64,000 nt of DNA, taken from Lutibacter sp. A64. Its GTDB lineage: Bacteria; Bacteroidota; Bacteroidia; Flavobacteriales; Flavobacteriaceae. The stretch spans positions 2,126,001-2,190,000 of the forward strand of contig NZ_CP092487.1 of NCBI RefSeq assembly GCF_022429565.1. The letters are read 5' to 3'. Below are positions 1 through 64,000 of this stretch, piece by piece (the first letter of the stretch is position 1; each line of letters begins with the position of its first letter). Position numbers and translations under genes: made by a program. The notes below the pieces were generated by a model. The model saw nothing but the letters and a program-made list of their open reading frames with translations. It was not told the DNA's origin and did not search any database.

Positions 1-3000
1 GGAAATACAATATCAAAAAGATAATGGCCAATGCTAATGGTACAACCACGGCGAGTGTTTTTTCAGCTCTAATTTGATTTTCATAAGTTCCGGTAAACTT
101 GTAACTAATTCCTTTAGGGACTATTAATTTACCTGATGCTATTTTTTGTTGAAATAAGGCTTGTGCATTTTCAACAACATCTACTTCAGCAAAACCATCT
201 AACTTATCAAACAGTACATAACCCACTAAAAAAGTATCTTCACTTTTAATAACTTGGGGACCTTGTTCATAACGAATGGTTGCCAATTCGCTTAAAGGAA
301 CAGGATTTCCTTTTTCTACAGGAACATAAATTTGTTCTAAATCCGTTGGGTTTGCTCTTAACTCTCTTGGATAGCGTACACGTACTGAATAGCGTTCTCT
401 TCCTTCAACTGTTTGTGTTATTGGCATACCGCCAATTGCAACTTTAAGTATTTCTTGAACATTTTCTATAGAAATACCATAACGTGCAATTTTTTCTCTG
501 TTAATGTCAATTAACAAATATGGCTTTCCAACAATTCTGTCTGCAAAAACGGCTTGTTCTTTTACACCTTCAGTTTGTTTTAAGATAGCTTCTAATTCCA
601 AGCCAAAGGCTTCAATTTGTTTTAAATCTTGTCCTTTTACTTTAATTCCCATTGGTGCGCGCATACCTGTTTGCAGCATTACCAATCGAGTTTCAATAGG
701 TTGTAATTTAGGTGCAGATGTTACTCCAGGCAACTTTGTAACTTTTACAATTTCGTTCCAAATATCATTAGGAGATTTAATTTCAGGTCTCCAATTTCTG
801 TAAAACTCACCATCATTATCTTCAATCAGTTGAGACCTTTCCACTGCGCTCAAGGTGACATTTTCAGAATTGTTTGGATTTGAGATAAAGCGTCCATCTT
901 TCAATTCAAATAAGCCTTTATCATTTACTTTGTATCGTTGTTTTTTACCTTTTTCATTCTTCATATATTCAGATTTGTACTGAATTACATTTTCGTACAT
1001 AGATAATGGTGCAGGATCTAATGCTGATTCTGTTCTACCTGCTTTACCAACAACTGTTTCAATTTCTGGAATACTAGCAACTGCCATATCTAATTGTTGC
1101 AAAACTCTCTTGTTTTCATCAACACCAGAATGTGGCATTGAAGTAGGCATTAGTAAGAATGAACCTTCATTAAGAGAAGGCATAAATTCTTTTCCGGTGT
1201 TATTCATTATATAAATACCTGAAATAAGCACTGTAGTTGGAATGATTAAGAATGCCAATTTATTGGCTAAAGCCCATTTTAAAATTTGCGCATAATACTT
1301 TCTTAAAACAGAGAATATACCTAATATTCCAAAGCAAATAATGGCTACAAATAAAAGGTTTATAAGAATACTTCTTTCAACACCTAACGGTCTCCAATAT
1401 TCAGTTAATAAAAGCACTACTGATGCAGCAGCAATTATTATGTTGATTAAATTAACCTTTTCGGGTCCAAGTTTTCCTTTTAAATTTAAGATTCCTGTAA
1501 CTCCAAAAGCAATTAGAATTATTCCAAGCCAATAACCCATAATTATAGCTGAAATTCCTGCAATAATTAAAGCGATATTTATAACATAACTCACTGTCTT
1601 TTTTAACACCGTTTTTCTGAATAAAAAGGCCGCAAAAGGAGGTATTAAAAATAACGCGATTACTAACGATGCTGAAAGTGCCATTGTTTTTGTAAAAGCT
1701 AAAGGTCTAAATAATTTACCTTCAGCACCAATCATTGTAAATACTGGAACAAAACTGATAATTGTAGTTAGAACTGCTGTTAAAATTGCTCCTGAAACTT
1801 CTGCAGTAGCATTGTATACAATTTCATTTGTTGTTAGTGGTGTGCCATCTTCATTTAATCGTAGTTTTTCTTCATCTAAATGCCTAATCATATTTTCAGC
1901 GAGAATTACACCAACATCGACCATAGTTCCAATAGCAATTGCAATTCCAGAAAGCGCAACAATATTTGCATCTACATTAAATAGTTTCATTGTAATAAAT
2001 ACCATTAATACAGCTACTGGTAATAAACCTGAAATTAATATGGATGCTCTTAAATTGAAGACCATTACAATAATTACTAAAATGGTAATCAATATTTCTA
2101 GAGTTAATGCTTCGTTTAAAGTGTGTAAGGTTTCTTCAATAAGTTCTGTTCTATCATAAAAGGGAACCAATGTTAATTGAGAAACTGTTCCATCAGCTAA
2201 TTCTTTAGTTGGTAAACCTCCTTTAAGTTCTTCAATTTTAGCTTTTACATTATTGATAACTTCCATTGGATTTGCACCATAACGAGCTACAACCACACCA
2301 CCAACTACTTCAGCACCTTCTTTGTCTAACAACCCTCTTCGTGTTGCCGGACCAAGCGATACTTTGCCAATATCTTTTATTTTTATTGAAGTAAAATTTT
2401 CTGAATCTACAACGGCATTTTCTATGTCGGCAATAGATTTTATATACCCTAAACCTCTAACTAAATATTCGGCTTGGTTAATTTCTAAAGTTTGCGCTCC
2501 AATATCTCTGTTACTTTCTTTTACTGCTTTTACAATTTGATGTAAACCAATATTGTATTGACGCATTAATTCTGGATTTACATCCACTTGATATTCTTGT
2601 ACATAACCTCCAATTGAAGCTACTTCAGAAACACCGCTAGCAGAAGATAACGCATACTTCACATAGTAATCTTGAATACTACGTAATTCGTGTAAATCCC
2701 AACCTCCAGTTACATTTCCGTTTTCATCTCTACCTTCTAATGTATACCAAAAGATTTGACCTAAACCTGTGGCATCTGGACCTAATGAAGGGTTAACACC
2801 ATCTGGCAATAAATTACTTGGCAAAGAGTTTAGTTTTTCAAGGATTCGACTACGACTCCAATAAAACTCTATATCTTCTTCAAAAATGATATAGATACTT
2901 GAAAATCCAAACATAGATGAACTACGAATGGTTTTTACTCCTGGAATACCAAGTAATGATGTTGTTAATGGGTACGTTATTTGGTCTTCAATATCTTGTG

Positions 3001-3205
3001 GTGAACGACCGTCCCATTTTGTAAATACTATTTGTTGGTTTTCACCAATATCGGGAATTGCATCTACTGCTACAGGATCGCTAGGAAGAAATCCTGTATT
3101 CCAATTAAAGGGTGCATTTACGATACCCCAACCTATAAACAGTGCTAGTAATAATACTGCTACCAGTTTATTTTCTATTAAAAATTTGATGCTTTTATTT
3201 AGCAT
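1..3205 (-). CDS. cusA: CusA-type heavy-metal RND efflux pump (partial, C-terminus beyond the left edge)
   Basis: Inner-membrane RND transporter expected to export monovalent metal ions (Cu+/Ag+) by proton antiport. About 1068 residues are visible from an ATG start; the C-terminal end lies outside the window. The N-terminus reads MLNKSIKFLIENKLVAV and is followed by PVAVDAIPDIGENQ, typical of HME-RND pumps. The TM4 motif AIAIGTMVDVGVILAEN (about residue 428) is of CusA type rather than CzcA type. The three periplasmic methionines that bind Cu/Ag in CusA have counterparts in LLMPTSMP, PLSMYE and VMLQTG (about residues 685, 735 and 840). It is the last gene visible in a minus-strand series with a P1B ATPase and a Cys-rich small protein; adaptor and channel genes would be expected further left. 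Substrate is inferred from these signatures. Confidence 0.9.
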   Translation of the reverse strand, partial: MLNKSIKFLIENKLVAVLLLALFIGWGIVNAPFNWNTGFLPSDPVAVDAIPDIGENQQIVFTKWDGRSPQDIEDQITYPLTTSLLGIPGVKTIRSSSMFGFSSIYIIFEEDIEFYWSRSRILEKLNSLPSNLLPDGVNPSLGPDATGLGQIFWYTLEGRDENGNVTGGWDLHELRSIQDYYVKYALSSASGVSEVASIGGYVQEYQVDVNPELMRQYNIGLHQIVKAVKESNRDIGAQTLEINQAEYLVRGLGYIKSIADIENAVVDSENFTSIKIKDIGKVSLGPATRRGLLDKEGAEVVGGVVVARYGANPMEVINNVKAKIEELKGGLPTKELADGTVSQLTLVPFYDRTELIEETLHTLNEALTLEILITILVIIVMVFNLRASILISGLLPVAVLMVFITMKLFNVDANIVALSGIAIAIGTMVDVGVILAENMIRHLDEEKLRLNEDGTPLTTNEIVYNATAEVSGAILTAVLTTIISFVPVFTMIGAEGKLFRPLAFTKTMALSASLVIALFLIPPFAAFLFRKTVLKKTVSYVINIALIIAGISAIIMGYWLGIILIAFGVTGILNLKGKLGPEKVNLINIIIAAASVVLLLTEYWRPLGVERSILINLLFVAIICFGILGIFSVLRKYYAQILKWALANKLAFLIIPTTVLISGIYIMNNTGKEFMPSLNEGSFLLMPTSMPHSGVDENKRVLQQLDMAVASIPEIETVVGKAGRTESALDPAPLSMYENVIQYKSEYMKNEKGKKQRYKVNDKGLFELKDGRFISNPNNSENVTLSAVERSQLIEDNDGEFYRNWRPEIKSPNDIWNEIVKVTKLPGVTSAPKLQPIETRLVMLQTGMRAPMGIKVKGQDLKQIEAFGLELEAILKQTEGVKEQAVFADRIVGKPYLLIDINREKIARYGISIENVQEILKVAIGGMPITQTVEGRERYSVRVRYPRELRANPTDLEQIYVPVEKGNPVPLSELATIRYEQGPQVIKSEDTFLVGYVLFDKLDGFAEVDVVENAQALFQQKIASGKLIVPKGISYKFTGTYENQIRAEKTLAVVVPLALAIIFLILYF

Positions 3206-3232
3206 AGGTTTGATTTTAAACAATTAGACAAT

Positions 3233-3247
3233 GGTGTTAAAAACACC
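3233..3247. repeat. short perfect hairpin upstream of cusA
   Basis: GGTGTTAAAAACACC forms a 6-bp stem with a 3-nt loop, 27 bp upstream of the cusA start, in the gap that follows the Cys-rich small gene. It could be a weak attenuator or an operator; there is no U-tract directly after it on the minus strand, so a terminator is unlikely. Confidence 0.35.
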
Positions 3248-3310
3248 GAATACAACAAATTATCCTTATAACTTTACAGCCATAGGATAAAACAGTCTAT
3301 TGTTTTAAAA

Positions 3311-3727
3311 TCAGATTAAATATGTTTCGTCTAGCTTGTAGATTTTCCTGCTGACGAGAGGGGATTGATGTTCATCATATAAAGATACCTCGCTATCTAT
3401 ACTTTCGAAAAGATTTACGTAAGTATAAATAAATGAAGTAATGAATACTTGTTGCTCAAAAGAAATAGTATCTATTGAAGATTGTAATTCATTTTGACCC
3501 TCAATTTTTTCAAAGCCTTCACTACAACAATTTTTCTTTGATACAGAACAATTATTAGTTGAAGTTGCTAATTCCATTTCCATTCCGCAAGTTTCTGCTT
3601 TTGAAAATATGGCTGAATCAACCAATTCATCTCCACAATAATGCATATTAATAGTAAATGACATTGTAGAGAATAACACTACAAAAGCCATTAATATTGA
3701 CATTATTTTATGGAAAACTTGTTTCAT
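3311..3727 (-). CDS. HYC_CC_PP-type small secreted Cys-rich protein
   Basis: A 138-residue protein with an N-terminal signal sequence (about residues 1-25), then the motif MHYCGDELVDSAIFSKAETC, a CC pair in KKNCCSEGF, and DEHQSP near the C-terminus. This matches the Bacteroidota HYC_CC_PP family: small exported proteins often found next to copper and other heavy-metal efflux genes, with no established biochemical function. The Cys, Met and His content suggests periplasmic metal binding, which is inference. It lies between the P1B ATPase and cusA on the same strand, so co-regulation with metal export is likely. Confidence 0.7.
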   Translation of the reverse strand: MKQVFHKIMSILMAFVVLFSTMSFTINMHYCGDELVDSAIFSKAETCGMEMELATSTNNCSVSKKNCCSEGFEKIEGQNELQSSIDTISFEQQVFITSFIYTYVNLFESIDSEVSLYDEHQSPLVSRKIYKLDETYLI

Positions 3728-3787
3728 ATTGGTAACAAAGGTAACAAATTATAATGATTCTAAATTAGTTTAACAGGAGTTTAACGC

Positions 3788-5743
3788 TTAACTCCATTTC
3801 ATTCGTTGCAATCTAACCGCATTTAAAATAGCTAATAAAGCTACACCTACATCTGCAAATACAGCTTCCCACATTGTTGCTAAACCACCTGCTCCTAGAA
3901 TTAAAACAATAGCTTTAACACCAAAAGCTAATATGATATTCTGCCATACAATTTTACGAGTAGAATGACTTATTTTAATGGCTTTTACCACTTTTGAAGG
4001 TTGGTCGGTTTGAATAATAACATCTGCTGTTTCAATAGCAACATCACTTCCCAAACCACCCATAGCAATACCTACATCACTTGCTGCTAAAACTGGTGCA
4101 TCGTTAATACCATCACCAATAAAAGCTATTTTATTTTCAGGGTTTCTCTTTAAAGTTTCAACTTCATTTAATTTATCTTCTGGCAATAAACCACCTCTGG
4201 CCTTTTCAATATTTAATTCAATTGCTATTTGTTGGGTAATAGAATCTTTATCACCTGAAAGCATCATTATATTTTTAATACCTACTTTATGCAATGCTGT
4301 AATTGTTTCTTTAGCATCTTCTTTTAATTCATCTGCAATTACAACATAACCTGCGAATTTATTATCGATAGCTACCAAAACAATGGATTCTACAATAGCT
4401 TCTGTTTCAGTTGGAACATCTATGTTATTTGTATGCATTAAGGCTTTATTTCCAACTAAAACTATTTTACCATTCACAATGCCTTTTAATCCTTTTCCTG
4501 CAACTTCAGATACTTCTAATGCTTTAAAATCTTTTCCAACTTCTTTATACTCCATTATGGCTTTTGCAATAGGGTGTGTGGATTGTTCTTCCATAGCCAT
4601 TAGGAATTTCATAAATTCAGATTCTTCCCAGCCAACAGTCTTTATTTCCTTAATTTTGAAAACACCTTTGGTAACAGTTCCTGTTTTATCCATTACCAAT
4701 GTATTTATTTTGGTCATAGCATCTAAAAATGAAGCACCTTTAAATAATATTCCATTTTTTGAAGCTGCACCTAAACCTCCGAAATAACCCAATGGGATAG
4801 ATATTACCAAAGCACAAGGGCAAGAAATTACCAAGAAAATTAATGCTCTGTATAACCAATCTCTAAAAATATAATCCTCTACAAAAAAATAAGGTAGAAA
4901 TGTAACAGCAATTGCTAAATACACTACAATTGGTGTATAGATACGTGCAAATTGTCTAATGAACAATTCTGTTTTCGATTTACGTGCTGTAGCATTTTGA
5001 ACTAAATCTAATATTCTGGCAATTGAACTATCTTCAAACTTGTTTGTTACCTCAACTTCTATCACACTTTCTAAATTGATACTACCTGCATATACTTTTG
5101 CGTTTTTTGTAATCGTATCTGGTTTACTTTCACCTGTTAAAGCTGCGGTATTTAATGAGGCCTTTACTGATAGTAAAATACCATCTAAAGGAATTTTTTC
5201 GCCAACACGAATTTGAATTTTTTCGCCAATATTTACGTCTTCTGGTGAAACACTTGTATAATCACCATTCCGAAAAACGTTAGCTTCTTTTGGTCTGACA
5301 TCTAATAATGCTTTGATATTTCCTTTGGCTCTTTTAACAGCAGCTCCTTGGAATAATTCTCCAACTGCATAAAATAGCATTACTGCTACTCCTTCAGGAT
5401 ATTCACCAATAACAAATGCTCCAATTGTAGCAATAGACATTAAAAAGAACTCTGTAAATACATCTCCTTTTTTAATGCTTTTCCAACCTTCTTTAACCAC
5501 GGGAAATCCAACAGGCAAGTATGCAATTCCATACCAATTTATACGTAACCAATCTTTGAAAAAAGCTACATTAAAATAATCTAAAGCTATTCCGATCATA
5601 AGCATTAAAAAGCTTACGATTGCAGGGAAATAAATTTTGAAAGTAGCACTATTTACAATGCCGTGGTTATGACCATCATTGTGACTATGCTGCTTTGTAG
5701 ATTTTGGCTTTAAATCTCTTAAATTGACTTTCTTTTTTTTCAT
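3788..5743 (-). CDS. zntA: P1B-2 heavy-metal translocating ATPase (Zn/Cd/Pb export)
   Basis: ATP-driven exporter of divalent soft metals across the inner membrane. Visible are a His-rich cytoplasmic N-terminus (QHSHNDGHNHG, residues 18-28), the transmembrane metal motif SCPCALV (about 308), the phosphorylated Asp in DKTGT (about 351), the HP motif STHPIA (about 384) and GDGINDAP (about 544). The last helices carry a Lys (FGVKAIVL) and Asp (FADVGVALL) as in the P1B-2 group, which supports Zn/Cd/Pb rather than Cu. At 651 residues it is short because the usual N-terminal HMA domain is absent and replaced by the His stretch. It follows the methyltransferase-like gene with a gap of about 30 bp, so the two are probably one transcript. 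Confidence 0.92.
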   Translation of the reverse strand: MKKKKVNLRDLKPKSTKQHSHNDGHNHGIVNSATFKIYFPAIVSFLMLMIGIALDYFNVAFFKDWLRINWYGIAYLPVGFPVVKEGWKSIKKGDVFTEFFLMSIATIGAFVIGEYPEGVAVMLFYAVGELFQGAAVKRAKGNIKALLDVRPKEANVFRNGDYTSVSPEDVNIGEKIQIRVGEKIPLDGILLSVKASLNTAALTGESKPDTITKNAKVYAGSINLESVIEVEVTNKFEDSSIARILDLVQNATARKSKTELFIRQFARIYTPIVVYLAIAVTFLPYFFVEDYIFRDWLYRALIFLVISCPCALVISIPLGYFGGLGAASKNGILFKGASFLDAMTKINTLVMDKTGTVTKGVFKIKEIKTVGWEESEFMKFLMAMEEQSTHPIAKAIMEYKEVGKDFKALEVSEVAGKGLKGIVNGKIVLVGNKALMHTNNIDVPTETEAIVESIVLVAIDNKFAGYVVIADELKEDAKETITALHKVGIKNIMMLSGDKDSITQQIAIELNIEKARGGLLPEDKLNEVETLKRNPENKIAFIGDGINDAPVLAASDVGIAMGGLGSDVAIETADVIIQTDQPSKVVKAIKISHSTRKIVWQNIILAFGVKAIVLILGAGGLATMWEAVFADVGVALLAILNAVRLQRMKWS

Positions 5744-5772
5744 TATTATTCTAAATTCTTCAAATTAAATAT

Positions 5773-6357
5773 TTATATCCAACGTCTTACTTTTTTTGCA
5801 TACTCTAAATAATCATTTCCAAATTCTTGTTTTAAGAATGCTTCTTCTAATCTAATTTGGGTATTTATACTTGTTGTTGATAATGCGATTATTACTAATG
5901 TAAAAGCGTTTGGAATCACTAAAAACAATCCAATATTTGCAATCATAATCCCAAGGAAAATGGGGTTTCTTGAAATCGAAAACAATCCTTTGGTAACTAA
6001 CGATGTCTTGTTTTTTTCATCTATTCCAATTCTCCAAGAATTGGCCATATTAGATTGAGCAATCCATACTACAATTAGCGAAAGAATTAAGAGTCCCCAG
6101 CCTGTTTTTAATAAAGTAACACTTTCTAAATACCAAAAAGGGAGTAAATATTTGTACCAATCAAATTTAAAAGCATAAATACTTACAATAATTAGCTCTA
6201 AAAAAGAGATCAAAGTAAATACTTTACCATTATAACCGTGTGCATCATCTGTTTTGTTAAAAGTTAAAGGGTTTACTCTAGTTTTTATAAAGAGTGAAAC
6301 TGACCTTATTACAAAAACTAGCAGAAAATATATTAGTAAGTAAATAAATAAAATCAT
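5773..6357 (-). CDS. isoprenylcysteine carboxyl methyltransferase-like membrane protein
   Basis: A polytopic membrane protein of about 194 residues. An upstream in-frame TTG exists, but the ATG directly after it is the better start. The second half has the ICMT/PEMT-type SAM-binding core: SRNPIFLGIMIANIG (about residues 130-145) and the ending EEAFLKQEFGNDYLEYAKKV followed by RRWI. Members of this family in metal-resistance clusters have no defined substrate. It begins an operon with the P1B-2 ATPase, and a palindrome shared with the CzcA operon overlaps its predicted promoter, which argues for a role in the metal response; the reaction is unknown. Confidence 0.75.
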   Translation of the reverse strand: MILFIYLLIYFLLVFVIRSVSLFIKTRVNPLTFNKTDDAHGYNGKVFTLISFLELIIVSIYAFKFDWYKYLLPFWYLESVTLLKTGWGLLILSLIVVWIAQSNMANSWRIGIDEKNKTSLVTKGLFSISRNPIFLGIMIANIGLFLVIPNAFTLVIIALSTTSINTQIRLEEAFLKQEFGNDYLEYAKKVRRWI

Positions 6358-6381
6358 CAAATTATAATTGCATATTCAAAG

Positions 6382-6389
6382 CAAATATG
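6382..6389 (-). promoter_or_regulatory. putative -7 element of the methyltransferase/P1B-ATPase operon
   Basis: On the minus strand this reads CATATTTG, one base from the Bacteroidota -7 consensus TAnnTTTG, 24 bp upstream of the start codon. A TTG inside the upstream palindrome (6405-6407) could be the -33 element, with the short 15-bp spacing also seen at the other palindrome-bearing promoter. Confidence 0.45.
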
Positions 6390-6400
6390 CTGAAAAAACA

Positions 6401-6419
6401 AATGCAATGGAAGTGCATT
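6401..6419. promoter_or_regulatory. palindromic operator, copy 2 (candidate Fur-family site)
   Basis: AATGCAATGGAAGTGCATT: arms AATGCA/TGCATT around a 7-bp centre. It matches 15 of 19 positions of the palindrome at 12835-12853, in the same orientation relative to the downstream gene. It overlaps the last two bases of the Fur-like gene and the -33 region of the next operon. Confidence 0.55.
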
Positions 6420-6834
6420 AATGACCGCTACATTTATCACAAATCCCTTTTACCACCAAGTTTACATTTTCTGCAACAAAACCATCAGGTACTTTAATTT
6501 GAGGAATTTTATGAGCTGTAAGGCATACTGTTTCATTGCAATTGTTACAATGGAAATGTAAGTGTAAATCATTTTCAATTTCACAATTACATCCTTTTTC
6601 ACATAATGCATACTTTGTAATACCTGTACCATCATCTATTTGATGTACGATTCCTTTTTCTTCAAATGTTTTAATAGTTCTGTATAATGTAGTTCTATCT
6701 GACTTTTCAAAAGCATTTTCGATATCACTTAATGTTACAGCAACATCCTTTTCTACAAGAAACTTATAGATAAGTAATCGCATTGCTGTAACACGTATAT
6801 TTTTAGATTCTAATAATTCCTCTATTGTTTTCAT
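6418..6834 (-). CDS. Fur-family metalloregulator
   Basis: A 138-residue transcriptional regulator of the Fur/Zur superfamily. Residues 1-85 form the winged helix, with DRTTLYRTIKTFEEKGIVHQ as recognition helix and wing. The C-terminal dimerisation domain has HLHFHC, a structural zinc site CNNC (about 95-98) and a second CDKC near the end, as in four-Cys Fur proteins. An additional CEKGCNC precedes the His cluster. It is the last gene of the unit that begins with the DUF6660-like gene and lies 3 bp behind the adaptor gene. Its location between two operons that share a promoter palindrome suggests that it represses both. The sensed metal (Zn most likely) is inferred. Confidence 0.88.
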   Translation of the reverse strand: MKTIEELLESKNIRVTAMRLLIYKFLVEKDVAVTLSDIENAFEKSDRTTLYRTIKTFEEKGIVHQIDDGTGITKYALCEKGCNCEIENDLHLHFHCNNCNETVCLTAHKIPQIKVPDGFVAENVNLVVKGICDKCSGH

Positions 6835-6837
6835 TAT

Positions 6838-8037
6838 TTAATGTTCGTGTTCTGCTTCGCCTTTTTTCATTTCAGCAATCAGGTAATAAGCATTATTATA
6901 AGCAAATTTTGTGGTTTTATCTAATTCTTCAGTAAATTGAACTGCAATCCAATTGCCATCTTTTGCACCTAAAAGCACTTCAACAGGTTTAAAACTCCAG
7001 TGGTCATTTTCTTTTTCTACTGAAAATGCATAAAACCTATCTCCATCTTTTATAATTGCACTTTCAGGTAATGCTTTTGTTTTAGTTTTATTTACCTGAA
7101 TTTTACCTTGAATGTACATACCAGGAATTAAGTTATCTCTTTTATTTTCAATTTCAGCGTGAACGTGTACCGCTTTTGGGTTGTCTTCAAATGTTTTACT
7201 TATTGAAAAGATTTCAGCTGTAAGTTCTGTATTTGGAATAGACTGCACTGTAAATGTCACTTTTTGACCTTTTTTTACTTTATAGGCATCTTTTTCAAAC
7301 ACCATTAAATCTGCGTGAACGTGAAGCGTATTAACAATTTCGAATAATTCTGTTTGCGGCTCTACATATTGCCCAATTTTCACCTGAACCTTTTGTACAA
7401 ACCCTTCTATAGGACTACGTAATGATATACTTTGTGCAATTGTACCATTTCTTACTGATATTGTATTGATATTTAATATTCTTAATTGAGCTTCCAATCC
7501 ATTTACCATAGCTTTTGATGCTTCATACTCGGCTTCTGCTTTTTGAAAATTTGCACCAGAACCAACACCTGCATCATATAATTTTTGTTGACGCTCATAG
7601 TTTTTCTTTAAAAAATTACTATTGCTAAAAGCATTCAAATAATCAGTCTGTAGTTTTATAATATTAGGGTGTGATAGATAGGCCACAACTTGGCCTTTAT
7701 TAACTTTATTACCTTCAATTACTTTTATAGATACTACATTTGCACCAATAACTGAAGTTATTGCTGCTTCGTTTTGTGGGGGTACTTCTAATGTACCATT
7801 AGCCTCTACATTTCCACTCATATTTCGTAATGAAAGTGTGTCAATCTTCATTTTTAATGCATTATACTGCTGCTGCGAAAGCATTACTTCTTCGTTCTCA
7901 CCGTGTTCTTCTTCATTTTTTGGTTTTTCACTATGTGAATGACCATCATTGTCACTATGACTTTCTTTGTTTCCGCAAGCAAAAACAGTAATGGATAACA
8001 CTAGAGCAGTTAGGATTTTATATAATTTATTTTTCAT
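6838..8037 (-). CDS. czcB: RND efflux periplasmic adaptor (CzcB/CusB-like membrane fusion protein)
   Basis: A 399-residue lipoprotein: hydrophobic N-terminus ending TVFACGNKE (lipobox Cys about 21), then a His/Glu-rich stretch of about 30 residues (SHSDNDGHSHSEKPK...) likely to bind metal. The core shows the MFP pattern: barrel-sandwich strands (ANGTLEVPP, SVIGANVVSIKVIEGNKV), a helical hairpin (about 120-190), the second lipoyl half (SIEGFVQKV-like RSPIEGFVQKVQVKIGQYV) and beta-barrel domains, with a His/Glu end. It links the inner-membrane pump to the outer-membrane channel. It directly follows the pump-channel fusion gene (4-bp gap) and precedes the Fur-like regulator. Confidence 0.92.
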   Translation of the reverse strand: MKNKLYKILTALVLSITVFACGNKESHSDNDGHSHSEKPKNEEEHGENEEVMLSQQQYNALKMKIDTLSLRNMSGNVEANGTLEVPPQNEAAITSVIGANVVSIKVIEGNKVNKGQVVAYLSHPNIIKLQTDYLNAFSNSNFLKKNYERQQKLYDAGVGSGANFQKAEAEYEASKAMVNGLEAQLRILNINTISVRNGTIAQSISLRSPIEGFVQKVQVKIGQYVEPQTELFEIVNTLHVHADLMVFEKDAYKVKKGQKVTFTVQSIPNTELTAEIFSISKTFEDNPKAVHVHAEIENKRDNLIPGMYIQGKIQVNKTKTKALPESAIIKDGDRFYAFSVEKENDHWSFKPVEVLLGAKDGNWIAVQFTEELDKTTKFAYNNAYYLIAEMKKGEAEHEH

Positions 8038-8041
8038 TTTC

Positions 8042-11000
8042 TTATTGATTAAAATATTGTAGTTGAAATGTGCTTTCTAAATAGTTTATTAAAGCTGTTT
8101 GTGCATCTAGCTCGGATTGAATGGCTTCTTTTATTAATTGTGTGAAGCTAGTGTATTCTATTTCGCCTTCTTTGTACGCCAGTAAAGCACCTGTTTTTTG
8201 TTCCTTTGTTAATGGCAATACCTGGTTTTTGTAAAATTCCCAAGAGTTTTTCCATTTGATATAATTTTCTTTAGCCTGAACAAATTTTGATTGTACTTCT
8301 TGCTTTTTGAATTGGACATTGGCTTCGGCTATCTCTTTATCAATTTTGGTACTTCTAATTTGTGCTTTGTTAGTACCAGACAAAAACGGAATGGAAATAC
8401 CTGCTTGATAACTGTAAAACCCAGAAGTTCCTTCTACTTTTTGTAAACCACCTTGAAGATTGAATTTTGGTAAATTATCAGCTTTTGCTACTTTATAATT
8501 GGCTGCTGCTTCATCTACAATGTTCTGCGACATACTGTACAACGGATGGTTTTCAATATTGAACTTTTCAATGTTTAAATCTATTGCAGAATCAAATTCA
8601 TCAGAAACAGTAAAAATTTCATCTGAAACCAACCATAAATTTAATTGCTGTAGAGCGATTAGATAATCACTATATGCTTGCATTTTTTTATTTTGAATTT
8701 GAAAAGCTTGGTTTTTAGCGGCTGAATATTCTAATCTTGAAATCGCTTCTACTTCATAATTTAACGCAACAGCTTGTTCGAAATTGGAATAAATGGAATC
8801 CAATTCCATATAAAGATTATAGTTTCTCTTCATCTGATAACATTTTGACCAGGCCTTTTTAACTTCTAATTCTAATTCTAATACAGAAAGTTGATAAGCT
8901 TTTTGTGCTAATTGTACTCGTTGTTTTTGTAACTTCCTCTTTGAACCAATACCAAAAATATTTATATCGGATTGACCAATACCAATGGTTGTGTAGACTC
9001 CTTCATCTCCATTAATTTCTTCACCACCTGTAAAGACTTCAGTTGTACCTAAATCATAAGCAGTAGCTTTTAATTGTTCCTGTTTTGTGATTTCTAACTG
9101 TTTTTGCTTTAACAATGGGTAATTCCTTTTAGATAGTTTTACCGCATCCATTAAGGTTATTTCTGGAAGTGTATTGTTTATCTGTTGTGCATTACTTTGT
9201 TCAGAAACACCAAACATTAAAAGCAAAACTGCTGTTGCTGTAACCAACTTTTTATTCGGAATAAATTTAAACGATTTGTTTTCTACCCAATGGTATAAAA
9301 TTGGTAAAACGAATAAGGTTAGTAATGTAGAAGTTAATAAACCACCAATAACAACAGTTGCTAGTGGGCGTTGAACTTCTGCTCCGGCAGATGCCGAAAT
9401 CGCCATAGGTAAAAAGCCTAATACATCTGTAAAAGCTGTTAGCATAATTGGTCTTATTCTTCGTTTTGTACCTTCAATAATTCTATCTTTAAGGTTGGTA
9501 ACACCCTCTTCTTTTAATTCATTCAAACCACTAACCATTACCAATCCATTTAAAACTGCAACCCCAAATAGTACTATGAAACCAACACCTGCTGAAATAC
9601 TAAATGGCATATCTCGTAACCATAAAGCTACAACACCACCAATGGTTGCCATAGGAATAGCTATGTAAATCATTAAAGTTTGTGGCAATGATTTCAATGC
9701 AAAATAAATTAACACAAATATTAGTAATAGTGCAATAGGTACAACCGTTTGTAATCGGTTACTTGCACGTTCCAAATTCTCAAAAGCACCACCATAACGA
9801 ATGAAATAACCAGATGGTAATTCTAATTGTGCATCTAATTTTGATTTTATTTCATTTACTAATGATTTTACATCGCGACCTCTCACATTTACACCTACAT
9901 AAGTTCTTCTGTTTGTGTTATCTCTACTAATTTGCATTGGTCCTGCTTTATAACTTACATCAGCTATTTCACGCAGTGGAATTTGAGTTCCCGAAGGTAG
10001 GTTGATGTACAAGTTTTGGACATCTGAAATATCTTTTCGGTTTTGAGAATTTAAACGAACTACTAAATCAAAACGTTTTTCACCTTCAAAAATAACACCT
10101 GCTATACCACCTGCAAATGCTGATTGTACTGTTTGATTTAAGGTATTTATATGAAGACCGTACTGTGCTAATTTATTTCTATTGTAATTAATAGTCATTT
10201 GTGGTAAACCTGTTGTGGCTTCTGCTTTCATATCACCAATACCTTCTGTACCTGCAATAATTTTGGATATTTCTTCGGCTTTTTGGGATAAGATGTCAAT
10301 GTCTTCCCCATATAATTTTATGGCAATATCTTCACGCACACCTTCAAGTAATTCATTAAAACGCATTTCAATAGGTTGGGTAAACTCATAATTAACACCT
10401 GGAACTATTTCAACAGCTTCTTTCATCATCTCTATCAATTCATCTTTTGAAGTTGTTGTGGTCCACTCACTTTTAGGCTTTAGAATTACAAAAACATCTG
10501 CTAAATCCATTGGCATTGGGTCTGTTGGAATTTCAGCTACACCAATACGACTAACTATTTTTTCAACTTCCGGAAATTTAGCTTTTACAATTTGCTCTAT
10601 TTTTGTAGTTGTTTCAATGGTTTCTGTAAGTGAACTTCCTGGTTTTAATATGGCGTGAAATGCAATATCACCTTCATCAAGCTGCGGAATGAACTCACCA
10701 CCCATTTTTGTAAACATAAAAACTGCAATTGCGAATAGCACAACTGCACTACCTATAATCCACTTTCCTTTTTGTAATGCTCTTTCCAATAAAGGTAGGT
10801 ATTTGTCTTCTACCCATTGTACAAATTTATCTCCATAAGATTTTTTATTGTTTTTTGGAGCTCTTAACACTAGTGCAGACATCATTGGTACATAGGTAAG
10901 ACAAAGCACCATCGCTCCAATCATAGCGAAAATGAAAGTCATAGCCATTGGTTTGAACATTTTTCCCTCAATACCTTGTAAAGCCAAAATTGGAAGAAAA

Positions 11001-12376
11001 ACAATAAGAATAATGAGCTGACCAAAAAATGCAGCATTCATCATCTTTTTAGAAGCATTAGAAGCTACTTTGTCACGTTCTTTTGCTGTAAGACTCTTCT
11101 TTTTTAATATTTGGGATGTAATTAAGAATACTGTACTCTCCACAATAATTACAGCACCATCTACAATAATCCCGAAATCAATAGCTCCCAAACTCATTAA
11201 ATTTGCCCAAACATCAAATACATTCATCAATATAAATGCAAATAATAATGATAATGGAATTGTTGAGGCTACTATTAAACCACCTCGCCAATTACCTAGT
11301 AAGAAAATAAGAACAAATATTACTATTAAAGCACCTTCAACAAGATTATTTGAAACTGTAGAGGTTGTTTCTCCAATTAATTTACTTCTGTCTAACAATG
11401 ATTCAATAATAATTCCTTCAGGTAATGACTTTTCTATTTGAGCCATTCGCTCTTTTACACTGTTAATAACATTATTGGAATTAGCACCTTTAAGCATCAT
11501 CACCAATCCACCTACAACTTCGCCTTCACCATCTTGAGTTAATGCACCATAGCGAATTGCAGCACCAAATTGAACTGTCGCAATATCACCAATAGTTACT
11601 GGAATATTATTAACGTTTTTGACTGTTATTTTTTTAATGTCTTCTAAACTACGCACCAAGCCTTCTCCACGAATAAAATTTGCTTGATGGTTTTTTTCAA
11701 TGTAAGCACCACCTGTATTTTGATTGTTAGCTTCAAGTGCATTAAATACATCTGTAATAGTTAAACCAATAGCGTTTAAATCGTTTGGATCAACAGCTAC
11801 TTCGTATTGTTTAATTTTACCACCAATGGCATTTACTTCAACCACACCTTCTACCATAGCCATTTGTCGCTGTACAATCCAATCTTGCATAGAACGTAGG
11901 TCTGCAATACTATATTTGTCTTTAAACTCTGGTGCTACTTTTAATGTATACTGGTAAATCTCTCCTAATCCAGTTGAAATAGGTCCCATTGATGGTTCAC
12001 CAAAACCTGCAGGAATTTGTTCTTTAACTTCGTTTAGTTTTTCTGCTACTAATTGTCGAGGTAAATATGTTCCCATATCATCGTCGAACACAATAGTAAC
12101 AACCGATAAACCAAAACGAGAAATAGATCTAATTTCCTGTACATTTGGAAGGTTGCTCATTGCTACTTCAATTGGGTAGGTTACAATTTGTTCAATATCT
12201 TCTGTACCTAAATTTGGGGCTTGTGTAATAACCTGTACTTGGTTATTGGTAATATCTGGAACAGCATCGATGGGTACTTGGGTCATACTCCATATACCTG
12301 CTCCAATAATGGTAAGCGTAAGCAAACCAATTATAAATTTGTTATTGATTGAAAAATCAATGATTTTATTAATCAT
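8042..12376 (-). CDS. czcA: CzcA-type RND metal pump fused to a TolC-family outer-membrane channel
   Basis: A 1444-residue protein. Residues 1 to about 1035 are a complete HME-RND pump; TM4 carries AIDFGIIVDGAVIIVES with the two Asp and the Glu of the CzcA proton relay (about 402-415), so Zn/Co/Cd is the likely substrate class. After the last RND helix (TLFVLPILYHWVENK) comes a stretch that looks like a signal peptide, NKKLVTATAVLLLMFGVSEQ followed by SNAQQ (about 1042-1062). Then follow about 380 residues of TolC/CusC type with two repeated long-helix halves (PEITLMDAVKLSKRNYPLLK; QAGISIPFLSGTNKAQI). The reading frame is continuous through the junction. Such fusions occur in other Flavobacteriia. 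How an inner-membrane pump and outer-membrane barrel are handled as one chain (cleavage or bridging) is not known from the sequence. Confidence 0.92.
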   Translation of the reverse strand: MINKIIDFSINNKFIIGLLTLTIIGAGIWSMTQVPIDAVPDITNNQVQVITQAPNLGTEDIEQIVTYPIEVAMSNLPNVQEIRSISRFGLSVVTIVFDDDMGTYLPRQLVAEKLNEVKEQIPAGFGEPSMGPISTGLGEIYQYTLKVAPEFKDKYSIADLRSMQDWIVQRQMAMVEGVVEVNAIGGKIKQYEVAVDPNDLNAIGLTITDVFNALEANNQNTGGAYIEKNHQANFIRGEGLVRSLEDIKKITVKNVNNIPVTIGDIATVQFGAAIRYGALTQDGEGEVVGGLVMMLKGANSNNVINSVKERMAQIEKSLPEGIIIESLLDRSKLIGETTSTVSNNLVEGALIVIFVLIFLLGNWRGGLIVASTIPLSLLFAFILMNVFDVWANLMSLGAIDFGIIVDGAVIIVESTVFLITSQILKKKSLTAKERDKVASNASKKMMNAAFFGQLIILIVFLPILALQGIEGKMFKPMAMTFIFAMIGAMVLCLTYVPMMSALVLRAPKNNKKSYGDKFVQWVEDKYLPLLERALQKGKWIIGSAVVLFAIAVFMFTKMGGEFIPQLDEGDIAFHAILKPGSSLTETIETTTKIEQIVKAKFPEVEKIVSRIGVAEIPTDPMPMDLADVFVILKPKSEWTTTTSKDELIEMMKEAVEIVPGVNYEFTQPIEMRFNELLEGVREDIAIKLYGEDIDILSQKAEEISKIIAGTEGIGDMKAEATTGLPQMTINYNRNKLAQYGLHINTLNQTVQSAFAGGIAGVIFEGEKRFDLVVRLNSQNRKDISDVQNLYINLPSGTQIPLREIADVSYKAGPMQISRDNTNRRTYVGVNVRGRDVKSLVNEIKSKLDAQLELPSGYFIRYGGAFENLERASNRLQTVVPIALLLIFVLIYFALKSLPQTLMIYIAIPMATIGGVVALWLRDMPFSISAGVGFIVLFGVAVLNGLVMVSGLNELKEEGVTNLKDRIIEGTKRRIRPIMLTAFTDVLGFLPMAISASAGAEVQRPLATVVIGGLLTSTLLTLFVLPILYHWVENKSFKFIPNKKLVTATAVLLLMFGVSEQSNAQQINNTLPEITLMDAVKLSKRNYPLLKQKQLEITKQEQLKATAYDLGTTEVFTGGEEINGDEGVYTTIGIGQSDINIFGIGSKRKLQKQRVQLAQKAYQLSVLELELEVKKAWSKCYQMKRNYNLYMELDSIYSNFEQAVALNYEVEAISRLEYSAAKNQAFQIQNKKMQAYSDYLIALQQLNLWLVSDEIFTVSDEFDSAIDLNIEKFNIENHPLYSMSQNIVDEAAANYKVAKADNLPKFNLQGGLQKVEGTSGFYSYQAGISIPFLSGTNKAQIRSTKIDKEIAEANVQFKKQEVQSKFVQAKENYIKWKNSWEFYKNQVLPLTKEQKTGALLAYKEGEIEYTSFTQLIKEAIQSELDAQTALINYLESTFQLQYFNQ

Positions 12377-12416
12377 AGAAAAGGTGTTAATTCAGTTAAA
12401 CTTTTTGATTCAATTC

Positions 12417-12465
12417 TTCTAATAAAATTAGAATTACTCGAGTTGAAAAGAACCTTTAAAGGTTC
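12417..12465. promoter_or_regulatory. two inverted repeats in the DUF6660-to-czcA gap
   Basis: TTCTAAT-AAA-ATTAGAA (12417-12433) is followed by the perfect 16-bp palindrome GAACCTTTAAAGGTTC (12450-12465). Both lie in the 123-bp gap upstream of the pump gene. They could be an operator or transcript-processing hairpins; neither has a U-tract that would make it a clear terminator. Confidence 0.4.
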
Positions 12466-12499
12466 AAAATTGGATATAATTATCCTAGATAAAACTGAA

Positions 12500-12811
12500 T
12501 TATGCCCTTGGAGGCTGTAAAATAGAAGTAGAATAATTTGTTTCTAAACCGTTTAGGTAGAAGAAATTTTGAGTATAATAATTATTTACATCAAGTTTTG
12601 TATAAGTGAATTGAAACTGTATTACATTAATATGACAACAATGACACATACAAAAAGGGGAGCATAAATCTGAATCTTGATGTTGATGCTCGTCACCATT
12701 AGTTTGTGAAATTTCTGTTTTAACATTATCATCAATTTCACTATTATCTACACAAGGTGTAAAATTAAGTGCGAGAATATAAATTGATAATATGAATGCT
12801 ATAAATTTCAT
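12500..12811 (-). CDS. small exported His/Cys-rich protein (DUF6660-like)
   Basis: 103 residues with a signal peptide (MKFIAFILSIYILALNFTPC), an acidic/His segment (GDEHQHQDSDL), a dense Cys cluster (CSPFCMCHCCHIN) and the C-terminus ILQPPRA. This resembles the Bacteroidota DUF6660 family found next to metal-efflux genes. Its function is unknown; the C/H cluster suggests periplasmic metal binding. It is the first gene of the CzcA operon, preceded by a TAnnTTTG promoter and the palindrome at 12835-12853. Confidence 0.7.
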   Translation of the reverse strand: MKFIAFILSIYILALNFTPCVDNSEIDDNVKTEISQTNGDEHQHQDSDLCSPFCMCHCCHINVIQFQFTYTKLDVNNYYTQNFFYLNGLETNYSTSILQPPRA

Positions 12812-12816
12812 TGTAG

Positions 12817-12824
12817 CAAATATA
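12817..12824 (-). promoter_or_regulatory. -7 promoter element (TATATTTG) of the czcA operon
   Basis: The minus strand reads TATATTTG, a perfect Bacteroidota TAnnTTTG box, 5 bp upstream of the DUF6660-like start. A TTG within the adjacent palindrome (12839-12841) or a TTTG at 12850-12853 could supply the -33 element. The palindrome covers the region where sigma would bind. Confidence 0.6.
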
Positions 12825-12834
12825 TAAATTATTT

Positions 12835-12853
12835 AATGCAATGGCATTGCAAA
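12835..12853. promoter_or_regulatory. palindromic operator, copy 1 (candidate Fur-family site)
   Basis: Contains the perfect palindrome TGCAATG-G-CATTGCA (12837-12851). The first ten bases AATGCAATGG are identical to the palindrome at 6401-6419. It lies in the -33 region of the czcA operon promoter, as expected for a repressor site. Confidence 0.6.
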
Positions 12854-12930
12854 TAAGTTAACGCAATATATAAACTACTTTTTAAGGTAGTTTGATTTTG
12901 TTTGATACTACAAAATAGAAAAATGTTTTT

Positions 12931-12960
12931 TTTGATTTTAGGAAGATAATGCTATATTTG
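12931..12960 (+). promoter_or_regulatory. consensus Bacteroidota promoter of the small RNA
   Basis: TTTG (12931-12934), 18 bp, then TATATTTG (12953-12960): a full match to the TTTG / TAnnTTTG promoter pattern on the plus strand. No ORF follows; a short structured sequence and a terminator do. Confidence 0.75.
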
Positions 12961-12962
12961 AG

Positions 12963-13040
12963 TATTAGGTTTTCATAGGCCTAATCTTTTTCATAGCAAT
13001 TTTTTTTAACCCACTTCTCTTGAAGTGGGTTTTGTTTTTT
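12963..13040 (+). ncRNA. small RNA of about 75-80 nt next to the integrative element
   Basis: Begins just after a consensus promoter and ends at a strong intrinsic terminator. The 5' hairpin has stem ATTAGG/CCTAAT (12964-12969, 12980-12985) and the 10-nt loop TTTTCATAGG. A second copy of TTTTCATAG lies in the single-stranded linker (12988-12996). The terminator hairpin follows. TTTTCATAG is the complement of CTATGAAAA, a translation-start sequence; matches to the starts of three genes of the adjacent element are described in the findings. CTnDOT of Bacteroides encodes a comparable small RNA, RteR, that restrains transfer; homology is not claimed. Exact ends are inferred. Confidence 0.7.
13008..13040 (+). 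terminator. strong rho-independent terminator of the small RNA
   Basis: AACCCACTTC-TCTT-GAAGTGGGTT gives a 10-bp GC-containing stem with a 4-nt loop followed by TTTGTTTTTT. It is preceded by T-rich sequence, so it is directional for the plus strand. Confidence 0.85.
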
Positions 13041-13075
13041 CATTCCACAACAAACAACCTAATATAATTGGTGGG

Positions 13076-13100
13076 ACCCTGAACCAAGTTCAGGGTGACG
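13076..13100. repeat. REP-like palindromic repeat, copy 1
   Basis: ACCCTGAAC-CAA-GTTCAGGGT followed by GACG. The same pattern (a short hairpin followed by TGAC) appears twice more within the element. Dispersed repeats of this kind are common between genes in Bacteroidota genomes. This copy lies just downstream of the ATPase gene. Confidence 0.6.
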
Positions 13101-13109
13101 AATAAAAAG

Positions 13110-13784
13110 TTATTTTCTTTTATCAATTGAGTTTTCATCAAAGCTAATTAAATTAAACATTGTTCTCATTCTGCTTCTCACCCTGTTTCCGTAACGTTTT
13201 TCAATTTCTTGCGCGTTGAGGTTCGTGGTTATGTGGGTTAACACCTTCTGACTGCGTTCAGGATTACGCATAAATAAATCGTAACGAGAGAGCAAGATTT
13301 CACCTAATACATTGCACTCTTTTGCGTAGTGGCTACCTGTTGGTTCTACTCCTAAATCATCGAAACAATAGTTTTGAGTTTGATTGTATTTTTCAAAAAC
13401 AGCATAACCTTTTGCATTGAAATTGAAAACAATATTCCTGGAGGGAATGAGTTCGTAATTAGTTTTGTGTGGCGCTAGATGTAAAAGTAATTTCATTAGT
13501 GATGTTTTTCCACAACCTACTGGGCCAGATAGTAATAATCCTTTATTGGTGTCTATTCCCATTTGTGCACAACTATAATGATCCTGGATAAAGTAATTGC
13601 ATAGTTTGAAAAGTAGAGGTTCGTCTTCATTGTAGATTTTGAAATTTTTACCGAATAGTATGTGACCTTTGATGTTGAGGTAGGTTTTTATTTTTTCAAA
13701 ATCGTAATGGACTGTGTTGTTTCTTATTTCTCCTATTTGGAATTTTGATGTTCCTTCGATTTTTATGTGTGGTTGTGGTTTCAT
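13110..13784 (-). CDS. DnaC/IstB-like P-loop ATPase of the integrative element
   Basis: 224 residues with Walker A GPVGCGKTS (about 88-96), Walker B CFDDLG (about 138-143), a sensor segment THITTNLNAQEIEKRYGNRV and an Arg-rich box (RSRMRTMF). This is the pattern of AAA+ helicase loaders (DnaC) and of IstB-type transposition helpers. With no IstA-like transposase nearby and a DnaD-like protein directly upstream, a helicase-loading role in replication of the excised element is the better reading. It is the last gene of the HTH-DnaD-ATPase series. Confidence 0.75.
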   Translation of the reverse strand: MKPQPHIKIEGTSKFQIGEIRNNTVHYDFEKIKTYLNIKGHILFGKNFKIYNEDEPLLFKLCNYFIQDHYSCAQMGIDTNKGLLLSGPVGCGKTSLMKLLLHLAPHKTNYELIPSRNIVFNFNAKGYAVFEKYNQTQNYCFDDLGVEPTGSHYAKECNVLGEILLSRYDLFMRNPERSQKVLTHITTNLNAQEIEKRYGNRVRSRMRTMFNLISFDENSIDKRK

Positions 13785-13807
13785 AGTTTTTATTTTCCAA
13801 ATGATGA

Positions 13808-13833
13808 GATTCCTGCCTACGCAGAAATGACAG
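13808..13833. repeat. REP-like palindromic repeat, copy 2
   Basis: GATTCCTGC-CTAC-GCAGAAATGACAG: imperfect hairpin in the 53-bp gap between the DnaD-like and ATPase genes, followed by ATGAC as in the other copies. Translated on the minus strand it gives FLRRQESHH, a typical artefact of this repeat type. Confidence 0.6.
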
Positions 13834-13837
13834 AATC

Positions 13838-14509
13838 TTATAAAGGTTCGTTATAGTTTTTGTTTTGGTTGGTGTGGAGGTTGTCTTGAAAATGGTCAAG
13901 TGGTAAATCTGTGTTTTGATTTGTTTTTGATTCTTTTCGTTTTGAAATAGTAAATTCGTCTATTTTTAACATCCAACTCTCTGCTGCAGCTTGCCAATTT
14001 TCAATTGGATTGTTTCCTTTTTTCCATCCTACAGATTCGTAGTAATTGAAAAATTTTTCTGCTTCTTTTTCTGACCAATCCTTTTTTTTAAAAAAATTGA
14101 AAACCTTTTTTAGAGAGAGAGGTTTATTTATGTTTATAGTATGTTTATTAATGTTTATATTAGATACCAGCGCTTGTTCATTTATGGTAGAGTCTAAATA
14201 CAAATCTTGCTTATCACTTGTACTGAAATTAAACAACTTCACTTTACTGCCTTTAAACGGATTGTGAGAAGGACTATAAATAATGTATTTCCAATGACTT
14301 AACTCTTTAATACAACGATGATATGTTGTGTTAGAACCGATTTTAGAAAACTTCATAACTTCTTCTCGATTTATATAAAATTCATCTGGAAATCGATTGT
14401 AATTCCAAATCTGAAATAAAGCAATATATAGGCTAATATGTGTTGGATTTAAACGAGTATCTTTTGAAAATTGATGAAAGATACCGTTGAGATGTTTTAT
14501 GTAATTCAT
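13838..14509 (-). CDS. DnaD-like replication protein of the integrative element
   Basis: 223 residues. The N-terminal part looks like a winged-helix DNA-binding domain (HISLYIALFQIWNYNRFPDE ... REEVMKFSKIGSNTTYHRCI). The C-terminal part (about 140-190) has the DnaD/DnaT-like pattern FFNYYESVGWKKGNNPIENW followed by AAAESWM. Such proteins work with DnaC-type loaders in phage and plasmid replication initiation; here the loader-like ATPase follows directly. The start codon context is CCTATGAAT. The assignment rests on motif pattern only. Confidence 0.6.
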   Translation of the reverse strand: MNYIKHLNGIFHQFSKDTRLNPTHISLYIALFQIWNYNRFPDEFYINREEVMKFSKIGSNTTYHRCIKELSHWKYIIYSPSHNPFKGSKVKLFNFSTSDKQDLYLDSTINEQALVSNININKHTININKPLSLKKVFNFFKKKDWSEKEAEKFFNYYESVGWKKGNNPIENWQAAAESWMLKIDEFTISKRKESKTNQNTDLPLDHFQDNLHTNQNKNYNEPL

Positions 14510-14525
14510 AGGCTCTAAATAGTAA

Positions 14526-14550
14526 GATTCTGAACAGGTTCAGAATGACG
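14526..14550. repeat. REP-like palindromic repeat, copy 3
   Basis: GATTCTGAAC-AG-GTTCAGAATGACG, a 9-bp perfect stem, in the 47-bp gap between the HTH and DnaD-like genes. It resembles copies 1 and 2 in layout. Confidence 0.6.
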
Positions 14551-14556
14551 TTATTC

Positions 14557-14835
14557 TTAAAATTTGTTATGAATACTGTTTTCTTTCATTACGTTTTCAA
14601 TTTCTTCTGCATCGTAGAAAATGATCCCTCCAATTTTTGTGTACGGTAGTGTTCCGTTAATTCTTAAAGTTTGAAGTGTTCCCGGACTTACTTTCAATAT
14701 TTTCATTAATTCTGCTGATTTTAAATATTTTTTTTGAGGTGCAGCAGTTGTTTTTTGAAGTAAACTTTTAATGTCATCTAATAGTTCAATTTTAAACTCT
14801 CTTAAATCATCAGTTGTTATAATTTGTGTTGGCAT
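14557..14835 (-). CDS. excisionase-like helix-turn-helix protein
   Basis: 92 residues with a MerR/HTH_17-type domain in the second half: KSAELMKILKVSPGTLQTLR followed by INGTLPYTKIGGIIFYDAEEI. This form is common for excisionase/regulator genes in Bacteroidota mobile elements. It lies upstream of the replication-like genes and downstream of a long control region. A 13-bp sequence found 37 bp upstream of its start recurs inverted 36 bp upstream of the integrase start, so this protein or a partner may control both. Confidence 0.75.
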   Translation of the reverse strand: MPTQIITTDDLREFKIELLDDIKSLLQKTTAAPQKKYLKSAELMKILKVSPGTLQTLRINGTLPYTKIGGIIFYDAEEIENVMKENSIHNKF

Positions 14836-14918
14836 TGATTAAGTATTTTTTAAATTAATAATTGTTTATAGCGATTTGACTTTCGTGCTACAAAGCTTAA
14901 AAGTTTTATTGAGAATCT

Positions 14919-14944
14919 TTAGGTAGTCATTAGGTAGTACCTAA
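14919..14944. promoter_or_regulatory. TTAGGTAGT box pair 1 with palindrome
   Basis: Two copies of TTAGGTAGT 11 bp apart (14919-14927, 14930-14938); the second forms the palindrome TTAGGTA-G-TACCTAA. One helical turn between copies suggests that a protein binds one face of the DNA. Confidence 0.5.
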
Positions 14945-15070
14945 AAAATTTAACATTTTAAAAATTTTAACTTACTGAATGACAAGAGTTTAAAAACTTT
15001 GCATTTTAAAAAAAGTTAGAATTTATAATCACACTGGATTCAATTTCAATAAAAAGGTATGTTTATAAAT

Positions 15071-15110
15071 AAAAAGAGATGATTTTTTAATAAAAAATCA
15101 TCTCTTTTTT
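15071..15110. terminator. bidirectional A/T hairpin terminator behind the rteC-like gene
   Basis: AAAAAGAGATGATTTTTT and its exact complement flank a 4-nt loop, with T-runs on both strands. It lies 92 bp downstream of the rteC-like stop and would end the int-rteC transcript. Confidence 0.75.
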
Positions 15111-15116
15111 TCAATT

Positions 15117-15136
15117 TTAGGTAGTCGTTAGGTAGT
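15117..15136. promoter_or_regulatory. TTAGGTAGT box pair 2
   Basis: Two copies of TTAGGTAGT with the same 11-bp spacing as pair 1, separated by CG. It lies between the terminator and the end of the rteC-like gene. Confidence 0.5.
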
Positions 15137-15201
15137 CCTATTTATTATAGAACATATAAAAACCATAACCAACACTAAAACAGTAATTTAACAACAATAC
15201 T

Positions 15202-16047
15202 TTAATTAGATTCAATTCTATTAATGAGTCCAATTTTTAAAGAATCTATAAATTTTGTTTGATCTTTCTCTCTAGCTTTAATTTGCTCAAAAACTTTATA
15301 AATATTACCTAATTCAATTTCAAAAAGTAGTTCAATTACATTTTTAATTTTTTTTAGTTCTGCTCTTCCATTTCTTAAAACACCTGACTCTTTTAAAGCG
15401 AAAATTAATTCAACTAAATCCGTTTTAGTTCCTGTCCAATTTAGATCTCTTAAAATGGCTGGTTTAACCTCTTCGATAACTACATCATTTGATTTCTTGT
15501 TTTTAAGTATTTTCAACTCGTTAGAAAAAAATGCAATTAATAAATCGTGTGCAATAATTTTTGATACAAGGTAATCGTGACTGGTTGTAAATTCCGGATC
15601 TTTAAAGTGATGCGAGCTATCGATAAATAAATCTAATTGTTCGATATCTCTTAAAAAATAAAGGTGGTCTAGTTTATCTTCTTTTAACCTATAATACTTT
15701 ACAAATTCCAACTGTTTCCATTTTCTCCTATCTAACCTATCAAGTTCATTGCTAATGTACTTCTGTTGTTTTGAGTTACCAGAAATTGGTTTTTCAAGTA
15801 AATAATTATGTAACCATTTAAAGTACTGGAGTCTCCCTTCTACATACGGTTTTTGATATTTAAAAAATGTTATTTCTTCTTTTTTTGAAGGGAATTTTTT
15901 AGTCCTTACAAGTGTGCTAAATTCATTTAGACACGTTCTTGAAAGTACAATACCTTGTTTTAAAATTGTTAGATCTTTTAAATTAGATTTTTCAATTAAT
16001 ACAATAGATTTTTTATACCGATTAAAGGCAATAGTAGTTTTTTTCAT
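15202..16047 (-). CDS. RteC-family regulator
   Basis: 281 residues. The family pattern is clear: EEITFFKYQKPYVEGRLQYF at about 58-77, and in the C-terminal half LNWTGTKTDLVELIFALKES, GRAELKKIKNVIELLFEIELG and KFIDSLKIGLINRI. RteC proteins are regulators first described in Bacteroides conjugative transposons, where RteC activates the excision operon. The gene follows the integrase by 56 bp on the same strand. An 11-bp inverted repeat in the gap reaches its start codon and may limit translation. Confidence 0.85.
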   Translation of the reverse strand: MKKTTIAFNRYKKSIVLIEKSNLKDLTILKQGIVLSRTCLNEFSTLVRTKKFPSKKEEITFFKYQKPYVEGRLQYFKWLHNYLLEKPISGNSKQQKYISNELDRLDRRKWKQLEFVKYYRLKEDKLDHLYFLRDIEQLDLFIDSSHHFKDPEFTTSHDYLVSKIIAHDLLIAFFSNELKILKNKKSNDVVIEEVKPAILRDLNWTGTKTDLVELIFALKESGVLRNGRAELKKIKNVIELLFEIELGNIYKVFEQIKAREKDQTKFIDSLKIGLINRIESN

Positions 16048-16097
16048 ATAGGTTTTTCAATTTTTTTAAGCATTTAAAAATAAAAAAAAAACCTATA
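16047..16097 (-). promoter_or_regulatory. inverted repeat spanning the int-rteC gap
   Basis: TATAGGTTTTT (16047-16057) and AAAAACCTATA (16087-16097) form an 11-bp perfect stem with a 29-nt loop. On the minus-strand mRNA the distal arm overlaps the first base of the rteC-like start codon, so the hairpin could mask initiation. Confidence 0.5.
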
Positions 16098-16103
16098 AAT
16101 TAG

Positions 16104-17372
16104 TTAGCTGTTAGATTTCTTCTGAACTACTTCTGAACCTTGCTCTGATTTGGTATTTAATAACACTTTTAAAGCATTCATATCATCACTTACTTTTCTT
16201 TCAATTACTCTAGCATAAATTTGAGTTGTAGCAATTTTTGTGTGTCCTAAAATTTTAGAAACGGTTTCAATTGGAACGCCATTTGTTAGCGTTACTGTAG
16301 TTGCAAATGTATGGCGCGCCATATGAAATGTTAGGTTCTTTTTAATCTTACAAGCATCTGCTATTTCTTTTAAATAACTATTTAATTTTTGATTTGATAA
16401 CGCAGGAAAAACGGTACCATTTAGAGCTGCTCTTTCATTATTTCTGTATTTATCAATTAAGTATTGAGCTTGGTCTAGTATTGGTATTTTCACTGGTGTA
16501 TTTGTTTTTTGTCTTTTGGTAATTATCCATTTATTACCATCAATCCCAAAAACCACATTGTCTTTTTTAAGCTTCATAATATCAACATATGCAATACCTG
16601 TGTAGCTGCTAAAAATAAAAAGATCCTTTACTAAATCTAAACGTTCAATATCTGTGCTATAGTTTTCAATACTTTCAAGTTCTTTTTTTGATAAAAACTC
16701 ACGTTCCTTTTTAATAAATGAAGGTTTATATTTAACAAATGGGTCTCTTTCTATCCATTCCATATGAAAGGCCATAGTTACCATTTTTCTTAAGCGTTGA
16801 ATGTGTTTTATGATGGTATTATTACCTATTCTTTTCTTATTTCTTGAAAGTTTATAGCCTCTTAAGAAATTGTCAAATTGCACAACAAATGAATAATTTA
16901 GGTCTCTCAAGTAAATATCTGAAGTTTTGTATTCTTTCAGTACGAACTCCATTAAATAACTCTGGGTAGTTTTATAAAGGCCAAGTGTGGCTTTATTTAA
17001 CTTGTGAGCAAAATTAGTATTATGATAATCAATAATATTTTGAAGCGAATAATATTGTTGGTCGGTTCCTAAAAATCGAGCTTTAATAGCTTCAGCTGTT
17101 ATTAATTTTCTTTCATTAACTAATTCCTGGTATGCTTTGAAAATTGAAGCTTGTGTTTGGTCAATATAATTATTGATAACTCTAGCCTCTTGACTGTTTC
17201 CTTTAATTTTGGATTTAGATTTATCCCAAGATTCTAAAAGAACTTTTCTTTTTAGGCTAATATTAACTCGTTTCTGATTAACCGTAATTCTTGCGAATAA
17301 ATCCGCTTCGTTATTTTTGGCACGTGAAGCATTAATCCAAATTAGGATTGAAAAAGTGTTTTGGGTTTTCAT
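16104..17372 (-). CDS. int: tyrosine recombinase (integrase), CTnDOT-like family
   Basis: 422 residues. An N-terminal Arm-type domain is followed by a core-binding domain (about 120-210) and a catalytic domain. Visible catalytic residues are HMARHTFA (His and Arg, about 347-354), LGHTKIATTQIYAR (His and nucleophilic Tyr, about 375-388), and a likely Lys in TKRQKTN. Box I reads SYTGIAYVDIMKL, with no Arg at the usual TGLR position, as in IntDOT of Bacteroides. Located about 335 bp from the 3' end of tRNA-Ser and transcribed away from it, it is the probable enzyme of integration and excision. A hairpin CGTCTTT/AAAGACG (17379-17410) lies just before the start codon. Confidence 0.9.
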   Translation of the reverse strand: MKTQNTFSILIWINASRAKNNEADLFARITVNQKRVNISLKRKVLLESWDKSKSKIKGNSQEARVINNYIDQTQASIFKAYQELVNERKLITAEAIKARFLGTDQQYYSLQNIIDYHNTNFAHKLNKATLGLYKTTQSYLMEFVLKEYKTSDIYLRDLNYSFVVQFDNFLRGYKLSRNKKRIGNNTIIKHIQRLRKMVTMAFHMEWIERDPFVKYKPSFIKKEREFLSKKELESIENYSTDIERLDLVKDLFIFSSYTGIAYVDIMKLKKDNVVFGIDGNKWIITKRQKTNTPVKIPILDQAQYLIDKYRNNERAALNGTVFPALSNQKLNSYLKEIADACKIKKNLTFHMARHTFATTVTLTNGVPIETVSKILGHTKIATTQIYARVIERKVSDDMNALKVLLNTKSEQGSEVVQKKSNS

Positions 17373-17445
17373 AGTTGTCGTCTTTTTAAGTTTAACTTTT
17401 TTTAAAGACGAAAGTCAAATCAACTATGGATATTGGCCCTAGTAA

Positions 17446-17453
17446 CAAATGTA
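17446..17453 (-). promoter_or_regulatory. putative integrase promoter -7 box
   Basis: The minus strand reads TACATTTG (matches TAnnTTTG). A TTTG 14 bp upstream lies inside the first TTTGTTGAC palindrome, so binding there would block the promoter. The spacing is shorter than usual. Confidence 0.4.
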
Positions 17454-17456
17454 TAA

Positions 17457-17604
17457 GATTTGTTGACCAAATCCTACCTTATTCTCATTAAATTATGTAC
17501 TGTTTCACCGTTTTTAAAAATACATTTTATCAGTATTTACAGTATCTACAGCAATAATTCGGTCAACAAATTTACTTTTTTTATTTGTTGACCGATTTGT
17601 TGAC
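17457..17604. repeat. cluster of four TTTGTTGAC boxes
   Basis: TTTGTTGAC occurs at 17459-17467 (+), 17562-17570 (-), 17584-17592 (+) and 17596-17604 (+). The second and third form a 12-bp perfect inverted repeat CGGTCAACAAAT/ATTTGTTGACCG; the third and fourth are 12 bp apart. The first lies in a 17-bp palindrome. Likely integrase arm or core sites, or operators. Confidence 0.6.
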
Positions 17605-17707
17605 TTATTTAATGAATTTAAATCAATATATCTGTTAACTCCTAAAATTCAAAACCCCGTAAAACCTATGGTTTGCTGTGTTTTGATTCAATTTGTGTTC
17701 ATTTTCG

Positions 17708-17792
17708 CAGAGAGGAAGGGATTCGAACCCTCGATACGTTGCCGTATACACGCTTTCCAGGCGTGCGCCTTCGACCACTCGGCCACCTCTCT
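17708..17792 (-). tRNA. serT: tRNA-Ser (anticodon GGA)
   Basis: 85 nt on the minus strand: acceptor stem AGAGAGG/CCTCTCT with discriminator G, D-arm GGCCGAGTGG, anticodon loop CTGGAAA, long variable arm TATACGGCAACGTATC as in class II tRNAs, and T-arm GAGGGTTCGAATCCCTT. CCA is not encoded. The 5' end is only 5 nt after the rimM stop, so it is probably cut from the rpsP-rimM transcript. Its 3' end faces the integrase, a classical integration target. Confidence 0.97.
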
Positions 17793-17797
17793 AAAAT

Positions 17798-18328
17798 TTA
17801 ATTATTTAGATATAAGTCTATCAATCCTGCAGGAGATTCAACAATAATTTTGTTTTTTCCTCTATCTACTTTCTTAATAAAATCATCTATCATCGGTATA
17901 AAGACATCTACGCCATTAGAATTAACTTCAAATAATGGCTGTGCTGAAGAATCATTAACTCCAGTAATTACACCCACATATCCGTAATTAACATCTTCTA
18001 AGTCGAAACCAATTATTTCGTGAAAGTAAAATTTATTTCCTGTTAGTTTTGGAAGAAACTCCAAAGGTAAGTACAATTCTGAGCCTAATATGGCATCAGC
18101 ATCTTCTTCGCTTGCAACATCTTCAAATTGTATCCTTAATTGATTTCCTTTTTGAAGTAAACTTTCTTCAATAAAAAAAGGAACCAGATCGCTGCCTAAG
18201 GCAACAAATACTGATTCCAATTTTGTATAAAGTTCTGGTTCATCTGTATCCAATTTGGCTACAACCTCACCTTTAAAGCTATGTTTTCTAACGATTTTGC
18301 CTAAATAAAAACAATCTTCTTTACGCAT
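17798..18328 (-). CDS. rimM: 16S rRNA maturation factor RimM
   Basis: 176 residues. It assists assembly of the 30S head domain and binds S19. The N-terminal barrel begins DCFYLGKIVRKHSFKGEVVA; the C-terminal PRC-barrel includes YFHEIIGFDLEDVNYGYVGV and ends EVNSNGVDVFIPMIDDFIKK followed by GLIDLYL. It lies 12 bp behind rpsP, the usual bacterial pair, and is followed directly by tRNA-Ser on the same strand. Confidence 0.95.
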   Translation of the reverse strand: MRKEDCFYLGKIVRKHSFKGEVVAKLDTDEPELYTKLESVFVALGSDLVPFFIEESLLQKGNQLRIQFEDVASEEDADAILGSELYLPLEFLPKLTGNKFYFHEIIGFDLEDVNYGYVGVITGVNDSSAQPLFEVNSNGVDVFIPMIDDFIKKVDRGKNKIIVESPAGLIDLYLNN

Positions 18329-18340
18329 TATCGAAAAAAA

Positions 18341-18919
18341 TTAAGCTTCTTCGCTTGCAGCGTTTTGAGCGTCATCAATAGATTCTGGACCTTTTTCTTC
18401 TACTGGCTCTGCATTTGCAGCAGCTTCAGCAGCTTTTGCGTCAGCAGCAGCTTTAATAGCAGCATCTTCTGCTTCTTTAGCAGCAGCAGCACGCTCTTCA
18501 TTTATTTTTACCTCAGCTTCAAAAGCTTTAGCTTTAGCATCTGCTTCAGCTTTTGATAAGCCTTCTACTTTTGCATTAATTTTAGATTCTTTTTCAGCTA
18601 ACCAAGCTTGGAATTTTTCTTCTGCTTGTTCTTCTGTTAAAGCTCCTTTTCTTACACCTCCAACTAAGTGATTTTTTAGCATTGCTCCTTTATAAGATAA
18701 AATAGCTTTTGCAGTATCAGTTGGTTGTGCACCATTTTGTAACCATTTTACGGCTCCGTCAATATCTAAATCGATAGTTGCAGGATTTGTATTAGGATTA
18801 TAAGTCCCAATTTTGTCTAAGTATTTACCATCTCTTTTTGAACGTGCATCAGCTGCAACAATCCAATAAAATGGTTTTCCTTTTTTACCGTGTCTTTGTA
18901 ATCTAATTTTTACTGGCAT
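18341..18919 (-). CDS. rpsP: 30S ribosomal protein S16 with long C-terminal tail
   Basis: 192 residues. The first about 85 are standard S16 (MPVKIRLQRHGKKGKPFYWI, DKIGTYNPNTNPATIDLD). The remaining about 105 residues are rich in Ala, Glu and Lys (KAEADAKAKAFEAEVKINEE) and predicted helical or disordered, an extension common in Bacteroidota. First gene of the rpsP-rimM-tRNA-Ser unit, with a TATATTTG promoter about 50 bp upstream. Confidence 0.96.
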   Translation of the reverse strand: MPVKIRLQRHGKKGKPFYWIVAADARSKRDGKYLDKIGTYNPNTNPATIDLDIDGAVKWLQNGAQPTDTAKAILSYKGAMLKNHLVGGVRKGALTEEQAEEKFQAWLAEKESKINAKVEGLSKAEADAKAKAFEAEVKINEERAAAAKEAEDAAIKAAADAKAAEAAANAEPVEEKGPESIDDAQNAASEEA

Positions 18920-18969
18920 TTTGTTTTAATTTTTAAGGTTCTCGACCTTGGTTATAAATTTTAAGTTTG

Positions 18970-18977
18970 CAAATATA
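18970..18977 (-). promoter_or_regulatory. promoter -7 box of rpsP-rimM-tRNA-Ser
   Basis: The minus strand reads TATATTTG, a perfect TAnnTTTG match, 50 bp upstream of the S16 start. No clear -33 TTTG is seen at the usual distance. Confidence 0.55.
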
Positions 18978-19088
18978 CTTAGTTATTTTAATATATTTAG
19001 TTAAAAAGCATAAAAGTTTGATTTTCAAAAGAAAAGTAAAAAAATAAATTTTAAAAGACTCATTTTCAACCTCTAATCCTTTTCACTT

Positions 19089-19664
19089 TTAAACTAACCC
19101 AGTAAATCCTAAAAATGCTAAAGACAACAATCCGGCTACTAATAAGTTAATTGGCACTCCTTTCATTCCTTTTGGGATATTTGCTAATTCTAAATGTTCT
19201 CTAACACTTGCAAAAAGAATTAATGCCAATCCAAAACCAATAGAGTTAGAAACTGCAAAGAATACTGCTTTTAGCAAACTTCCACCATCTAAACCTAAAG
19301 CTAAAATTGCAACACCTAATACAGCACAGTTAGTTGTAATTAAAGGTAAAAAAACACCTAATGCTTGGTATAAAGGCGGACTCACTTTTTTAAGAATAAT
19401 TTCTACCATTTGCACCAATGCGGCTATTACCAATATAAATGTTATAGTTCTTAAATAATCCAATCCGGCAGGAACTAATATAAATTCGTGTAATAAATAG
19501 GTTACCATTGTTGCCAACGTCATTACAAATAAAACAGCTCCAGACATACCAACTGAAGTTGATACTTTACTTGAAACTCCTAAAAACGGACAAATTCCTA
19601 AAAATTGTGATAATACAATGTTGTTTACAAAAACAGCTGCAATTAAAATAATAATATAATCCAT
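19089..19664 (-). CDS. rnfA: Rnf electron transport complex subunit A
   Basis: 191 residues, six predicted membrane helices. The start MDYIIILIAAVFVNNIVLSQ followed by FLGICPFLGVS is the RnfA/NqrE signature, including the membrane Cys of the intramembrane iron-sulfur site, with a second half LGVFLPLITTNCAVLG. Rnf couples electron flow between reduced ferredoxin and NAD to transport of Na+ or H+. It closes the operon, 3 bp behind rnfE. Confidence 0.95.
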   Translation of the reverse strand: MDYIIILIAAVFVNNIVLSQFLGICPFLGVSSKVSTSVGMSGAVLFVMTLATMVTYLLHEFILVPAGLDYLRTITFILVIAALVQMVEIILKKVSPPLYQALGVFLPLITTNCAVLGVAILALGLDGGSLLKAVFFAVSNSIGFGLALILFASVREHLELANIPKGMKGVPINLLVAGLLSLAFLGFTGLV

Positions 19665-19667
19665 CTT

Positions 19668-20273
19668 CTAAATTGTTTTTGTTGTTAATTTATTAAATAA
19701 AACTGTTAAATATGCCAAGGCAATAAATGCTCCAGGAGGTAAAATAAATAAAATAAATGTATTTGCATCTTCTGCTACAAATTTAAATCCAAAAATGCTT
19801 CCACTTCCTAATATTTCGCGTACTGCACCTAATGCCGTTAAGGCTATTACAAATCCTAAGCCCATTCCTAAAGCATCTATAATAGATGATAAAACATTGT
19901 TTTTAGAAGCAAAGGCTTCAGCCCTTCCTAATATTAAACAGTTTACAACAATTAATGGAATAAAGATTCCTAATTGCTCGTATAAAAAAGGAACAAACGC
20001 TTCTAAAACCATTTCAACAATAGTTACAAACGATGCTATAATTATAATAAAAGCTGGAATACGTACTTTACTTGGTATTTGTGTTTTTACTAATGAAACC
20101 ACAATATTAGACATTAATAACACAAATAATGTTGCAAGTCCCATTCCCAATCCATTAAATGCAGAAGATGTTACACCCAAGGTTGGGCACATACCTAACA
20201 GCATTACAAAAATTGGATTTTCTTCCACAATTCCTTTTAAGAAATTCTGGGTTTGATTTACTTGTTCAGCCAT
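19668..20273 (-). CDS. rnfE: Rnf electron transport complex subunit E
   Basis: 201 residues, polytopic. The start LKGIVEENPIFVMLLGMCPT followed by LGVT matches RnfE/NqrD, and IFIPLIVVNCLILGRAEAFA is the conserved second Cys segment. It pairs with RnfA as the inverted-topology membrane core of the complex. Operon spacing to rnfG is 5 bp. Confidence 0.95.
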   Translation of the reverse strand: MAEQVNQTQNFLKGIVEENPIFVMLLGMCPTLGVTSSAFNGLGMGLATLFVLLMSNIVVSLVKTQIPSKVRIPAFIIIIASFVTIVEMVLEAFVPFLYEQLGIFIPLIVVNCLILGRAEAFASKNNVLSSIIDALGMGLGFVIALTALGAVREILGSGSIFGFKFVAEDANTFILFILPPGAFIALAYLTVLFNKLTTKTI

Positions 20274-20278
20274 AATTC

Positions 20279-20875
20279 TTAATTTTTAAGTTCTTTAAGT
20301 CCTTCATTATTTTTCACAAACTCATTATAAGCCATTTGTACAGCCTCACCAAAAGCACGAGAAGTTATAGTAGCACCGGTTAAAGCATCAACTTCTCCTC
20401 CATCTTTTGTTACTTTTAAATTATATGTTGAAGGATTTTGCTCTCTAAATTGAGCCAAGAATTTTTCATCTTTCATTTTAGTACCCAATCCTGGAGTTTC
20501 TTTTTGTTCTAAAACGGCTATATTTTTTATAGTTCCATCAGGTGTAAATCCAATCATAATTTTAATAAGTCCGCTAAAACCTTTTTCTGAAGAACCTATA
20601 ACAGCCGCGCCTACAAAAGCATTATTTTTAAACGCAGGATATACCTCTACAGAATCTTTTGAAAATTCTGACGCTACCAATCGCACTTCTTCAACAGGAT
20701 TATTATCAAATTCTGGCAATACTTGTTTTAACGCAGTTACTTTTCGTTCAATTTTACCTTTTTCAATAGGACCAACAGTTAATTCGTTTACATATCCTAA
20801 TGAAAAGCCTGATATTATGGTAATCACAAATAATGATACCACCATATTCATAAATGTATCTTTCTTTTTACTCAT
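20279..20875 (-). CDS. rnfG: Rnf electron transport complex subunit G (covalent FMN protein)
   Basis: 198 residues: one N-terminal membrane helix (about 10-30) and a periplasmic FMN-binding domain. DALTGATITSRAFGEAVQ near the C-terminus holds the S/T-GAT motif whose last Thr carries FMN through a phosphoester bond. ETPGLGTKM, a second conserved RnfG/NqrC element, is present. Attachment requires an ApbE flavin transferase, not seen in this window. It lies 2 bp behind rnfD. Confidence 0.95.
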   Translation of the reverse strand: MSKKKDTFMNMVVSLFVITIISGFSLGYVNELTVGPIEKGKIERKVTALKQVLPEFDNNPVEEVRLVASEFSKDSVEVYPAFKNNAFVGAAVIGSSEKGFSGLIKIMIGFTPDGTIKNIAVLEQKETPGLGTKMKDEKFLAQFREQNPSTYNLKVTKDGGEVDALTGATITSRAFGEAVQMAYNEFVKNNEGLKELKN

Positions 20876-20877
20876 AA

Positions 20878-21885
20878 TTACACAATTTTAGATTTGATTT
20901 TTGAACCAAATCTTCTTGGTTTAAAATACGTATTGATTAGCGGAACAAATGCATTCATAATTAAAATTGCGAATGAAACTCCTTCTGGATACGCCCCAAA
21001 CAATCTAATTACAACCGTAATTACAGCAATACCAATTGCAAAAATTACCATTCCTTTTTTTGTCATAGGACTGGTAACCATATCTGTTGCCATAAAAAAG
21101 GCTCCTAAAATTGCACCTCCAGATAATATATGAATTAAAGGACTTGCATAACTTTCTGGATCTATTAGCCAAAAAATACCGGTCATAACAGCCATTGTAA
21201 CTAAAATTGTTACTGGAATATGCCAGGTTATTACTTTTCTAATCAATAAATAAATTCCACCTAACAGTAATGCAAAAGCAGACATTTCACCAATTGAACC
21301 ACCCGAAATACCTAAAAACATCTCTAAGTTTGAAGGAAGATTTGCACTAATATTAGTCATAGTATCACCAAACATTAAACCTTCTTTTATCATTCCTAAT
21401 GGTGTTGCACCTGTAACCGCATCAGCAATTGTAGTATTATTTTCAACGGCTGTTGGCCACATAGTCATTTGCACTGGAAAAGATACCAATAAAAATACCC
21501 GTCCAACTAATGCCGGATTAAATATATTGAATCCTAAACCACCAAAAGACATTTTTCCAATTCCAATAGCTACTAAACTACCAACTAAAATCATCCAGAT
21601 TGGCAATCCTGCTGGTAAATTAAATGCCAATAAAATCCCTGTAATTAATGCTGAACCATCTCCAATGGTTATTTCAGATTTTAATAAATATTTTTGAATT
21701 AAATATTCAAACAGCAAACAAGAAGCTACTGCAACCGCTGTAAGAATTAATGCGCTTATTCCGAATACATATAGCGAAACTAAAAATGCTGGAATTAAAG
21801 CGATAACCACATCATACATTACTTTTTTTGATGTTTTAGCCGAATGTACGTGCGGTGAGGCCGATATTATAATAGGTTGACTCAT
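20878..21885 (-). CDS. rnfD: Rnf electron transport complex subunit D
   Basis: 335 residues from the ATG that gives MSQPIIISASPHVHSAKTSK; an in-frame start 33 bp upstream would overlap rnfC and gives a non-conserved leader, so the later start is preferred. Polytopic membrane protein; ADAVTGATPLGMI (about 170) contains the TGAT motif for covalent FMN. GFNIFNPALVGRVFLL is conserved in RnfD/NqrB. It begins 1 bp after the rnfC stop. Confidence 0.94.
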   Translation of the reverse strand: MSQPIIISASPHVHSAKTSKKVMYDVVIALIPAFLVSLYVFGISALILTAVAVASCLLFEYLIQKYLLKSEITIGDGSALITGILLAFNLPAGLPIWMILVGSLVAIGIGKMSFGGLGFNIFNPALVGRVFLLVSFPVQMTMWPTAVENNTTIADAVTGATPLGMIKEGLMFGDTMTNISANLPSNLEMFLGISGGSIGEMSAFALLLGGIYLLIRKVITWHIPVTILVTMAVMTGIFWLIDPESYASPLIHILSGGAILGAFFMATDMVTSPMTKKGMVIFAIGIAVITVVIRLFGAYPEGVSFAILIMNAFVPLINTYFKPRRFGSKIKSKIV

Positions 21886-21886
21886 G

Positions 21887-23215
21887 TTAATTTTTAGAAG
21901 TTGATAATTTTTTAACAATATTTTTTCCGTAACGGATATAATCTAGCAAAGGTCTATGCGAAGGACAAACATAACTACACGAGCCACATTCTATACACGT
22001 CATAATATCTTCTTCCGAAGCTTTTTCGTACATTCCTTTTTCTGTTAAATTCATTAATAAATGTGGTTCTAATCCCATTGGACAAACAGAAACACATTCG
22101 CCACATCTAATACAGTTTTTGGCTTTTCCTCTACTTGCTTCCTCTTCAGAAATAACTAAAATTCCTGAGGTTCCTTTGGTTACAGGCACATCTGTATTTT
22201 TAATAGCTTTCCCCATCATTGGTCCACCATTTACTACTTTTCGAGTACCTTCTGGCAATCCACCAACTTCAGCAATTAAATCTTTAATTGGCGTTCCTAT
22301 TTTAACCCAAAAATTAGCTGGATGTTCCATTTTTTTACCTGTAACAGTAACAACGCGTTCCATTAAAGGTTTATCGTGTTGAACCGCTTCATACACAGCA
22401 AAAACAGTTCCTACATTATTCACAATTACGCCAACATCTAAAGGCAAACCATTTTTAGGAACTTCTCTGCCTAAAATAGCTTGAACTAATTGTTTTTCAC
22501 CACCTTGAGGATATTTAACTTGCAGTGCTGCAACTTGAATTCCTGGTTCGTTTACTGTTAACTCTTTAAATTGATTTATGGCATCCTTTTTATTATTTTC
22601 AATACCTATAACTGCTCTTTCAATATGTAAAGCCTTCATTAAAATTTTAATTCCAACAATAATTTCCGCTGTTTTTTCAAGCATTAATCTATGATCGGCG
22701 GTTAAATATGGCTCACATTCTACTCCATTTATAATTAAGTAATCTAACTTAGTACCTTCTTTTACATTCAATTTTACATGTGAAGGAAATGTTGCACCTC
22801 CTAAACCAACAACACCATAATCTGAAATACGTTTTATTATATCTTTTGGTTCTAATAAAATTTCTGTTTTTAAAGGATATTCTTTTTCTTCAAAATTACT
22901 TTCGTTTTTAGCATCGGTTCTAATAACTATACATTGCTTTTTATAACCACTTGTATCTATTATTTGATCTATTTTAGTAACCGTACCAGCAACTGGAGCA
23001 TGGATATTTGAAGAAACAAATCCGCCAGATTTTGCAATTACCTGACCAATTTCAACTTTATCCTTTCTATCAACTACAATTTCTGCAGGAATTCCAATAT
23101 GTTGAGCAATTGGTACAGTTACCACTTTTGGCAACGTCATTCTTTTAATTCCTATAGATGAAGTGATTTTATTTTCTGGAGGATGAATTCCTCCTTTTGA
23201 GAACGTTCTAATCAT
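21887..23215 (-). CDS. rnfC: Rnf electron transport complex subunit C
   Basis: 442 residues. Peripheral NADH/FMN subunit: GVVGLGGATFPSHVKLN (about 135-150) is the nucleotide-binding segment, followed by NGVECEPYLTADHRLM. Two [4Fe-4S] motifs lie at the C-terminus: CIRCGECVSVCP and CIECGSCSYVCP. The long N-terminal barrel is of Nqo1/NqrA type. It overlaps the end of rnfB by 8 bp, indicating translational coupling. Confidence 0.95.
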   Translation of the reverse strand: MIRTFSKGGIHPPENKITSSIGIKRMTLPKVVTVPIAQHIGIPAEIVVDRKDKVEIGQVIAKSGGFVSSNIHAPVAGTVTKIDQIIDTSGYKKQCIVIRTDAKNESNFEEKEYPLKTEILLEPKDIIKRISDYGVVGLGGATFPSHVKLNVKEGTKLDYLIINGVECEPYLTADHRLMLEKTAEIIVGIKILMKALHIERAVIGIENNKKDAINQFKELTVNEPGIQVAALQVKYPQGGEKQLVQAILGREVPKNGLPLDVGVIVNNVGTVFAVYEAVQHDKPLMERVVTVTGKKMEHPANFWVKIGTPIKDLIAEVGGLPEGTRKVVNGGPMMGKAIKNTDVPVTKGTSGILVISEEEASRGKAKNCIRCGECVSVCPMGLEPHLLMNLTEKGMYEKASEEDIMTCIECGSCSYVCPSHRPLLDYIRYGKNIVKKLSTSKN

Positions 23216-24191
23216 CCTTTTTAGGGTTTTCTAGTTCAACTTTAGCTTTTATTTCATTTTTAACAACAGCAACTTTCTCTACTTTAGCCTTTTCAGCTTT
23301 AACTTTTTCAGCTTCAACTTTATCAACAGCCTTTTCAATAATCTTTTTTGCAACAACTTTTTTAGGCTTTTTTTGCGGGAAATTTGTTGCAATAATAGAA
23401 TGTGTTGGACAAACATCTACACATTTTCTACAAAGAGTACAAAGATCTGCATCTATATAAGCCAAATTGTTCTCTATTGTAATTGCACCTTTAGTACAAA
23501 CATCTTCACATTTAGAACAACCAATACAAGCTACATTACAAGCTTTTTTTGCAATACCACCTTTGTCTTCATTTAAACACCCAACAAATACTTTTAAATC
23601 GCGTTTATTTTTCGGACGCATTTCTATAATATCTCTAGGACACGCTTTTACACAAGCTCCACAAGAAGTACATTTATCTGTAATAATTACTGGCAAACCT
23701 GTATCTTCGTCCATATACATGGCATCAAAATCACAAACTGCAACACAATCTCCATCTCCTAAACACCCATATTCACAATCGGTTTCACCACTATAAACCA
23801 TAGCCGAAATAGCACAGGTTCTTGGCCCTTGATACTCTGTTGTTTTTGGTCGTACATCACAACCTCCTTGACAACGTACAACTGCCACTGTTGGCTCTCT
23901 CTCCACAACATCTTTTCCTAAAATTTCCGCCACTTGCTTCATTACATCATTTCCCCCTACCGGACAAAACAAATCTGAAATATCTTCTGAGCCAACTAAT
24001 TTTTCAGCAAAAGATTTACAACCCGGAGAACCACAACCAGCACAATTTGCCCCTGGCAACACCTCATCAACTTCTGCAATTAAAGGATTTTCATATACAT
24101 AAAACTTTTTAGAAACCACATACAGCACTACTGCAGCAATAACTCCTAAAGAGACTAACAACAAAACACTATATAAAACTGAATCTGTCAT
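23208..24191 (-). CDS. rnfB: Rnf electron transport complex subunit B (polyferredoxin)
   Basis: 327 residues. One N-terminal membrane helix, then the 4Fe-S domain CAGCGSPGCKSFAEKL (about 50-65), and several ferredoxin motifs: CTSCGACVKACP, CIGCSKCEDVC and CTLCRKCVDVCP. This subunit accepts electrons from ferredoxin. The last about 60 residues are a Lys/Ala/Val/Glu repeat-like tail (KVEAEKVKAEKAKVEKVAVV) without Cys, of unknown role. It follows the RseC-like gene with a 2-bp gap. Confidence 0.95.
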   Translation of the reverse strand: MTDSVLYSVLLLVSLGVIAAVVLYVVSKKFYVYENPLIAEVDEVLPGANCAGCGSPGCKSFAEKLVGSEDISDLFCPVGGNDVMKQVAEILGKDVVEREPTVAVVRCQGGCDVRPKTTEYQGPRTCAISAMVYSGETDCEYGCLGDGDCVAVCDFDAMYMDEDTGLPVIITDKCTSCGACVKACPRDIIEMRPKNKRDLKVFVGCLNEDKGGIAKKACNVACIGCSKCEDVCTKGAITIENNLAYIDADLCTLCRKCVDVCPTHSIIATNFPQKKPKKVVAKKIIEKAVDKVEAEKVKAEKAKVEKVAVVKNEIKAKVELENPKKDD

Positions 24192-24193
24192 TC

Positions 24194-24643
24194 TTAATTA
24201 AATTTTAATATTGATACTTGAAATGCTTTCTGAAACTTATCTTTCGATACAAAAAGCATAAAATAATAAGGTACTAGAACAAAAAGTGATATTAAACCAG
24301 CAACCCATTCTTTAAAGAAAAAAGAGGCAATTATCAACACTACAAACATTAAGATAAAAGGAAACACATAAGCCCAAAAAACAGCTTTTAAACCCAATTC
24401 ACGTTTTAACAAAACATCAACAGGTTCGTTTATTTTAAATGATTGATTCGAATTAATAATTTCTATTTCTTTGTCGTTAGATTCTGAAACGCCACAAGCA
24501 GATTGTGCTTTACAACCTTCACAATTAACATTACCTTTTAATGAAATAGTTATTTTTTTATCTGAAATTCTCGAAACAACCCCTTCGTGTTTTACTAAGT
24601 TATTTGTCTTATTTTTATAACTATCTAAATCCAACTGAGTCAT
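24194..24643 (-). CDS. rseC: RseC/MucC-family membrane protein, first gene of the rnf operon
   Basis: 149 residues: a soluble part with four Cys (NCEGCKAQSACGVSE) followed by two membrane helices (about 85-130). RseC family members act with Rnf/Rsx-type reductases in SoxR or sigma-E control in proteobacteria; in Bacteroidota the gene regularly leads the rnf operon and may help insertion of iron-sulfur or redox control, which is inference. Transcribed divergently from dnaE across a 267-bp gap with a long hairpin. Confidence 0.88.
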   Translation of the reverse strand: MTQLDLDSYKNKTNNLVKHEGVVSRISDKKITISLKGNVNCEGCKAQSACGVSESNDKEIEIINSNQSFKINEPVDVLLKRELGLKAVFWAYVFPFILMFVVLIIASFFFKEWVAGLISLFVLVPYYFMLFVSKDKFQKAFQVSILKFN

Positions 24644-24694
24644 AATCTACTTCTTCAATTTCTTTGCAGTAGTAAAATTACAGTTAAAAAATTG

Positions 24695-24769
24695 CATAAA
24701 AGATGACGAATGTTAGCCTTTAAATAAAAATTGTTTTTATAGCCTAATTTAACATTTTCATCTTTTATG
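24695..24769. repeat. long imperfect inverted repeat between rseC-rnf and dnaE
   Basis: CATAAAAGATGACGAATGTTA (24695-24715) pairs with TAACATTTTCATCTTTTATG (24750-24769) with one small bulge and mismatch, and the centre can fold further (ATAAAAA-TTG-TTTTTAT). It lies 52 bp upstream of rseC, in its probable leader, and 141 bp upstream of dnaE. Confidence 0.55.
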
Positions 24770-24776
24770 TAAGAAA

Positions 24777-24826
24777 AACCAATTGGTTAACCACCTAACT
24801 AATATTAACATATAGTAATTGTTAAT
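24777..24826. promoter_or_regulatory. nested palindromes upstream of dnaE
   Basis: AACCAATTGGTT (24777-24788) overlaps GGTTAACC (24785-24792) and is followed by ATTAACA/TGTTAAT (24804-24826). Candidate operator region between the two divergent units; AT-rich context makes some of this expected by chance. Confidence 0.35.
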
Positions 24827-24910
24827 AAAAAAACCACTTAATAGATTTCTAAAAATATTAAAATTCATACTTTTAAAAATTGATTTTTCTCAAGCAATTT
24901 AATCTAGCAC

Positions 24911-27900
24911 ATGTTTTTAATATTTGATACAGAAACCACCGGTTTACCTAAGAAATGGAATGCACCAATATCAGACACAGATAATTGGCCTAGATGTATA
25001 CAAATTGCCTGGCAATTACACAATGAGTATGGAGAACTTATAGATCAGCAAGATTATTTAATTAAACCCGAAGGCTATAATATACCTTATGATGCCGAGC
25101 AAATTCACGGAATTTCTACAGAATTAGCTGAAGAAAAAGGTGAAGATTTAGAAAAAGTTTTATATTTATTTAATGAAGCTTTATCAAAATCTAAATTTAT
25201 TGTTGGTCAAAATGTAAAATTCGACCTTAATATTATGGGCTGTGAATACTACCGAAAAGATGTAGACACGCCTTTAGGTGATTTACCAGTTTTAGATACC
25301 TGTACCGAAACTACAGCCACTATGTGCCAAATTCCTGGAGGAAGAGGTGGTAAATTTAAACTCCCAACATTAACAGAATTACATCAATTTTTATTTAACA
25401 CCCCGTTTGCAGAAGCACACAATGCAACTGCCGATGTTGAAGCAACTACACGTTGTTTTTTAGAATTAATTAGAAGACGCGCCTACACAAAGGAACAATT
25501 AGACGTTCCTGCAGATTACTTTCAACATTTTGATGCTAAAAACCCTTCAACAATAGATGTTATAGGTTTAAAGCATGTAAACTTAAAAAAAGAAAGTAAA
25601 CGCTTAAGAAAGAAAGAAAAATCCGAAATTAATACTTCGGCACCTACAGCGGTTGAAATAAAAGATCTTAAAACCGCAAATTTTGCACATTTGCATTGCC
25701 ATTCTCAATTTTCAATATTACAATCTACCTCTAGTGTAAGTAACCTTATTAATACTGCTATTAAAGATAATATGCCAGCTGTTGCAATTACAGACACTGG
25801 AAATATGATGGGGGCTTATAACTTTGTTAATGAAGCCATTGAGCACAATAATAAAATTGAAAAATTTAATGAAAATTTAAAAGAAGGAGAACAACCTAAA
25901 CTACCTATTAAACCTATTTTAGGTTGTGAATTTTATGTCTGCGAAAACCACTTAGACAAATCTCACAAAGACAATGGTTATCAAATAGTTATTCTAGCTA
26001 AAAATAAAAACGGCTATCACAATTTAGCCAAAATGTCTTCAATCTCGCATACGCATGGTTTTTATTATGTACCTAGAATTGACAAAAAAATAATTGAACA
26101 ATACAAAGAAGATTTAATTGTACTTTCAGGAAATTTATATGGAGAAATACCCAGTAAAATATTAAATGTTGGTGAAAAACAAGCTGAAGAAGCACTTCTT
26201 TGGTGGAAAGAGCAATTTGGCAACGATTTTTATTTAGAAGTAATGCGTCATGAGCAAGAAAACGAAAATCATGTAAACAATATATTAATTGAGTTTTCTA
26301 AAAAACATAACGTAAAATTAATTGCCACAAATAACACCTTTTATACTCGCAAAGATGAAGCAGAAGCACATGATGTTTTATTATGCGTAAAAGATGGTGA
26401 AAAAATGGCGACTCCTAAAGGAAGAGGAAGAGGCTTTAGATATGGTTTACCAAACAACCAATATTATTTTAAATCTCAGGATGAAATGAAATCTTTATTT
26501 AAAGATTTACCTGAAGCCATTACCAACATTCAAGAAATTATAGATCAAATAGAAGTTTACACTTTAAAAAGAGATGTTTTACTTCCAAAATTCGACATTC
26601 CTCAACAATTTGTAGATCCACAAGACGAAATAGATGGCGGTGTACGAGGTGAAAATGCCTATTTAAAACATTTAACTTTTGAAGGTGCTAAAATAAGGTA
26701 TGGAGATGAGTTAGATGAAGATAAAATTGAACGCTTAAACTTTGAGCTTTCAATTATTGAAAAAACAGGTTATCCTGGTTATTTTTTAATTGTTTGGGAT
26801 TTTATTAACGAAGCACGTAAAATGGGAGTTTCAGTTGGCCCAGGACGTGGATCAGCAGCCGGTTCAGCCGTTGCTTACTGTTTATGGATTACCAATATAG
26901 ACCCTATTAAATACGATTTACTTTTTGAGCGTTTCTTAAATCCAGATCGTGTTTCATTACCCGATATCGATATTGACTTTGATGATGAAGGTAGACAAAG
27001 AGTTATTGAATTTGTAATTGAAAAATATGGCGCCAGTCAGGTTGCTCAAATAATTACTTACGGAACCATGGCTGCAAAATCTTCTATTAGAGATACAGCC
27101 AGAGCTTTGGATTTACCTTTGCATGAAGCCGATAGAATTGCCAAATTAATACCTGGTTTAAAACTGCAAAACATTTTTGGTGAAGACCCAAAAAGTATTG
27201 CAAAAGTAAAAGGTTTACGAGCCGAAGAACTTGAAAAAGTAGAAGAACTAAAAAGACTTTCTCAAGGTTCAAATTTAGAAGCCAAAACCATAAACCAAGC
27301 ACGCGCATTAGAGGGGTCTGTTAGAAACACAGGTATTCATGCTTGTGGGGTTATAATTACACCTGAAAATATTACCAATTTAATTCCTGTTGCTACTGCC
27401 AAAGATTCTGACATGTACGTAACGCAATTCGACAACCATGTTGTTGAAAATGCTGGGTTATTAAAAATGGACTTTTTAGGATTAAAAACATTGACTTTAA
27501 TTAAAGATACCGTTAAAATTATAAAAGCTAAACACGGTATTGAATTAAATCCAGATGATTTTCCTTTAGACGACCCTAAAACATACGAATTATTTCAAAA
27601 AGGTGAAACTATTGGTGTTTTTCAATATGAATCTCCTGGTATGCAAAAGCATATGAAATCGCTACAACCAACCGAGTTTGCCGATTTAATTGCAATGAAT
27701 GCCTTGTACCGACCAGGTCCAATGGAATATATCCCTTCTTTTATCGATAGAAAGCATGGCCGTGAAGAAATCACCTACGATTTAGATGATATGGAAGAAT
27801 ACCTTAAGGAAACTTATGGTATTACAGTATATCAAGAGCAGGTAATGCTACTTTCTCAAAAACTAGCAGGCTTTACAAAAGGTGAAGCAGATATGCTACG

Positions 27901-29287
27901 TAAAGCAATGGGAAAAAAAATATTTGCTTTGCTAGAGAAATTGAAACCTAAATTTATTGAAGGTGGAAAAGCTAAAAATCACGACGAAAAAAAATTAGAG
28001 AAAATTTGGAAAGATTGGGAAGCATTTGCTGCCTACGCCTTTAACAAATCTCACTCTACTTGTTATGCTTATATTGCATACCAAACAGCCTATTTAAAAG
28101 CGCATTACCCTGCCGAATATATGGCTTCGGTTTTGTCTAATAATATGAACGACATTAAGCAAGTTACTTTCTTTATGGAAGAATGTAAACGTGCAGGAAT
28201 CGCTGTTTTAGGTCCAGATGTAAACGAGTCTTATTATAAATTTGCCGTAAATAATGAAGGTGCTATTAGATTTGGAATGGGGGCAATAAAAGGTGTGGGA
28301 GCTGCTGCAGTTGATGCTATTGTTGAAGAACGTAAAAAAAATGGACCATTTACATCTATTTTCGATATTACAAAACGAGTAGATTTACGCGCTTGTAATA
28401 AAAAAGCTTTTGATGGATTAGCAATGGCTGGTGGTTTAGATTCTTTTAAAGATGTACATCGTGCTCAATACTATCAATTAGACGAAAAAGGTGTTACTTT
28501 TATTGAAAGAGCCATTAGATACGGTAATAAATACCAAGAAAATAAAAATTCGGCACAGGTTTCTTTATTTGGCGAAGCATCTGAAGTACAATTTCCTGAA
28601 CCAGAAATTCCACATGCTGAAAAATGGGGAATGATGGAAGCACTCTCTAAAGAAAAAGAATTGGTTGGTATATATATTTCGGGTCATCCTTTAGATGATT
28701 TTAAAAATGAAATAAAATATTTTTGTAGTACACCCGTTTCTATTTTTAAAGAAGATTTAAGTAAATATATAGGTTCAAATCTGTCTTTTGCAGGAATTTT
28801 AACAAATGTGCAACATCGTGTTTCTCAAAATGGAAACGAATGGGCTTCTTTTGTAGTTCAAGATTTTAGTGATAGTCACGAATTTAGAATTTTTAAAGAT
28901 GCATATTTAAATTTTAAACCTTATTTATACGAAAATGCTTTCAGACAAATTAAAGTAAATATAGCAGCTGGATGGAGAAATAAAGATGGTGTTGTTGGTG
29001 AGCCAAGAATTAATTTTACAAGCATTCAAATTTTACAAGATGTTTTAGAAAAACAATCTAAAAAAATAACATTTCTTTTAGACATCACAAAAATTAACGA
29101 CACTAAAATAGCTGAACTCTATAAAATATTTAAACAAAATGAAGGTAGTGTTCCAGTTGATTTTATTGTTTTTGATATGAAAGATAAAATAAAGCTAAAT
29201 TTACACAGTAGATCGGTAAAAGTAAAAGTTACCAACGAATTTTTAAAAATCTTAGAAGAAAAAAACTTAAGATTTAAATTAAACTAG
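24911..29287 (+). CDS. dnaE: DNA polymerase III alpha subunit with N-terminal DEDDh exonuclease
   Basis: 1458 residues, about 300 longer than E. coli DnaE. Residues 1-190 are a DnaQ-type proofreading exonuclease: DTETTG (7-12), GQNVKFDLNIM (about 102), and HNATADVEAT (about 170), so the DEDDh set looks complete. PHP domain starts at HLHCHSQFS (about 257). Polymerase motifs are GPGRGSAAGS (about 640) and PDIDIDFDD (about 683) with the catalytic Asp residues. A helix-hairpin-helix and OB-fold region follows (about 1150-1390). Replicative polymerase; the fused exonuclease would remove the need for a separate epsilon subunit at the core. The gene is followed 3 bp later by the first PagL-like gene. 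Confidence 0.96.
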   Translation: MFLIFDTETTGLPKKWNAPISDTDNWPRCIQIAWQLHNEYGELIDQQDYLIKPEGYNIPYDAEQIHGISTELAEEKGEDLEKVLYLFNEALSKSKFIVGQNVKFDLNIMGCEYYRKDVDTPLGDLPVLDTCTETTATMCQIPGGRGGKFKLPTLTELHQFLFNTPFAEAHNATADVEATTRCFLELIRRRAYTKEQLDVPADYFQHFDAKNPSTIDVIGLKHVNLKKESKRLRKKEKSEINTSAPTAVEIKDLKTANFAHLHCHSQFSILQSTSSVSNLINTAIKDNMPAVAITDTGNMMGAYNFVNEAIEHNNKIEKFNENLKEGEQPKLPIKPILGCEFYVCENHLDKSHKDNGYQIVILAKNKNGYHNLAKMSSISHTHGFYYVPRIDKKIIEQYKEDLIVLSGNLYGEIPSKILNVGEKQAEEALLWWKEQFGNDFYLEVMRHEQENENHVNNILIEFSKKHNVKLIATNNTFYTRKDEAEAHDVLLCVKDGEKMATPKGRGRGFRYGLPNNQYYFKSQDEMKSLFKDLPEAITNIQEIIDQIEVYTLKRDVLLPKFDIPQQFVDPQDEIDGGVRGENAYLKHLTFEGAKIRYGDELDEDKIERLNFELSIIEKTGYPGYFLIVWDFINEARKMGVSVGPGRGSAAGSAVAYCLWITNIDPIKYDLLFERFLNPDRVSLPDIDIDFDDEGRQRVIEFVIEKYGASQVAQIITYGTMAAKSSIRDTARALDLPLHEADRIAKLIPGLKLQNIFGEDPKSIAKVKGLRAEELEKVEELKRLSQGSNLEAKTINQARALEGSVRNTGIHACGVIITPENITNLIPVATAKDSDMYVTQFDNHVVENAGLLKMDFLGLKTLTLIKDTVKIIKAKHGIELNPDDFPLDDPKTYELFQKGETIGVFQYESPGMQKHMKSLQPTEFADLIAMNALYRPGPMEYIPSFIDRKHGREEITYDLDDMEEYLKETYGITVYQEQVMLLSQKLAGFTKGEADMLRKAMGKKIFALLEKLKPKFIEGGKAKNHDEKKLEKIWKDWEAFAAYAFNKSHSTCYAYIAYQTAYLKAHYPAEYMASVLSNNMNDIKQVTFFMEECKRAGIAVLGPDVNESYYKFAVNNEGAIRFGMGAIKGVGAAAVDAIVEERKKNGPFTSIFDITKRVDLRACNKKAFDGLAMAGGLDSFKDVHRAQYYQLDEKGVTFIERAIRYGNKYQENKNSAQVSLFGEASEVQFPEPEIPHAEKWGMMEALSKEKELVGIYISGHPLDDFKNEIKYFCSTPVSIFKEDLSKYIGSNLSFAGILTNVQHRVSQNGNEWASFVVQDFSDSHEFRIFKDAYLNFKPYLYENAFRQIKVNIAAGWRNKDGVVGEPRINFTSIQILQDVLEKQSKKITFLLDITKINDTKIAELYKIFKQNEGSVPVDFIVFDMKDKIKLNLHSRSVKVKVTNEFLKILEEKNLRFKLN

Positions 29288-29290
29288 TTT

Positions 29291-30388
29291 ATGAAAAAAA
29301 CCATTTTTATCTTTTTAATTTTCAGCTTTACAGCTAGTTTTAGCCAATCAAATTCATCGTACTTTCAAGCAGATTATTTTTACGGAAATATATTACGCCA
29401 AAATCCAGATGCTACGGTTTTAATACAAGGGCATCCAACTGGTTTTTTTATAAGTTACAACAAACGAACTTATGGAGAAGAAAATTGGCAAGAGCACTAT
29501 AATTATCCAGATTTCGGATACTCCATTGGATATCAAGACTATAAATCAGACATAGTTGGTAAATTATATTCAGTTTACGGTCATTATAATTTTTATTTCA
29601 CCAATAGAACTTCTCCCAACCAATTAATTTTAAGAACAGGAATTGGCTTGGCTTATGTTACAAACCCATATAATAAAGAAACAAACAACAAAAATACAGC
29701 CTTTGGTACACATTTAAATTCTAGCACCTACTTTAAATTGTATTTTCAAAGAGAAAATATACTAAACAACCTAGGTTTAAATGCTGGTTTAACATTTATT
29801 CACGCTTCAAATTCTAATGTAAAATCTCCCAATTCAGGCATGAATGTTTGGGCTGCCACTTTAGGTTTAAATTACAATTTATCAACACCGCAATTACCAC
29901 ATTATATACCATCTTCAGAAAGTAAAGAATTTACAGAACCTATTAAATACAATTTTGCTATTAGAGGTGGTGTAAATGAATCTGAAATAATTGGTAGTGG
30001 AATGAAACCATTTTTTGTGTTTTCAGCCTATGCAGACAAACGTTTAAACAGATTATCTGCACTTCAACTTGGAACCGAACTATTTATTTCACCCATATTA
30101 AAAGATTATTACGAATTAAATTTAACGATACCACACACCAATTTAAAAGAAACTTCAGATTTTTCTAGAGTTGGAGTTTTTATTGGACATGAATTATTTA
30201 TTAATAAATTATCTATTGAAACTCAATTGGGTTATTATGTAAAATATCCTTTTGAATACCACGGAAGAGTCTATGAAACCCTTGGATTAAAAAGATATAT
30301 AAACAATAAATGGTTTGCTTCTATACGCTTAAAAGCACATGCTGCTGATGCTGAAACTGTAGAATTTGGAGTGGGAATACGACTTTAA
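29291..30388 (+). CDS. acyloxyacyl hydrolase / PagL-like lipid A deacylase, copy 1
   Basis: 365 residues with a signal peptide (residues 1-19, ending SFSQ). The middle part matches the PagL/acyloxyacyl hydrolase family: FGTHLNSSTYFKLYF, then LTFIHASNSNVKSPNSGMNV, where HxSN provides the catalytic His and Ser and the following NSGMN resembles the family. The C-terminal half repeats beta-strand motifs (YNFAIRGGVNESEI; RVGVFIGHELF), consistent with an outer-membrane barrel larger than PagL (about 150 residues). Its expected role is removal of an acyl chain from lipid A. It lies directly behind dnaE and is followed by a paralogue 9 bp later. Confidence 0.72.
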   Translation: MKKTIFIFLIFSFTASFSQSNSSYFQADYFYGNILRQNPDATVLIQGHPTGFFISYNKRTYGEENWQEHYNYPDFGYSIGYQDYKSDIVGKLYSVYGHYNFYFTNRTSPNQLILRTGIGLAYVTNPYNKETNNKNTAFGTHLNSSTYFKLYFQRENILNNLGLNAGLTFIHASNSNVKSPNSGMNVWAATLGLNYNLSTPQLPHYIPSSESKEFTEPIKYNFAIRGGVNESEIIGSGMKPFFVFSAYADKRLNRLSALQLGTELFISPILKDYYELNLTIPHTNLKETSDFSRVGVFIGHELFINKLSIETQLGYYVKYPFEYHGRVYETLGLKRYINNKWFASIRLKAHAADAETVEFGVGIRL

Positions 30389-30397
30389 AATATATTT

Positions 30398-31495
30398 ATG
30401 AAAAATCTAATTTTAACGTTTTTCCTCTTATTTACTGTTTTGGTAAGTTCACAAACAGCAACAACCATAGAACACAATACCGTTCAAATGGATTTCTTTT
30501 ATGGAAGACCTATTGAACACGATAAAAAACTAAAAAAAGCCATAGATGGTAATTCGTACGGAGTATTGCTTAGCATAAATAATAACAGTACCAAAAACAG
30601 CACATTTAATAAACTATACAATTATCCAAAAAGAGGTTTTTCTTTTCTATATCAAAATTTTAATTCAGATGTTTTGGGTGAAGTTTTTGGAGGCTACAGA
30701 CACTTTAATTATAAATTAAAAAACACTGCTACCTCTAATCTTAAACTTATAGCAGCATTTGGTGTGGGCTATGCCACAAAATCTTACAATGCAATTTCCA
30801 ACCCAAATAACCATGCTATTGGATCTAAATTATTAGCTTCAGCATACTTAAAATTACAATTTCTTAAATTATTAAATAAAGAGCGTTTAAGTCTAAATAC
30901 AGGTCTTAGTTTAATTCATTTTTCTAATATTGCATTTAAAAATCCTAATTTAGGAATCAATACCATAAACCTTCATTTAAGTTTAAATTACTTGCTAGAT
31001 CCTTTAAAAACACCCCCTCAACAAGAAAACACTAGTATACTTGATAAAAAATTATATTTCAACCTAATTTTACGTGGTGGTTATAACGAATCTTTAGAAA
31101 TTGATAGTGGTTTATTTCCCTTTTACGCTGTTACTTTTTATGCAAGTAAAACTATTAACAACTTTTCTACCTTTACATTTGGAACAGATTATTTTAAATC
31201 AGAATTCTTAAAAAATCATATTAAAATTAAAAATTTAGAGGAAGGAAAAAATTACAATGAAAATGATTATGCTAGAATTGGTCTATTTGTTGGACACGAA
31301 TTAATTCAAAATAATTTTTCATTTATTTCACAAATAGGATATACAATTTATTACCCTTTTCCTTATGTTAGTAGAGTTTACGAGCGTTTTGGATTAAAAT
31401 ATAAATTAGGAAAACATTTGTTTTCTGAAGTAACTATGAAAATAAATTTATTTAGAGCTGAAGCCTTGGAAATAGGTTTTGGCTATAAATTTTAA
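30398..31495 (+). CDS. acyloxyacyl hydrolase / PagL-like lipid A deacylase, copy 2
   Basis: 365 residues, exactly the same length as the upstream gene and clearly a paralogue: signal peptide (VLVSSQ), SKLLASAYLKLQF, SLIHFSNIAFKNPNLGIN with the HxSN motif, and matching C-terminal strands LRGGYNESLEIDSG and RIGLFVGHELI. The tandem arrangement suggests duplication followed by divergence. Activity is inferred from the His-x-Ser motif only. Confidence 0.7.
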   Translation: MKNLILTFFLLFTVLVSSQTATTIEHNTVQMDFFYGRPIEHDKKLKKAIDGNSYGVLLSINNNSTKNSTFNKLYNYPKRGFSFLYQNFNSDVLGEVFGGYRHFNYKLKNTATSNLKLIAAFGVGYATKSYNAISNPNNHAIGSKLLASAYLKLQFLKLLNKERLSLNTGLSLIHFSNIAFKNPNLGINTINLHLSLNYLLDPLKTPPQQENTSILDKKLYFNLILRGGYNESLEIDSGLFPFYAVTFYASKTINNFSTFTFGTDYFKSEFLKNHIKIKNLEEGKNYNENDYARIGLFVGHELIQNNFSFISQIGYTIYYPFPYVSRVYERFGLKYKLGKHLFSEVTMKINLFRAEALEIGFGYKF

Positions 31496-31514
31496 ACAGT
31501 AACGAACTAAATTT

Positions 31515-32258
31515 ATGAAAAAAATACTATACATATTTTGCTTAATTACACTTTTTAGTTGCAATAGTGAAGATGCTGGAGATTGTTTACAAACTGCTGG
31601 CGATATAATTCAAAAAGAATTTGATGTTGCTTCATTCACTAGAATTTTGGTAAACAAAAAAATTGAATTAATAATTAAGGAAGGACCAACACAAAAAGTA
31701 GTTGTAGAAACTGGTAAAAATTTAATGCCAGATATTGAAATTGAAATAGTTGATGATCAAATAATATTAACAAACCATAATACGTGCAACTTTTTTAGAG
31801 ATTACGGCATTACCAAAGTGTATATTACCTCTCCAAATATTACAGAAATTAGAAATGCCTCAGAACTTAATGTTACCTCCGATGGCATACTAACATACCC
31901 TAAATTATACTTAGAATCTACTGGTGTAAAAAATGAATTTTTAGCGATTGGCGATTGGTATTTAAATATAAATAACCAAAATCTAACCATTTTAACTAAT
32001 GGAATTCCAAACTTTTATATAAATGGAACAAGTGATAATTTAACACTCTATTTTTCTGATGGCGATTCGAGGTTTGAAGGACAAAATTATGAAGTTAAGC
32101 ACGTCAATTTATTTCACGTAAGCTCTAATGATATACTAGTTAATCCTACCGAAAGCATAAAAGGCTCTATACATTCTGTTGGAAATGTTATTTGCTACAA
32201 TAAACCTCCTATTGTAGAAGTAGAAGTACTTAGTAAAGGAAAATTAATTTTTAAATAA
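31515..32258 (+). CDS. head-GIN domain lipoprotein (DUF2807)
   Basis: 247 residues. Lipoprotein signal ITLFSCNSE (Cys about 16). The remainder is a repetitive beta structure (FDVASFTRILVNKKIELIIK, VYITSPNITEIRNASELNVT) typical of the head GIN/auto-transporter adhesin-like family, whose function is unknown and which is very common in Bacteroidota. It follows the PagL-like pair in the same direction and may share their transcript. Confidence 0.78.
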   Translation: MKKILYIFCLITLFSCNSEDAGDCLQTAGDIIQKEFDVASFTRILVNKKIELIIKEGPTQKVVVETGKNLMPDIEIEIVDDQIILTNHNTCNFFRDYGITKVYITSPNITEIRNASELNVTSDGILTYPKLYLESTGVKNEFLAIGDWYLNINNQNLTILTNGIPNFYINGTSDNLTLYFSDGDSRFEGQNYEVKHVNLFHVSSNDILVNPTESIKGSIHSVGNVICYNKPPIVEVEVLSKGKLIFK

Positions 32259-32281
32259 ACATAATACTTTAGCTCAAAAAA

Positions 32282-32315
32282 GGCTTGTTATACCTATGGA
32301 AACAGCCATCTATTT
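32282..32315 (+). terminator. weak terminator behind the head-GIN gene
   Basis: GGCTTGTT (32282-32289) and AACAGCC (32301-32307) form a stem with one bulged base, followed by ATCTATTTTTG. Plausible end of the dnaE-to-GIN unit; it also lies in the gap between convergent genes. Confidence 0.4.
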
Positions 32316-32371
32316 TTGTTAAGTGTGGAGTTTAGTTTACACTTCAAATCCGCTAAGTGAACAAGTAGAAT

Positions 32372-33268
32372 TTACTTTGGTATTAACTCGTGAAACAAAC
32401 TTTCTAAATTTTTATTTTTTGTATTTAATTTAAGTGTTTTTAAGCCATTATCATGCGCAAAATCAAAAACAGAGGGGCGCATATCTTTTGATGTATTAAA
32501 TGTTAACAACCAACTAGTGTCGTGCACATTGTCAGCAAATTTTAAATGAGGAATGGTATTAATAAATTGTTTTTCAATTTTAAAATCAAATTCAACCTCT
32601 ATAACTTGTTCCTGATTTTTTTTCAATTCAATTAAATTTTCATCAGCAATAATTTTACCTTTATTAATTATAATAACACGGTCGCAAATGGCATCTACCT
32701 CTTGCATAATATGTGTTGAAAAAAGCACTGTTTTATTTTTACCAATTTCTTTAATTAAATTTCTAATATCTATTAATTGATTAGGATCTAACCCTGTAGT
32801 TGGTTCATCTAAAATTAATACATCCGGATTGTGTAATAAAGCTGCCGCTAGCCCAACTCGTTGTCTATACCCTTTAGAGAGTTGCTTAATTTTTTTATGA
32901 GCTTCTGGCATTAAACCTACTTTATTTATTATTTTTTCAACTTCATCTTTTGCAATTTTATAAATTGAAGCATTAAACAACAAATACTCTTTAACATACA
33001 TTTCTAAATAAAGCGGATTGTGCTCTGGCAAATAACCAATATGCTTTTGAGCCGCTAATTTATTAGTGTTTACCTTACAGTCGTTAACTAAAACGTCTCC
33101 TTCAGAAGCAGGTATAAATCCGGTAATAATTTTCATCATAGTCGATTTTCCTGCTCCGTTTGGACCTAAAAACCCAACTATTTCTCCTTTATTTAAAGAA
33201 AAACTAACATTATTTAATGCTTTTTGATCTTTATAAAACTTGGTAATATTTTTTACTTCAATAGACAT
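32372..33268 (-). CDS. gldA: gliding-motility ABC transporter ATP-binding protein GldA
   Basis: 298 residues. Walker A GPNGAGKST (about 34-42), signature LSKGYRQRVGLA (about 130), Walker B VLILDEPTTGLD (about 153) and switch STHIMQEV. Length and C-terminal domain fit GldA of Flavobacteriia, which with GldF and GldG forms an ABC transporter needed for gliding; those partners are not in this window. General ABC-2 type exporter ATPase is the alternative. Confidence 0.82.
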   Translation of the reverse strand: MSIEVKNITKFYKDQKALNNVSFSLNKGEIVGFLGPNGAGKSTMMKIITGFIPASEGDVLVNDCKVNTNKLAAQKHIGYLPEHNPLYLEMYVKEYLLFNASIYKIAKDEVEKIINKVGLMPEAHKKIKQLSKGYRQRVGLAAALLHNPDVLILDEPTTGLDPNQLIDIRNLIKEIGKNKTVLFSTHIMQEVDAICDRVIIINKGKIIADENLIELKKNQEQVIEVEFDFKIEKQFINTIPHLKFADNVHDTSWLLTFNTSKDMRPSVFDFAHDNGLKTLKLNTKNKNLESLFHELIPK

Positions 33269-33357
33269 TTAACAAAAATACATTTTAATTACAATTAGCT
33301 GTTACAAATTAACGTTGTATGCGTCATATAATTTTAAGAACTTTGAAAAAAATAATT

Positions 33358-33516
33358 ATGGGCTGTTTTAGAGTATTACTTTGTATCATTTTTCCACCAT
33401 TAGCTGTGATAGATAAAGGCTGTGGTTCTTTAATTATTGTATTTATTTTAACCTGTTTAGGTTGGATTCCTGGTGTTATTGCCGCTTTAATTATTAATAA
33501 CAACCCAGATAACTAA
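33358..33516 (+). CDS. YqaE/Pmp3-family small membrane protein
   Basis: 52 residues from the ATG giving MGCFRVLLCIIFPPLAVIDK; a longer in-frame reading from 33319 is possible but the family is usually 50-60 residues. Two membrane helices with the family core CIIFPPLAV and LTCLGWIPGVIAALIIN. Pmp3-type proteins influence membrane potential and salt tolerance in fungi and plants. The stop overlaps the lipB start by one base (TAATG), so the two are translationally coupled. Confidence 0.82.
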   Translation: MGCFRVLLCIIFPPLAVIDKGCGSLIIVFILTCLGWIPGVIAALIINNNPDN

Positions 33517-34211
33517 TGCAAAAAGTTAAATTACAAGATTTAGGTTTAAAAGATTATAAAGAAACTTGGGAGTATCAAGAAAAATTATTTCAAGGTATTA
33601 TTGATCTAAAAATTAGTAATCGTAGAAACGAAACCACAATTAAAACTCCAAATTATTTTCTATTTGTTGAACACCCGCACGTATATACTTTAGGTAAAAG
33701 TGGCGATTTAAGTAATTTATTACTAAATGAAAGCCAACTTCAACAAAAAGGTGCAACTTTTTATAAAATTAACAGAGGCGGCGATATTACTTACCACGGA
33801 CCTGGACAAATAGTAGGCTACCCAATTTTAGATTTAGACAATTTTTTTAGTGATATTCATAAATACCTACGATTTTTAGAAGAAATTGTTATTAAAACGT
33901 TGGCTGAATACGGTGTAAAAGCTGAACGCAGTAAAGGAGAAACCGGTGTTTGGCTAGATGTAGGCACTCCTTTTGCACGTAAAATTTGTGCTATGGGTGT
34001 TAGAACTAGCAGATGGGTTACTATGCACGGTTTTGCACTAAATGTAAATACAGATTTAGGCTATTTTGACAATATAATTCCTTGTGGAATTAGAGGAAAA
34101 GCTGTCACTTCTTTAGAAGCTGAATTAAATAGAAAAGTAGATTTAGAAGAAGTTAAAGCTAAAATTTTAAAGCATTTTACAGCGTTGTTTGAAGTTGAGT
34201 TTGTAGGTTAA
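33516..34211 (+). CDS. lipB: octanoyl-[ACP]:protein N-octanoyltransferase LipB
   Basis: 231 residues. It transfers octanoate from ACP to lipoyl domains, the first step of lipoate synthesis, needed by the pyruvate dehydrogenase encoded in part further along. Motifs: NRGGDITYHGPGQIVGYPIL (about 87-106), the catalytic-Lys region RKICAMGVR, and NIIPCGIRGKAVTSLE holding the active Cys. Confidence 0.94.
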   Translation: MQKVKLQDLGLKDYKETWEYQEKLFQGIIDLKISNRRNETTIKTPNYFLFVEHPHVYTLGKSGDLSNLLLNESQLQQKGATFYKINRGGDITYHGPGQIVGYPILDLDNFFSDIHKYLRFLEEIVIKTLAEYGVKAERSKGETGVWLDVGTPFARKICAMGVRTSRWVTMHGFALNVNTDLGYFDNIIPCGIRGKAVTSLEAELNRKVDLEEVKAKILKHFTALFEVEFVG

Positions 34212-34290
34212 GACATCATATTTTAACAATCCTTTTTTTTTTGAAATAACAAGATGAAGTGCTGAAATAAATTTTGCATGACGGAAGTTA

Positions 34291-34403
34291 ACTTTGTCTC
34301 TTTAAACTTCTGCAACTTTAAGACTGCCACATTTTACTAAAAAAATAAAATTCGCATTGACGAAAAAATTTACCTTTAAAACTTTGTCCCTTTGAAACTT
34401 TTC
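34291..34403 (+). repeat. direct repeat of an ACTTTG-rich motif
   Basis: ACTTTGTCTCTTTAAACTTC (34291-34310) and ACTTTGTCCCTTTGAAACTT (34381-34400) are near-identical copies in the 197-bp gap between lipB and the NdpA-like gene. A related degenerate stretch lies at 47559-47594. Decayed copies of a dispersed intergenic repeat are the likely explanation. Confidence 0.45.
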
Positions 34404-34408
34404 AAAAT

Positions 34409-35461
34409 CTAATCTTCTTCGTTATAAAATACTTTATAAAATTTCATTTTTTTCTCCTCGTCATAGCCTTTTTCTAAGTATTCACTTGAAGCATCTGGAG
34501 CATCAATATCTAATTTAATTTGAATATTAGTATCTAATTTAATTTCAGTTTTAATTTTTTGTTTCTGTTTTTTAAGAACAATATCTGAAATTGCAAACTG
34601 ATTTCTAACCAACACATCGTTAATTTCTTCGAATTGTTTTTTATAATTATCAAACAAAGGTTTAAAATCTTCATTTTCTTCAAAAACCTCATCTTTAAAA
34701 TCGTGAATATTTACATCTTCATTTTCTTTAAAAAAGTCAACTGTTTTAGCTAAGAATTTCGACTTTTCTTGTACACCAAAATCTTCTTTTATCACTTCTT
34801 CAGAAAATTCTTTACACATTTCTATGTAATTTTGAGTATGCTGGTTACTGTCATCGGCATATTTTACATTTAAAAAGTTTTTAACCCAATATTGCGCATC
34901 GTAATTATTGGTATCTACACTTAAAACCACCCTTCCTTCAGCATCTGAAGAGTTAATAATAAGACATCCTTTATCTAATTTTTTTGTACTAATTCCTTTC
35001 TGAACAAAGACATCTAAACTATCTTTTTCCATAAAAGTTTGAAAGAAATTTATTTTATTTTCAATTTTAAAAATTCCTACAGCATTGGTTACAACTTCAT
35101 TGTACTCAATATCTTCAATAAGTGCAATTATTACATCTCCAACTTTAATTTGTGCAGAATTAGATTGTTCAAACAAGTGATTAACAATATGTTTAGACAC
35201 ATCAACAAAAGTTGATTCATCTGTAAAAATTTCATTAGAATAATTGTTAATTTCGTTTAATTCTATATTTGCGTGGTGATTAAAACGGAAACTTTCAGCA
35301 ACATTTCCAAAGGGTTTCAATAAAAAAGGCTTCATTAACTCATAACTTTCTTCATCAAAAGTAACTACATCTTCAGAAAAAATATTGGTTGCACTATTAA
35401 ATTTATTTCCAACTTTATGAATTATAAATTTTGTAATTGAAGCTCTAGTACGTTTTATCAT
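34409..35461 (-). CDS. nucleoid-associated protein, NdpA/YejK (NA37) family
   Basis: 350 residues. Family features are the N-terminal segment KRTRASITKFIIHKVGNKFN, a central LSVDTNNYDAQYWVKNFLNV and the C-terminal KLDTNIQIKLDIDAPDASSE. NA37 proteins bind DNA and associate with the nucleoid; the precise role is unsettled. Monocistronic in this region, with a TACATTTG box about 22 bp upstream on the minus strand (35483-35490). Confidence 0.83.
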   Translation of the reverse strand: MIKRTRASITKFIIHKVGNKFNSATNIFSEDVVTFDEESYELMKPFLLKPFGNVAESFRFNHHANIELNEINNYSNEIFTDESTFVDVSKHIVNHLFEQSNSAQIKVGDVIIALIEDIEYNEVVTNAVGIFKIENKINFFQTFMEKDSLDVFVQKGISTKKLDKGCLIINSSDAEGRVVLSVDTNNYDAQYWVKNFLNVKYADDSNQHTQNYIEMCKEFSEEVIKEDFGVQEKSKFLAKTVDFFKENEDVNIHDFKDEVFEENEDFKPLFDNYKKQFEEINDVLVRNQFAISDIVLKKQKQKIKTEIKLDTNIQIKLDIDAPDASSEYLEKGYDEEKKMKFYKVFYNEED

Positions 35462-35614
35462 TAGTTCTTTTTTTTAGGAAAACAAATGTAATTTATATTC
35501 TACAAAAAGAAAACTTTTAAAATTAAAAACACTTCTCGATACAATTTTAGGTAGTATTTTACGCTATTTTATTTTGAAAACCACTTAATGTCACTATTTA
35601 AATTACAAATAGAC

Positions 35615-36229
35615 CTATTTAGTAGCGGTAAAATCTAACTTTAACTGTTCAGGAAGTAACCGAAATGACTTTCTATGGTATGGTGTAATTCCAAATTCTC
35701 TAATGGCTGCTCTGTGTTGTTTTGTAGGATAGCCTTTATTTTTTTTCCAAGAATACACCGGAAATTCTACATCTATTTTTTGCATAAACGCATCTCTATA
35801 TGTTTTTGCTAAAACAGAAGCCGCTGCAATACTCATAAATTTAGCATCACCCTTTACTATTGTTTTATGAGGAATATTTTTAAAAGGTTTAAATTTATTT
35901 CCATCTACAATTATGTGTTCTGGAGTTATAGAAAGCTTTTCTATAGCGTTATGCATTGCTAAAATTGAAGCTTGTAAAATATTTATTTCATCTATTTTTT
36001 GCTCATTTATATACGAAACACCATAAGCCAACGCATTTTTTTCTATAAAAGGACGTAATAATTCTCGCTGTTTTTCGGTTAATTGTTTAGAATCGTTTAA
36101 TAAAGGGTGTTCAAAATCTTCAGGTAAAATTACAGCTGCAGCTACAACTGGCCCAGCTAAACAGCCTCTTCCGGCTTCATCTGTACCAACTTCTATCGAA
36201 TTTTTTAAATACCTTTTTTTAAGTCCCAT
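35615..36229 (-). CDS. rnhB: ribonuclease HII
   Basis: 204 residues from the ATG giving [20 protein letters not shown]; seven additional upstream codons are possible but not conserved. It cleaves RNA in RNA-DNA hybrids and at single ribonucleotides. Active-site motifs: [13 protein letters not shown] (Asp, Glu), IIVDGNKF (Asp) and [20 protein letters not shown] minus-strand TATTTTTG box lies at 36234-36241. Divergent from the putative porin. Confidence 0.95.
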
Positions 36230-36303
36230 TGCACAAAAATAACATTCCAAAATTAATAAAAGTTATCATTACAATTTACTGTTATTATTTTCGTTCAAAT
36301 AAT

Positions 36304-36311
36304 TACCTTTG
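36304..36311 (+). promoter_or_regulatory. -7 promoter box of the putative porin gene
   Basis: TACCTTTG matches TAnnTTTG, 16 bp upstream of the preferred ATG. This also supports the later start, because the longer reading would begin upstream of the promoter. Confidence 0.5.
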
Positions 36312-36327
36312 CAGCTTTATATATTTT

Positions 36328-38730
36328 ATGAAAAAAGTATTAGTAATATTATTTTTAGGGTTTTCTTTTTTAAATATTTCGGCACAAGTAATTATGCCCG
36401 ATCGAGACAATGGTTTATATCAAACAGATAGTACTTCGTTTAGTGGGCAAACAAATGTGAAGCTTAGTGGAAAAACAAAGTACACAGACTTTAGACTTTT
36501 TTCTATAGATAACGACACTACAATTATAGATACCACATTAACGCTAAAAAAAGATTTTATATTTAATTATATAAGAAAAGATAATTTTGAATTATTACCT
36601 TTTAATAATCAAGGTCAAACTTTTAACAAGTTAGATGCTGATTTTGAGAATAATTCTTTATTTCCAAAAATGGGAATGGAAGCCAAACAATATAATTATT
36701 ACAATGTAGATGCTATAAAATATTACAAAGTACCAACTCCAACCTCACAATTTACCTATAGAACTGGATTAGAACAAGGGCAAGTTTTAGATGCATTTTT
36801 AACAATGAACACCTCTCCTAGATTTAATTTTTCTTTAGCATACAAAGGTTTGCGGTCTTTAGGAAAATACAGACAATCTTTAGCAAGCCACGGTAACTTT
36901 AGAACAACCTTTAATTACCATTCTAAAAACAAAAACTATTATTTAAAAGGACACTTTTACTCTTTTGACTTAATGAATGAAGAAAATGGAGGTTTACCAC
37001 AAGAATCTATAGACTATTTTGAAGCTAATGACCCTAATTATACCGATCGTGGACGTTTAGAGGTTAATTTTACAGATGCAGAAACTATGTTTGAAGGAAA
37101 AAGATATTATATAAACCACAGTATGACTCTTTTTTCTAAAAAAAATCAACTTATTAAAAAACACAAAAAGAGCGAATTATTAATAGCACAAAGAAAGGCA
37201 GATTCTATAAATAAAATAAAAGCTCTTAAAATTGCAGATTCTCTATATAAAGACTCTATAAACCTTTTAACTAATAAAGAACTTATTACAACAGGTATTA
37301 AAACCAAAGATTTTATTACCGAATTAAATGGTAATAAATTCGCATTAGATACAGTTATAGCAATTAAACCTGAAGATTCTACATTGGTTAAAACTCTTGA
37401 AACAACTACTGTTCTAAAAGACACTTTGCCTCCTTTAACTAAAAAAGAACTAACAACAGCTGATTTAAAACAACAAGATTCTATTAAAAAGAAAGATAAA
37501 ATTTCTGAACTCGAAGAAAAAAAAGCACTTGCTCTTAACCAAAAGAATAAAATAGCACATGGTGAAACAGCTAAAGATTCTTCAAAAGTTAAAATTAGTA
37601 AACTAGATTCTATTGAAAATATTAAAGACAATCTAGTAGCAAAAATAGGCCATACTTTTATGTATGAAACCAAACATTATAGATTTGATAAAGCTGCTTC
37701 TGGTAGTTATTTTGGAGATTCTTTCGAAACATCTATTAGCGACCACACCTCTTATCAAAATATGGAAAACCAACTCTATTTCGAGTTATACACACCATAT
37801 ACAGGAACTTTAAGAGCCAAAGCAAATCATTATAAATACAATTACCATTACAATAGTATTTTATATCTAGACACCCTTACAATTTCAGATAAATTAAAAG
37901 GAAATGTATTTTCTGCAGGAGCTGATTGGAACGCTAATATTGGTAATTTAAATATTAAAGCCGATGCTACCTCAGTGATTTCTGGAGATTTAACAGGTAA
38001 CTCTATAAAAGCTTCTGTAGGCTATAAAAAAGATAGTATTTTTAGTATTAAAGGATATGCTGAAGTTACTTCAAAATCACCTAGTTTAAATAAATTGTTA
38101 TTCCAAAGTGCTTATAAAGATTACAATTGGAAAAATAATTTTGATAATGAAGAAATAAAAAATGCTGGAGTTGAATTTAAATTAAATAAATGGGGTAGCA
38201 TAAATGCTTCTTATAATTTAATAGATAACTACACGTATTTTGACACAATATCTAGTCCTACGCAAGCAAAAGAAACTTTAAATTATATTAAAGTAAAAGC
38301 AAATCAATATTTTACATATAGAAATTTCACATTAGACAACACAGTAATGTATCAACACGTTACAGAAGGTGAATCATTTTTTCATGTACCTCAAATAATT
38401 ACTAGAAATACCTTGTATTACGCAAATTATGTATTTAAAGGAAAACCTTTATACTTACAAACAGGAGTTACTTTTAAATATTTTACAGCATTTAAAGCAA
38501 ACGCCTATGACCCACTTTTAAGTGAGTTTGTTTTACAAAATGATGCTGAAATTGGAAATTTCCCAATCTTAGATTTCTTTTTTAATATGCAAGTACGTAG
38601 AACTCGCATATTTTTTAAAGTTGAAAATTTTGGAGCTAGTTTTACTGGAAGAAACTATTACAGTGCACCAAACTACCCGTATCGTGATTTAACTGTACGC
38701 TTTGGATTGGTTTGGAACTTCTTTATTTAA
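36328..38730 (+). CDS. putative outer-membrane porin (Porin_10-like) with a large charged insertion
   Basis: 800 residues from MKKVLVILFLGFSFLNISAQ (signal peptide). The flanking parts are typical of the flavobacterial putative-porin family: FNFSLAYKGLRSLGKYRQSL, FRTTFNYHSKNKNYYLKGHF, EENGGLPQESIDYFEANDPN, and the C-terminal barrel ending RDLTVRFGLVWNFFI. Residues about 270-437 form a Lys/Asp/Ser-rich, coiled-coil-like insertion (ADSINKIKALKIADSLYKDS) between HSMTLFSKK and KIGHTFMYETKHYRF; closer relatives, as far as I recall, have only a short loop there. An alternative start upstream at 36229 gives an unlikely leader. Confidence 0.75.
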   Translation: MKKVLVILFLGFSFLNISAQVIMPDRDNGLYQTDSTSFSGQTNVKLSGKTKYTDFRLFSIDNDTTIIDTTLTLKKDFIFNYIRKDNFELLPFNNQGQTFNKLDADFENNSLFPKMGMEAKQYNYYNVDAIKYYKVPTPTSQFTYRTGLEQGQVLDAFLTMNTSPRFNFSLAYKGLRSLGKYRQSLASHGNFRTTFNYHSKNKNYYLKGHFYSFDLMNEENGGLPQESIDYFEANDPNYTDRGRLEVNFTDAETMFEGKRYYINHSMTLFSKKNQLIKKHKKSELLIAQRKADSINKIKALKIADSLYKDSINLLTNKELITTGIKTKDFITELNGNKFALDTVIAIKPEDSTLVKTLETTTVLKDTLPPLTKKELTTADLKQQDSIKKKDKISELEEKKALALNQKNKIAHGETAKDSSKVKISKLDSIENIKDNLVAKIGHTFMYETKHYRFDKAASGSYFGDSFETSISDHTSYQNMENQLYFELYTPYTGTLRAKANHYKYNYHYNSILYLDTLTISDKLKGNVFSAGADWNANIGNLNIKADATSVISGDLTGNSIKASVGYKKDSIFSIKGYAEVTSKSPSLNKLLFQSAYKDYNWKNNFDNEEIKNAGVEFKLNKWGSINASYNLIDNYTYFDTISSPTQAKETLNYIKVKANQYFTYRNFTLDNTVMYQHVTEGESFFHVPQIITRNTLYYANYVFKGKPLYLQTGVTFKYFTAFKANAYDPLLSEFVLQNDAEIGNFPILDFFFNMQVRRTRIFFKVENFGASFTGRNYYSAPNYPYRDLTVRFGLVWNFFI

Positions 38731-38858
38731 TAGCTTTAGATATCTATGATAAAAATATTATAGAATAACGTCCGTTTATGCTGAACTATAATTTCAACTT
38801 CTAACAGGCTTTAATATGTAAGTCTTTAATAAATATATTCTAATGGCAAAACAACTAA

Positions 38859-40319
38859 TTATTTTTCGCCTAATTGTTTTATTTTAATATCTAATGCAGC
38901 AAAAAGCAATGTCATAAATGGACTTAACCAATTAAATATGGCATACACAAAATAATCTGCTACGCTTACACCTAAAACCGTAGATTGATACGCTCCACAG
39001 GTATTCCAAGGTATTAAAACTGAAGTAACCGTACCAGAATCTTCTAAACTTCTACTTAAATTTTCTGGTGCTAAACCTTTATCTTCATAGGCTTGTTTAA
39101 ACATTTTTCCAGGAATTACAATTGCTAAATACTGATCGGATGCAATTGCATTTAACCCCAAACAACTTATAACCGTACTTGCAAACAATCCAAATACAGA
39201 ACTAGCAACTTTTAATAAAGCATCGGTAATTCTGGTTAAAGCTCCAATGGCGTCCATAATTCCTCCAAAAACCATAGCGCAAATAATAAGATATATAGTC
39301 CAAAGCATTCCTTGCATTCCTCCTGAACTAAAAAGCTCGTTAAGTTTTTCGTTATCTGTTATTATTTCAGTATCAATAAAAATGGCATTTATAATTGATT
39401 TAAAATTAGAATCTGATAAACTACCCAATATCTCTGATTGAAAAATAAATGCAAAAACCGCGGCTAACAGCACTCCTACTCCAAGAGCAATTAATGGTTT
39501 TGTTTTAGTAACAATTAAAATAATTACAGCAACTGGTACAATAAATAAATAAGGTGAGATTTGAAATGTATTATTAATAGTATTTAATAAACCGCTTACA
39601 TCAGCATTTCCAGAAGTATCAATATTAAAACTAATAATACTAAAAACAATTAGGGTTATTATAATTGTTGGTACAGTAGTAATTGTCATATACCTTATGT
39701 GGGTAAATAAATCGGTTCCTGCCATTGCAGGAGCCAAATTAGTTGTATCACTAAGTGGAGACATTTTATCACCAAAATACGCCCCAGAAATTACTGCTCC
39801 AGCTATAATACCTGTAGGTATCCCCAAAGCAGTTCCAATACCAACCAATGCAATACCAACTGTTGCTGAAGTAGTCCAAGAACTTCCTGTAGCTATCGAT
39901 ATTAAAGCTGCTATTATAACAGATGCTGGTAAAAATATTGAAGGTGTTAAAACTTGTAATCCATAATAAACCATTGCTGGTATAATACCACTAACAAGCC
40001 AGGTTCCTGCCAAAGCACCTACCAAAAATAAAATTAATATTGGTATAAAAACACTTTTTAAATTGTCTATTATTTCAACAACCATTGCTTTAAAATTAAC
40101 TTTATTAAAAAAGCCAACTACTGCAGCAATTAAACCTCCAAGCAATAAGATAAACTGATTTGAATAATCACCCAACAAAACTCCGTCTGCGTAAAAAATA
40201 TTATACGCTAACATTGCCATTAAAGCAACTACAGGTATAAGTGCTTCTAAAAAATTTAGTTCTAAATTATTTATAATATCTTTATCTTCAGAGGTAGGTG
40301 TATTGTTATTTTCTTGCAT
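38859..40319 (-). CDS. nhaC: Na+/H+ antiporter NhaC family
   Basis: 486 residues, about 11-12 predicted membrane helices. Typical segments: IATGSSWTTSATVGIALVGI, SGAYFGDKMSPLSDTTNLAP, and GLNAIASDQYLAIVIPGKMF, followed by SRSLEDSGTVTSVLIPWNTC. The family exchanges Na+ for H+; some members carry malate or lactate instead. A stand-alone gene here. Confidence 0.88.
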   Translation of the reverse strand: MQENNNTPTSEDKDIINNLELNFLEALIPVVALMAMLAYNIFYADGVLLGDYSNQFILLLGGLIAAVVGFFNKVNFKAMVVEIIDNLKSVFIPILILFLVGALAGTWLVSGIIPAMVYYGLQVLTPSIFLPASVIIAALISIATGSSWTTSATVGIALVGIGTALGIPTGIIAGAVISGAYFGDKMSPLSDTTNLAPAMAGTDLFTHIRYMTITTVPTIIITLIVFSIISFNIDTSGNADVSGLLNTINNTFQISPYLFIVPVAVIILIVTKTKPLIALGVGVLLAAVFAFIFQSEILGSLSDSNFKSIINAIFIDTEIITDNEKLNELFSSGGMQGMLWTIYLIICAMVFGGIMDAIGALTRITDALLKVASSVFGLFASTVISCLGLNAIASDQYLAIVIPGKMFKQAYEDKGLAPENLSRSLEDSGTVTSVLIPWNTCGAYQSTVLGVSVADYFVYAIFNWLSPFMTLLFAALDIKIKQLGEK

Positions 40320-40374
40320 GTACTATTTTTGGATGTGTAATAATACGGAAAATTGAAACTTTACACAAGTTTAA

Positions 40375-40402
40375 AGCCCCATTCAACTTAATAAATGAGG
40401 CT
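40375..40402 (-). terminator. possible terminator behind the PLP enzyme gene
   Basis: AGCCCCATT and AATGAGGCT pair with one mismatch around a 10-nt loop, 27 bp downstream of the stop on the minus strand. The following T-run is short, so it is weak. Confidence 0.35.
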
Positions 40403-40428
40403 AAGGAAAAAATAAAAAGAATATAATT

Positions 40429-41628
40429 TTATAAAACTCCTACTTTTTTCATACACATTCTCATGGCACGGTAAGTACGTTCAATATCATTATCCAACCC
40501 AATAGAAAAACGAACAATACCTTCTGAAAGTCCCATTTTTTCTTGTTCTTCTTCAGGAATTTCAGAGGAAGTACTTGTTCCTGAAGCGCTAAATAACGTT
40601 TTATAAAAACCTAAACTTACGGCTAAATAACCTAAATTTTCATGTTGCATCAACTCCATTAATTCATTGGCTTTGTTTAAATTTCCAACATCAATAGTTA
40701 AAATTCCACCAAAACCATACTCTTTATTATGCATTGTTTTAAATAATTGGTGATCTGGATGACTTTTAAGACCTGGATAAACAACTTTTAATCCGTCTTT
40801 TTCAAAATGTTCTGCTAAATACAAGGCATTTTCACTATGTTTCTTCATTCTAATATGAAGTGTTCTTAAATTTTTTAAAATACTAGAAGCACGTAAACTA
40901 TCCATTACCGGGCCTAATAACATAGCAGCTCCATCATTTACACTTCGCAAACTATCTATAAATTTTTGACTACCACAAACCACACCTCCAACGGTATCAT
41001 TTGTTCCATTTATAAATTTTGTTAAACTATGAATTGTAATATCTGCACCTAACTTTTGAGGAGAAATTACCAAAGGAGAAAAAGTATTATCTACCACCAA
41101 TAAAATATTGTATTTTTTTGCTATTTTAGACAATTTAGCAATATTTGCTATTTCTAATAAAGGATTGCTAATTGCCTCACAATAAATCATTTTGGTTTGT
41201 GTAGTTATTGCATTTTCTATTGCTTCTAGCGATGTAATATCAATAAAAGTAGTCGCTATATTAAATTTTGGAGCAAAGTTTTTTAGAAAAGCATAACTTC
41301 CTCCATAAATGGTTCTACTTGATACAATATGATCTCCCGCATTGCAAACTTGCAAAAAAACAGATGTTATTGCTCCCATTCCAGAAGCGGCTACATTGGC
41401 TGTTTCTGTAAACTCCATAGCAGCCAAGGCTTCACTTAAAAATAAATTACTCGGACTTGTATGTCGTGAATACAAATAACAACCTTCTGCATGACCCTCA
41501 AAAGTATCAAGCATAGTTTTAGCATGTAAAAAAGTGTAGGTTGCTGAATCTGAAATTGAAGGATTTACGCCTCCAAATTCTCCAAAGTATTGTAAATCTT
41601 GAATGTTATTTGCTGGTTTATTACTCAT
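40429..41628 (-). CDS. trans-sulfuration family PLP enzyme (methionine gamma-lyase-like)
   Basis: 399 residues of the Cys/Met metabolism PLP family. Visible: SRHTSPSNLFLSEALAAME, SSRTIYGGSYAFL, VVDNTFSP (PLP-binding Asp), SLTKFINGTNDTVGG with the Schiff-base Lys, and GTSTSSEIPEEEQ. The Cys that marks classical methionine gamma-lyases after YG is Gly/Ser here (YGGS), so lyase specificity is uncertain; cystathionine gamma-synthase or -lyase activity is possible. Divergent from an Lrp-type regulator with a 168-bp shared promoter region. Confidence 0.8.
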   Translation of the reverse strand: MSNKPANNIQDLQYFGEFGGVNPSISDSATYTFLHAKTMLDTFEGHAEGCYLYSRHTSPSNLFLSEALAAMEFTETANVAASGMGAITSVFLQVCNAGDHIVSSRTIYGGSYAFLKNFAPKFNIATTFIDITSLEAIENAITTQTKMIYCEAISNPLLEIANIAKLSKIAKKYNILLVVDNTFSPLVISPQKLGADITIHSLTKFINGTNDTVGGVVCGSQKFIDSLRSVNDGAAMLLGPVMDSLRASSILKNLRTLHIRMKKHSENALYLAEHFEKDGLKVVYPGLKSHPDHQLFKTMHNKEYGFGGILTIDVGNLNKANELMELMQHENLGYLAVSLGFYKTLFSASGTSTSSEIPEEEQEKMGLSEGIVRFSIGLDNDIERTYRAMRMCMKKVGVL

Positions 41629-41686
41629 ATGTCAACTGTTTTTTAATATTAAAATCACTTTAAAAATACCAGTTTAAAACTATAAT

Positions 41687-41724
41687 TTCTGAATAATTTT
41701 ACAATAACACTATTATATTCTGAA
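41687..41724. promoter_or_regulatory. candidate Lrp operator pair
   Basis: TTCTGAA occurs at 41687-41693 and 41718-41724, 31 bp apart (three helical turns), each in AT-rich context, in the divergent promoter region. Consistent with an Lrp octamer site; weak without more examples. Confidence 0.3.
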
Positions 41725-41796
41725 ATATTAAAAAAATAAAGAATTAAACACCATTAAAATAATTCTTTTTATTAATTTTAGTAAAAATTACTTTTT

Positions 41797-42261
41797 ATGA
41801 ATAAAATTGACTCCATTGACAATCAAATATTAATGCTTTTACAACAAAATTCTAAAATGAATATAAAAGAAATTGCACTAAAAATTGGACTTACCTCAAC
41901 TCCAACATATGATAGAATTAAACGTCTCGAAAAATCAGGAATAATTACCCATTATAAAGCTGAAATAAACAGAGAAAAAATAGGTTTAAATTTGGTGGTT
42001 TTTTGTCAAGTTACCCTTCAAGTACACTCTAAGAAATTAATAACTCAATTTGAAAATGCTGTTGAAAGAATGCCAGAGGTAGTTGGCTGTTTTCACATTG
42101 CTGGTAATTTCGACTATTTATTAAAAATTACAGTTCCAGATATTAAATCTTATCAATTTTTTTTAAAGAATAAACTATCTGTTTTAGAGTCAGTTTCAAA
42201 TGTACAAAGCAATTTTGTAATGAGTATGGTTAAAGAAAATGCCATTTATAAATTGACATAA
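41797..42261 (+). CDS. Lrp/AsnC-family transcriptional regulator
   Basis: 154 residues. N-terminal HTH: SIDNQILMLLQQNSKMNIKE followed by TPTYDRIKRLEKSGII; C-terminal RAM ligand-binding domain with VVGCFHIAGNFDYLLKI and NVQSNFVMSMVKENAIYKL. It probably controls the divergent PLP enzyme gene in response to an amino acid such as methionine, which is inference from position. Convergent with the YceI gene through a shared terminator. Confidence 0.92.
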   Translation: MNKIDSIDNQILMLLQQNSKMNIKEIALKIGLTSTPTYDRIKRLEKSGIITHYKAEINREKIGLNLVVFCQVTLQVHSKKLITQFENAVERMPEVVGCFHIAGNFDYLLKITVPDIKSYQFFLKNKLSVLESVSNVQSNFVMSMVKENAIYKLT

Positions 42262-42263
42262 AA

Positions 42264-42290
42264 AAAGCCCGAATTTAAAATTCAGGCTTT
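42264..42290. terminator. bidirectional terminator between lrp-like and yceI-like genes
   Basis: AAAGCC-c-GAAT, loop TTAA, ATTC-a-GGCTTT, with an A-run before and T-rich sequence after, so it works on both strands. It starts a few bases after the regulator's stop codon. Confidence 0.8.
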
Positions 42291-42324
42291 CTTATACTAT
42301 TTTTATTTATTAAATACTAAACTT

Positions 42325-42966
42325 TTATTTTGAAGCATTCACTTCAAAAGAAATTTCAAATTCATCATTAATAAATTTATCTTTTAAATTATCGAAGAAT
42401 TTTTGAGATTTGTATTGAATGTTAAACTCAGTTCTGTCAATTTTAAAAGTAGCTCCTGTTAATTTCACTCCAGTTTCAGTAGTGGTTAAACTTGCAGGAA
42501 ACTCAATACTTTTAGTAATTCCTTTAATTGTTAAATCTCCTTTAACTAAAGTAGCTTCACCTTCAGTAACTTCTGTAATTACAAATGTTGCTGTTGGGTT
42601 ATTTGCTACATCAAAAAAGTCTTTACTTTCTAGATGACTTTTTAATTTTCCGTTAGAATCTTCTTCTGCTGGAATATCTAAAACTGTAATTGAACTCATA
42701 TCAAACACAAAATCACCTCCAATTAATTTTCCTTCATTTACTTTTAAAGAACCTGTTTTAATTGCTACGGTACCATTGTGCATTCCTGTAGGTTTAAAAC
42801 CTTTCCAATTTAATACCGAAGTTTCTGTATTTGCTGTGTAATTTGCGTCCGCAACTTGTTCAATTGCTGCTTTAGGAGCTGTTTCAGTTTTTTCTTCTTT
42901 TGCTTTCTCTTTACAAGAAATAAAAAGTATAGATAATACTAAGATTGATACAATGTGTTTTTTCAT
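42325..42966 (-). CDS. YceI-family lipoprotein
   Basis: 213 residues. Lipoprotein signal ILFISCKEK (Cys about 18), a short charged linker, then the YceI lipocalin-like fold: NTETSVLNWKGFKPTGMHNG, VFDMSSITVLDIP, LESKDFFDVANNPTATFVIT, LTIKGITKSIEFP, FKIDRTEFNIQY. YceI proteins bind isoprenoid lipids in the periplasm; here it is anchored to a membrane. Stand-alone gene. Confidence 0.9.
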   Translation of the reverse strand: MKKHIVSILVLSILFISCKEKAKEEKTETAPKAAIEQVADANYTANTETSVLNWKGFKPTGMHNGTVAIKTGSLKVNEGKLIGGDFVFDMSSITVLDIPAEEDSNGKLKSHLESKDFFDVANNPTATFVITEVTEGEATLVKGDLTIKGITKSIEFPASLTTTETGVKLTGATFKIDRTEFNIQYKSQKFFDNLKDKFINDEFEISFEVNASK

Positions 42967-43035
42967 TTTTAAGTAGTTTTAAGTTTAGTACAATTATACA
43001 AAATAATATATATATATACTTCTATAACGTTTAAT

Positions 43036-44985
43036 TTATAGTTTATTAAGCACTATTTTTTCTAAGTTTTTAGCTACTATTATTTTATAAAGTTCCCTAA
43101 TTTCTTGATAATTATGAACTGGCACTATACCTTCTTTAACATCGATTAATGACTTTACTACAATCTTATTACCAACTTGTTTAGTTGTATAAATAAACTT
43201 CACAATTTCATCATTCAATACAATTGCTATATCTTCTGGCAGAGACTCAACACTATAACCTTCTGGAATTTCAATTCCTGTTGTTATTCTTTTTTCCCAA
43301 GGAGTTCCAAAATCTATTGGATATTCTCTTTTTTCTAATTTAAATGGATTTTCTTTTTCCGATAAAAATAACATAGGTGTTAAATACATATTGTTCCCAA
43401 TTACTTCTACACCATCTTCTTTTTCAAATTGATAAACTTCATTAATTGGTTTTGAAATTTCAGTTAAATTTGAAACTCGATAGTTTAATATTTCAATATC
43501 ATCATTATACTGTTCAATATCACTTATCAATGCTTCTTTTTCTAGACCTACATTTTCATTTCTATAATTAATTGCTGACAAATTCTCATATCTAACCATT
43601 GTTATACCTTCAATTACAGCTTCATCAGTAATTTTATAATTTAAATTAAACTCTTTGATAGAAGGTATTGAAGTTGCTAAATTTATAAAATCAACGGTTT
43701 TATCGTCTCTAATAATTGTACCTTGCCAATTTAACACTCTTAAAGGCAATACATTTACTAAACTATATTTTTCTGATGCATCAGCTAAAAATTTACCATT
43801 CTCGGTTTCTGCCAATGCAATAACGTAATTAAAACCTCTATTTGTTGGTGATATTGGAACACCATGTTTTCTAGTACTTACTAAAACTGGGTTTGCATTA
43901 ACACCTAATTCTCTTAAAACTACAACTAGAGTTAAATTAATATCTCCAATATTTCCACTACCTTCAGAATATGCTTTTTTTAAACCTTTTTCTGCATATT
44001 GGCTATAATTCCCATTCCACTTTATCTTACTTTTTACAAATTCTAATGCGCCTAAAATTTTGGCTTGATCTGTTTTTAATATAGCTTTTAATTTATCTAT
44101 ATCTTCTTTTAAGTGTTTAGTTTTTTTTAATTCACCTCCAAAAGATGAACTTTTTAGTATTGTCTTAGCTATTTCATCCCAACTTGTTGCATAATTTTCA
44201 AACATTCCATATTCTGGTGCAGATAGAGAGGCTACTTCCAATTGCAAAGCAGATGCATAATTACTCATATTATTTACATAAGGTTCGGCTTTTAGTGCTG
44301 GAATATTTTCTTCAAGTACTTCAACTACCTTATCGTTAGTTTTTAATTCACTATTATAATCTGAATATTGATTTACTTTAAATGGATAATATCCTTTTTG
44401 GCGTTTGTTGAAATAAAACCACTCAAGCAGATTAATTTTAGCTTCAAATTTTTTAATTGGAATTTCTTCTTGTAAAACAATATCATCAATAATTGAAATA
44501 TAAGGTGAAAATATTCTATAAGACCACTCTAATACAGAGCCTTCTTTTACATTTGGCATAGTGAATTTCTGAACCTTTAATGATTCATTTTGTTTTTCAT
44601 AAAAAATAGCTTTTTTATCTAATTCCATTTCTTGAACTTTTCCATCTACTAAGTTATAAGTAACTGCCTTTATATTAGATACTTTTTCACTATTAGATTT
44701 GGTGTCTCCATATAAATTAATAGACACTGTGGACCAATCAAACCCTTCTTTATTATATATTTTCATTCTTACTTGCACCTCTGTAACAAGCACAATACCA
44801 GCAGCATTTAAAGTTGTATACGTTAATCTTTTTTTATATAAATAAGCCGCATTAGCTGTTGAATCTAATGGGTACGCCTGCTCTTGTAATTCTTCTTTTG
44901 AAACTTTTCCAAATTTATAATTTTGACTATAACTAATTTGAAAAAATACAATTCCAACTATAATAATTAATACTAACTTTTTCAT
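43036..44985 (-). CDS. DUF3857/transglutaminase-like protein, probable inactive paralogue
   Basis: 649 residues with a signal peptide. N-terminal DUF3857 beta domain, then a transglutaminase-like fold (about 300-400). Where the active paralogue has YGDC (catalytic Cys) this has SGNIGD, and where a His follows (GNHAVL) this has GFNYVIAL; only the Asp-like position (LADASEK) remains. The triad is therefore apparently lost and a structural or binding role is likely. It begins 2 bp after the stop of the upstream paralogue, so the two are one operon and may act as a pair. Confidence 0.78.
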   Translation of the reverse strand: MKKLVLIIIVGIVFFQISYSQNYKFGKVSKEELQEQAYPLDSTANAAYLYKKRLTYTTLNAAGIVLVTEVQVRMKIYNKEGFDWSTVSINLYGDTKSNSEKVSNIKAVTYNLVDGKVQEMELDKKAIFYEKQNESLKVQKFTMPNVKEGSVLEWSYRIFSPYISIIDDIVLQEEIPIKKFEAKINLLEWFYFNKRQKGYYPFKVNQYSDYNSELKTNDKVVEVLEENIPALKAEPYVNNMSNYASALQLEVASLSAPEYGMFENYATSWDEIAKTILKSSSFGGELKKTKHLKEDIDKLKAILKTDQAKILGALEFVKSKIKWNGNYSQYAEKGLKKAYSEGSGNIGDINLTLVVVLRELGVNANPVLVSTRKHGVPISPTNRGFNYVIALAETENGKFLADASEKYSLVNVLPLRVLNWQGTIIRDDKTVDFINLATSIPSIKEFNLNYKITDEAVIEGITMVRYENLSAINYRNENVGLEKEALISDIEQYNDDIEILNYRVSNLTEISKPINEVYQFEKEDGVEVIGNNMYLTPMLFLSEKENPFKLEKREYPIDFGTPWEKRITTGIEIPEGYSVESLPEDIAIVLNDEIVKFIYTTKQVGNKIVVKSLIDVKEGIVPVHNYQEIRELYKIIVAKNLEKIVLNKL

Positions 44986-44987
44986 AT

Positions 44988-46895
44988 TTATTTTTTTAAT
45001 AAAACTATTTTTGATTTATCATTTTTTGCTATTTTTTTTAAAAAATCACGAAAATTATCATAAAATTCTTTCGGATAATTCCCACTTTTTATAAGAATCT
45101 CTCGCTTATATTTTAAAATTTTATCTGAAACTTTTTCAATAGTTAATTTATACATCCCAAATTTACTATCAATCTCTACGCTTTCAGCTATTGCTTCAAT
45201 CTTATAATCATCAGGAAGCTCAATTTCAACTTCATCAACATCATAAAACCCTCTACTTAAAACTATTGGTAGTTTACGATTTCTAATACGTTTAGGCACA
45301 CCCTCAAATACATTAAATGCATTTATTGGAACAATCATTCGCTCACCGCTAATCAATCCATAATTAATAGCCGAAAATCTTATTGATTCTTCAAACCTCC
45401 CTTCTTCTTTATTATTTTTAATAGCAATAGCATCAATTGTAATATTGTTTATATTACTCCAAAACTCTTTATATAATTTATCTAGCTCTTTACTTGTAGC
45501 TCCTTCATAATATATATGATTGTCGAATTGAATTCCTGAGCAAACCATATTAACAATTGCTTTAATGGCTCCATTATTATTTAAAATATACTTTCCAATA
45601 ATTTTTTGATGATTTTCTTTATCATCATATATTTTTGTACGTTTAATTTCTCCTCCTTCTGGCGAAATAACAAGCGCATTTCTATCGTCTGTAAAGTCTC
45701 CTCCTTCAGCAAAAGGAGTTTTTTGACTTGTACACTCTAACCATAAATCTCCGGTATTAGTTGGTATATTTAAAACTGCGTGATTTCCTTGATGTGACAA
45801 AAATTCATTATCAATATCTCTCTTTGTCCTATCTCCATAAATTAATGTATAATTTGATGCAACACCAGCTGCATCTAATAATGTTTTAGTATAGTTTGTT
45901 AACGCTTTACAATCTCCATAACTTAATTTATCAACCTCACTAGCCAACATTGGTTTAAAACCCCCAATACCAACTTGAATACTTATATACCTAACTTTAT
46001 CTTGCACATAATTGTAAACAATCCTGGCCTTTTCAATTGGATTTTCAGTTACACTTGTTAAGTTTTGTATTTCTTTTTTTGTAGATTCTGGTAAATCGAA
46101 TGTACTTTTTAGCAAATTATTATAATACCATTTACCAAATTCGCTCCAATTATTTGCCTCACCATCAATACCTTCCAAATTAAATTTATTTACTCCAAAT
46201 TTAACATTAGGCACCAATTCTCTTATTGAAGGTGAATAAGGTTCTGAATCTTCTGCTGGCACATTTTGTATGAAATATTTTAAAATCTCTGATCCCTCTG
46301 TTTTTTTTATTTGATAATCCATGAAATTATTTTCAGACTTTCGAAGAACTATATCTGAGGGACATTTTATAGTATAACTAGATTTTTGAACGCTTTGCCT
46401 GTAAGAATCTACTGGGAACCAAGGAGGAATAAATGCTGTATTCGATGTTTTTACCTCATAAGTATAATGAATTGTATAAGGGTAACCTATCGGAGTATAA
46501 TTATAATACAACGCTCTATTATCCGAATACAAGGCTCCTCCAGAAGCACTAAAATCTTTAAAATCACTTTTTTTTATTTTCTTTATTTCTTTACCACTTG
46601 CATTGTAAACATAAGCTTTTACATTTTTTATATCTGTACCTTTATTGTAATAAATTGTAATATCAGCAAATTCATCAGCTAATTTATTATAAATCGTAAT
46701 CGCTGCATCAACACTATAAGTCATTTGACGTTGAGATTGAATATCCAACGAAAAATTTTCAAATCTAATTACAGAATTAGCATCTTTCTTAAGGCTATCT
46801 GGTATTTTCGAAATATTAAAATTAAGGTTTTGTGAGAAGGAAAATAAGGTAAAAAAAAGCAAAAAATAGAATGGGGCACTTCTTAATTTTTTCAT
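44988..46895 (-). CDS. DUF3857/transglutaminase-like protein with intact Cys and His
   Basis: 635 residues from ATG (MKKLRSAPFYFLLFFTLFSF, signal peptide); a TTG start 27 bp upstream is less likely. The DUF3857 domain comes first (about 50-230), then the transglutaminase core: KVRYISIQVGIGGFKP, SYGDCKALTNYTKTLL (Cys), GNHAVLNIP (His) and LWLECTSQ. Function of the family is unknown; periplasmic peptide bond chemistry is possible. A 13-bp inverted repeat overlaps the start codon. Confidence 0.82.
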   Translation of the reverse strand: MKKLRSAPFYFLLFFTLFSFSQNLNFNISKIPDSLKKDANSVIRFENFSLDIQSQRQMTYSVDAAITIYNKLADEFADITIYYNKGTDIKNVKAYVYNASGKEIKKIKKSDFKDFSASGGALYSDNRALYYNYTPIGYPYTIHYTYEVKTSNTAFIPPWFPVDSYRQSVQKSSYTIKCPSDIVLRKSENNFMDYQIKKTEGSEILKYFIQNVPAEDSEPYSPSIRELVPNVKFGVNKFNLEGIDGEANNWSEFGKWYYNNLLKSTFDLPESTKKEIQNLTSVTENPIEKARIVYNYVQDKVRYISIQVGIGGFKPMLASEVDKLSYGDCKALTNYTKTLLDAAGVASNYTLIYGDRTKRDIDNEFLSHQGNHAVLNIPTNTGDLWLECTSQKTPFAEGGDFTDDRNALVISPEGGEIKRTKIYDDKENHQKIIGKYILNNNGAIKAIVNMVCSGIQFDNHIYYEGATSKELDKLYKEFWSNINNITIDAIAIKNNKEEGRFEESIRFSAINYGLISGERMIVPINAFNVFEGVPKRIRNRKLPIVLSRGFYDVDEVEIELPDDYKIEAIAESVEIDSKFGMYKLTIEKVSDKILKYKREILIKSGNYPKEFYDNFRDFLKKIAKNDKSKIVLLKK

Positions 46896-46939
46896 AGAAA
46901 TTAATTTTATATAAAAGAACAAAAAATTCTATGAAAAAA
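46887..46939 (-). promoter_or_regulatory. inverted repeat masking the start codon of the DUF3857 operon
   Basis: TTTTTTCATAGAA (46887-46899) and TTCTATGAAAAAA (46927-46939) are perfect 13-bp complements. In the minus-strand mRNA the downstream arm contains the AUG, so the hairpin (27-nt loop) would hide it. Confidence 0.5.
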
Positions 46940-46941
46940 CC

Positions 46942-46955
46942 TTGATAATTATCAA
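46942..46955. promoter_or_regulatory. 14-bp palindrome upstream of the DUF3857 operon
   Basis: TTGATAATTATCAA is a perfect palindrome directly upstream of the start-codon hairpin, 23 bp behind the dtd stop. Candidate operator; AT-rich, so modest support. Confidence 0.35.
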
Positions 46956-46978
46956 CCTTAATTAATTTAAGTATAAAT

Positions 46979-47431
46979 CTACTCCTTTTGTTTAGTGTCT
47001 ATTATAATAGTTACAGGTCCATCATTTATAAGAGCAACTTTCATATCTGCTCCAAATTCTCCTGTTCCAACTTTTTTAGCTAACTCTTTTTCAAATTGAT
47101 TTACAAACTGGTTGTATAACGGAATTGCAATTACAGGTTTTGCGGCTTTTAAATAAGAAGGTCTGTTTCCTTTTTTTGTACTAGCTTGTAGCGTAAATTG
47201 ACTGACAATAATTGCTTCTCCATCAACATCTTTTAATGAAGTATTCATAACACCATTTTCGTCATTAAAAATTCTAAGGTTTATAATTTTTTTTACCAAC
47301 CAATCTATGTCTTCTTTTGTATCCTCAGCTACAATTCCAACTAAAATAAGCAATCCGCTTTTAATTTCACTTACTACTTTTCCTTCAATTGTAACCGAAG
47401 CTTCTATAACTCTTTGAATTACTGCTTTCAT
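46979..47431 (-). CDS. dtd: D-aminoacyl-tRNA deacylase
   Basis: 150 residues. It hydrolyses D-aminoacyl- and Gly-tRNA(Ala) mistakes. Conserved motifs SQFTLQAS (about 78-85) and NDGPVTIIID (about 135-145, the Gly-Pro cross-subunit motif) are present. It lies downstream of rsgA on the same strand with a 166-bp gap. Confidence 0.95.
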   Translation of the reverse strand: MKAVIQRVIEASVTIEGKVVSEIKSGLLILVGIVAEDTKEDIDWLVKKIINLRIFNDENGVMNTSLKDVDGEAIIVSQFTLQASTKKGNRPSYLKAAKPVIAIPLYNQFVNQFEKELAKKVGTGEFGADMKVALINDGPVTIIIDTKQKE

Positions 47432-47558
47432 TATTTTTTATTATTGTAAAATTGTTTACTATTCTGTCTTCTAGCATACACCTTCAACTAACCAAAAAAT
47501 TACTTAAATTTTGTTTAACTTTAGGCTTTGGTTTCTACTCCGTTTAGCCGCTGCCTAT

Positions 47559-47594
47559 AAACTTTTTGACTTTAGAACTTTACAACTTTTAACT
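47559..47594. repeat. degenerate ACTTT-rich repeat in the rsgA-dtd gap
   Basis: AACTTTTTGACTTTAGAACT followed by TTACAACTTTTAACTT repeats an ACTTT core about every 8-9 bases, similar to the copies at 34291-34400. No ORF or hairpin seen. Confidence 0.35.
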
Positions 47595-47597
47595 TGT

Positions 47598-48536
47598 CTA
47601 ACCATAAATATCTGTTCTATAATGTTCTTCATCTCCTTCAACCATTTGCAAATAACTAGTATAACGCGAATAGGCAATTTCACCATTTTCTACAGCTTCT
47701 TTTATAGCGCATTTAGGTTCGTTTATATGCAAACAATTATTAAATTTACATTCCGATTTCAACCTAAAAAACTCTGGAAAATAATCTGTTATTTGATTCG
47801 GCTCAAAATCTACCACTCCAAAACCTTTAATTCCTGGGGTATCTATAATAAATCCGCCAAAACTTAAATGAAACATCTCTGCAAATGTAGTTGTATGCAT
47901 ACCTTGCTTATGTTGTTTAGAAATTTCTTTTGTTTTTAAATTTAAGCTTGGTTCAATAGCATTTATTAAGGTAGATTTTCCAACACCTGAATGCCCTGAA
48001 AACATAGTAGTTTTATCTTTCATCAATAATTTTACCTCAGCTACACCAACTTTCTTTGTTGCAGAAATAGCAATGCACTTGTAGCCTATATCTGTATAAA
48101 TTGCATCTAAAACTGCAAGTTTCTCTAATTCTTCGTCTGTATATATATCTAATTTATTAAACAAAATTACTGTTGTAATATTATAAGCTTCAGCAGTAGC
48201 TAAAAAACGATCTATAAAACCTGTAAACGTTGGCGGATTATCAATAGTTACTAATAAAAAGGCAATATCAACATTTGCTGCAATTATATGCGTTTGCTTA
48301 GAAAGATTTACAGATTTACGAATAATATAATTCTTTCTATCAATTATTTTATTAATTACACCAGTTTCTTTACCTTCTTCAAATTCAAATGTAACAGCAT
48401 CTCCAACCGCAACCGGATTGGTACTTTTTATTCCTTTAATTCTAAATTTCCCCTTCAATCTACAATCTATAGTACCACCATTTTCGTCAAATACAGTATA
48501 CCAACTTCCAGTTGATTTTGTTACAACTCCTTTCAT
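47598..48536 (-). CDS. rsgA: ribosome small-subunit-dependent GTPase A
   Basis: 312 residues. Circularly permuted GTPase acting in late 30S maturation: N-terminal OB domain (TKSTGSWYTVFDENGGTIDC), G4 LFNKLDIY, G1 GHSGVGKSTLIN (about 178), G3 DTPGIKGF, and the C-terminal zinc motif CKFNNCLHINEPKC. Preceded by a consensus promoter. Confidence 0.96.
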   Translation of the reverse strand: MKGVVTKSTGSWYTVFDENGGTIDCRLKGKFRIKGIKSTNPVAVGDAVTFEFEEGKETGVINKIIDRKNYIIRKSVNLSKQTHIIAANVDIAFLLVTIDNPPTFTGFIDRFLATAEAYNITTVILFNKLDIYTDEELEKLAVLDAIYTDIGYKCIAISATKKVGVAEVKLLMKDKTTMFSGHSGVGKSTLINAIEPSLNLKTKEISKQHKQGMHTTTFAEMFHLSFGGFIIDTPGIKGFGVVDFEPNQITDYFPEFFRLKSECKFNNCLHINEPKCAIKEAVENGEIAYSRYTSYLQMVEGDEEHYRTDIYG

Positions 48537-48612
48537 CTATTTCTACTTATTATTTAAAAGCCTAAGAAACATCTATTTTATTATACCTTAAAAAAAGAGA
48601 TGTTCACATTTA

Positions 48613-48646
48613 CAAATATAATATAGTTTAAAAGTAATAGCCCAAA
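48613..48646 (-). promoter_or_regulatory. consensus promoter of rsgA
   Basis: On the minus strand TTTG (48646-48643), 22 bp, then TATATTTG (48620-48613): a full Bacteroidota promoter match, about 75 bp upstream of the start codon. Confidence 0.6.
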
Positions 48647-48753
48647 TTATGATTTAAATTTAATTGGCTGCTGCTTTTATTAAAAAGTTAAATTAATTTT
48701 ATACTTTTAGATTACTTACAACAAAAATAAATCATCTTAAAAAAAAACCAAAA

Positions 48754-49809
48754 ATGGGTAAAAAAAAACTAACTAGAAAAAAGTCTAACCCGCAAAATCT
48801 CATTTTTACAGGTACAAAATATACCGAAGATTTTAAGATGCAACTTTTTAGTTACAACCAAAATGAATTGCTTGAAATTACCGACTTTTTAGAAAAAGAT
48901 TTCATTGGCTTTACAGATGAAACCAAAAAATATTGGTTAAATACGCACGCAATTCACGATGTAAAACAAATAAATAGCATTTGTAAAAAAATTGGAATTC
49001 ACAATTTAGTAATTCAAGATATTTTAGATGTAAATCAACGACCAAAATTTCAACAATATGAAAATTACTTATTTTTTACAATAAAATCGTTATTACCTAC
49101 AGACAATGTAGATATAGAAGCCGAACAATTAAGTTTTATTTTAGGGAAAAACTTTTTAATCTCATTTCAAGAAAAAAAAGCAGATCATTTTGAACATGTA
49201 AGACATCGTTTAAGAGAAAATATTGGTATTTCGCGCGAAAGAACTTCAGATTTTTTACTCTTCCTTTTGCTTGAATCTATTTTAGATAATTATTTTAAAA
49301 CAATTGACAGTATTGAAGATAAAATTGAAAATATAGCGCTTATAGACATTAATGAAGACCCTTCTCCTGAAATTTTAAACACTATAGAAATCTACAAAAG
49401 ACAATTGCATACTATTAAAAAAACAATTATTCCAATCCGCGATTTTGCAACAAAAATTGAACGAGAACCCTTTAATCTTATTGAACAAAAACATCTAAAA
49501 TACTTTTTTGAAATTAAAGATATATGTTTAACGCTTTTAGACAATTGCGATAAAATTGAAACAAGACTTGAAAGTAATATTAATTTATTTTTTTCAATAC
49601 AAGGTCATAGAATGAATCAAGTTATGAAAACACTAACCGTGGTTTCCACTATTTTTATACCACTTACTTTCTTAGCAGGAATTTATGGCATGAATTTTAC
49701 TAACATTCCAGAACTAACTTGGAAATGGGGTTATGCTGCTTTTTGGGGTATTATAATTGTTATTTTTATAATTATGCTCTCTTATTTTAAACGAAAAAAA
49801 TGGTTTTAA
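48754..49809 (+). CDS. corA: magnesium/cobalt transporter CorA
   Basis: 351 residues. Long helical cytoplasmic domain, then two C-terminal membrane helices with the selectivity motif GMNF (about 317) in FLAGIYGMNFTNIPELTWKW. Exceptionally basic N-terminus (MGKKKLTRKKSNPQ). It imports Mg2+ (or Co2+/Ni2+). No M-box-like leader structure was recognised upstream. Confidence 0.95.
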   Translation: MGKKKLTRKKSNPQNLIFTGTKYTEDFKMQLFSYNQNELLEITDFLEKDFIGFTDETKKYWLNTHAIHDVKQINSICKKIGIHNLVIQDILDVNQRPKFQQYENYLFFTIKSLLPTDNVDIEAEQLSFILGKNFLISFQEKKADHFEHVRHRLRENIGISRERTSDFLLFLLLESILDNYFKTIDSIEDKIENIALIDINEDPSPEILNTIEIYKRQLHTIKKTIIPIRDFATKIEREPFNLIEQKHLKYFFEIKDICLTLLDNCDKIETRLESNINLFFSIQGHRMNQVMKTLTVVSTIFIPLTFLAGIYGMNFTNIPELTWKWGYAAFWGIIIVIFIIMLSYFKRKKWF

Positions 49810-49954
49810 AACAACAAACTTTTCAAGGTTTTTATTTCTAAAAAAATAATTCAATAATCAAAAATATTATCTAATTTTACTTTGTAAATAACATAAGGAT
49901 TACAAGATATTTTTACTTATATCTTTCTTATTTAAAACTATTTACTACAAAAAA

Positions 49955-51475
49955 ATGAAAGATATAGAAAATATAGAATTAACATATCTTACGTTAGATG
50001 ATTATCAAGAACTGAAAGAAGTAATGATAGATTCTTACGTAACTATGCCAGATTCTTTTTGGAAAGAACACCAAATTGCAACACTAATAGACCGTTTTCC
50101 TGAAGGGCAAGTTGTAATAAAAGTTAACGATCAAATTGCTGGTTGTGCATTGGCTATTATGGTAGATTATAATAGCTTTGACGACCACCATTCTTATAAA
50201 GAAATTACCGGAAATTATACATTTAGCACACATACACCAGACGGAGATGTGCTCTACGGAATTGAAGTTTTTATTAAACCACAATACAGAGGTTTGCGTC
50301 TTGGACGAAGATTGTACGACTACAGAAAAGAATTATGCGAACGCTTAAATTTAAGAGGTGTTGCTTTTGGCGGAAGAATTCCAAATTATCATAAATATTC
50401 CGACACTTTATCACCTAAAGAATATATTTCTAAAGTACGAAGAAAAGAAATTCACGATCCTGTTTTAAATTTTCAGGTTTCCAATGATTTTCATCCAACA
50501 AAAGTTTTAAAAAATTATTTAGAAGGAGATGAAGCTTCTAACGATTATGCTGTACTTTTAGAATGGGACAATATTTATTATGAAAAAAAATCTAAAAAGG
50601 CTTCTGTTATAAAAAAAATAGTTCGTTTAGGTTTAATTCAATGGCAAATGCGCCCTTATAAAGACCTAGAAGAATTAATGACTCAAGCAGAATTTTTTGT
50701 AGATGCTGTTTCTGGATACCGATCAGATTTTGCTTTATTCCCTGAGTTTTTTAATGCTCCATTAATGGCAAAAAACAACCATTTAAGCGAATCGGAAGCA
50801 ATTAGAGAACTTGCAAAAGATACCGAAGCAATAGTAAAACAATTTTCGCAGCTATCCATCTCATACAATATAAATATAATTACGGGTAGTATGCCCGAAA
50901 TGCAAAATGGTAAACTCTACAATGTAGGTTATTTATGCCGAAGAGATGGAACTACCGAAAGGTATGAAAAATTACACGTAACACCAGATGAAGCACGTGT
51001 TTGGGGACTTCAAAAAGGGCACGAATTAAAAAGTTTTGATACAGATTGTGGTAAAATTGGAATTTTAATCTGTTACGATTCTGAATTTCCAGAATTAAGC
51101 AGAATTCTTGCAGACGAAGGCATGGATATTTTATTTGTTCCATTTTTAACAGATACTCAAAACGGTTATTCAAGAGTTAGAAATTGCTCGCAAGCCAGAG
51201 CTATTGAAAACGAATGTTATGTAGCAATTGCAGGTAGTGTTGGAAATCTTCCAAAAGTTCAAAACATGGATATTCAATATGCGCAATCTATGGTTTTTAC
51301 ACCCTGTGATTTTGCGTTTCCTGCAAATGGAATAAAAGCAGAAGCTACACCAAATTCTGAAATGATTTTAATTGCCGATGTTGATATAGACCTATTAAGA
51401 CAATTACATCAATTCGGAAGTGTAAGAAACTTAAAAGATAGACGCAAGGATTTGTATGAATTAAAGAAATTATAG
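49955..51475 (+). CDS. GNAT acetyltransferase fused to a carbon-nitrogen hydrolase
   Basis: 506 residues. The first about 210 are a GNAT domain (EVFIKPQYRGLRLGRRLYDY, acetyl-CoA loop). From about 225 a nitrilase-superfamily domain: Glu in ALFPEFFNAPL, Lys in YEKLHVTPDEARVWG and Cys in GILICYDSEFPE, so the Glu-Lys-Cys triad is complete, and ARAIENECYVAIAG follows. The two-domain form is known in many bacteria; the substrate is unknown. Hydrolysis and acetyl transfer may act on one amine metabolite. Confidence 0.88.
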   Translation: MKDIENIELTYLTLDDYQELKEVMIDSYVTMPDSFWKEHQIATLIDRFPEGQVVIKVNDQIAGCALAIMVDYNSFDDHHSYKEITGNYTFSTHTPDGDVLYGIEVFIKPQYRGLRLGRRLYDYRKELCERLNLRGVAFGGRIPNYHKYSDTLSPKEYISKVRRKEIHDPVLNFQVSNDFHPTKVLKNYLEGDEASNDYAVLLEWDNIYYEKKSKKASVIKKIVRLGLIQWQMRPYKDLEELMTQAEFFVDAVSGYRSDFALFPEFFNAPLMAKNNHLSESEAIRELAKDTEAIVKQFSQLSISYNINIITGSMPEMQNGKLYNVGYLCRRDGTTERYEKLHVTPDEARVWGLQKGHELKSFDTDCGKIGILICYDSEFPELSRILADEGMDILFVPFLTDTQNGYSRVRNCSQARAIENECYVAIAGSVGNLPKVQNMDIQYAQSMVFTPCDFAFPANGIKAEATPNSEMILIADVDIDLLRQLHQFGSVRNLKDRRKDLYELKKL

Positions 51476-51612
51476 TAAATAAACCATCTAAAAAGAGCTT
51501 AAAACCATATTTAAAAACTTATTTCAAACTTCACTCTACAATTTATTAATTATTTCGAGGTTCTGTACTATTTTAAACAAACTATAGTTTTACTTTTTAG
51601 ACGGTTTTAAAT
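51476..51612. mobile_element. MITE-like structure (TAAAT duplication plus 15-bp terminal inverted repeats)
   Basis: TAAAT (51476-51480), AAACCATCTAAAAAG (51481-51495), 97 bp without ORF, CTTTTTAGACGGTTT (51593-51607), TAAAT (51608-51612). The arms match at 14 of 15 positions and are flanked directly by a 5-bp direct repeat, the layout of a non-autonomous insertion. It fills almost all of the gap behind the nitrilase fusion gene. Confidence 0.45.
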
Positions 51613-51641
51613 TTTAAAAAACTAACAAAAAAATAACCATC

Positions 51642-52034
51642 ATGAAACAAATCATTTATTTTATAGTTACATTTTTTATTGTTGTTGGATGTAGTTCTAC
51701 AACAAAAACAACTACCCAACTTCCAAATGAAGCTGTTAGAATTGCTAATGACGATTTAGAATACGAGATTATTATTATAGATCCTGGTTTTAAAACATAT
51801 TTACTTAGCCAAGCTAAACCGGCTAACTTTTATTCACAATCTTATTACGAAACAAAAAATAAATTTTATGTAATTGAGTGGAATAAACGAGTAAATAACC
51901 CTTTAGCCTATAATCCAAATATCTACGAAAACGTAATTGATTACGATTTTAATATTGATTATGGTTTAGATGTTAACTATAAACTATTCAACTATTTTAA
52001 ATTTGTTGAATATAAATACAAACAACAGTTTTAA
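51642..52034 (+). CDS. DUF6146-like lipoprotein
   Basis: 130 residues. Lipoprotein signal FIVVGCSST (Cys about 17). Conserved-looking C-terminal part NNPLAYNPNIYENVIDYDFN followed by YGLDVNYKLFNYFKFVEYKY matches the flavobacterial DUF6146 family of unknown function. Convergent with nhaA, the stop codons 1 bp apart. Confidence 0.75.
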   Translation: MKQIIYFIVTFFIVVGCSSTTKTTTQLPNEAVRIANDDLEYEIIIIDPGFKTYLLSQAKPANFYSQSYYETKNKFYVIEWNKRVNNPLAYNPNIYENVIDYDFNIDYGLDVNYKLFNYFKFVEYKYKQQF

Positions 52035-52035
52035 T

Positions 52036-53337
52036 TTATTTTACTGGTTTTAAGGTAAATTTTAAAACAAAATAACCTATTAAACCAGAAACTAAAGAAC
52101 CAATTATAATTCCCATTTTTGCTGCAGCAACTACGCCTTCATCTACATAAGCTAGATTAGCAATAAATAAAGACATTGTAAATCCAAGACCTCCTAGTAT
52201 ACTGATACCAAATATTTGTTTAAAATTAACATTCTCTGGTAAATCTGCAATTTTTAGTTTTACACTAATAAAACTCATTAATAAAATACCTATGGTATTA
52301 CCAAACACTAAGGCTAAAGCAATATTATAAACCACATGTGCTGCATCTTCAATACCTGCAAAACTTATTACAACCCCTGCATTTGCCAATGCAAAAATTG
52401 GCATAATTAAGTATGAAACCCAACCGTGTAAATTATGCTCTAAGTGTTGTAAAGGAGAGTGTACTTTCTTAGAACAATTTTCTATAGAATCAATAGCATG
52501 TATTTGATCGTAAGATAGCAACTTACTCTCATCTACAGTTTTTTCTTTAAAAATTGACAATTGTTGTTTAACTGTTGTTAAATATTGAGATATATTAACT
52601 TTTCTATTAATTGGAATTGTAAATGCCATTAAAACTCCTGCAATAGTAGGGTGAATTCCAGACTTTAAAAACAAAATCCAAACCACACATCCTATTAAAA
52701 AATAAAAGTATTTAGAATATACTTCTTTATAACTTAAATAGGATAAACCAGCAATTAATAACATTGCATAACCAATTAAATCCCATTGAATATTTGCACT
52801 ATAAAAAACGGCAATTACCAATACTGCCCCAATATCATCTACAATTGCAAATGCTGTTAAAAATATTTTTAAACCAATTGGAACTCTTTTACCTAACAAC
52901 TTTAATATTCCTAAAGTAAAAGCAATATCTGTAGCCATTGGAACTCCCCAACCTTCAATTCCTATTTTACCTTGATTTAAGAAAACAAAAATTAATATAG
53001 GAAATGCCATTCCTCCAAAAGCAGCAAAAACAGGTAGTGCGGCTTTTCTTAATGTTGTAAGTTCTCCTGCTAAAATTTCACGTTTAACCTCTAAGCCAAT
53101 TACAAAAAAGAAAACTGCCATTAATCCATCATTAATCCATAATATTAATGACTTTGATAGATGAAAATCTGTATTTGCAAAACCGATTGTGAATTTTTTA
53201 AACCAAATTTCTTCATACAAATATCCAAAAGATGAATTTGCCCAAATTATAGCAAAAATTGAGGCTAAAAAGAGGATGATACTTGAAGCTGTTTCTAATT
53301 GAATAAATCTTTTTAACTGTGCGCTTAGGTACTTCAT
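52036..53337 (-). CDS. nhaA: Na+/H+ antiporter NhaA
   Basis: 433 residues, about 12 membrane helices. AFAIVDDIGAVLVIAVFY (about 160-175) contains the paired Asp that bind Na+. Also VFFFVIGLEVKREILAGEL, GWGVPMATDIAFTLGIL and SGIHPTIAGVLMAFTIP. A roughly 50-residue hydrophilic loop (about 245-295, with KVHSPLQHLEHNLHG) is within the family's range. It exports Na+ at alkaline pH. A TATATTTC near-match (53356-53363, minus strand) is the likely -7 box. Confidence 0.95.
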   Translation of the reverse strand: MKYLSAQLKRFIQLETASSIILFLASIFAIIWANSSFGYLYEEIWFKKFTIGFANTDFHLSKSLILWINDGLMAVFFFVIGLEVKREILAGELTTLRKAALPVFAAFGGMAFPILIFVFLNQGKIGIEGWGVPMATDIAFTLGILKLLGKRVPIGLKIFLTAFAIVDDIGAVLVIAVFYSANIQWDLIGYAMLLIAGLSYLSYKEVYSKYFYFLIGCVVWILFLKSGIHPTIAGVLMAFTIPINRKVNISQYLTTVKQQLSIFKEKTVDESKLLSYDQIHAIDSIENCSKKVHSPLQHLEHNLHGWVSYLIMPIFALANAGVVISFAGIEDAAHVVYNIALALVFGNTIGILLMSFISVKLKIADLPENVNFKQIFGISILGGLGFTMSLFIANLAYVDEGVVAAAKMGIIIGSLVSGLIGYFVLKFTLKPVK

Positions 53338-53769
53338 TTAACTATGTTTTTTCGGTTGAAATATACGATTTTTCCAAAACATATCCCATTAAATTAAAGT
53401 GAAGAATTCATAAAAAAATATTAAATTTTTAAAAAAAACTTAAAACAATTCAATTAAAACAAACAATATTTAGTTAAAATATTGAATTTAAAACAAAAAA
53501 TACTTTTGAAAAAAGAGCTTATTTTCTAAAAAAAAATGATTTATAATAGTTGATTTAAACAGCTTTAAAATACAGCTTTTCACCTATAAATGAACATATT
53601 AATCATATAAATATAATTTACTTAGTACACTAATTTTTACGATAATTTAATTACCAATAGAACTATTTTTAATATAAAATGCCATTTCACCGACAATAAA
53701 GGCTACAAAAAGCAAAAAGGCATTCAAGAATGAATACCTTTTAATTTTTAAAAAAAATTTAGTTATTGT
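53338..53769. other. 432-bp AT-rich gap between nhaA and hppA
   Basis: No ORF on either strand. It contains the nhaA promoter-like box near its left end, the inverted repeat CAATATTT/AAATATTG (53464-53484) and the hppA terminator (53715-53742). Nothing else recognised. Confidence 0.5.
53715..53742. terminator. terminator behind hppA
   Basis: AAAAGG-c-ATTC, loop AAGAAT, GAAT-a-CCTTTT, with T-rich sequence on both sides; 27 bp downstream of the hppA stop on the minus strand. Confidence 0.65.
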
Positions 53770-56196
53770 TTACATAACTTCTTTTACTTTTTCAACTTTT
53801 GTAATATTAACGTTTACTTGTCTACCTTCTAAATCTTTTAATTTAGATGTTATTTCTTCTTCTGTTCCTGTAAACTCTTCTTTAACCGTTATTATTTCAC
53901 CATTTTTTAAAGTATCTGTAACTACTACTGCATTCATAGTATTATCACTATTTACAGTTAGTGTAACTTCTACATCTTTAGACAGCTCTACTAAATCAGC
54001 TACAACTTCATTTGGAGTATTTTCATTAGCATATGCAGTTACTGCATCAGTATCTACAGCAATACTAGGCGCAATAACTAAAGCAACAACCGACATTAAT
54101 TTTAATAAAATATTTAAAGAAGGTCCTGAAGTATCTTTAAATGGATCACCTACAGTATCACCTACAACAGCAGCTTTATGAGCTTCAGTACCTTTTTTAC
54201 CTTGTTCTTCAATCATTTTTTTAGCATTATCCCACGCTCCACCAGCATTTGATTGAAAAATGGCCATTAAAACTCCTGACGTTGTAACACCTGCTAAAAG
54301 TCCTCCTAACATTTCTGCACCACCTACAAAGCCAACTAATACAGGAACTACCAACGCTAATAAACCAGGTAATACCATTTCTCTAATTGAAGCTTCTGTA
54401 GAAATCTCTACACATTTTTCATATTCAGCATACCCATCAGCTTCATCAAATATTCTTCTATCTTCTGGCGTTGCTTTAGACATATCTGTATCATATTTAC
54501 GCATAACTTCTAATGCAGCTTTTAACTGTGGAATATCTTTAAACTGACGACGCACCTCTTCAATCATAGACATTGCAGCACGCCCTACAGCTTTCATAGA
54601 TAATGCAGAAAAAACAAAAGGCAACATACCCCCTATTAATAAACCTGCCATAATATCTGGACGAGAAACGTCAATTGAAGTTATTTTTGCAGTTTTCATA
54701 AATGCAGCAAATAATGCCAACGCCGTTAAAGCTGCAGAAGCAATTGCAAATCCTTTTCCAATAGCTGCGGTAGTATTTCCAACTGCATCTAACTTATCGG
54801 TTCTTTCACGCACTTCTTTTGGAAGTTCAGACATTTCAGCAATACCACCAGCATTATCAGAAATTGGTCCATAAGCATCAACTGCTAATTGAATACCTGT
54901 ATTGGCTAACATACCAACAGCTGCAATTGCGATTCCATATAAACCAGCGAAATGGTGAGAAACTATAATGGCTGCTGCAATTAATAATATTGGTAGCATT
55001 GTAGACATCATACCAACACCTAAACCTGCAATAATATTTGTTGCAGAACCTGTTTCAGATTGTTTTACAATTGAAAGAACTGGCTTTGTACCTGTACCGG
55101 TATAATATTCGGTTACTTTACCAACAGCTAAACCTGCAGCTAAACCTGCTATAGTTGCCCAAAACACACCCATAGAAGTATAAGTAATTCCAGCATCTAC
55201 CCAAGAAGCTGGCAACATTTGTTGAATAATAAAATACGATGCTACTAACATTAAACCTGCAGAACCAAATTCTCCAATATTCAATGCAGTTTGAGGGTTT
55301 CCTCCATCTTTTACTCTCACAAAGAAAGTTCCAATAATAGACATTACAATACCAATAGCAGCTAATACTAAAGGTAAATATACAGCGCCTAAACCATTAA
55401 AAGAAGCTTGAAATTCTGGTAATGTAGCATAAATAGCTCCTAAAACCATTGTTCCAATAATTGAACCGACATAAGATTCGAATAAATCTGCTCCCATACC
55501 AGCAACATCACCTACATTATCACCAACGTTATCGGCAATAGTAGCAGGATTTAATGGATGATCTTCAGGAATTCCTGCTTCTACTTTACCTACTAAATCA
55601 GCTCCAACATCGGCTGCTTTTGTATAAATACCACCACCAACACGTGCAAATAAAGCAATTGAAGAAGCACCTAATGAAAACCCTGAAAGTATATTTAAAA
55701 CCATAGCAAGATTTTCTTGTCCAGGCCAAATTCCTTGATAAATTATAAACAATCCGCTTAAACCAAGTACTCCTAAACCAACAACACCTAACCCCATAAC
55801 AGCTCCACCTGCAAATGCAACTTCCAAAGCTTTTTCTAAAGATGTTGTTGCAGCCTGTGTTGTTCTAACATTTGCCTTTGTTGCTACTTTCATACCAATA
55901 AAACCAGCTAATGCAGAACAAATTGCTCCTATAATAAATGAAACAGCAACCATACCATGAGAACCAACATCGTAAGTTCCTTTTAAATACAATAAAATTG
56001 CTACAGCTATTACAAAAATAAATAGTATTTTATATTCTGCCTTTAAAAAAGACATTGCACCATCTGCAATATGTTTAGCAATTTTTAACATTTTCTCATT
56101 TCCTCCATCTTGTTTTGACACCCAAGCGTTTTTTAGTACTACAAATACAAGCGCTAAAACCCCAAAAAGAGGTAAAAATTTTACAATATATTCCAT
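53770..56196 (-). CDS. hppA: membrane-bound ion-pumping pyrophosphatase with C-terminal extension
   Basis: 808 residues, about 16 membrane helices. It hydrolyses PPi and pumps Na+ or H+. Motifs: [40 protein letters not shown] (Asp sites), [27 protein letters not shown] and [17 protein letters not shown]. Ala in GNTTAA marks the K+-dependent class. Glu in ADLFESYVG sits where Na+-pumping enzymes have it, but flavobacterial H+-pumping relatives also exist, so the ion is open. The last about 90 residues (after IAPSIA) are a hydrophilic beta-rich extension absent from the usual family core. Confidence 0.94.
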
Positions 56197-56267
56197 TGTT
56201 TATTTAAATAATTTAATTAATAATTTTTTTAGTTGCACACAAAGTAGCAAAAAATATAACATTAAAA

Positions 56268-56291
56268 AAACCAGCTTTTTAAAACTGGTTT
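56268..56291 (-). terminator. terminator behind ppa
   Basis: AAACCAG and CTGGTTT enclose a 10-nt loop; on the minus strand the hairpin is followed by a run of seven T. It ends the ppa message before hppA. Confidence 0.75.
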
Positions 56292-56307
56292 GTAAATTAT
56301 ACTTTTA

Positions 56308-56841
56308 CTAAATTGTAAATGTTCTTTTTTTCTTGTGCTCACTATTATTGTATCTAGCGATACATTCATGATAGATTTTTACGGCTTCTTCGGCATTACC
56401 CCAGCCACCAACATCTACTTTCTTCTTTTCTAAATCTTTATAAACCTGAAAGAAGTGTTCAATTTCTTTCAATCTATGTGGATTTAAATCGTGTATATCT
56501 TTTCTATTATTCCAAATTGGATCTGAAACTGGCACACAAATTATTTTTTCATCTGGCCCTTTTTCATCAGTCATATGGAAAACTCCAATTGGTCTAACTT
56601 CCATTACAACCATAGGAAAGGTTGGTTCAGTACCTAATACTAAAACATCTAAAGGATCTTTGTCCAATGCTAATGATTCTGGAATAAACCCATAATCTCC
56701 TGGATACATCATAGATGAAAATAACATTCTATCGAACCTAATTTTGTTCAATGCAAAGTCGTATTCATATTTATTTCTACTTCCTTTTGGAATTTCAATT
56801 AACACATCAAATGTTAACGGTTTTTTAGATTTAGCAGTCAT
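56308..56841 (-). CDS. ppa: inorganic pyrophosphatase (soluble)
   Basis: 177 residues from the ATG giving MTAKSKKPLTFDVLIEIPKG; a reading from 56925 would overlap the preceding gene and adds a non-conserved leader. Family I PPase: SRNKYEYD, YPGDYGFIPESLALDKDPLD (metal-binding Asp residues), DEKIICVPVSDP. It hydrolyses PPi in the cytoplasm; the next gene encodes the membrane PPase that uses the same substrate for ion pumping. Confidence 0.95.
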   Translation of the reverse strand: MTAKSKKPLTFDVLIEIPKGSRNKYEYDFALNKIRFDRMLFSSMMYPGDYGFIPESLALDKDPLDVLVLGTEPTFPMVVMEVRPIGVFHMTDEKGPDEKIICVPVSDPIWNNRKDIHDLNPHRLKEIEHFFQVYKDLEKKKVDVGGWGNAEEAVKIYHECIARYNNSEHKKKRTFTI

Positions 56842-56908
56842 TTTATATTTTATTTTCGGCAAAAGTACAAAAATGATACTTTTACATAGGCATTTTTTAA
56901 CATGATTT

Positions 56909-59404
56909 TTAAAAATGAAACCCAAAAGCTCCTTTTATGGCAAATTTATTAGCATTTGGAACGTCTAAATAATTACCTCTCCAACTAAAATCTATTCTAA
57001 ATACTTTAAAAATATTACCTATTCCAACACTATACTCGTAGTAACCTTTTGTGGGTGCTACATAATTTATGTTTGAAGCATTTAGAGCTATATTTTTATC
57101 TGATATTTCTCCCCAAACACCTTTAACACCAACAATTTCTCTTAAATTTAATTTTCTTAATAGCGGAATTCTAGATAAAAAACGCCCATTAAAACTATGT
57201 TCAATATGAAGTGAAGCGTATGTATCTGTTACAAATTCGTAATAATCTAATAAAGCATAGGTATTTTCAATTGTAAAATAAGATTGATTTCCAGGAACTA
57301 CATTTAACAACCCTAACGGAACTTCTCCAAATGTTTTACCTACTTCAAAAGTGGTAAACATTCTTCCAAAACCACCAATTAAAATTGGCTGACGGTAATA
57401 AAATTGTAATTTATGATAATCAAAATCACTATTAAAAACTCCTTTTATTCCTTGTGAATAATTTAAAAATAATGTAGAATACGTATCTGAAACTTCATTT
57501 CTTTCTACACCATAACCAATTGTTTTTCTATTTGGTGTATATCTTATTGAAAAATCTATTTCAGATTGGATAATATCAGATTTTTTTAAATCATTTTGTT
57601 TATCTACCCAATAATCTAGATTAAATGTTTCTGGAGAAGCAGTAACTAAGGTTCTATAAGATGCTCCAATTCTAAATAACAAATTCTTTTTTGGCTCTAT
57701 AGACATAAAAACATTTGATAAATTTATAGATGTTAATTTACTATTATCTCCGCTTGCAAAAAATGACGATGAAGCAAAACTTCGTCCTAAAACATCATTT
57801 GTTGTCGTTAAACTTACACCTATTTGCTCTACATCTCTCCTGTTTCCACCACCAATAATAAATCTACTTTTCGGGTTTACCATCCACTTACCAGACATGC
57901 CGTATTTGAATTTATCATCATCAAAACCATAAGCGGTATACCCTTGCAAACGCCAAGGTTCGTTTCCACCTAAATACGTTCTTCCACCAACACGCAAACG
58001 TAACCCTTCAACATCATTTTTACCAAAAGTTGAATAGATAGACCCATAATCGAAATTATTAAACTCTATATATCCAGAACCTAATATTGAAACGGCATTA
58101 TACATTTTCTTAAACTTTGGAACCGTTGTCAGCGTATCTAACATTTTATAAATTCCAAGCTCATTATCGTTTAATTTTTCTTGCCTATTAACACTCCAGT
58201 AGGCATCTTCTTTATTATAAATTTTTTGATCGTATACATTAACCTCTTCATTATAGAAACTTGCATCTTTAGGCTGATCGAATTTATAGTCTTTATACAT
58301 AGTGGTTCTTCTACCATAAACTCCTTTAGATTTGTCTTTTTTATTTAAACTAAAATCAGACAACATATAATCTCTTTTTAATAAAAAAACAGAATCATTT
58401 AACACGTCAAATTCTTGTTCTATATAAATATCTTTAACCCAGTTAATATTGGCACTTCTGGTTGCCTGCATATTAATTTCTTTAATTGCAAAGGTGGTAT
58501 CGTTAACCCAAAAATCTCCTTTAAAAGTTAATTCACTTTTTCTTCTCGGATAATACAGAATATTATAACACCATTTATTATCTACATAAGCACTATCTGC
58601 CAATATATAATTATAAGTTGAAATTCCTGCCGCCTTAGAAATTGGGCTTACAAAGCTTTTATCAAAAATTTTAATATAACTATCATATACATTATAATCT
58701 ACATACAAATCTTTGATAAATGCAATTACATTTTGATTCGAGTTAAAACCCGAATTTTTATTAGCAACTAAATCTTCACGAAATTTTTCACCGTTTTTAT
58801 TCTTTCCATAAGAATTATAAACAGATTCGTTAATAAAAATTGGCAAAAATGCTTTTCCTGTTATGTTTGAAGTATCAATATTTTTAAAAATAAATTCCAT
58901 TCCTTTAAACAGTTTCTTTTCCATAAAAGCACTGTCCACATTATTCATATCAAACTCTAGTTTCTCATACTTTTCATATTGATACTGATCAAATAAGTAA
59001 ATTCCATTTTTACGTTCTTTTGCCCAAACTTTTTTTAGAATTTCAATAGCGGGATTTCCTTTTTTCTTAACGTTTCCGGTATAAATAAAAACTTCATCTA
59101 ATTGAGCGGCAGCTTCTTTTAAAACTATTGTTAAATTAAAATCTCTACTTTTTATAGGAATTATTTTTGTTTCATACCCTAAAAACGATACTTCTATTCC
59201 TGTATATGTAATGTTTGATTCTAAGTAAAACTTACCATTCTCATCTGAAACCGTTCCTACATTAGAATCTACAAACATAATATTTGCAAACGGAATTGAT
59301 TCGTTTTGCTCATCTACAACCACACCGCTAACTTTAACTTGAGCAAAACTCATTGAAAAAATAAACAAAAAAAGGATGTATATAACTTTAAAAATTCTCT
59401 TCAT
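56909..59404 (-). CDS. DUF5686 / carboxypeptidase-regulatory-like outer-membrane protein
   Basis: 831 residues. Signal peptide (FIFSMSFAQ), then a CarboxypepD_reg-like beta domain (VKVSGVVVDEQNESIPFANI to about 110), followed by the DUF5686 region of unknown function (KVWAKERKNGIYLFDQYQYE, NPKSRFIIGGGNRRDVEQIG) and a C-terminal barrel ending KGAFGFHF. This architecture is widespread in Bacteroidota and likely an outer-membrane protein; the function is unknown. Confidence 0.82.
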   Translation of the reverse strand: MKRIFKVIYILFLFIFSMSFAQVKVSGVVVDEQNESIPFANIMFVDSNVGTVSDENGKFYLESNITYTGIEVSFLGYETKIIPIKSRDFNLTIVLKEAAAQLDEVFIYTGNVKKKGNPAIEILKKVWAKERKNGIYLFDQYQYEKYEKLEFDMNNVDSAFMEKKLFKGMEFIFKNIDTSNITGKAFLPIFINESVYNSYGKNKNGEKFREDLVANKNSGFNSNQNVIAFIKDLYVDYNVYDSYIKIFDKSFVSPISKAAGISTYNYILADSAYVDNKWCYNILYYPRRKSELTFKGDFWVNDTTFAIKEINMQATRSANINWVKDIYIEQEFDVLNDSVFLLKRDYMLSDFSLNKKDKSKGVYGRRTTMYKDYKFDQPKDASFYNEEVNVYDQKIYNKEDAYWSVNRQEKLNDNELGIYKMLDTLTTVPKFKKMYNAVSILGSGYIEFNNFDYGSIYSTFGKNDVEGLRLRVGGRTYLGGNEPWRLQGYTAYGFDDDKFKYGMSGKWMVNPKSRFIIGGGNRRDVEQIGVSLTTTNDVLGRSFASSSFFASGDNSKLTSINLSNVFMSIEPKKNLLFRIGASYRTLVTASPETFNLDYWVDKQNDLKKSDIIQSEIDFSIRYTPNRKTIGYGVERNEVSDTYSTLFLNYSQGIKGVFNSDFDYHKLQFYYRQPILIGGFGRMFTTFEVGKTFGEVPLGLLNVVPGNQSYFTIENTYALLDYYEFVTDTYASLHIEHSFNGRFLSRIPLLRKLNLREIVGVKGVWGEISDKNIALNASNINYVAPTKGYYEYSVGIGNIFKVFRIDFSWRGNYLDVPNANKFAIKGAFGFHF

Positions 59405-59479
59405 TTTAATACCTATTGTATTTTAGGGTCAAATTAGTCTATTGTTTAAATGGGTTAAAATAGACGTTTGAAATAAAAA

Positions 59480-59506
59480 ATCCTTTCAAGTAACACTTGA
59501 AAGGAT
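59480..59506 (-). terminator. terminator behind pdhB
   Basis: ATCCTTTCAAGT and ACTTGAAAGGAT form a perfect 12-bp stem with a 3-nt loop; the minus strand continues with TTTTTTA. It lies 23 bp downstream of the pdhB stop. Confidence 0.85.
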
Positions 59507-59529
59507 TTAATAACGCAAATAATACGTCT

Positions 59530-60510
59530 TTATTTTATATACATAACGTCTTTTACAGCTTTAACAACATCGTTAAAGTTTGGCAACCATTCTTCCATTA
59601 AAACTGGAGAATATGCTGCAGGTGTATCTGCTGTAGTAATTCTTCTAATTGGCGCATCTAAGTGATCAAACACATTTTCTTGTACTTGAAAAGTAATTTC
59701 TGATGAAACACTAGCAAAAGGCCAAGCTTCTTCTAAAATAACCAATCTATTAGTTTTTTTAACTGAAGTAAAAATAGCTTCAAAATCCATTGGTCTAACA
59801 GTACGCATATCTATAATCTCGCAAGAAACACCTTCTTTTTCAAGAACATCTGCTGCTTTATAAGCTTCTTTAATAATTTTACCGAAAGAAACAATTGTTA
59901 CATCTGTACCTTCTCTTTTAATATCTGCAACACCAATTGGTATAATATATTCTCCTTCAGGAATTTCCATTTTATCACCATACATCTGTTCAGACTCCAT
60001 AAAAATTACTGGATCATCATCTCTAATTGCTGCTTTTAATAAACCTTTTGCATCATAAGGATTTGATGGTACAACAACTTTTAAACCAGGAGTATTAGCA
60101 AACCAATTTTCAAATGCTTGAGAGTGTGTTGCACCTAATTGCCCTGCAGAACCTGTTGGTCCTCTAAAAACAATTGGACAATTTAACTGTCCACCAGACA
60201 TTTGTCTAATTTTAGCAGCATTATTAATAATTTGGTCGATACCAACCAAAGAAAAATTAAAGGTCATAAACTCTACAATTGGCCTATTCCCATTCATTGC
60301 TGAACCAACAGCAATACCTGTAAAACCTAATTCTGCAATTGGAGAATCAATAACTCTTTTTGCTCCAAATTCATCTAACATTCCTTTAGACGCTTTGTAT
60401 GCACCATTATATTCAGCAACTTCTTCACCTATTAAAAAAATAGATTCATCGCGACGCATTTCTTCACTCATTGCCTCGCAAATAGCTTCTCTAAATTGTA
60501 TTGTCTTCAT
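59530..60510 (-). CDS. pdhB: pyruvate dehydrogenase E1 component, beta subunit
   Basis: 326 residues from the ATG giving MKTIQFREAICEAMSEEMRR; a TTG reading eight codons longer is less likely. With PdhA (not in the window) it forms the thiamine-diphosphate E1 of the pyruvate dehydrogenase complex. Motifs: LIGEEVAEYNGAYKASKGML (Glu for TPP), MTFNFSLVGIDQIINNAAKI, RGPTGSAGQLGATHSQAFEN, and C-terminal EEAWPFASVSSEI. Divergent from etfB. Confidence 0.94.
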   Translation of the reverse strand: MKTIQFREAICEAMSEEMRRDESIFLIGEEVAEYNGAYKASKGMLDEFGAKRVIDSPIAELGFTGIAVGSAMNGNRPIVEFMTFNFSLVGIDQIINNAAKIRQMSGGQLNCPIVFRGPTGSAGQLGATHSQAFENWFANTPGLKVVVPSNPYDAKGLLKAAIRDDDPVIFMESEQMYGDKMEIPEGEYIIPIGVADIKREGTDVTIVSFGKIIKEAYKAADVLEKEGVSCEIIDMRTVRPMDFEAIFTSVKKTNRLVILEEAWPFASVSSEITFQVQENVFDHLDAPIRRITTADTPAAYSPVLMEEWLPNFNDVVKAVKDVMYIK

Positions 60511-60631
60511 TATATTTTTTTTATGGAATTGCAAAAGTAAGCATTTCTAATTTTACTATCAAAAAAATAATACTTAATAAAATTTTATTATGCACGCATA
60601 GCATTTTTGAAAAAAAGTAGTATATTCGTAA

Positions 60632-60659
60632 AAAAATAACATTAAAAATCGTTATTTTT
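60632..60659 (+). promoter_or_regulatory. inverted repeat in the etfB leader
   Basis: AAAAATAAC and GTTATTTTT form a 9-bp perfect stem with a 10-nt loop, 27 bp before the etfB start. A TATATTCG near-match to the -7 box lies just upstream (60621-60628). Possibly an operator or leader hairpin. Confidence 0.35.
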
Positions 60660-60686
60660 ATATAAAAAAATCAAATAAATAACAAA

Positions 60687-61433
60687 ATGAAAATATTAGT
60701 TTGTATAAGTAACGTTCCAGATACTACTTCAAAAATAAATTTTGTCGAAAATGATACAAAATTTGATAGTAATGGCGTACAATATGTTATTAATCCGTAT
60801 GACGAATTTGCTTTAACCCGCGCTATGTGGTTTAAAGAAAAACAAGGTGCAAGTGTTACCGTAATATCTGTTGGAGACGCCTCTATAGAACCTACTTTAC
60901 GTAAAGCTTTAGCTATTGGAGCAGATAATGCTATTAGAATTAATACACCTGCTACCGATGGGTTTACTGTAGCAAAAGAATTAGCTGAAGTAATTAAAAA
61001 CGACACTTACAATCTAATATTAGCCGGAAAAGAATCTATCGATTATAATGGAGGAATGGTTCCTGGAATGATAGCTGGATTGCTAGATTACAATTTTGTA
61101 AACGCTTGTGTTAGCTTAGAAATTGAAGGCGAAAAAGCAACAATTGCAAGAGAAATAGATGGTGGAAAAGAAGTTTTAACGTGTAATTTACCTTTAGTAA
61201 TTGCTGGACAAAAAGGTCTTGTTGAAGAAAAAGACTTACGTATTCCAAATATGCGTGGTATTATGATGGCTCGTAAAAAACCTTTAACCATAATAGAACC
61301 AACAACAAATGATACTGCAACCGCTACAACCTCATTTGAAAAACCAACAGCAAAATCTGCTTGCAAATTAGTAGATGCCGATAATGTAGATGAGTTAATT
61401 AACTTGTTACACAACGAAGCAAAAGTAATATAA
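60687..61433 (+). CDS. etfB: electron transfer flavoprotein, beta subunit
   Basis: 248 residues. EtfB begins MKILVCISNVPDTTSKI and has NPYDEFALTRAMWFKEKQGA, ESIDYNGGMVPGMIAGLLDY and the signature VIAGQKGLVEEKDLRIPNMR. It binds AMP and, with EtfA, shuttles electrons from acyl-CoA dehydrogenases to the respiratory chain. etfA follows 88 bp later, separated by a short tandem repeat. Confidence 0.95.
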   Translation: MKILVCISNVPDTTSKINFVENDTKFDSNGVQYVINPYDEFALTRAMWFKEKQGASVTVISVGDASIEPTLRKALAIGADNAIRINTPATDGFTVAKELAEVIKNDTYNLILAGKESIDYNGGMVPGMIAGLLDYNFVNACVSLEIEGEKATIAREIDGGKEVLTCNLPLVIAGQKGLVEEKDLRIPNMRGIMMARKKPLTIIEPTTNDTATATTSFEKPTAKSACKLVDADNVDELINLLHNEAKVI

Positions 61434-61475
61434 TTAATTTCTGTTAAATTGTGTATTTGTTATATTGTGTAAAAA

Positions 61476-61507
61476 CAGTTAAACAGTTAAACAGTTAAAC
61501 GATTAAA
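61476..61507 (+). repeat. tandem octamer repeat between etfB and etfA
   Basis: CAGTTAAA three times in a row followed by CGATTAAA, ending 14 bp before the etfA start. Slippage-prone microsatellite; it may space the ribosome site from a processing point. Confidence 0.6.
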
Positions 61508-61521
61508 CAAAATAAAAATAT

Positions 61522-62484
61522 ATGTCAGTTTTAGTTTTAGCCGAATCATCTAACGGAAAATTTAAAAAATCATCGTTTGAAGTTACTTCTTATGGAAAAA
61601 AAGTTGCTGAACAATTAAATACCAATTTAGTTGTTTTAACAGTAAATACTACTGATAACGAAACACTCTATAAATATGGTGCCGAAAAAGTATTAAATGT
61701 TTCTAATGAAGCTTTAACTACTTTTAATGCCAAAACAATAGCAAACATAGTTAAACAAGCTGTAGAAAAAGAAAATGTTGAAGTTGTAATTTTAGATTCA
61801 AATGCTAATGCACTCTACGCAGCCCCTTTGATAGCTGTTAACATAAATGCAGGATATGCAAGCAACACAGTAGCTCTACCAAGTTCAACAACACCTTTTA
61901 TAGTAAAACGCAAAGCCTTTTCTAATAAAGCTTTTAATAATTGTGAAATTTCAACAGCTATAAAAGTAATATCATTAGCTAAAAACTCTTATGGAATTTT
62001 TGAAAATGAAGTTTCAGGCACAACCGAAAGTTTTACACCAGAACTTACAAGCAGCAATTTAACTTCAGAATCTATAGAACAAACAACAGGTAAAGTAACA
62101 ATTGCCGATGCAGATATTGTAGTTTCAGGCGGACGTGGATTAAAAGGACCTGAAAATTGGGGAATGATTGAAGAATTAGCTTCAGTTTTAAATGCTGCAA
62201 CAGCTTGTTCTAAACCAGTTTCAGACTTAGGATGGAGACCACATAGCGAACATGTTGGACAAACCGGAAAACCAGTAGCTTCAAATTTATATATTGCTAT
62301 TGGTATTTCTGGAGCAATTCAACATTTAGCAGGTATTAACTCATCTAAAGTAAAAGTAGTTATAAATACCGATGCCGAAGCACCCTTTTTTAAGGCCGCA
62401 GATTACGGTATTATAGGAGATGCTTTTGAAGTAGTTCCTAAATTAATTGAAAAGTTAAAAAAATTTAAAGCAAATAACGCATAA
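61522..62484 (+). CDS. etfA: electron transfer flavoprotein, alpha subunit
   Basis: 320 residues. N-terminal part partners EtfB; the C-terminal FAD domain shows VVSGGRGLKGPENWGMIEEL, SRPVSD-like SKPVSDLGWRPHSEHVGQTG and LYIAIGISGAIQHLAGINSS, followed by NTDAEAPFFKAADYGI. It carries the FAD of the ETF dimer. End of the etfBA transcript, followed by a terminator. Confidence 0.95.
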   Translation: MSVLVLAESSNGKFKKSSFEVTSYGKKVAEQLNTNLVVLTVNTTDNETLYKYGAEKVLNVSNEALTTFNAKTIANIVKQAVEKENVEVVILDSNANALYAAPLIAVNINAGYASNTVALPSSTTPFIVKRKAFSNKAFNNCEISTAIKVISLAKNSYGIFENEVSGTTESFTPELTSSNLTSESIEQTTGKVTIADADIVVSGGRGLKGPENWGMIEELASVLNAATACSKPVSDLGWRPHSEHVGQTGKPVASNLYIAIGISGAIQHLAGINSSKVKVVINTDAEAPFFKAADYGIIGDAFEVVPKLIEKLKKFKANNA

Positions 62485-62511
62485 TTTTATTAAATTGTGC
62501 CTCTTAACAAG

Positions 62512-62559
62512 GCTGTCTAATTTTTGGGCCAACTGTCCTTTGATTAGGCAGCTTTTTTT
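62512..62559 (+). terminator. terminator behind etfA
   Basis: GCTGTCTAAT and ATTAGGCAGC pair with one wobble around a 21-nt loop and are followed by TTTTTTT. It lies in the gap between etfA and the nuclease-family gene. Confidence 0.7.
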
Positions 62560-62573
62560 GCTAATTTTAATTT

Positions 62574-63185
62574 ATGAGTTTAGTTCGTCTAAATATAAAA
62601 GGAATATCATACAGTCAAACACAGAGTGGTGCTTATGCATTAGTTTTAAGTGAAGAAGAAGGAAACAGAACGTTACCAATTGTAATTGGTGCTTTTGAAG
62701 CACAATCAATTGCTATAGCTCTTGAAAAAGAGATTAAACCTCCAAGACCTTTAACACACGATTTATTTAAAACTTTTGCAGACAGGTTTCAAATTAAAAT
62801 AAAACAAGTAATTATTCACAAATTAGTAGATGGTGTTTTTTACTCTAGTTTAATTTGCGAGCGCGATAAAATTGAAGAAATTATAGACACTCGAACTTCA
62901 GATGCTATTGCTTTAGCTACCCGTTTTAGTGCTCCAATTTATACGTATGAAAACATTTTAGATAAAGCAGGTATTTATTTAAAAATGAAAGATGAGTTAA
63001 GTCCAACAGAAGAAGATGATTTAGGTATCGAAAAATTAATTGAAGAACCTGAACCTATTAAAGAATCTGCTTATTCAAAAGTTTCCTTAAAACAATTAAA
63101 CGAAAAATTAGAAAAAGCTGTTCAAGACGAAGATTACGAATTAGCTGCAAAAATTCGTGATGAAATTAATAAACGTACCCAATAA
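62574..63185 (+). CDS. bifunctional-nuclease-family (DUF151) protein with UVR motif
   Basis: 203 residues. The first about 140 are the BFN/DUF151 domain: VLSEEEGNRTLPIVIGAFEA, PRPLTHDLFKTFADRF, DTRTSDAIALATRFSAPIYT. The tail has a UvrB/UvrC-like helical hairpin LNEKLEKAVQDEDYELAAKI followed by RDEINKR. The domain was described as a DNase/RNase in plants and is widespread in bacteria with little direct evidence of function. It lies 14 bp upstream of the nucleoside transporter gene. Confidence 0.87.
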   Translation: MSLVRLNIKGISYSQTQSGAYALVLSEEEGNRTLPIVIGAFEAQSIAIALEKEIKPPRPLTHDLFKTFADRFQIKIKQVIIHKLVDGVFYSSLICERDKIEEIIDTRTSDAIALATRFSAPIYTYENILDKAGIYLKMKDELSPTEEDDLGIEKLIEEPEPIKESAYSKVSLKQLNEKLEKAVQDEDYELAAKIRDEINKRTQ

Positions 63186-63198
63186 TCAAACTTCAAAA

Positions 63199-64000
63199 AT
63201 GATAAAAAAAATTGGTTTAGCTACACTGCTATTTTTCAGTATTACAACTGCAAATTCACAAGAAATTACATCAAATATAATAATAGAAAATCAAGGTTTT
63301 TCAATCACTTCTTTATGGAGGGGAATTTTAGGAATGCTTTCTTTATTAATTGTAGCCTACTTATTTAGTAGTAATAAAAAAGCAATTAAATGGAAAACTG
63401 TAGGAGCCGGTTTAACAGCTCAACTTTTAATAGCTATAGGTGTTTTAAAAGTTCCTTTTGTACAAGCAATTTTTGAATTTGTAGGAAGTATTTTCACAAA
63501 TATATTAGACTATACAGCTGCTGGTAGCGAATTTTTATTTGGAGGTTTAATGAATATAGAATCATACGGTTTTATATTTGTATTTCAAATTTTACCTACT
63601 ATCATTTTCTTTTCGGCTTTAACCTCTTTATTATTTTACTTAGGTATTATTCAAATAATAGTAAAAGGTTTAGCTTGGCTACTTACAAAATTATTGCATA
63701 TTTCTGGAGCAGAAAGCTTGTCTGTTGCAGGTAACATATTTTTAGGACAAACAGAAGCTCCTTTAATGATAAAAGCATATTTAGAACGTATGAATCGTTC
63801 TGAAATATTATTAGTTATGATTGGTGGTATGGCTACAGTAGCCGGTGGTGTTTTAGCTGCCTATATTGGTTTTCTGGGCGGAAATGATCCTGAACTTAGA
63901 TTGCATTTTGCAAAACACTTATTAGCCGCTTCTGTTATGGCAGCGCCTGGAGCAATAGTAATATCTAAAATTCTATACCCACAAACTGAAAGTATAAATA
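63199..64000 (+). CDS. concentrative nucleoside transporter, NupC/CNT family (partial, cut by right edge)
   Basis: 267 residues visible, starting MIKKIGLATLLFFSITTANS. A hydrophobic leader and extra N-terminal helix precede the CNT core: RGILGMLSLLIVAYLFSSNK, the conserved FVFQILPTIIFFSALTSLLF, and GNIFLGQTEAPLMIKAYLER (with the QTEAP substrate motif), then MATVAGGVLAAYIGFLG. It imports nucleosides with Na+ or H+. The C-terminal part lies beyond the window. Confidence 0.93.
   Translation, partial: MIKKIGLATLLFFSITTANSQEITSNIIIENQGFSITSLWRGILGMLSLLIVAYLFSSNKKAIKWKTVGAGLTAQLLIAIGVLKVPFVQAIFEFVGSIFTNILDYTAAGSEFLFGGLMNIESYGFIFVFQILPTIIFFSALTSLLFYLGIIQIIVKGLAWLLTKLLHISGAESLSVAGNIFLGQTEAPLMIKAYLERMNRSEILLVMIGGMATVAGGVLAAYIGFLGGNDPELRLHFAKHLLAASVMAAPGAIVISKILYPQTESIN

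Follow-up and report, generated by a model that had tools for sequence, protein, structure and literature searches.

Does a short RNA gene carried on an integrative element pair with the start codons of that element's own genes? The question is raised by a locus in the 64,000-nucleotide stretch of the Lutibacter sp. A64 genome analysed here (the window), where the original prediction had placed a promoter, a hairpin, a linker and a terminator beside a block of element genes and had proposed that the hairpin loop is antisense to their translation starts.

An RNA gene next to an integrative element

All four parts of the RNA gene were found where they had been placed, and its arrangement TTG-N18-TATATTTG is what we take to be a Bacteroidota-type promoter. 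The RNA gene and the neighboring element genes are arranged as follows.

12932..12960, + strand: Bacteroidota-type promoter, TTG (12932-12934), 18 nt, then TATATTTG (12953-12960)
12964..12985, + strand: 5' hairpin from the fold, stem ATTAGG/CCTAAT, loop UUUUCAUAGG (also given as TTTTCATAGG)
12986..13003, + strand: single-stranded linker CTTTTTCATAGCAATTTT, which defines the family by sequence conservation among copies
13008..13040, + strand: intrinsic terminator call, hairpin (13008-13031) and T tract
12960..13035, + strand: whole RNA, full-length match to covariance model R1 (44.5 bits, E 2.3e-6)
13110..13784, - strand: AAA ATPase of the element (weak ATPase matches), start CTATGAAA
13838..14509, - strand: DnaD-like protein of the element (label from the original prediction, no Pfam match), start GCCTATGAA
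14557..14835, - strand: helix-turn-helix (HTH) protein of the element (PF12728)
15202..16047, - strand: RteC-family regulator of the element (PF09357, E 1.8e-64)
16104..17372, - strand: tyrosine integrase, int (PF00589), start CTATGAAAACC, complementary to the RNA loop over 11 nt
17707..17792, - strand: tRNA-Ser(GGA) adjoining int

The RNA gene is convergent with, and 3' of, the gene for the ATPase, which we take to be DnaC-like. Model R1 was built without the window copy. The window RNA folds with a z score of -6.6 against shuffled versions, none of 200 shuffles being equally good. The locus probably encodes a small RNA of ~75 nt, which would be transcribed from this promoter and would act in trans. 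The proposal that the loop is the anti-start segment was upheld in part: its motif is common to loop and linker, but the minimum free energy (MFE) fold narrows the loop to 4 nt through G-U and U-A pairs, leaving it only partly open and the linker as the open segment. The linker, rather than the loop, is also the best conserved part of the RNA.

Homologues of the element ATPase were found in 25 of 38 Lutibacter genomes. The int-rteC-HTH-DnaD-ATPase block (window 13110-17372) is 100% identical (rounded, protein level) to those of three further Lutibacter genomes (L349, L350 and L351 in G011, G009 and G008), and this identity across four genomes suggests recent horizontal transfer. The tRNA-Ser(GGA) gene beside int is likely where the element is attached; a search of the window for repeats of at least 14 nt matching 17661-17800 found none. 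Adjoining the block, window positions 3788-12811 encode an AcrB-family pump, an HlyD-like protein and a DUF6660 protein, all identified by Pfam, together with a P-type ATPase and a Fur-like protein recognized by eye; these are probably metal-resistance cargo. At 8042-12376 the AcrB-family pump and an outer-membrane efflux protein are fused in a single 1444-aa frame (PF00873 and PF02321). Elsewhere in the window, 18925-18959 is an S16-Flavobacteria ribosomal protein leader (RF03138).

Structure and distribution of the RNA family

The window RNA is one copy of a family with the signature linker CTTTTTCATAGCAATTTT and no Rfam match, which the sequence comparisons below indicate is almost certainly real. 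A DNA search of the Lutibacter sp. A64 genome returned the linker at three further exact places, with the same layout and other stems. In all 24 sampled Lutibacter genomes and the own genome the linker 18-mer was matched two to nine times each with at most one mismatch, compared to 0 or 1 match per strand for reversed-pattern controls in Lutibacter genomes; at least one Lutibacter match (L062) has no RNA structure. The promoter box TAnnTTTG is present in the 70 nt preceding the linker in 123 of 152 distinct full-context copies; a 5' fold at or below -4 kcal/mol was obtained for 142 and a terminator for 140. The 119 copies that pass a filter for a terminator and a promoter-like box (30-46 nt ahead of the linker) have a median z of -4.8 for the 5' part (116/119 below -1.5), and their linker core, CAUAGCAA, is unpaired in 93 of the 119 MFE folds. 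In 16 of 191 copies, some of them related to one another, TTCATAG recurs in the 36 nt that precede the linker, where shuffled 7-mers gave a mean of 0.5 and a maximum of 9.

The original prediction had proposed a covariation analysis of homologues, and the compensatory stem changes it revealed are strong. When 24 copies were aligned with MAFFT and the consensus structure was derived from that alignment itself (A2), two helices have 97.5% of cells paired, with 40 double-change cells versus 10 in shuffles (reached by 0/500), and slid versions score far lower. The second set, aligned by fitting to the model, consists of 57 R1-selected copies, one per genome, taken from the best-scoring matches, 20 of the lowest listed and seven from an order-level search, so that weaker matches are mostly unsampled. 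Here pairing holds in 97.8% of cells, and 99 double-change cells compare with 21 in shuffles (0/500). All six pairs of helix 1 vary, with 97.1% of cells still paired. An exact linker is present in 55 of the 57 copies, R1 itself being derived from copies that all had this exact sequence.

R1 matched 182 of 199 sampled Flavobacteriaceae genomes, representing 181 of 198 genera, with a single match in 167 of the 182; 16 of the 17 genomes that it missed are smaller than 3 Mb. Order-level and phylum-level samples gave matches in 16/146 and 12/198 genomes, every one in Flavobacteriaceae, the number of genomes from outside that family being only partly listed for these samples. In all 57 copies examined dnaJ lies directly upstream on the same strand, with the linker 57-276 nt past dnaJ, and a natA-like ABC gene is present in 50 of the 57 stretches; in one locus (L178) the GrpE, DnaJ and ABC genes were confirmed by Pfam. 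Among the 152 pattern-selected copies dnaJ is the 5' neighbor of 117, and the core locus of the own genome reads dnaJ, RNA, RNase P RNA.

The RNA is patchy in genus g126, where R1 misses at least 12 genomes and which we take as Flavobacterium because the sequence of its locus L301 equals that of L188 (Flavobacterium sp. NRK F7). A one-mismatch linker pattern run on 28 g126 genomes yielded 30 fetched loci, with no hit to R1 at E 0.1 or lower; L301, from the same run, is an already known copy. A scan of named genomes returned at least 118 stretches with the linker, mostly Flavobacteriaceae by label. A structured copy (L185 5145-5219, 42.5 bits) occurs in a metagenome-assembled genome (MAG) labelled Saprospiraceae on an 8-kb stretch from which dnaJ is absent; this copy may be mobile, or the contig misbinned. 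The linker 18-mer also occurs, with weak R1 scores (E 0.03-0.16), in MAGs labelled Euryarchaeota, Bacillota and Bacteroidales. Tandem arrangements were also seen: three copies spaced 252 nt apart in Flavicella sediminum (L182 2456-3000), and GGTAAGTTTCATAGCTTACC-subclass copies 255-298 nt apart, each with a promoter-like box, in Lutibacter G021, G023 and G001 (L047, L056 and L060).

Copies are also found on mobile DNA. Exact linkers occur in 23 viral-contig stretches, 18 of which match R1 at E 0.01 or better, and the two viral contigs inspected (L068 and L073) encode phage-type recombination and nuclease genes. Starting from 55 matches to the element ATPase we read 41 element loci, comprising the window and 40 fetched stretches; the 14 matches set aside were weaker or partial, or were second copies at places already included. 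R1 matched 18 of the 41 loci with E no higher than 0.1, and 16 with E no higher than 0.01. These RNA copies lie 3' of the ATPase gene on the opposite strand. The view of the RNA as element-linked is thus true of a subclass (18/41 loci), but the RNA is not the element's own invention, being a copy of a host family present in 182/199 genomes. The motif UUUCAUAG stands in the hairpin loop in 12 of the 18 RNA-bearing loci (four of these 12 are near-identical, and one RNA is counted twice), and the stems around the kept loop change on both sides (TTAGG/CCTAA, GTAGG/CCTAC, ATAGG/CCTAT, GTAGA/TCTAC). Beyond the genus sample, L151 has the loop motif beside the same kind of ATPase. A Bacteroidetes MAG has a UUUCAUAG-loop copy (L175 2655-2729, minus strand) whose neighbors are an N6/N4 DNA methylase and a RhuM-family gene instead of the ATPase. 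Element copies L384 (6257-6347), L363, L360 and L357 seemingly have no usual 5' hairpin, L384 repeating the linker motif within its terminator, and seem to be decaying or rearranged.

Complementarity to translation starts

As predicted, GGTTTTCATAG (12968-12978) is antisense to the int start over 11 nt, with 9 nt for DnaD and 8 nt for the ATPase. By duplex energy among 85 gene starts of the own genome (51 from the window and 34 from fetched stretches), int ranked 1, DnaD 3, the ATPase 8, rteC 13 and HTH 80. The summed match of the element genes is reached by 0.24% of random five-gene sets and 0/500 shuffled RNAs, and their maximum match by 6% of gene sets and 5/500 shuffled RNAs. The accompanying caution that other starts also match was borne out, with non-element genes, including 44988-46895, in second and third place by length of match (10 nt).

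The starts of int, ATPase and DnaD in the element lineage are enriched for CTATG(AA), the complement of the RNA motif. At distinct starts CTATG was present in 32/40 ATPase, 20/23 int, 13/28 DnaD, 5/17 rteC and 1/30 HTH genes, compared to 19/196 background Lutibacter starts, a number inflated by loci picked for the 12-mer described below, and 10/156 without them. After removal of similar upstream regions the counts were 15/20, 5/8, 7/16, 3/9 and 0/11, respectively, versus 11/149 for a thinned background that still draws on the set containing the 12-mer-chosen loci, giving one-sided p values of 8e-11, 3e-4, 4e-4, 0.03 and 1. Since element loci share descent, these counts are not independent. Among ATPase relatives outside Lutibacter no R1 match lay beside the ATPase, and by eye CTATGAA was present at 1/26 and CTATG at 5/26 starts, the position of which is uncertain at several loci with differing N-termini (L407 and L414 are partial).

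The best explanation of these data is that the RNA would pair with start codons as an anti-start RNA, to which we assign a probability of about 0.5 from the sequence comparisons. This reading accounts for most of the results. Several results run against it. CTATG is as frequent at starts without a local RNA as at those with one (int, 12/13 versus 8/10; ATPase, 21/26 versus 11/14), so either host copies must do the work or the CT is simply inherited. Cognate co-variation was absent, match lengths for own versus swapped RNA-start pairs being 9.0/8.8 for int, 7.7/7.6 for the ATPase and 6.9/6.5 for DnaD. Perfect targets of the 12-mer TTGCTATGAAAA were not enriched in 25 Lutibacter genomes, where ~120 of 178 matches are RNA genes and the reversed control gave 54; in the own genome the sole non-RNA match is not a clear gene start. 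Among 41 of these matches listed and inspected, 18 are apparent true gene starts and five are internal, one (L247) is a decayed RNA copy, and no widely recurring ortholog was found, a ComF-like protein (by eye) appearing in three genomes. In addition, A/U-rich pairing cores of 7-11 nt are weak, and viral contigs that carry the linker have a lower share of CTATG starts than host loci (counts below).

These same results bear on a reading in which the RNA is real and its match to the starts incidental, with CT before ATG being inherited or a start-context preference and ATGAA simply common. We regard this as doubtful, though well within reach. The equal CTATG rates with and without a local RNA, the similar own and swapped matches, the restriction to a single element lineage and the presence of ATGAA at 88/196 background starts all fit it. 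Yet CTATG is kept where the 17 nt upstream have diverged (15/20 ATPase starts) and recurs across three separate genes, HTH excluded, and the start context of Flavobacterium johnsoniae, in the available part of its description, is an A at -3 and -6, with CT not named (PMC6847099).

Alternatively, the RNA might titrate a protein, with UUUUUCAUAGCAAUUUU and the loop copy binding an RNA-binding protein or a chaperone that replaces Hfq and the mobile copies serving as decoys, a logic for which CsrB is the model. An 18-nt run that is nearly fixed (55/57 exact) exceeds the length needed for seed pairing, the motif occurs twice, in loop and linker, and the lack of enrichment of perfect mRNA targets also agrees with titration. 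Viral contigs bear copies yet have few CTATG starts of their own, such starts being rarer in linker-bearing viral contigs (4/158) than in host loci (56/731; p 0.02). A protein-binding linker explains the length and constancy of the linker better than pairing does, but the start motif worse, leaving the motif complement at the element ATPase, int and DnaD starts unaccounted for; on balance we consider titration unlikely. That the locus is no small RNA at all, being just a terminator or leader in which a DNA motif recurs, or else an antisense-strand peptide gene (ATGAAAAAG...; by eye the opposite strand encodes MKKIRPMKT* across the window hairpin), is very improbable given the promoter-like box that precedes the linker by 30-46 nt in the 119 filtered copies and the compensatory changes in the 5' hairpin stem, which would alter such a peptide.

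Proposed mechanism and relation to known RNAs

In the anti-start mechanism, the window RNA would be a mobile-element copy of a Flavobacteriaceae-wide RNA composed of a housekeeping-type promoter, a 5' hairpin, the single-stranded linker CUUUUUCAUAGCAAUUUU and a terminator. Exposed UUUCAUAG, in the linker and, in the element subclass, also in the loop, would pair with mRNAs starting CUAUGAA and thereby block 30S binding. The int, ATPase and DnaD mRNAs of the element would be held down by the element RNA together with host copies, keeping the element quiet. Hfq would play no part; among 25 genomes we found no Hfq above the cut-off and one sub-threshold match. More broadly, and with confidence somewhat short of even, we suggest that the family may be a core Flavobacteriaceae riboregulator, co-located with grpE-dnaJ, that silences CUAUGAA starts without Shine-Dalgarno sequences or Hfq; elements and phages would have captured copies, and elements would have put their integration and replication genes under CUAUGAA, tying their activity to host and element RNA. 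The presence of the RNA at one syntenic place in about nine-tenths of sampled genera and its near-invariant 18-nt segment probably reflect a basic function. The family thus offers a route to ask how small RNAs find start codons without Shine-Dalgarno sequences and Hfq.

The family is apparently uncatalogued. Neither the window RNA nor 18 further loci reached the gathering score of any Rfam 15 model; the best sub-threshold match of the window RNA was tsr26 (32.1 bits versus 141, E 0.002), and the csRNA model (RF02379) gave 23.9 bits, below its gathering score of 57 (E 0.5). We found no published description of the RNA in the open literature searched, subscription journals and preprints being outside its coverage. 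Among known small RNAs, streptococcal csRNAs have, like the present family, two hairpins with an open linker, and CTnDOT of Bacteroides encodes RteC. LhrC of Listeria is also multicopy; it comes from another phylum and is not known to be related to the present family in sequence.

The CiaR-dependent csRNAs of streptococci are short RNAs present in several very similar copies, and the segment that these copies have in common is complementary to translation starts (PMC8186281); they resemble the flavobacterial RNA in this anti-start logic and in being multicopy. By contrast, the flavobacterial linker complements only AUG and its flanks, with no complement to a Shine-Dalgarno sequence, which is expected because the phylum is reported to lack Shine-Dalgarno sequences (PMC6847099). 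The flavobacterial RNA also belongs to another phylum and has a dnaJ-tied core copy as well as integrative-element and viral-contig copies. In Flavobacterium psychrophilum, 85 new RNAs were described, of which Rfp18 is widely conserved in the genus; like the present family the Rfp RNAs are conserved flavobacterial small RNAs, and they have expression evidence (PMC9723704). Rfp18 pairs through a third stem-loop (PMC9723704), whereas the dnaJ-linked family has two, and so, compared by description, it seems to be different. Another of the RNAs Rfp 1-89 may be a dnaJ-linked member, that is, an earlier detection of the family as an unnamed transcript.

Its copies on integrative elements and viral contigs hint that host and mobile DNA exercise control, or come into conflict, through this RNA. 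RteR, described as a 90-nt small RNA on the Bacteroides conjugative transposon CTnDOT (PMC7366714), is similar by analogy in that the window RNA also resides on an RteC-encoding element, with PF09357 in the same gene block. However, the target of RteR is the tra operon of the element that encodes it, while the window RNA is a host-family copy located 3' of the ATPase gene and not beside rteC.
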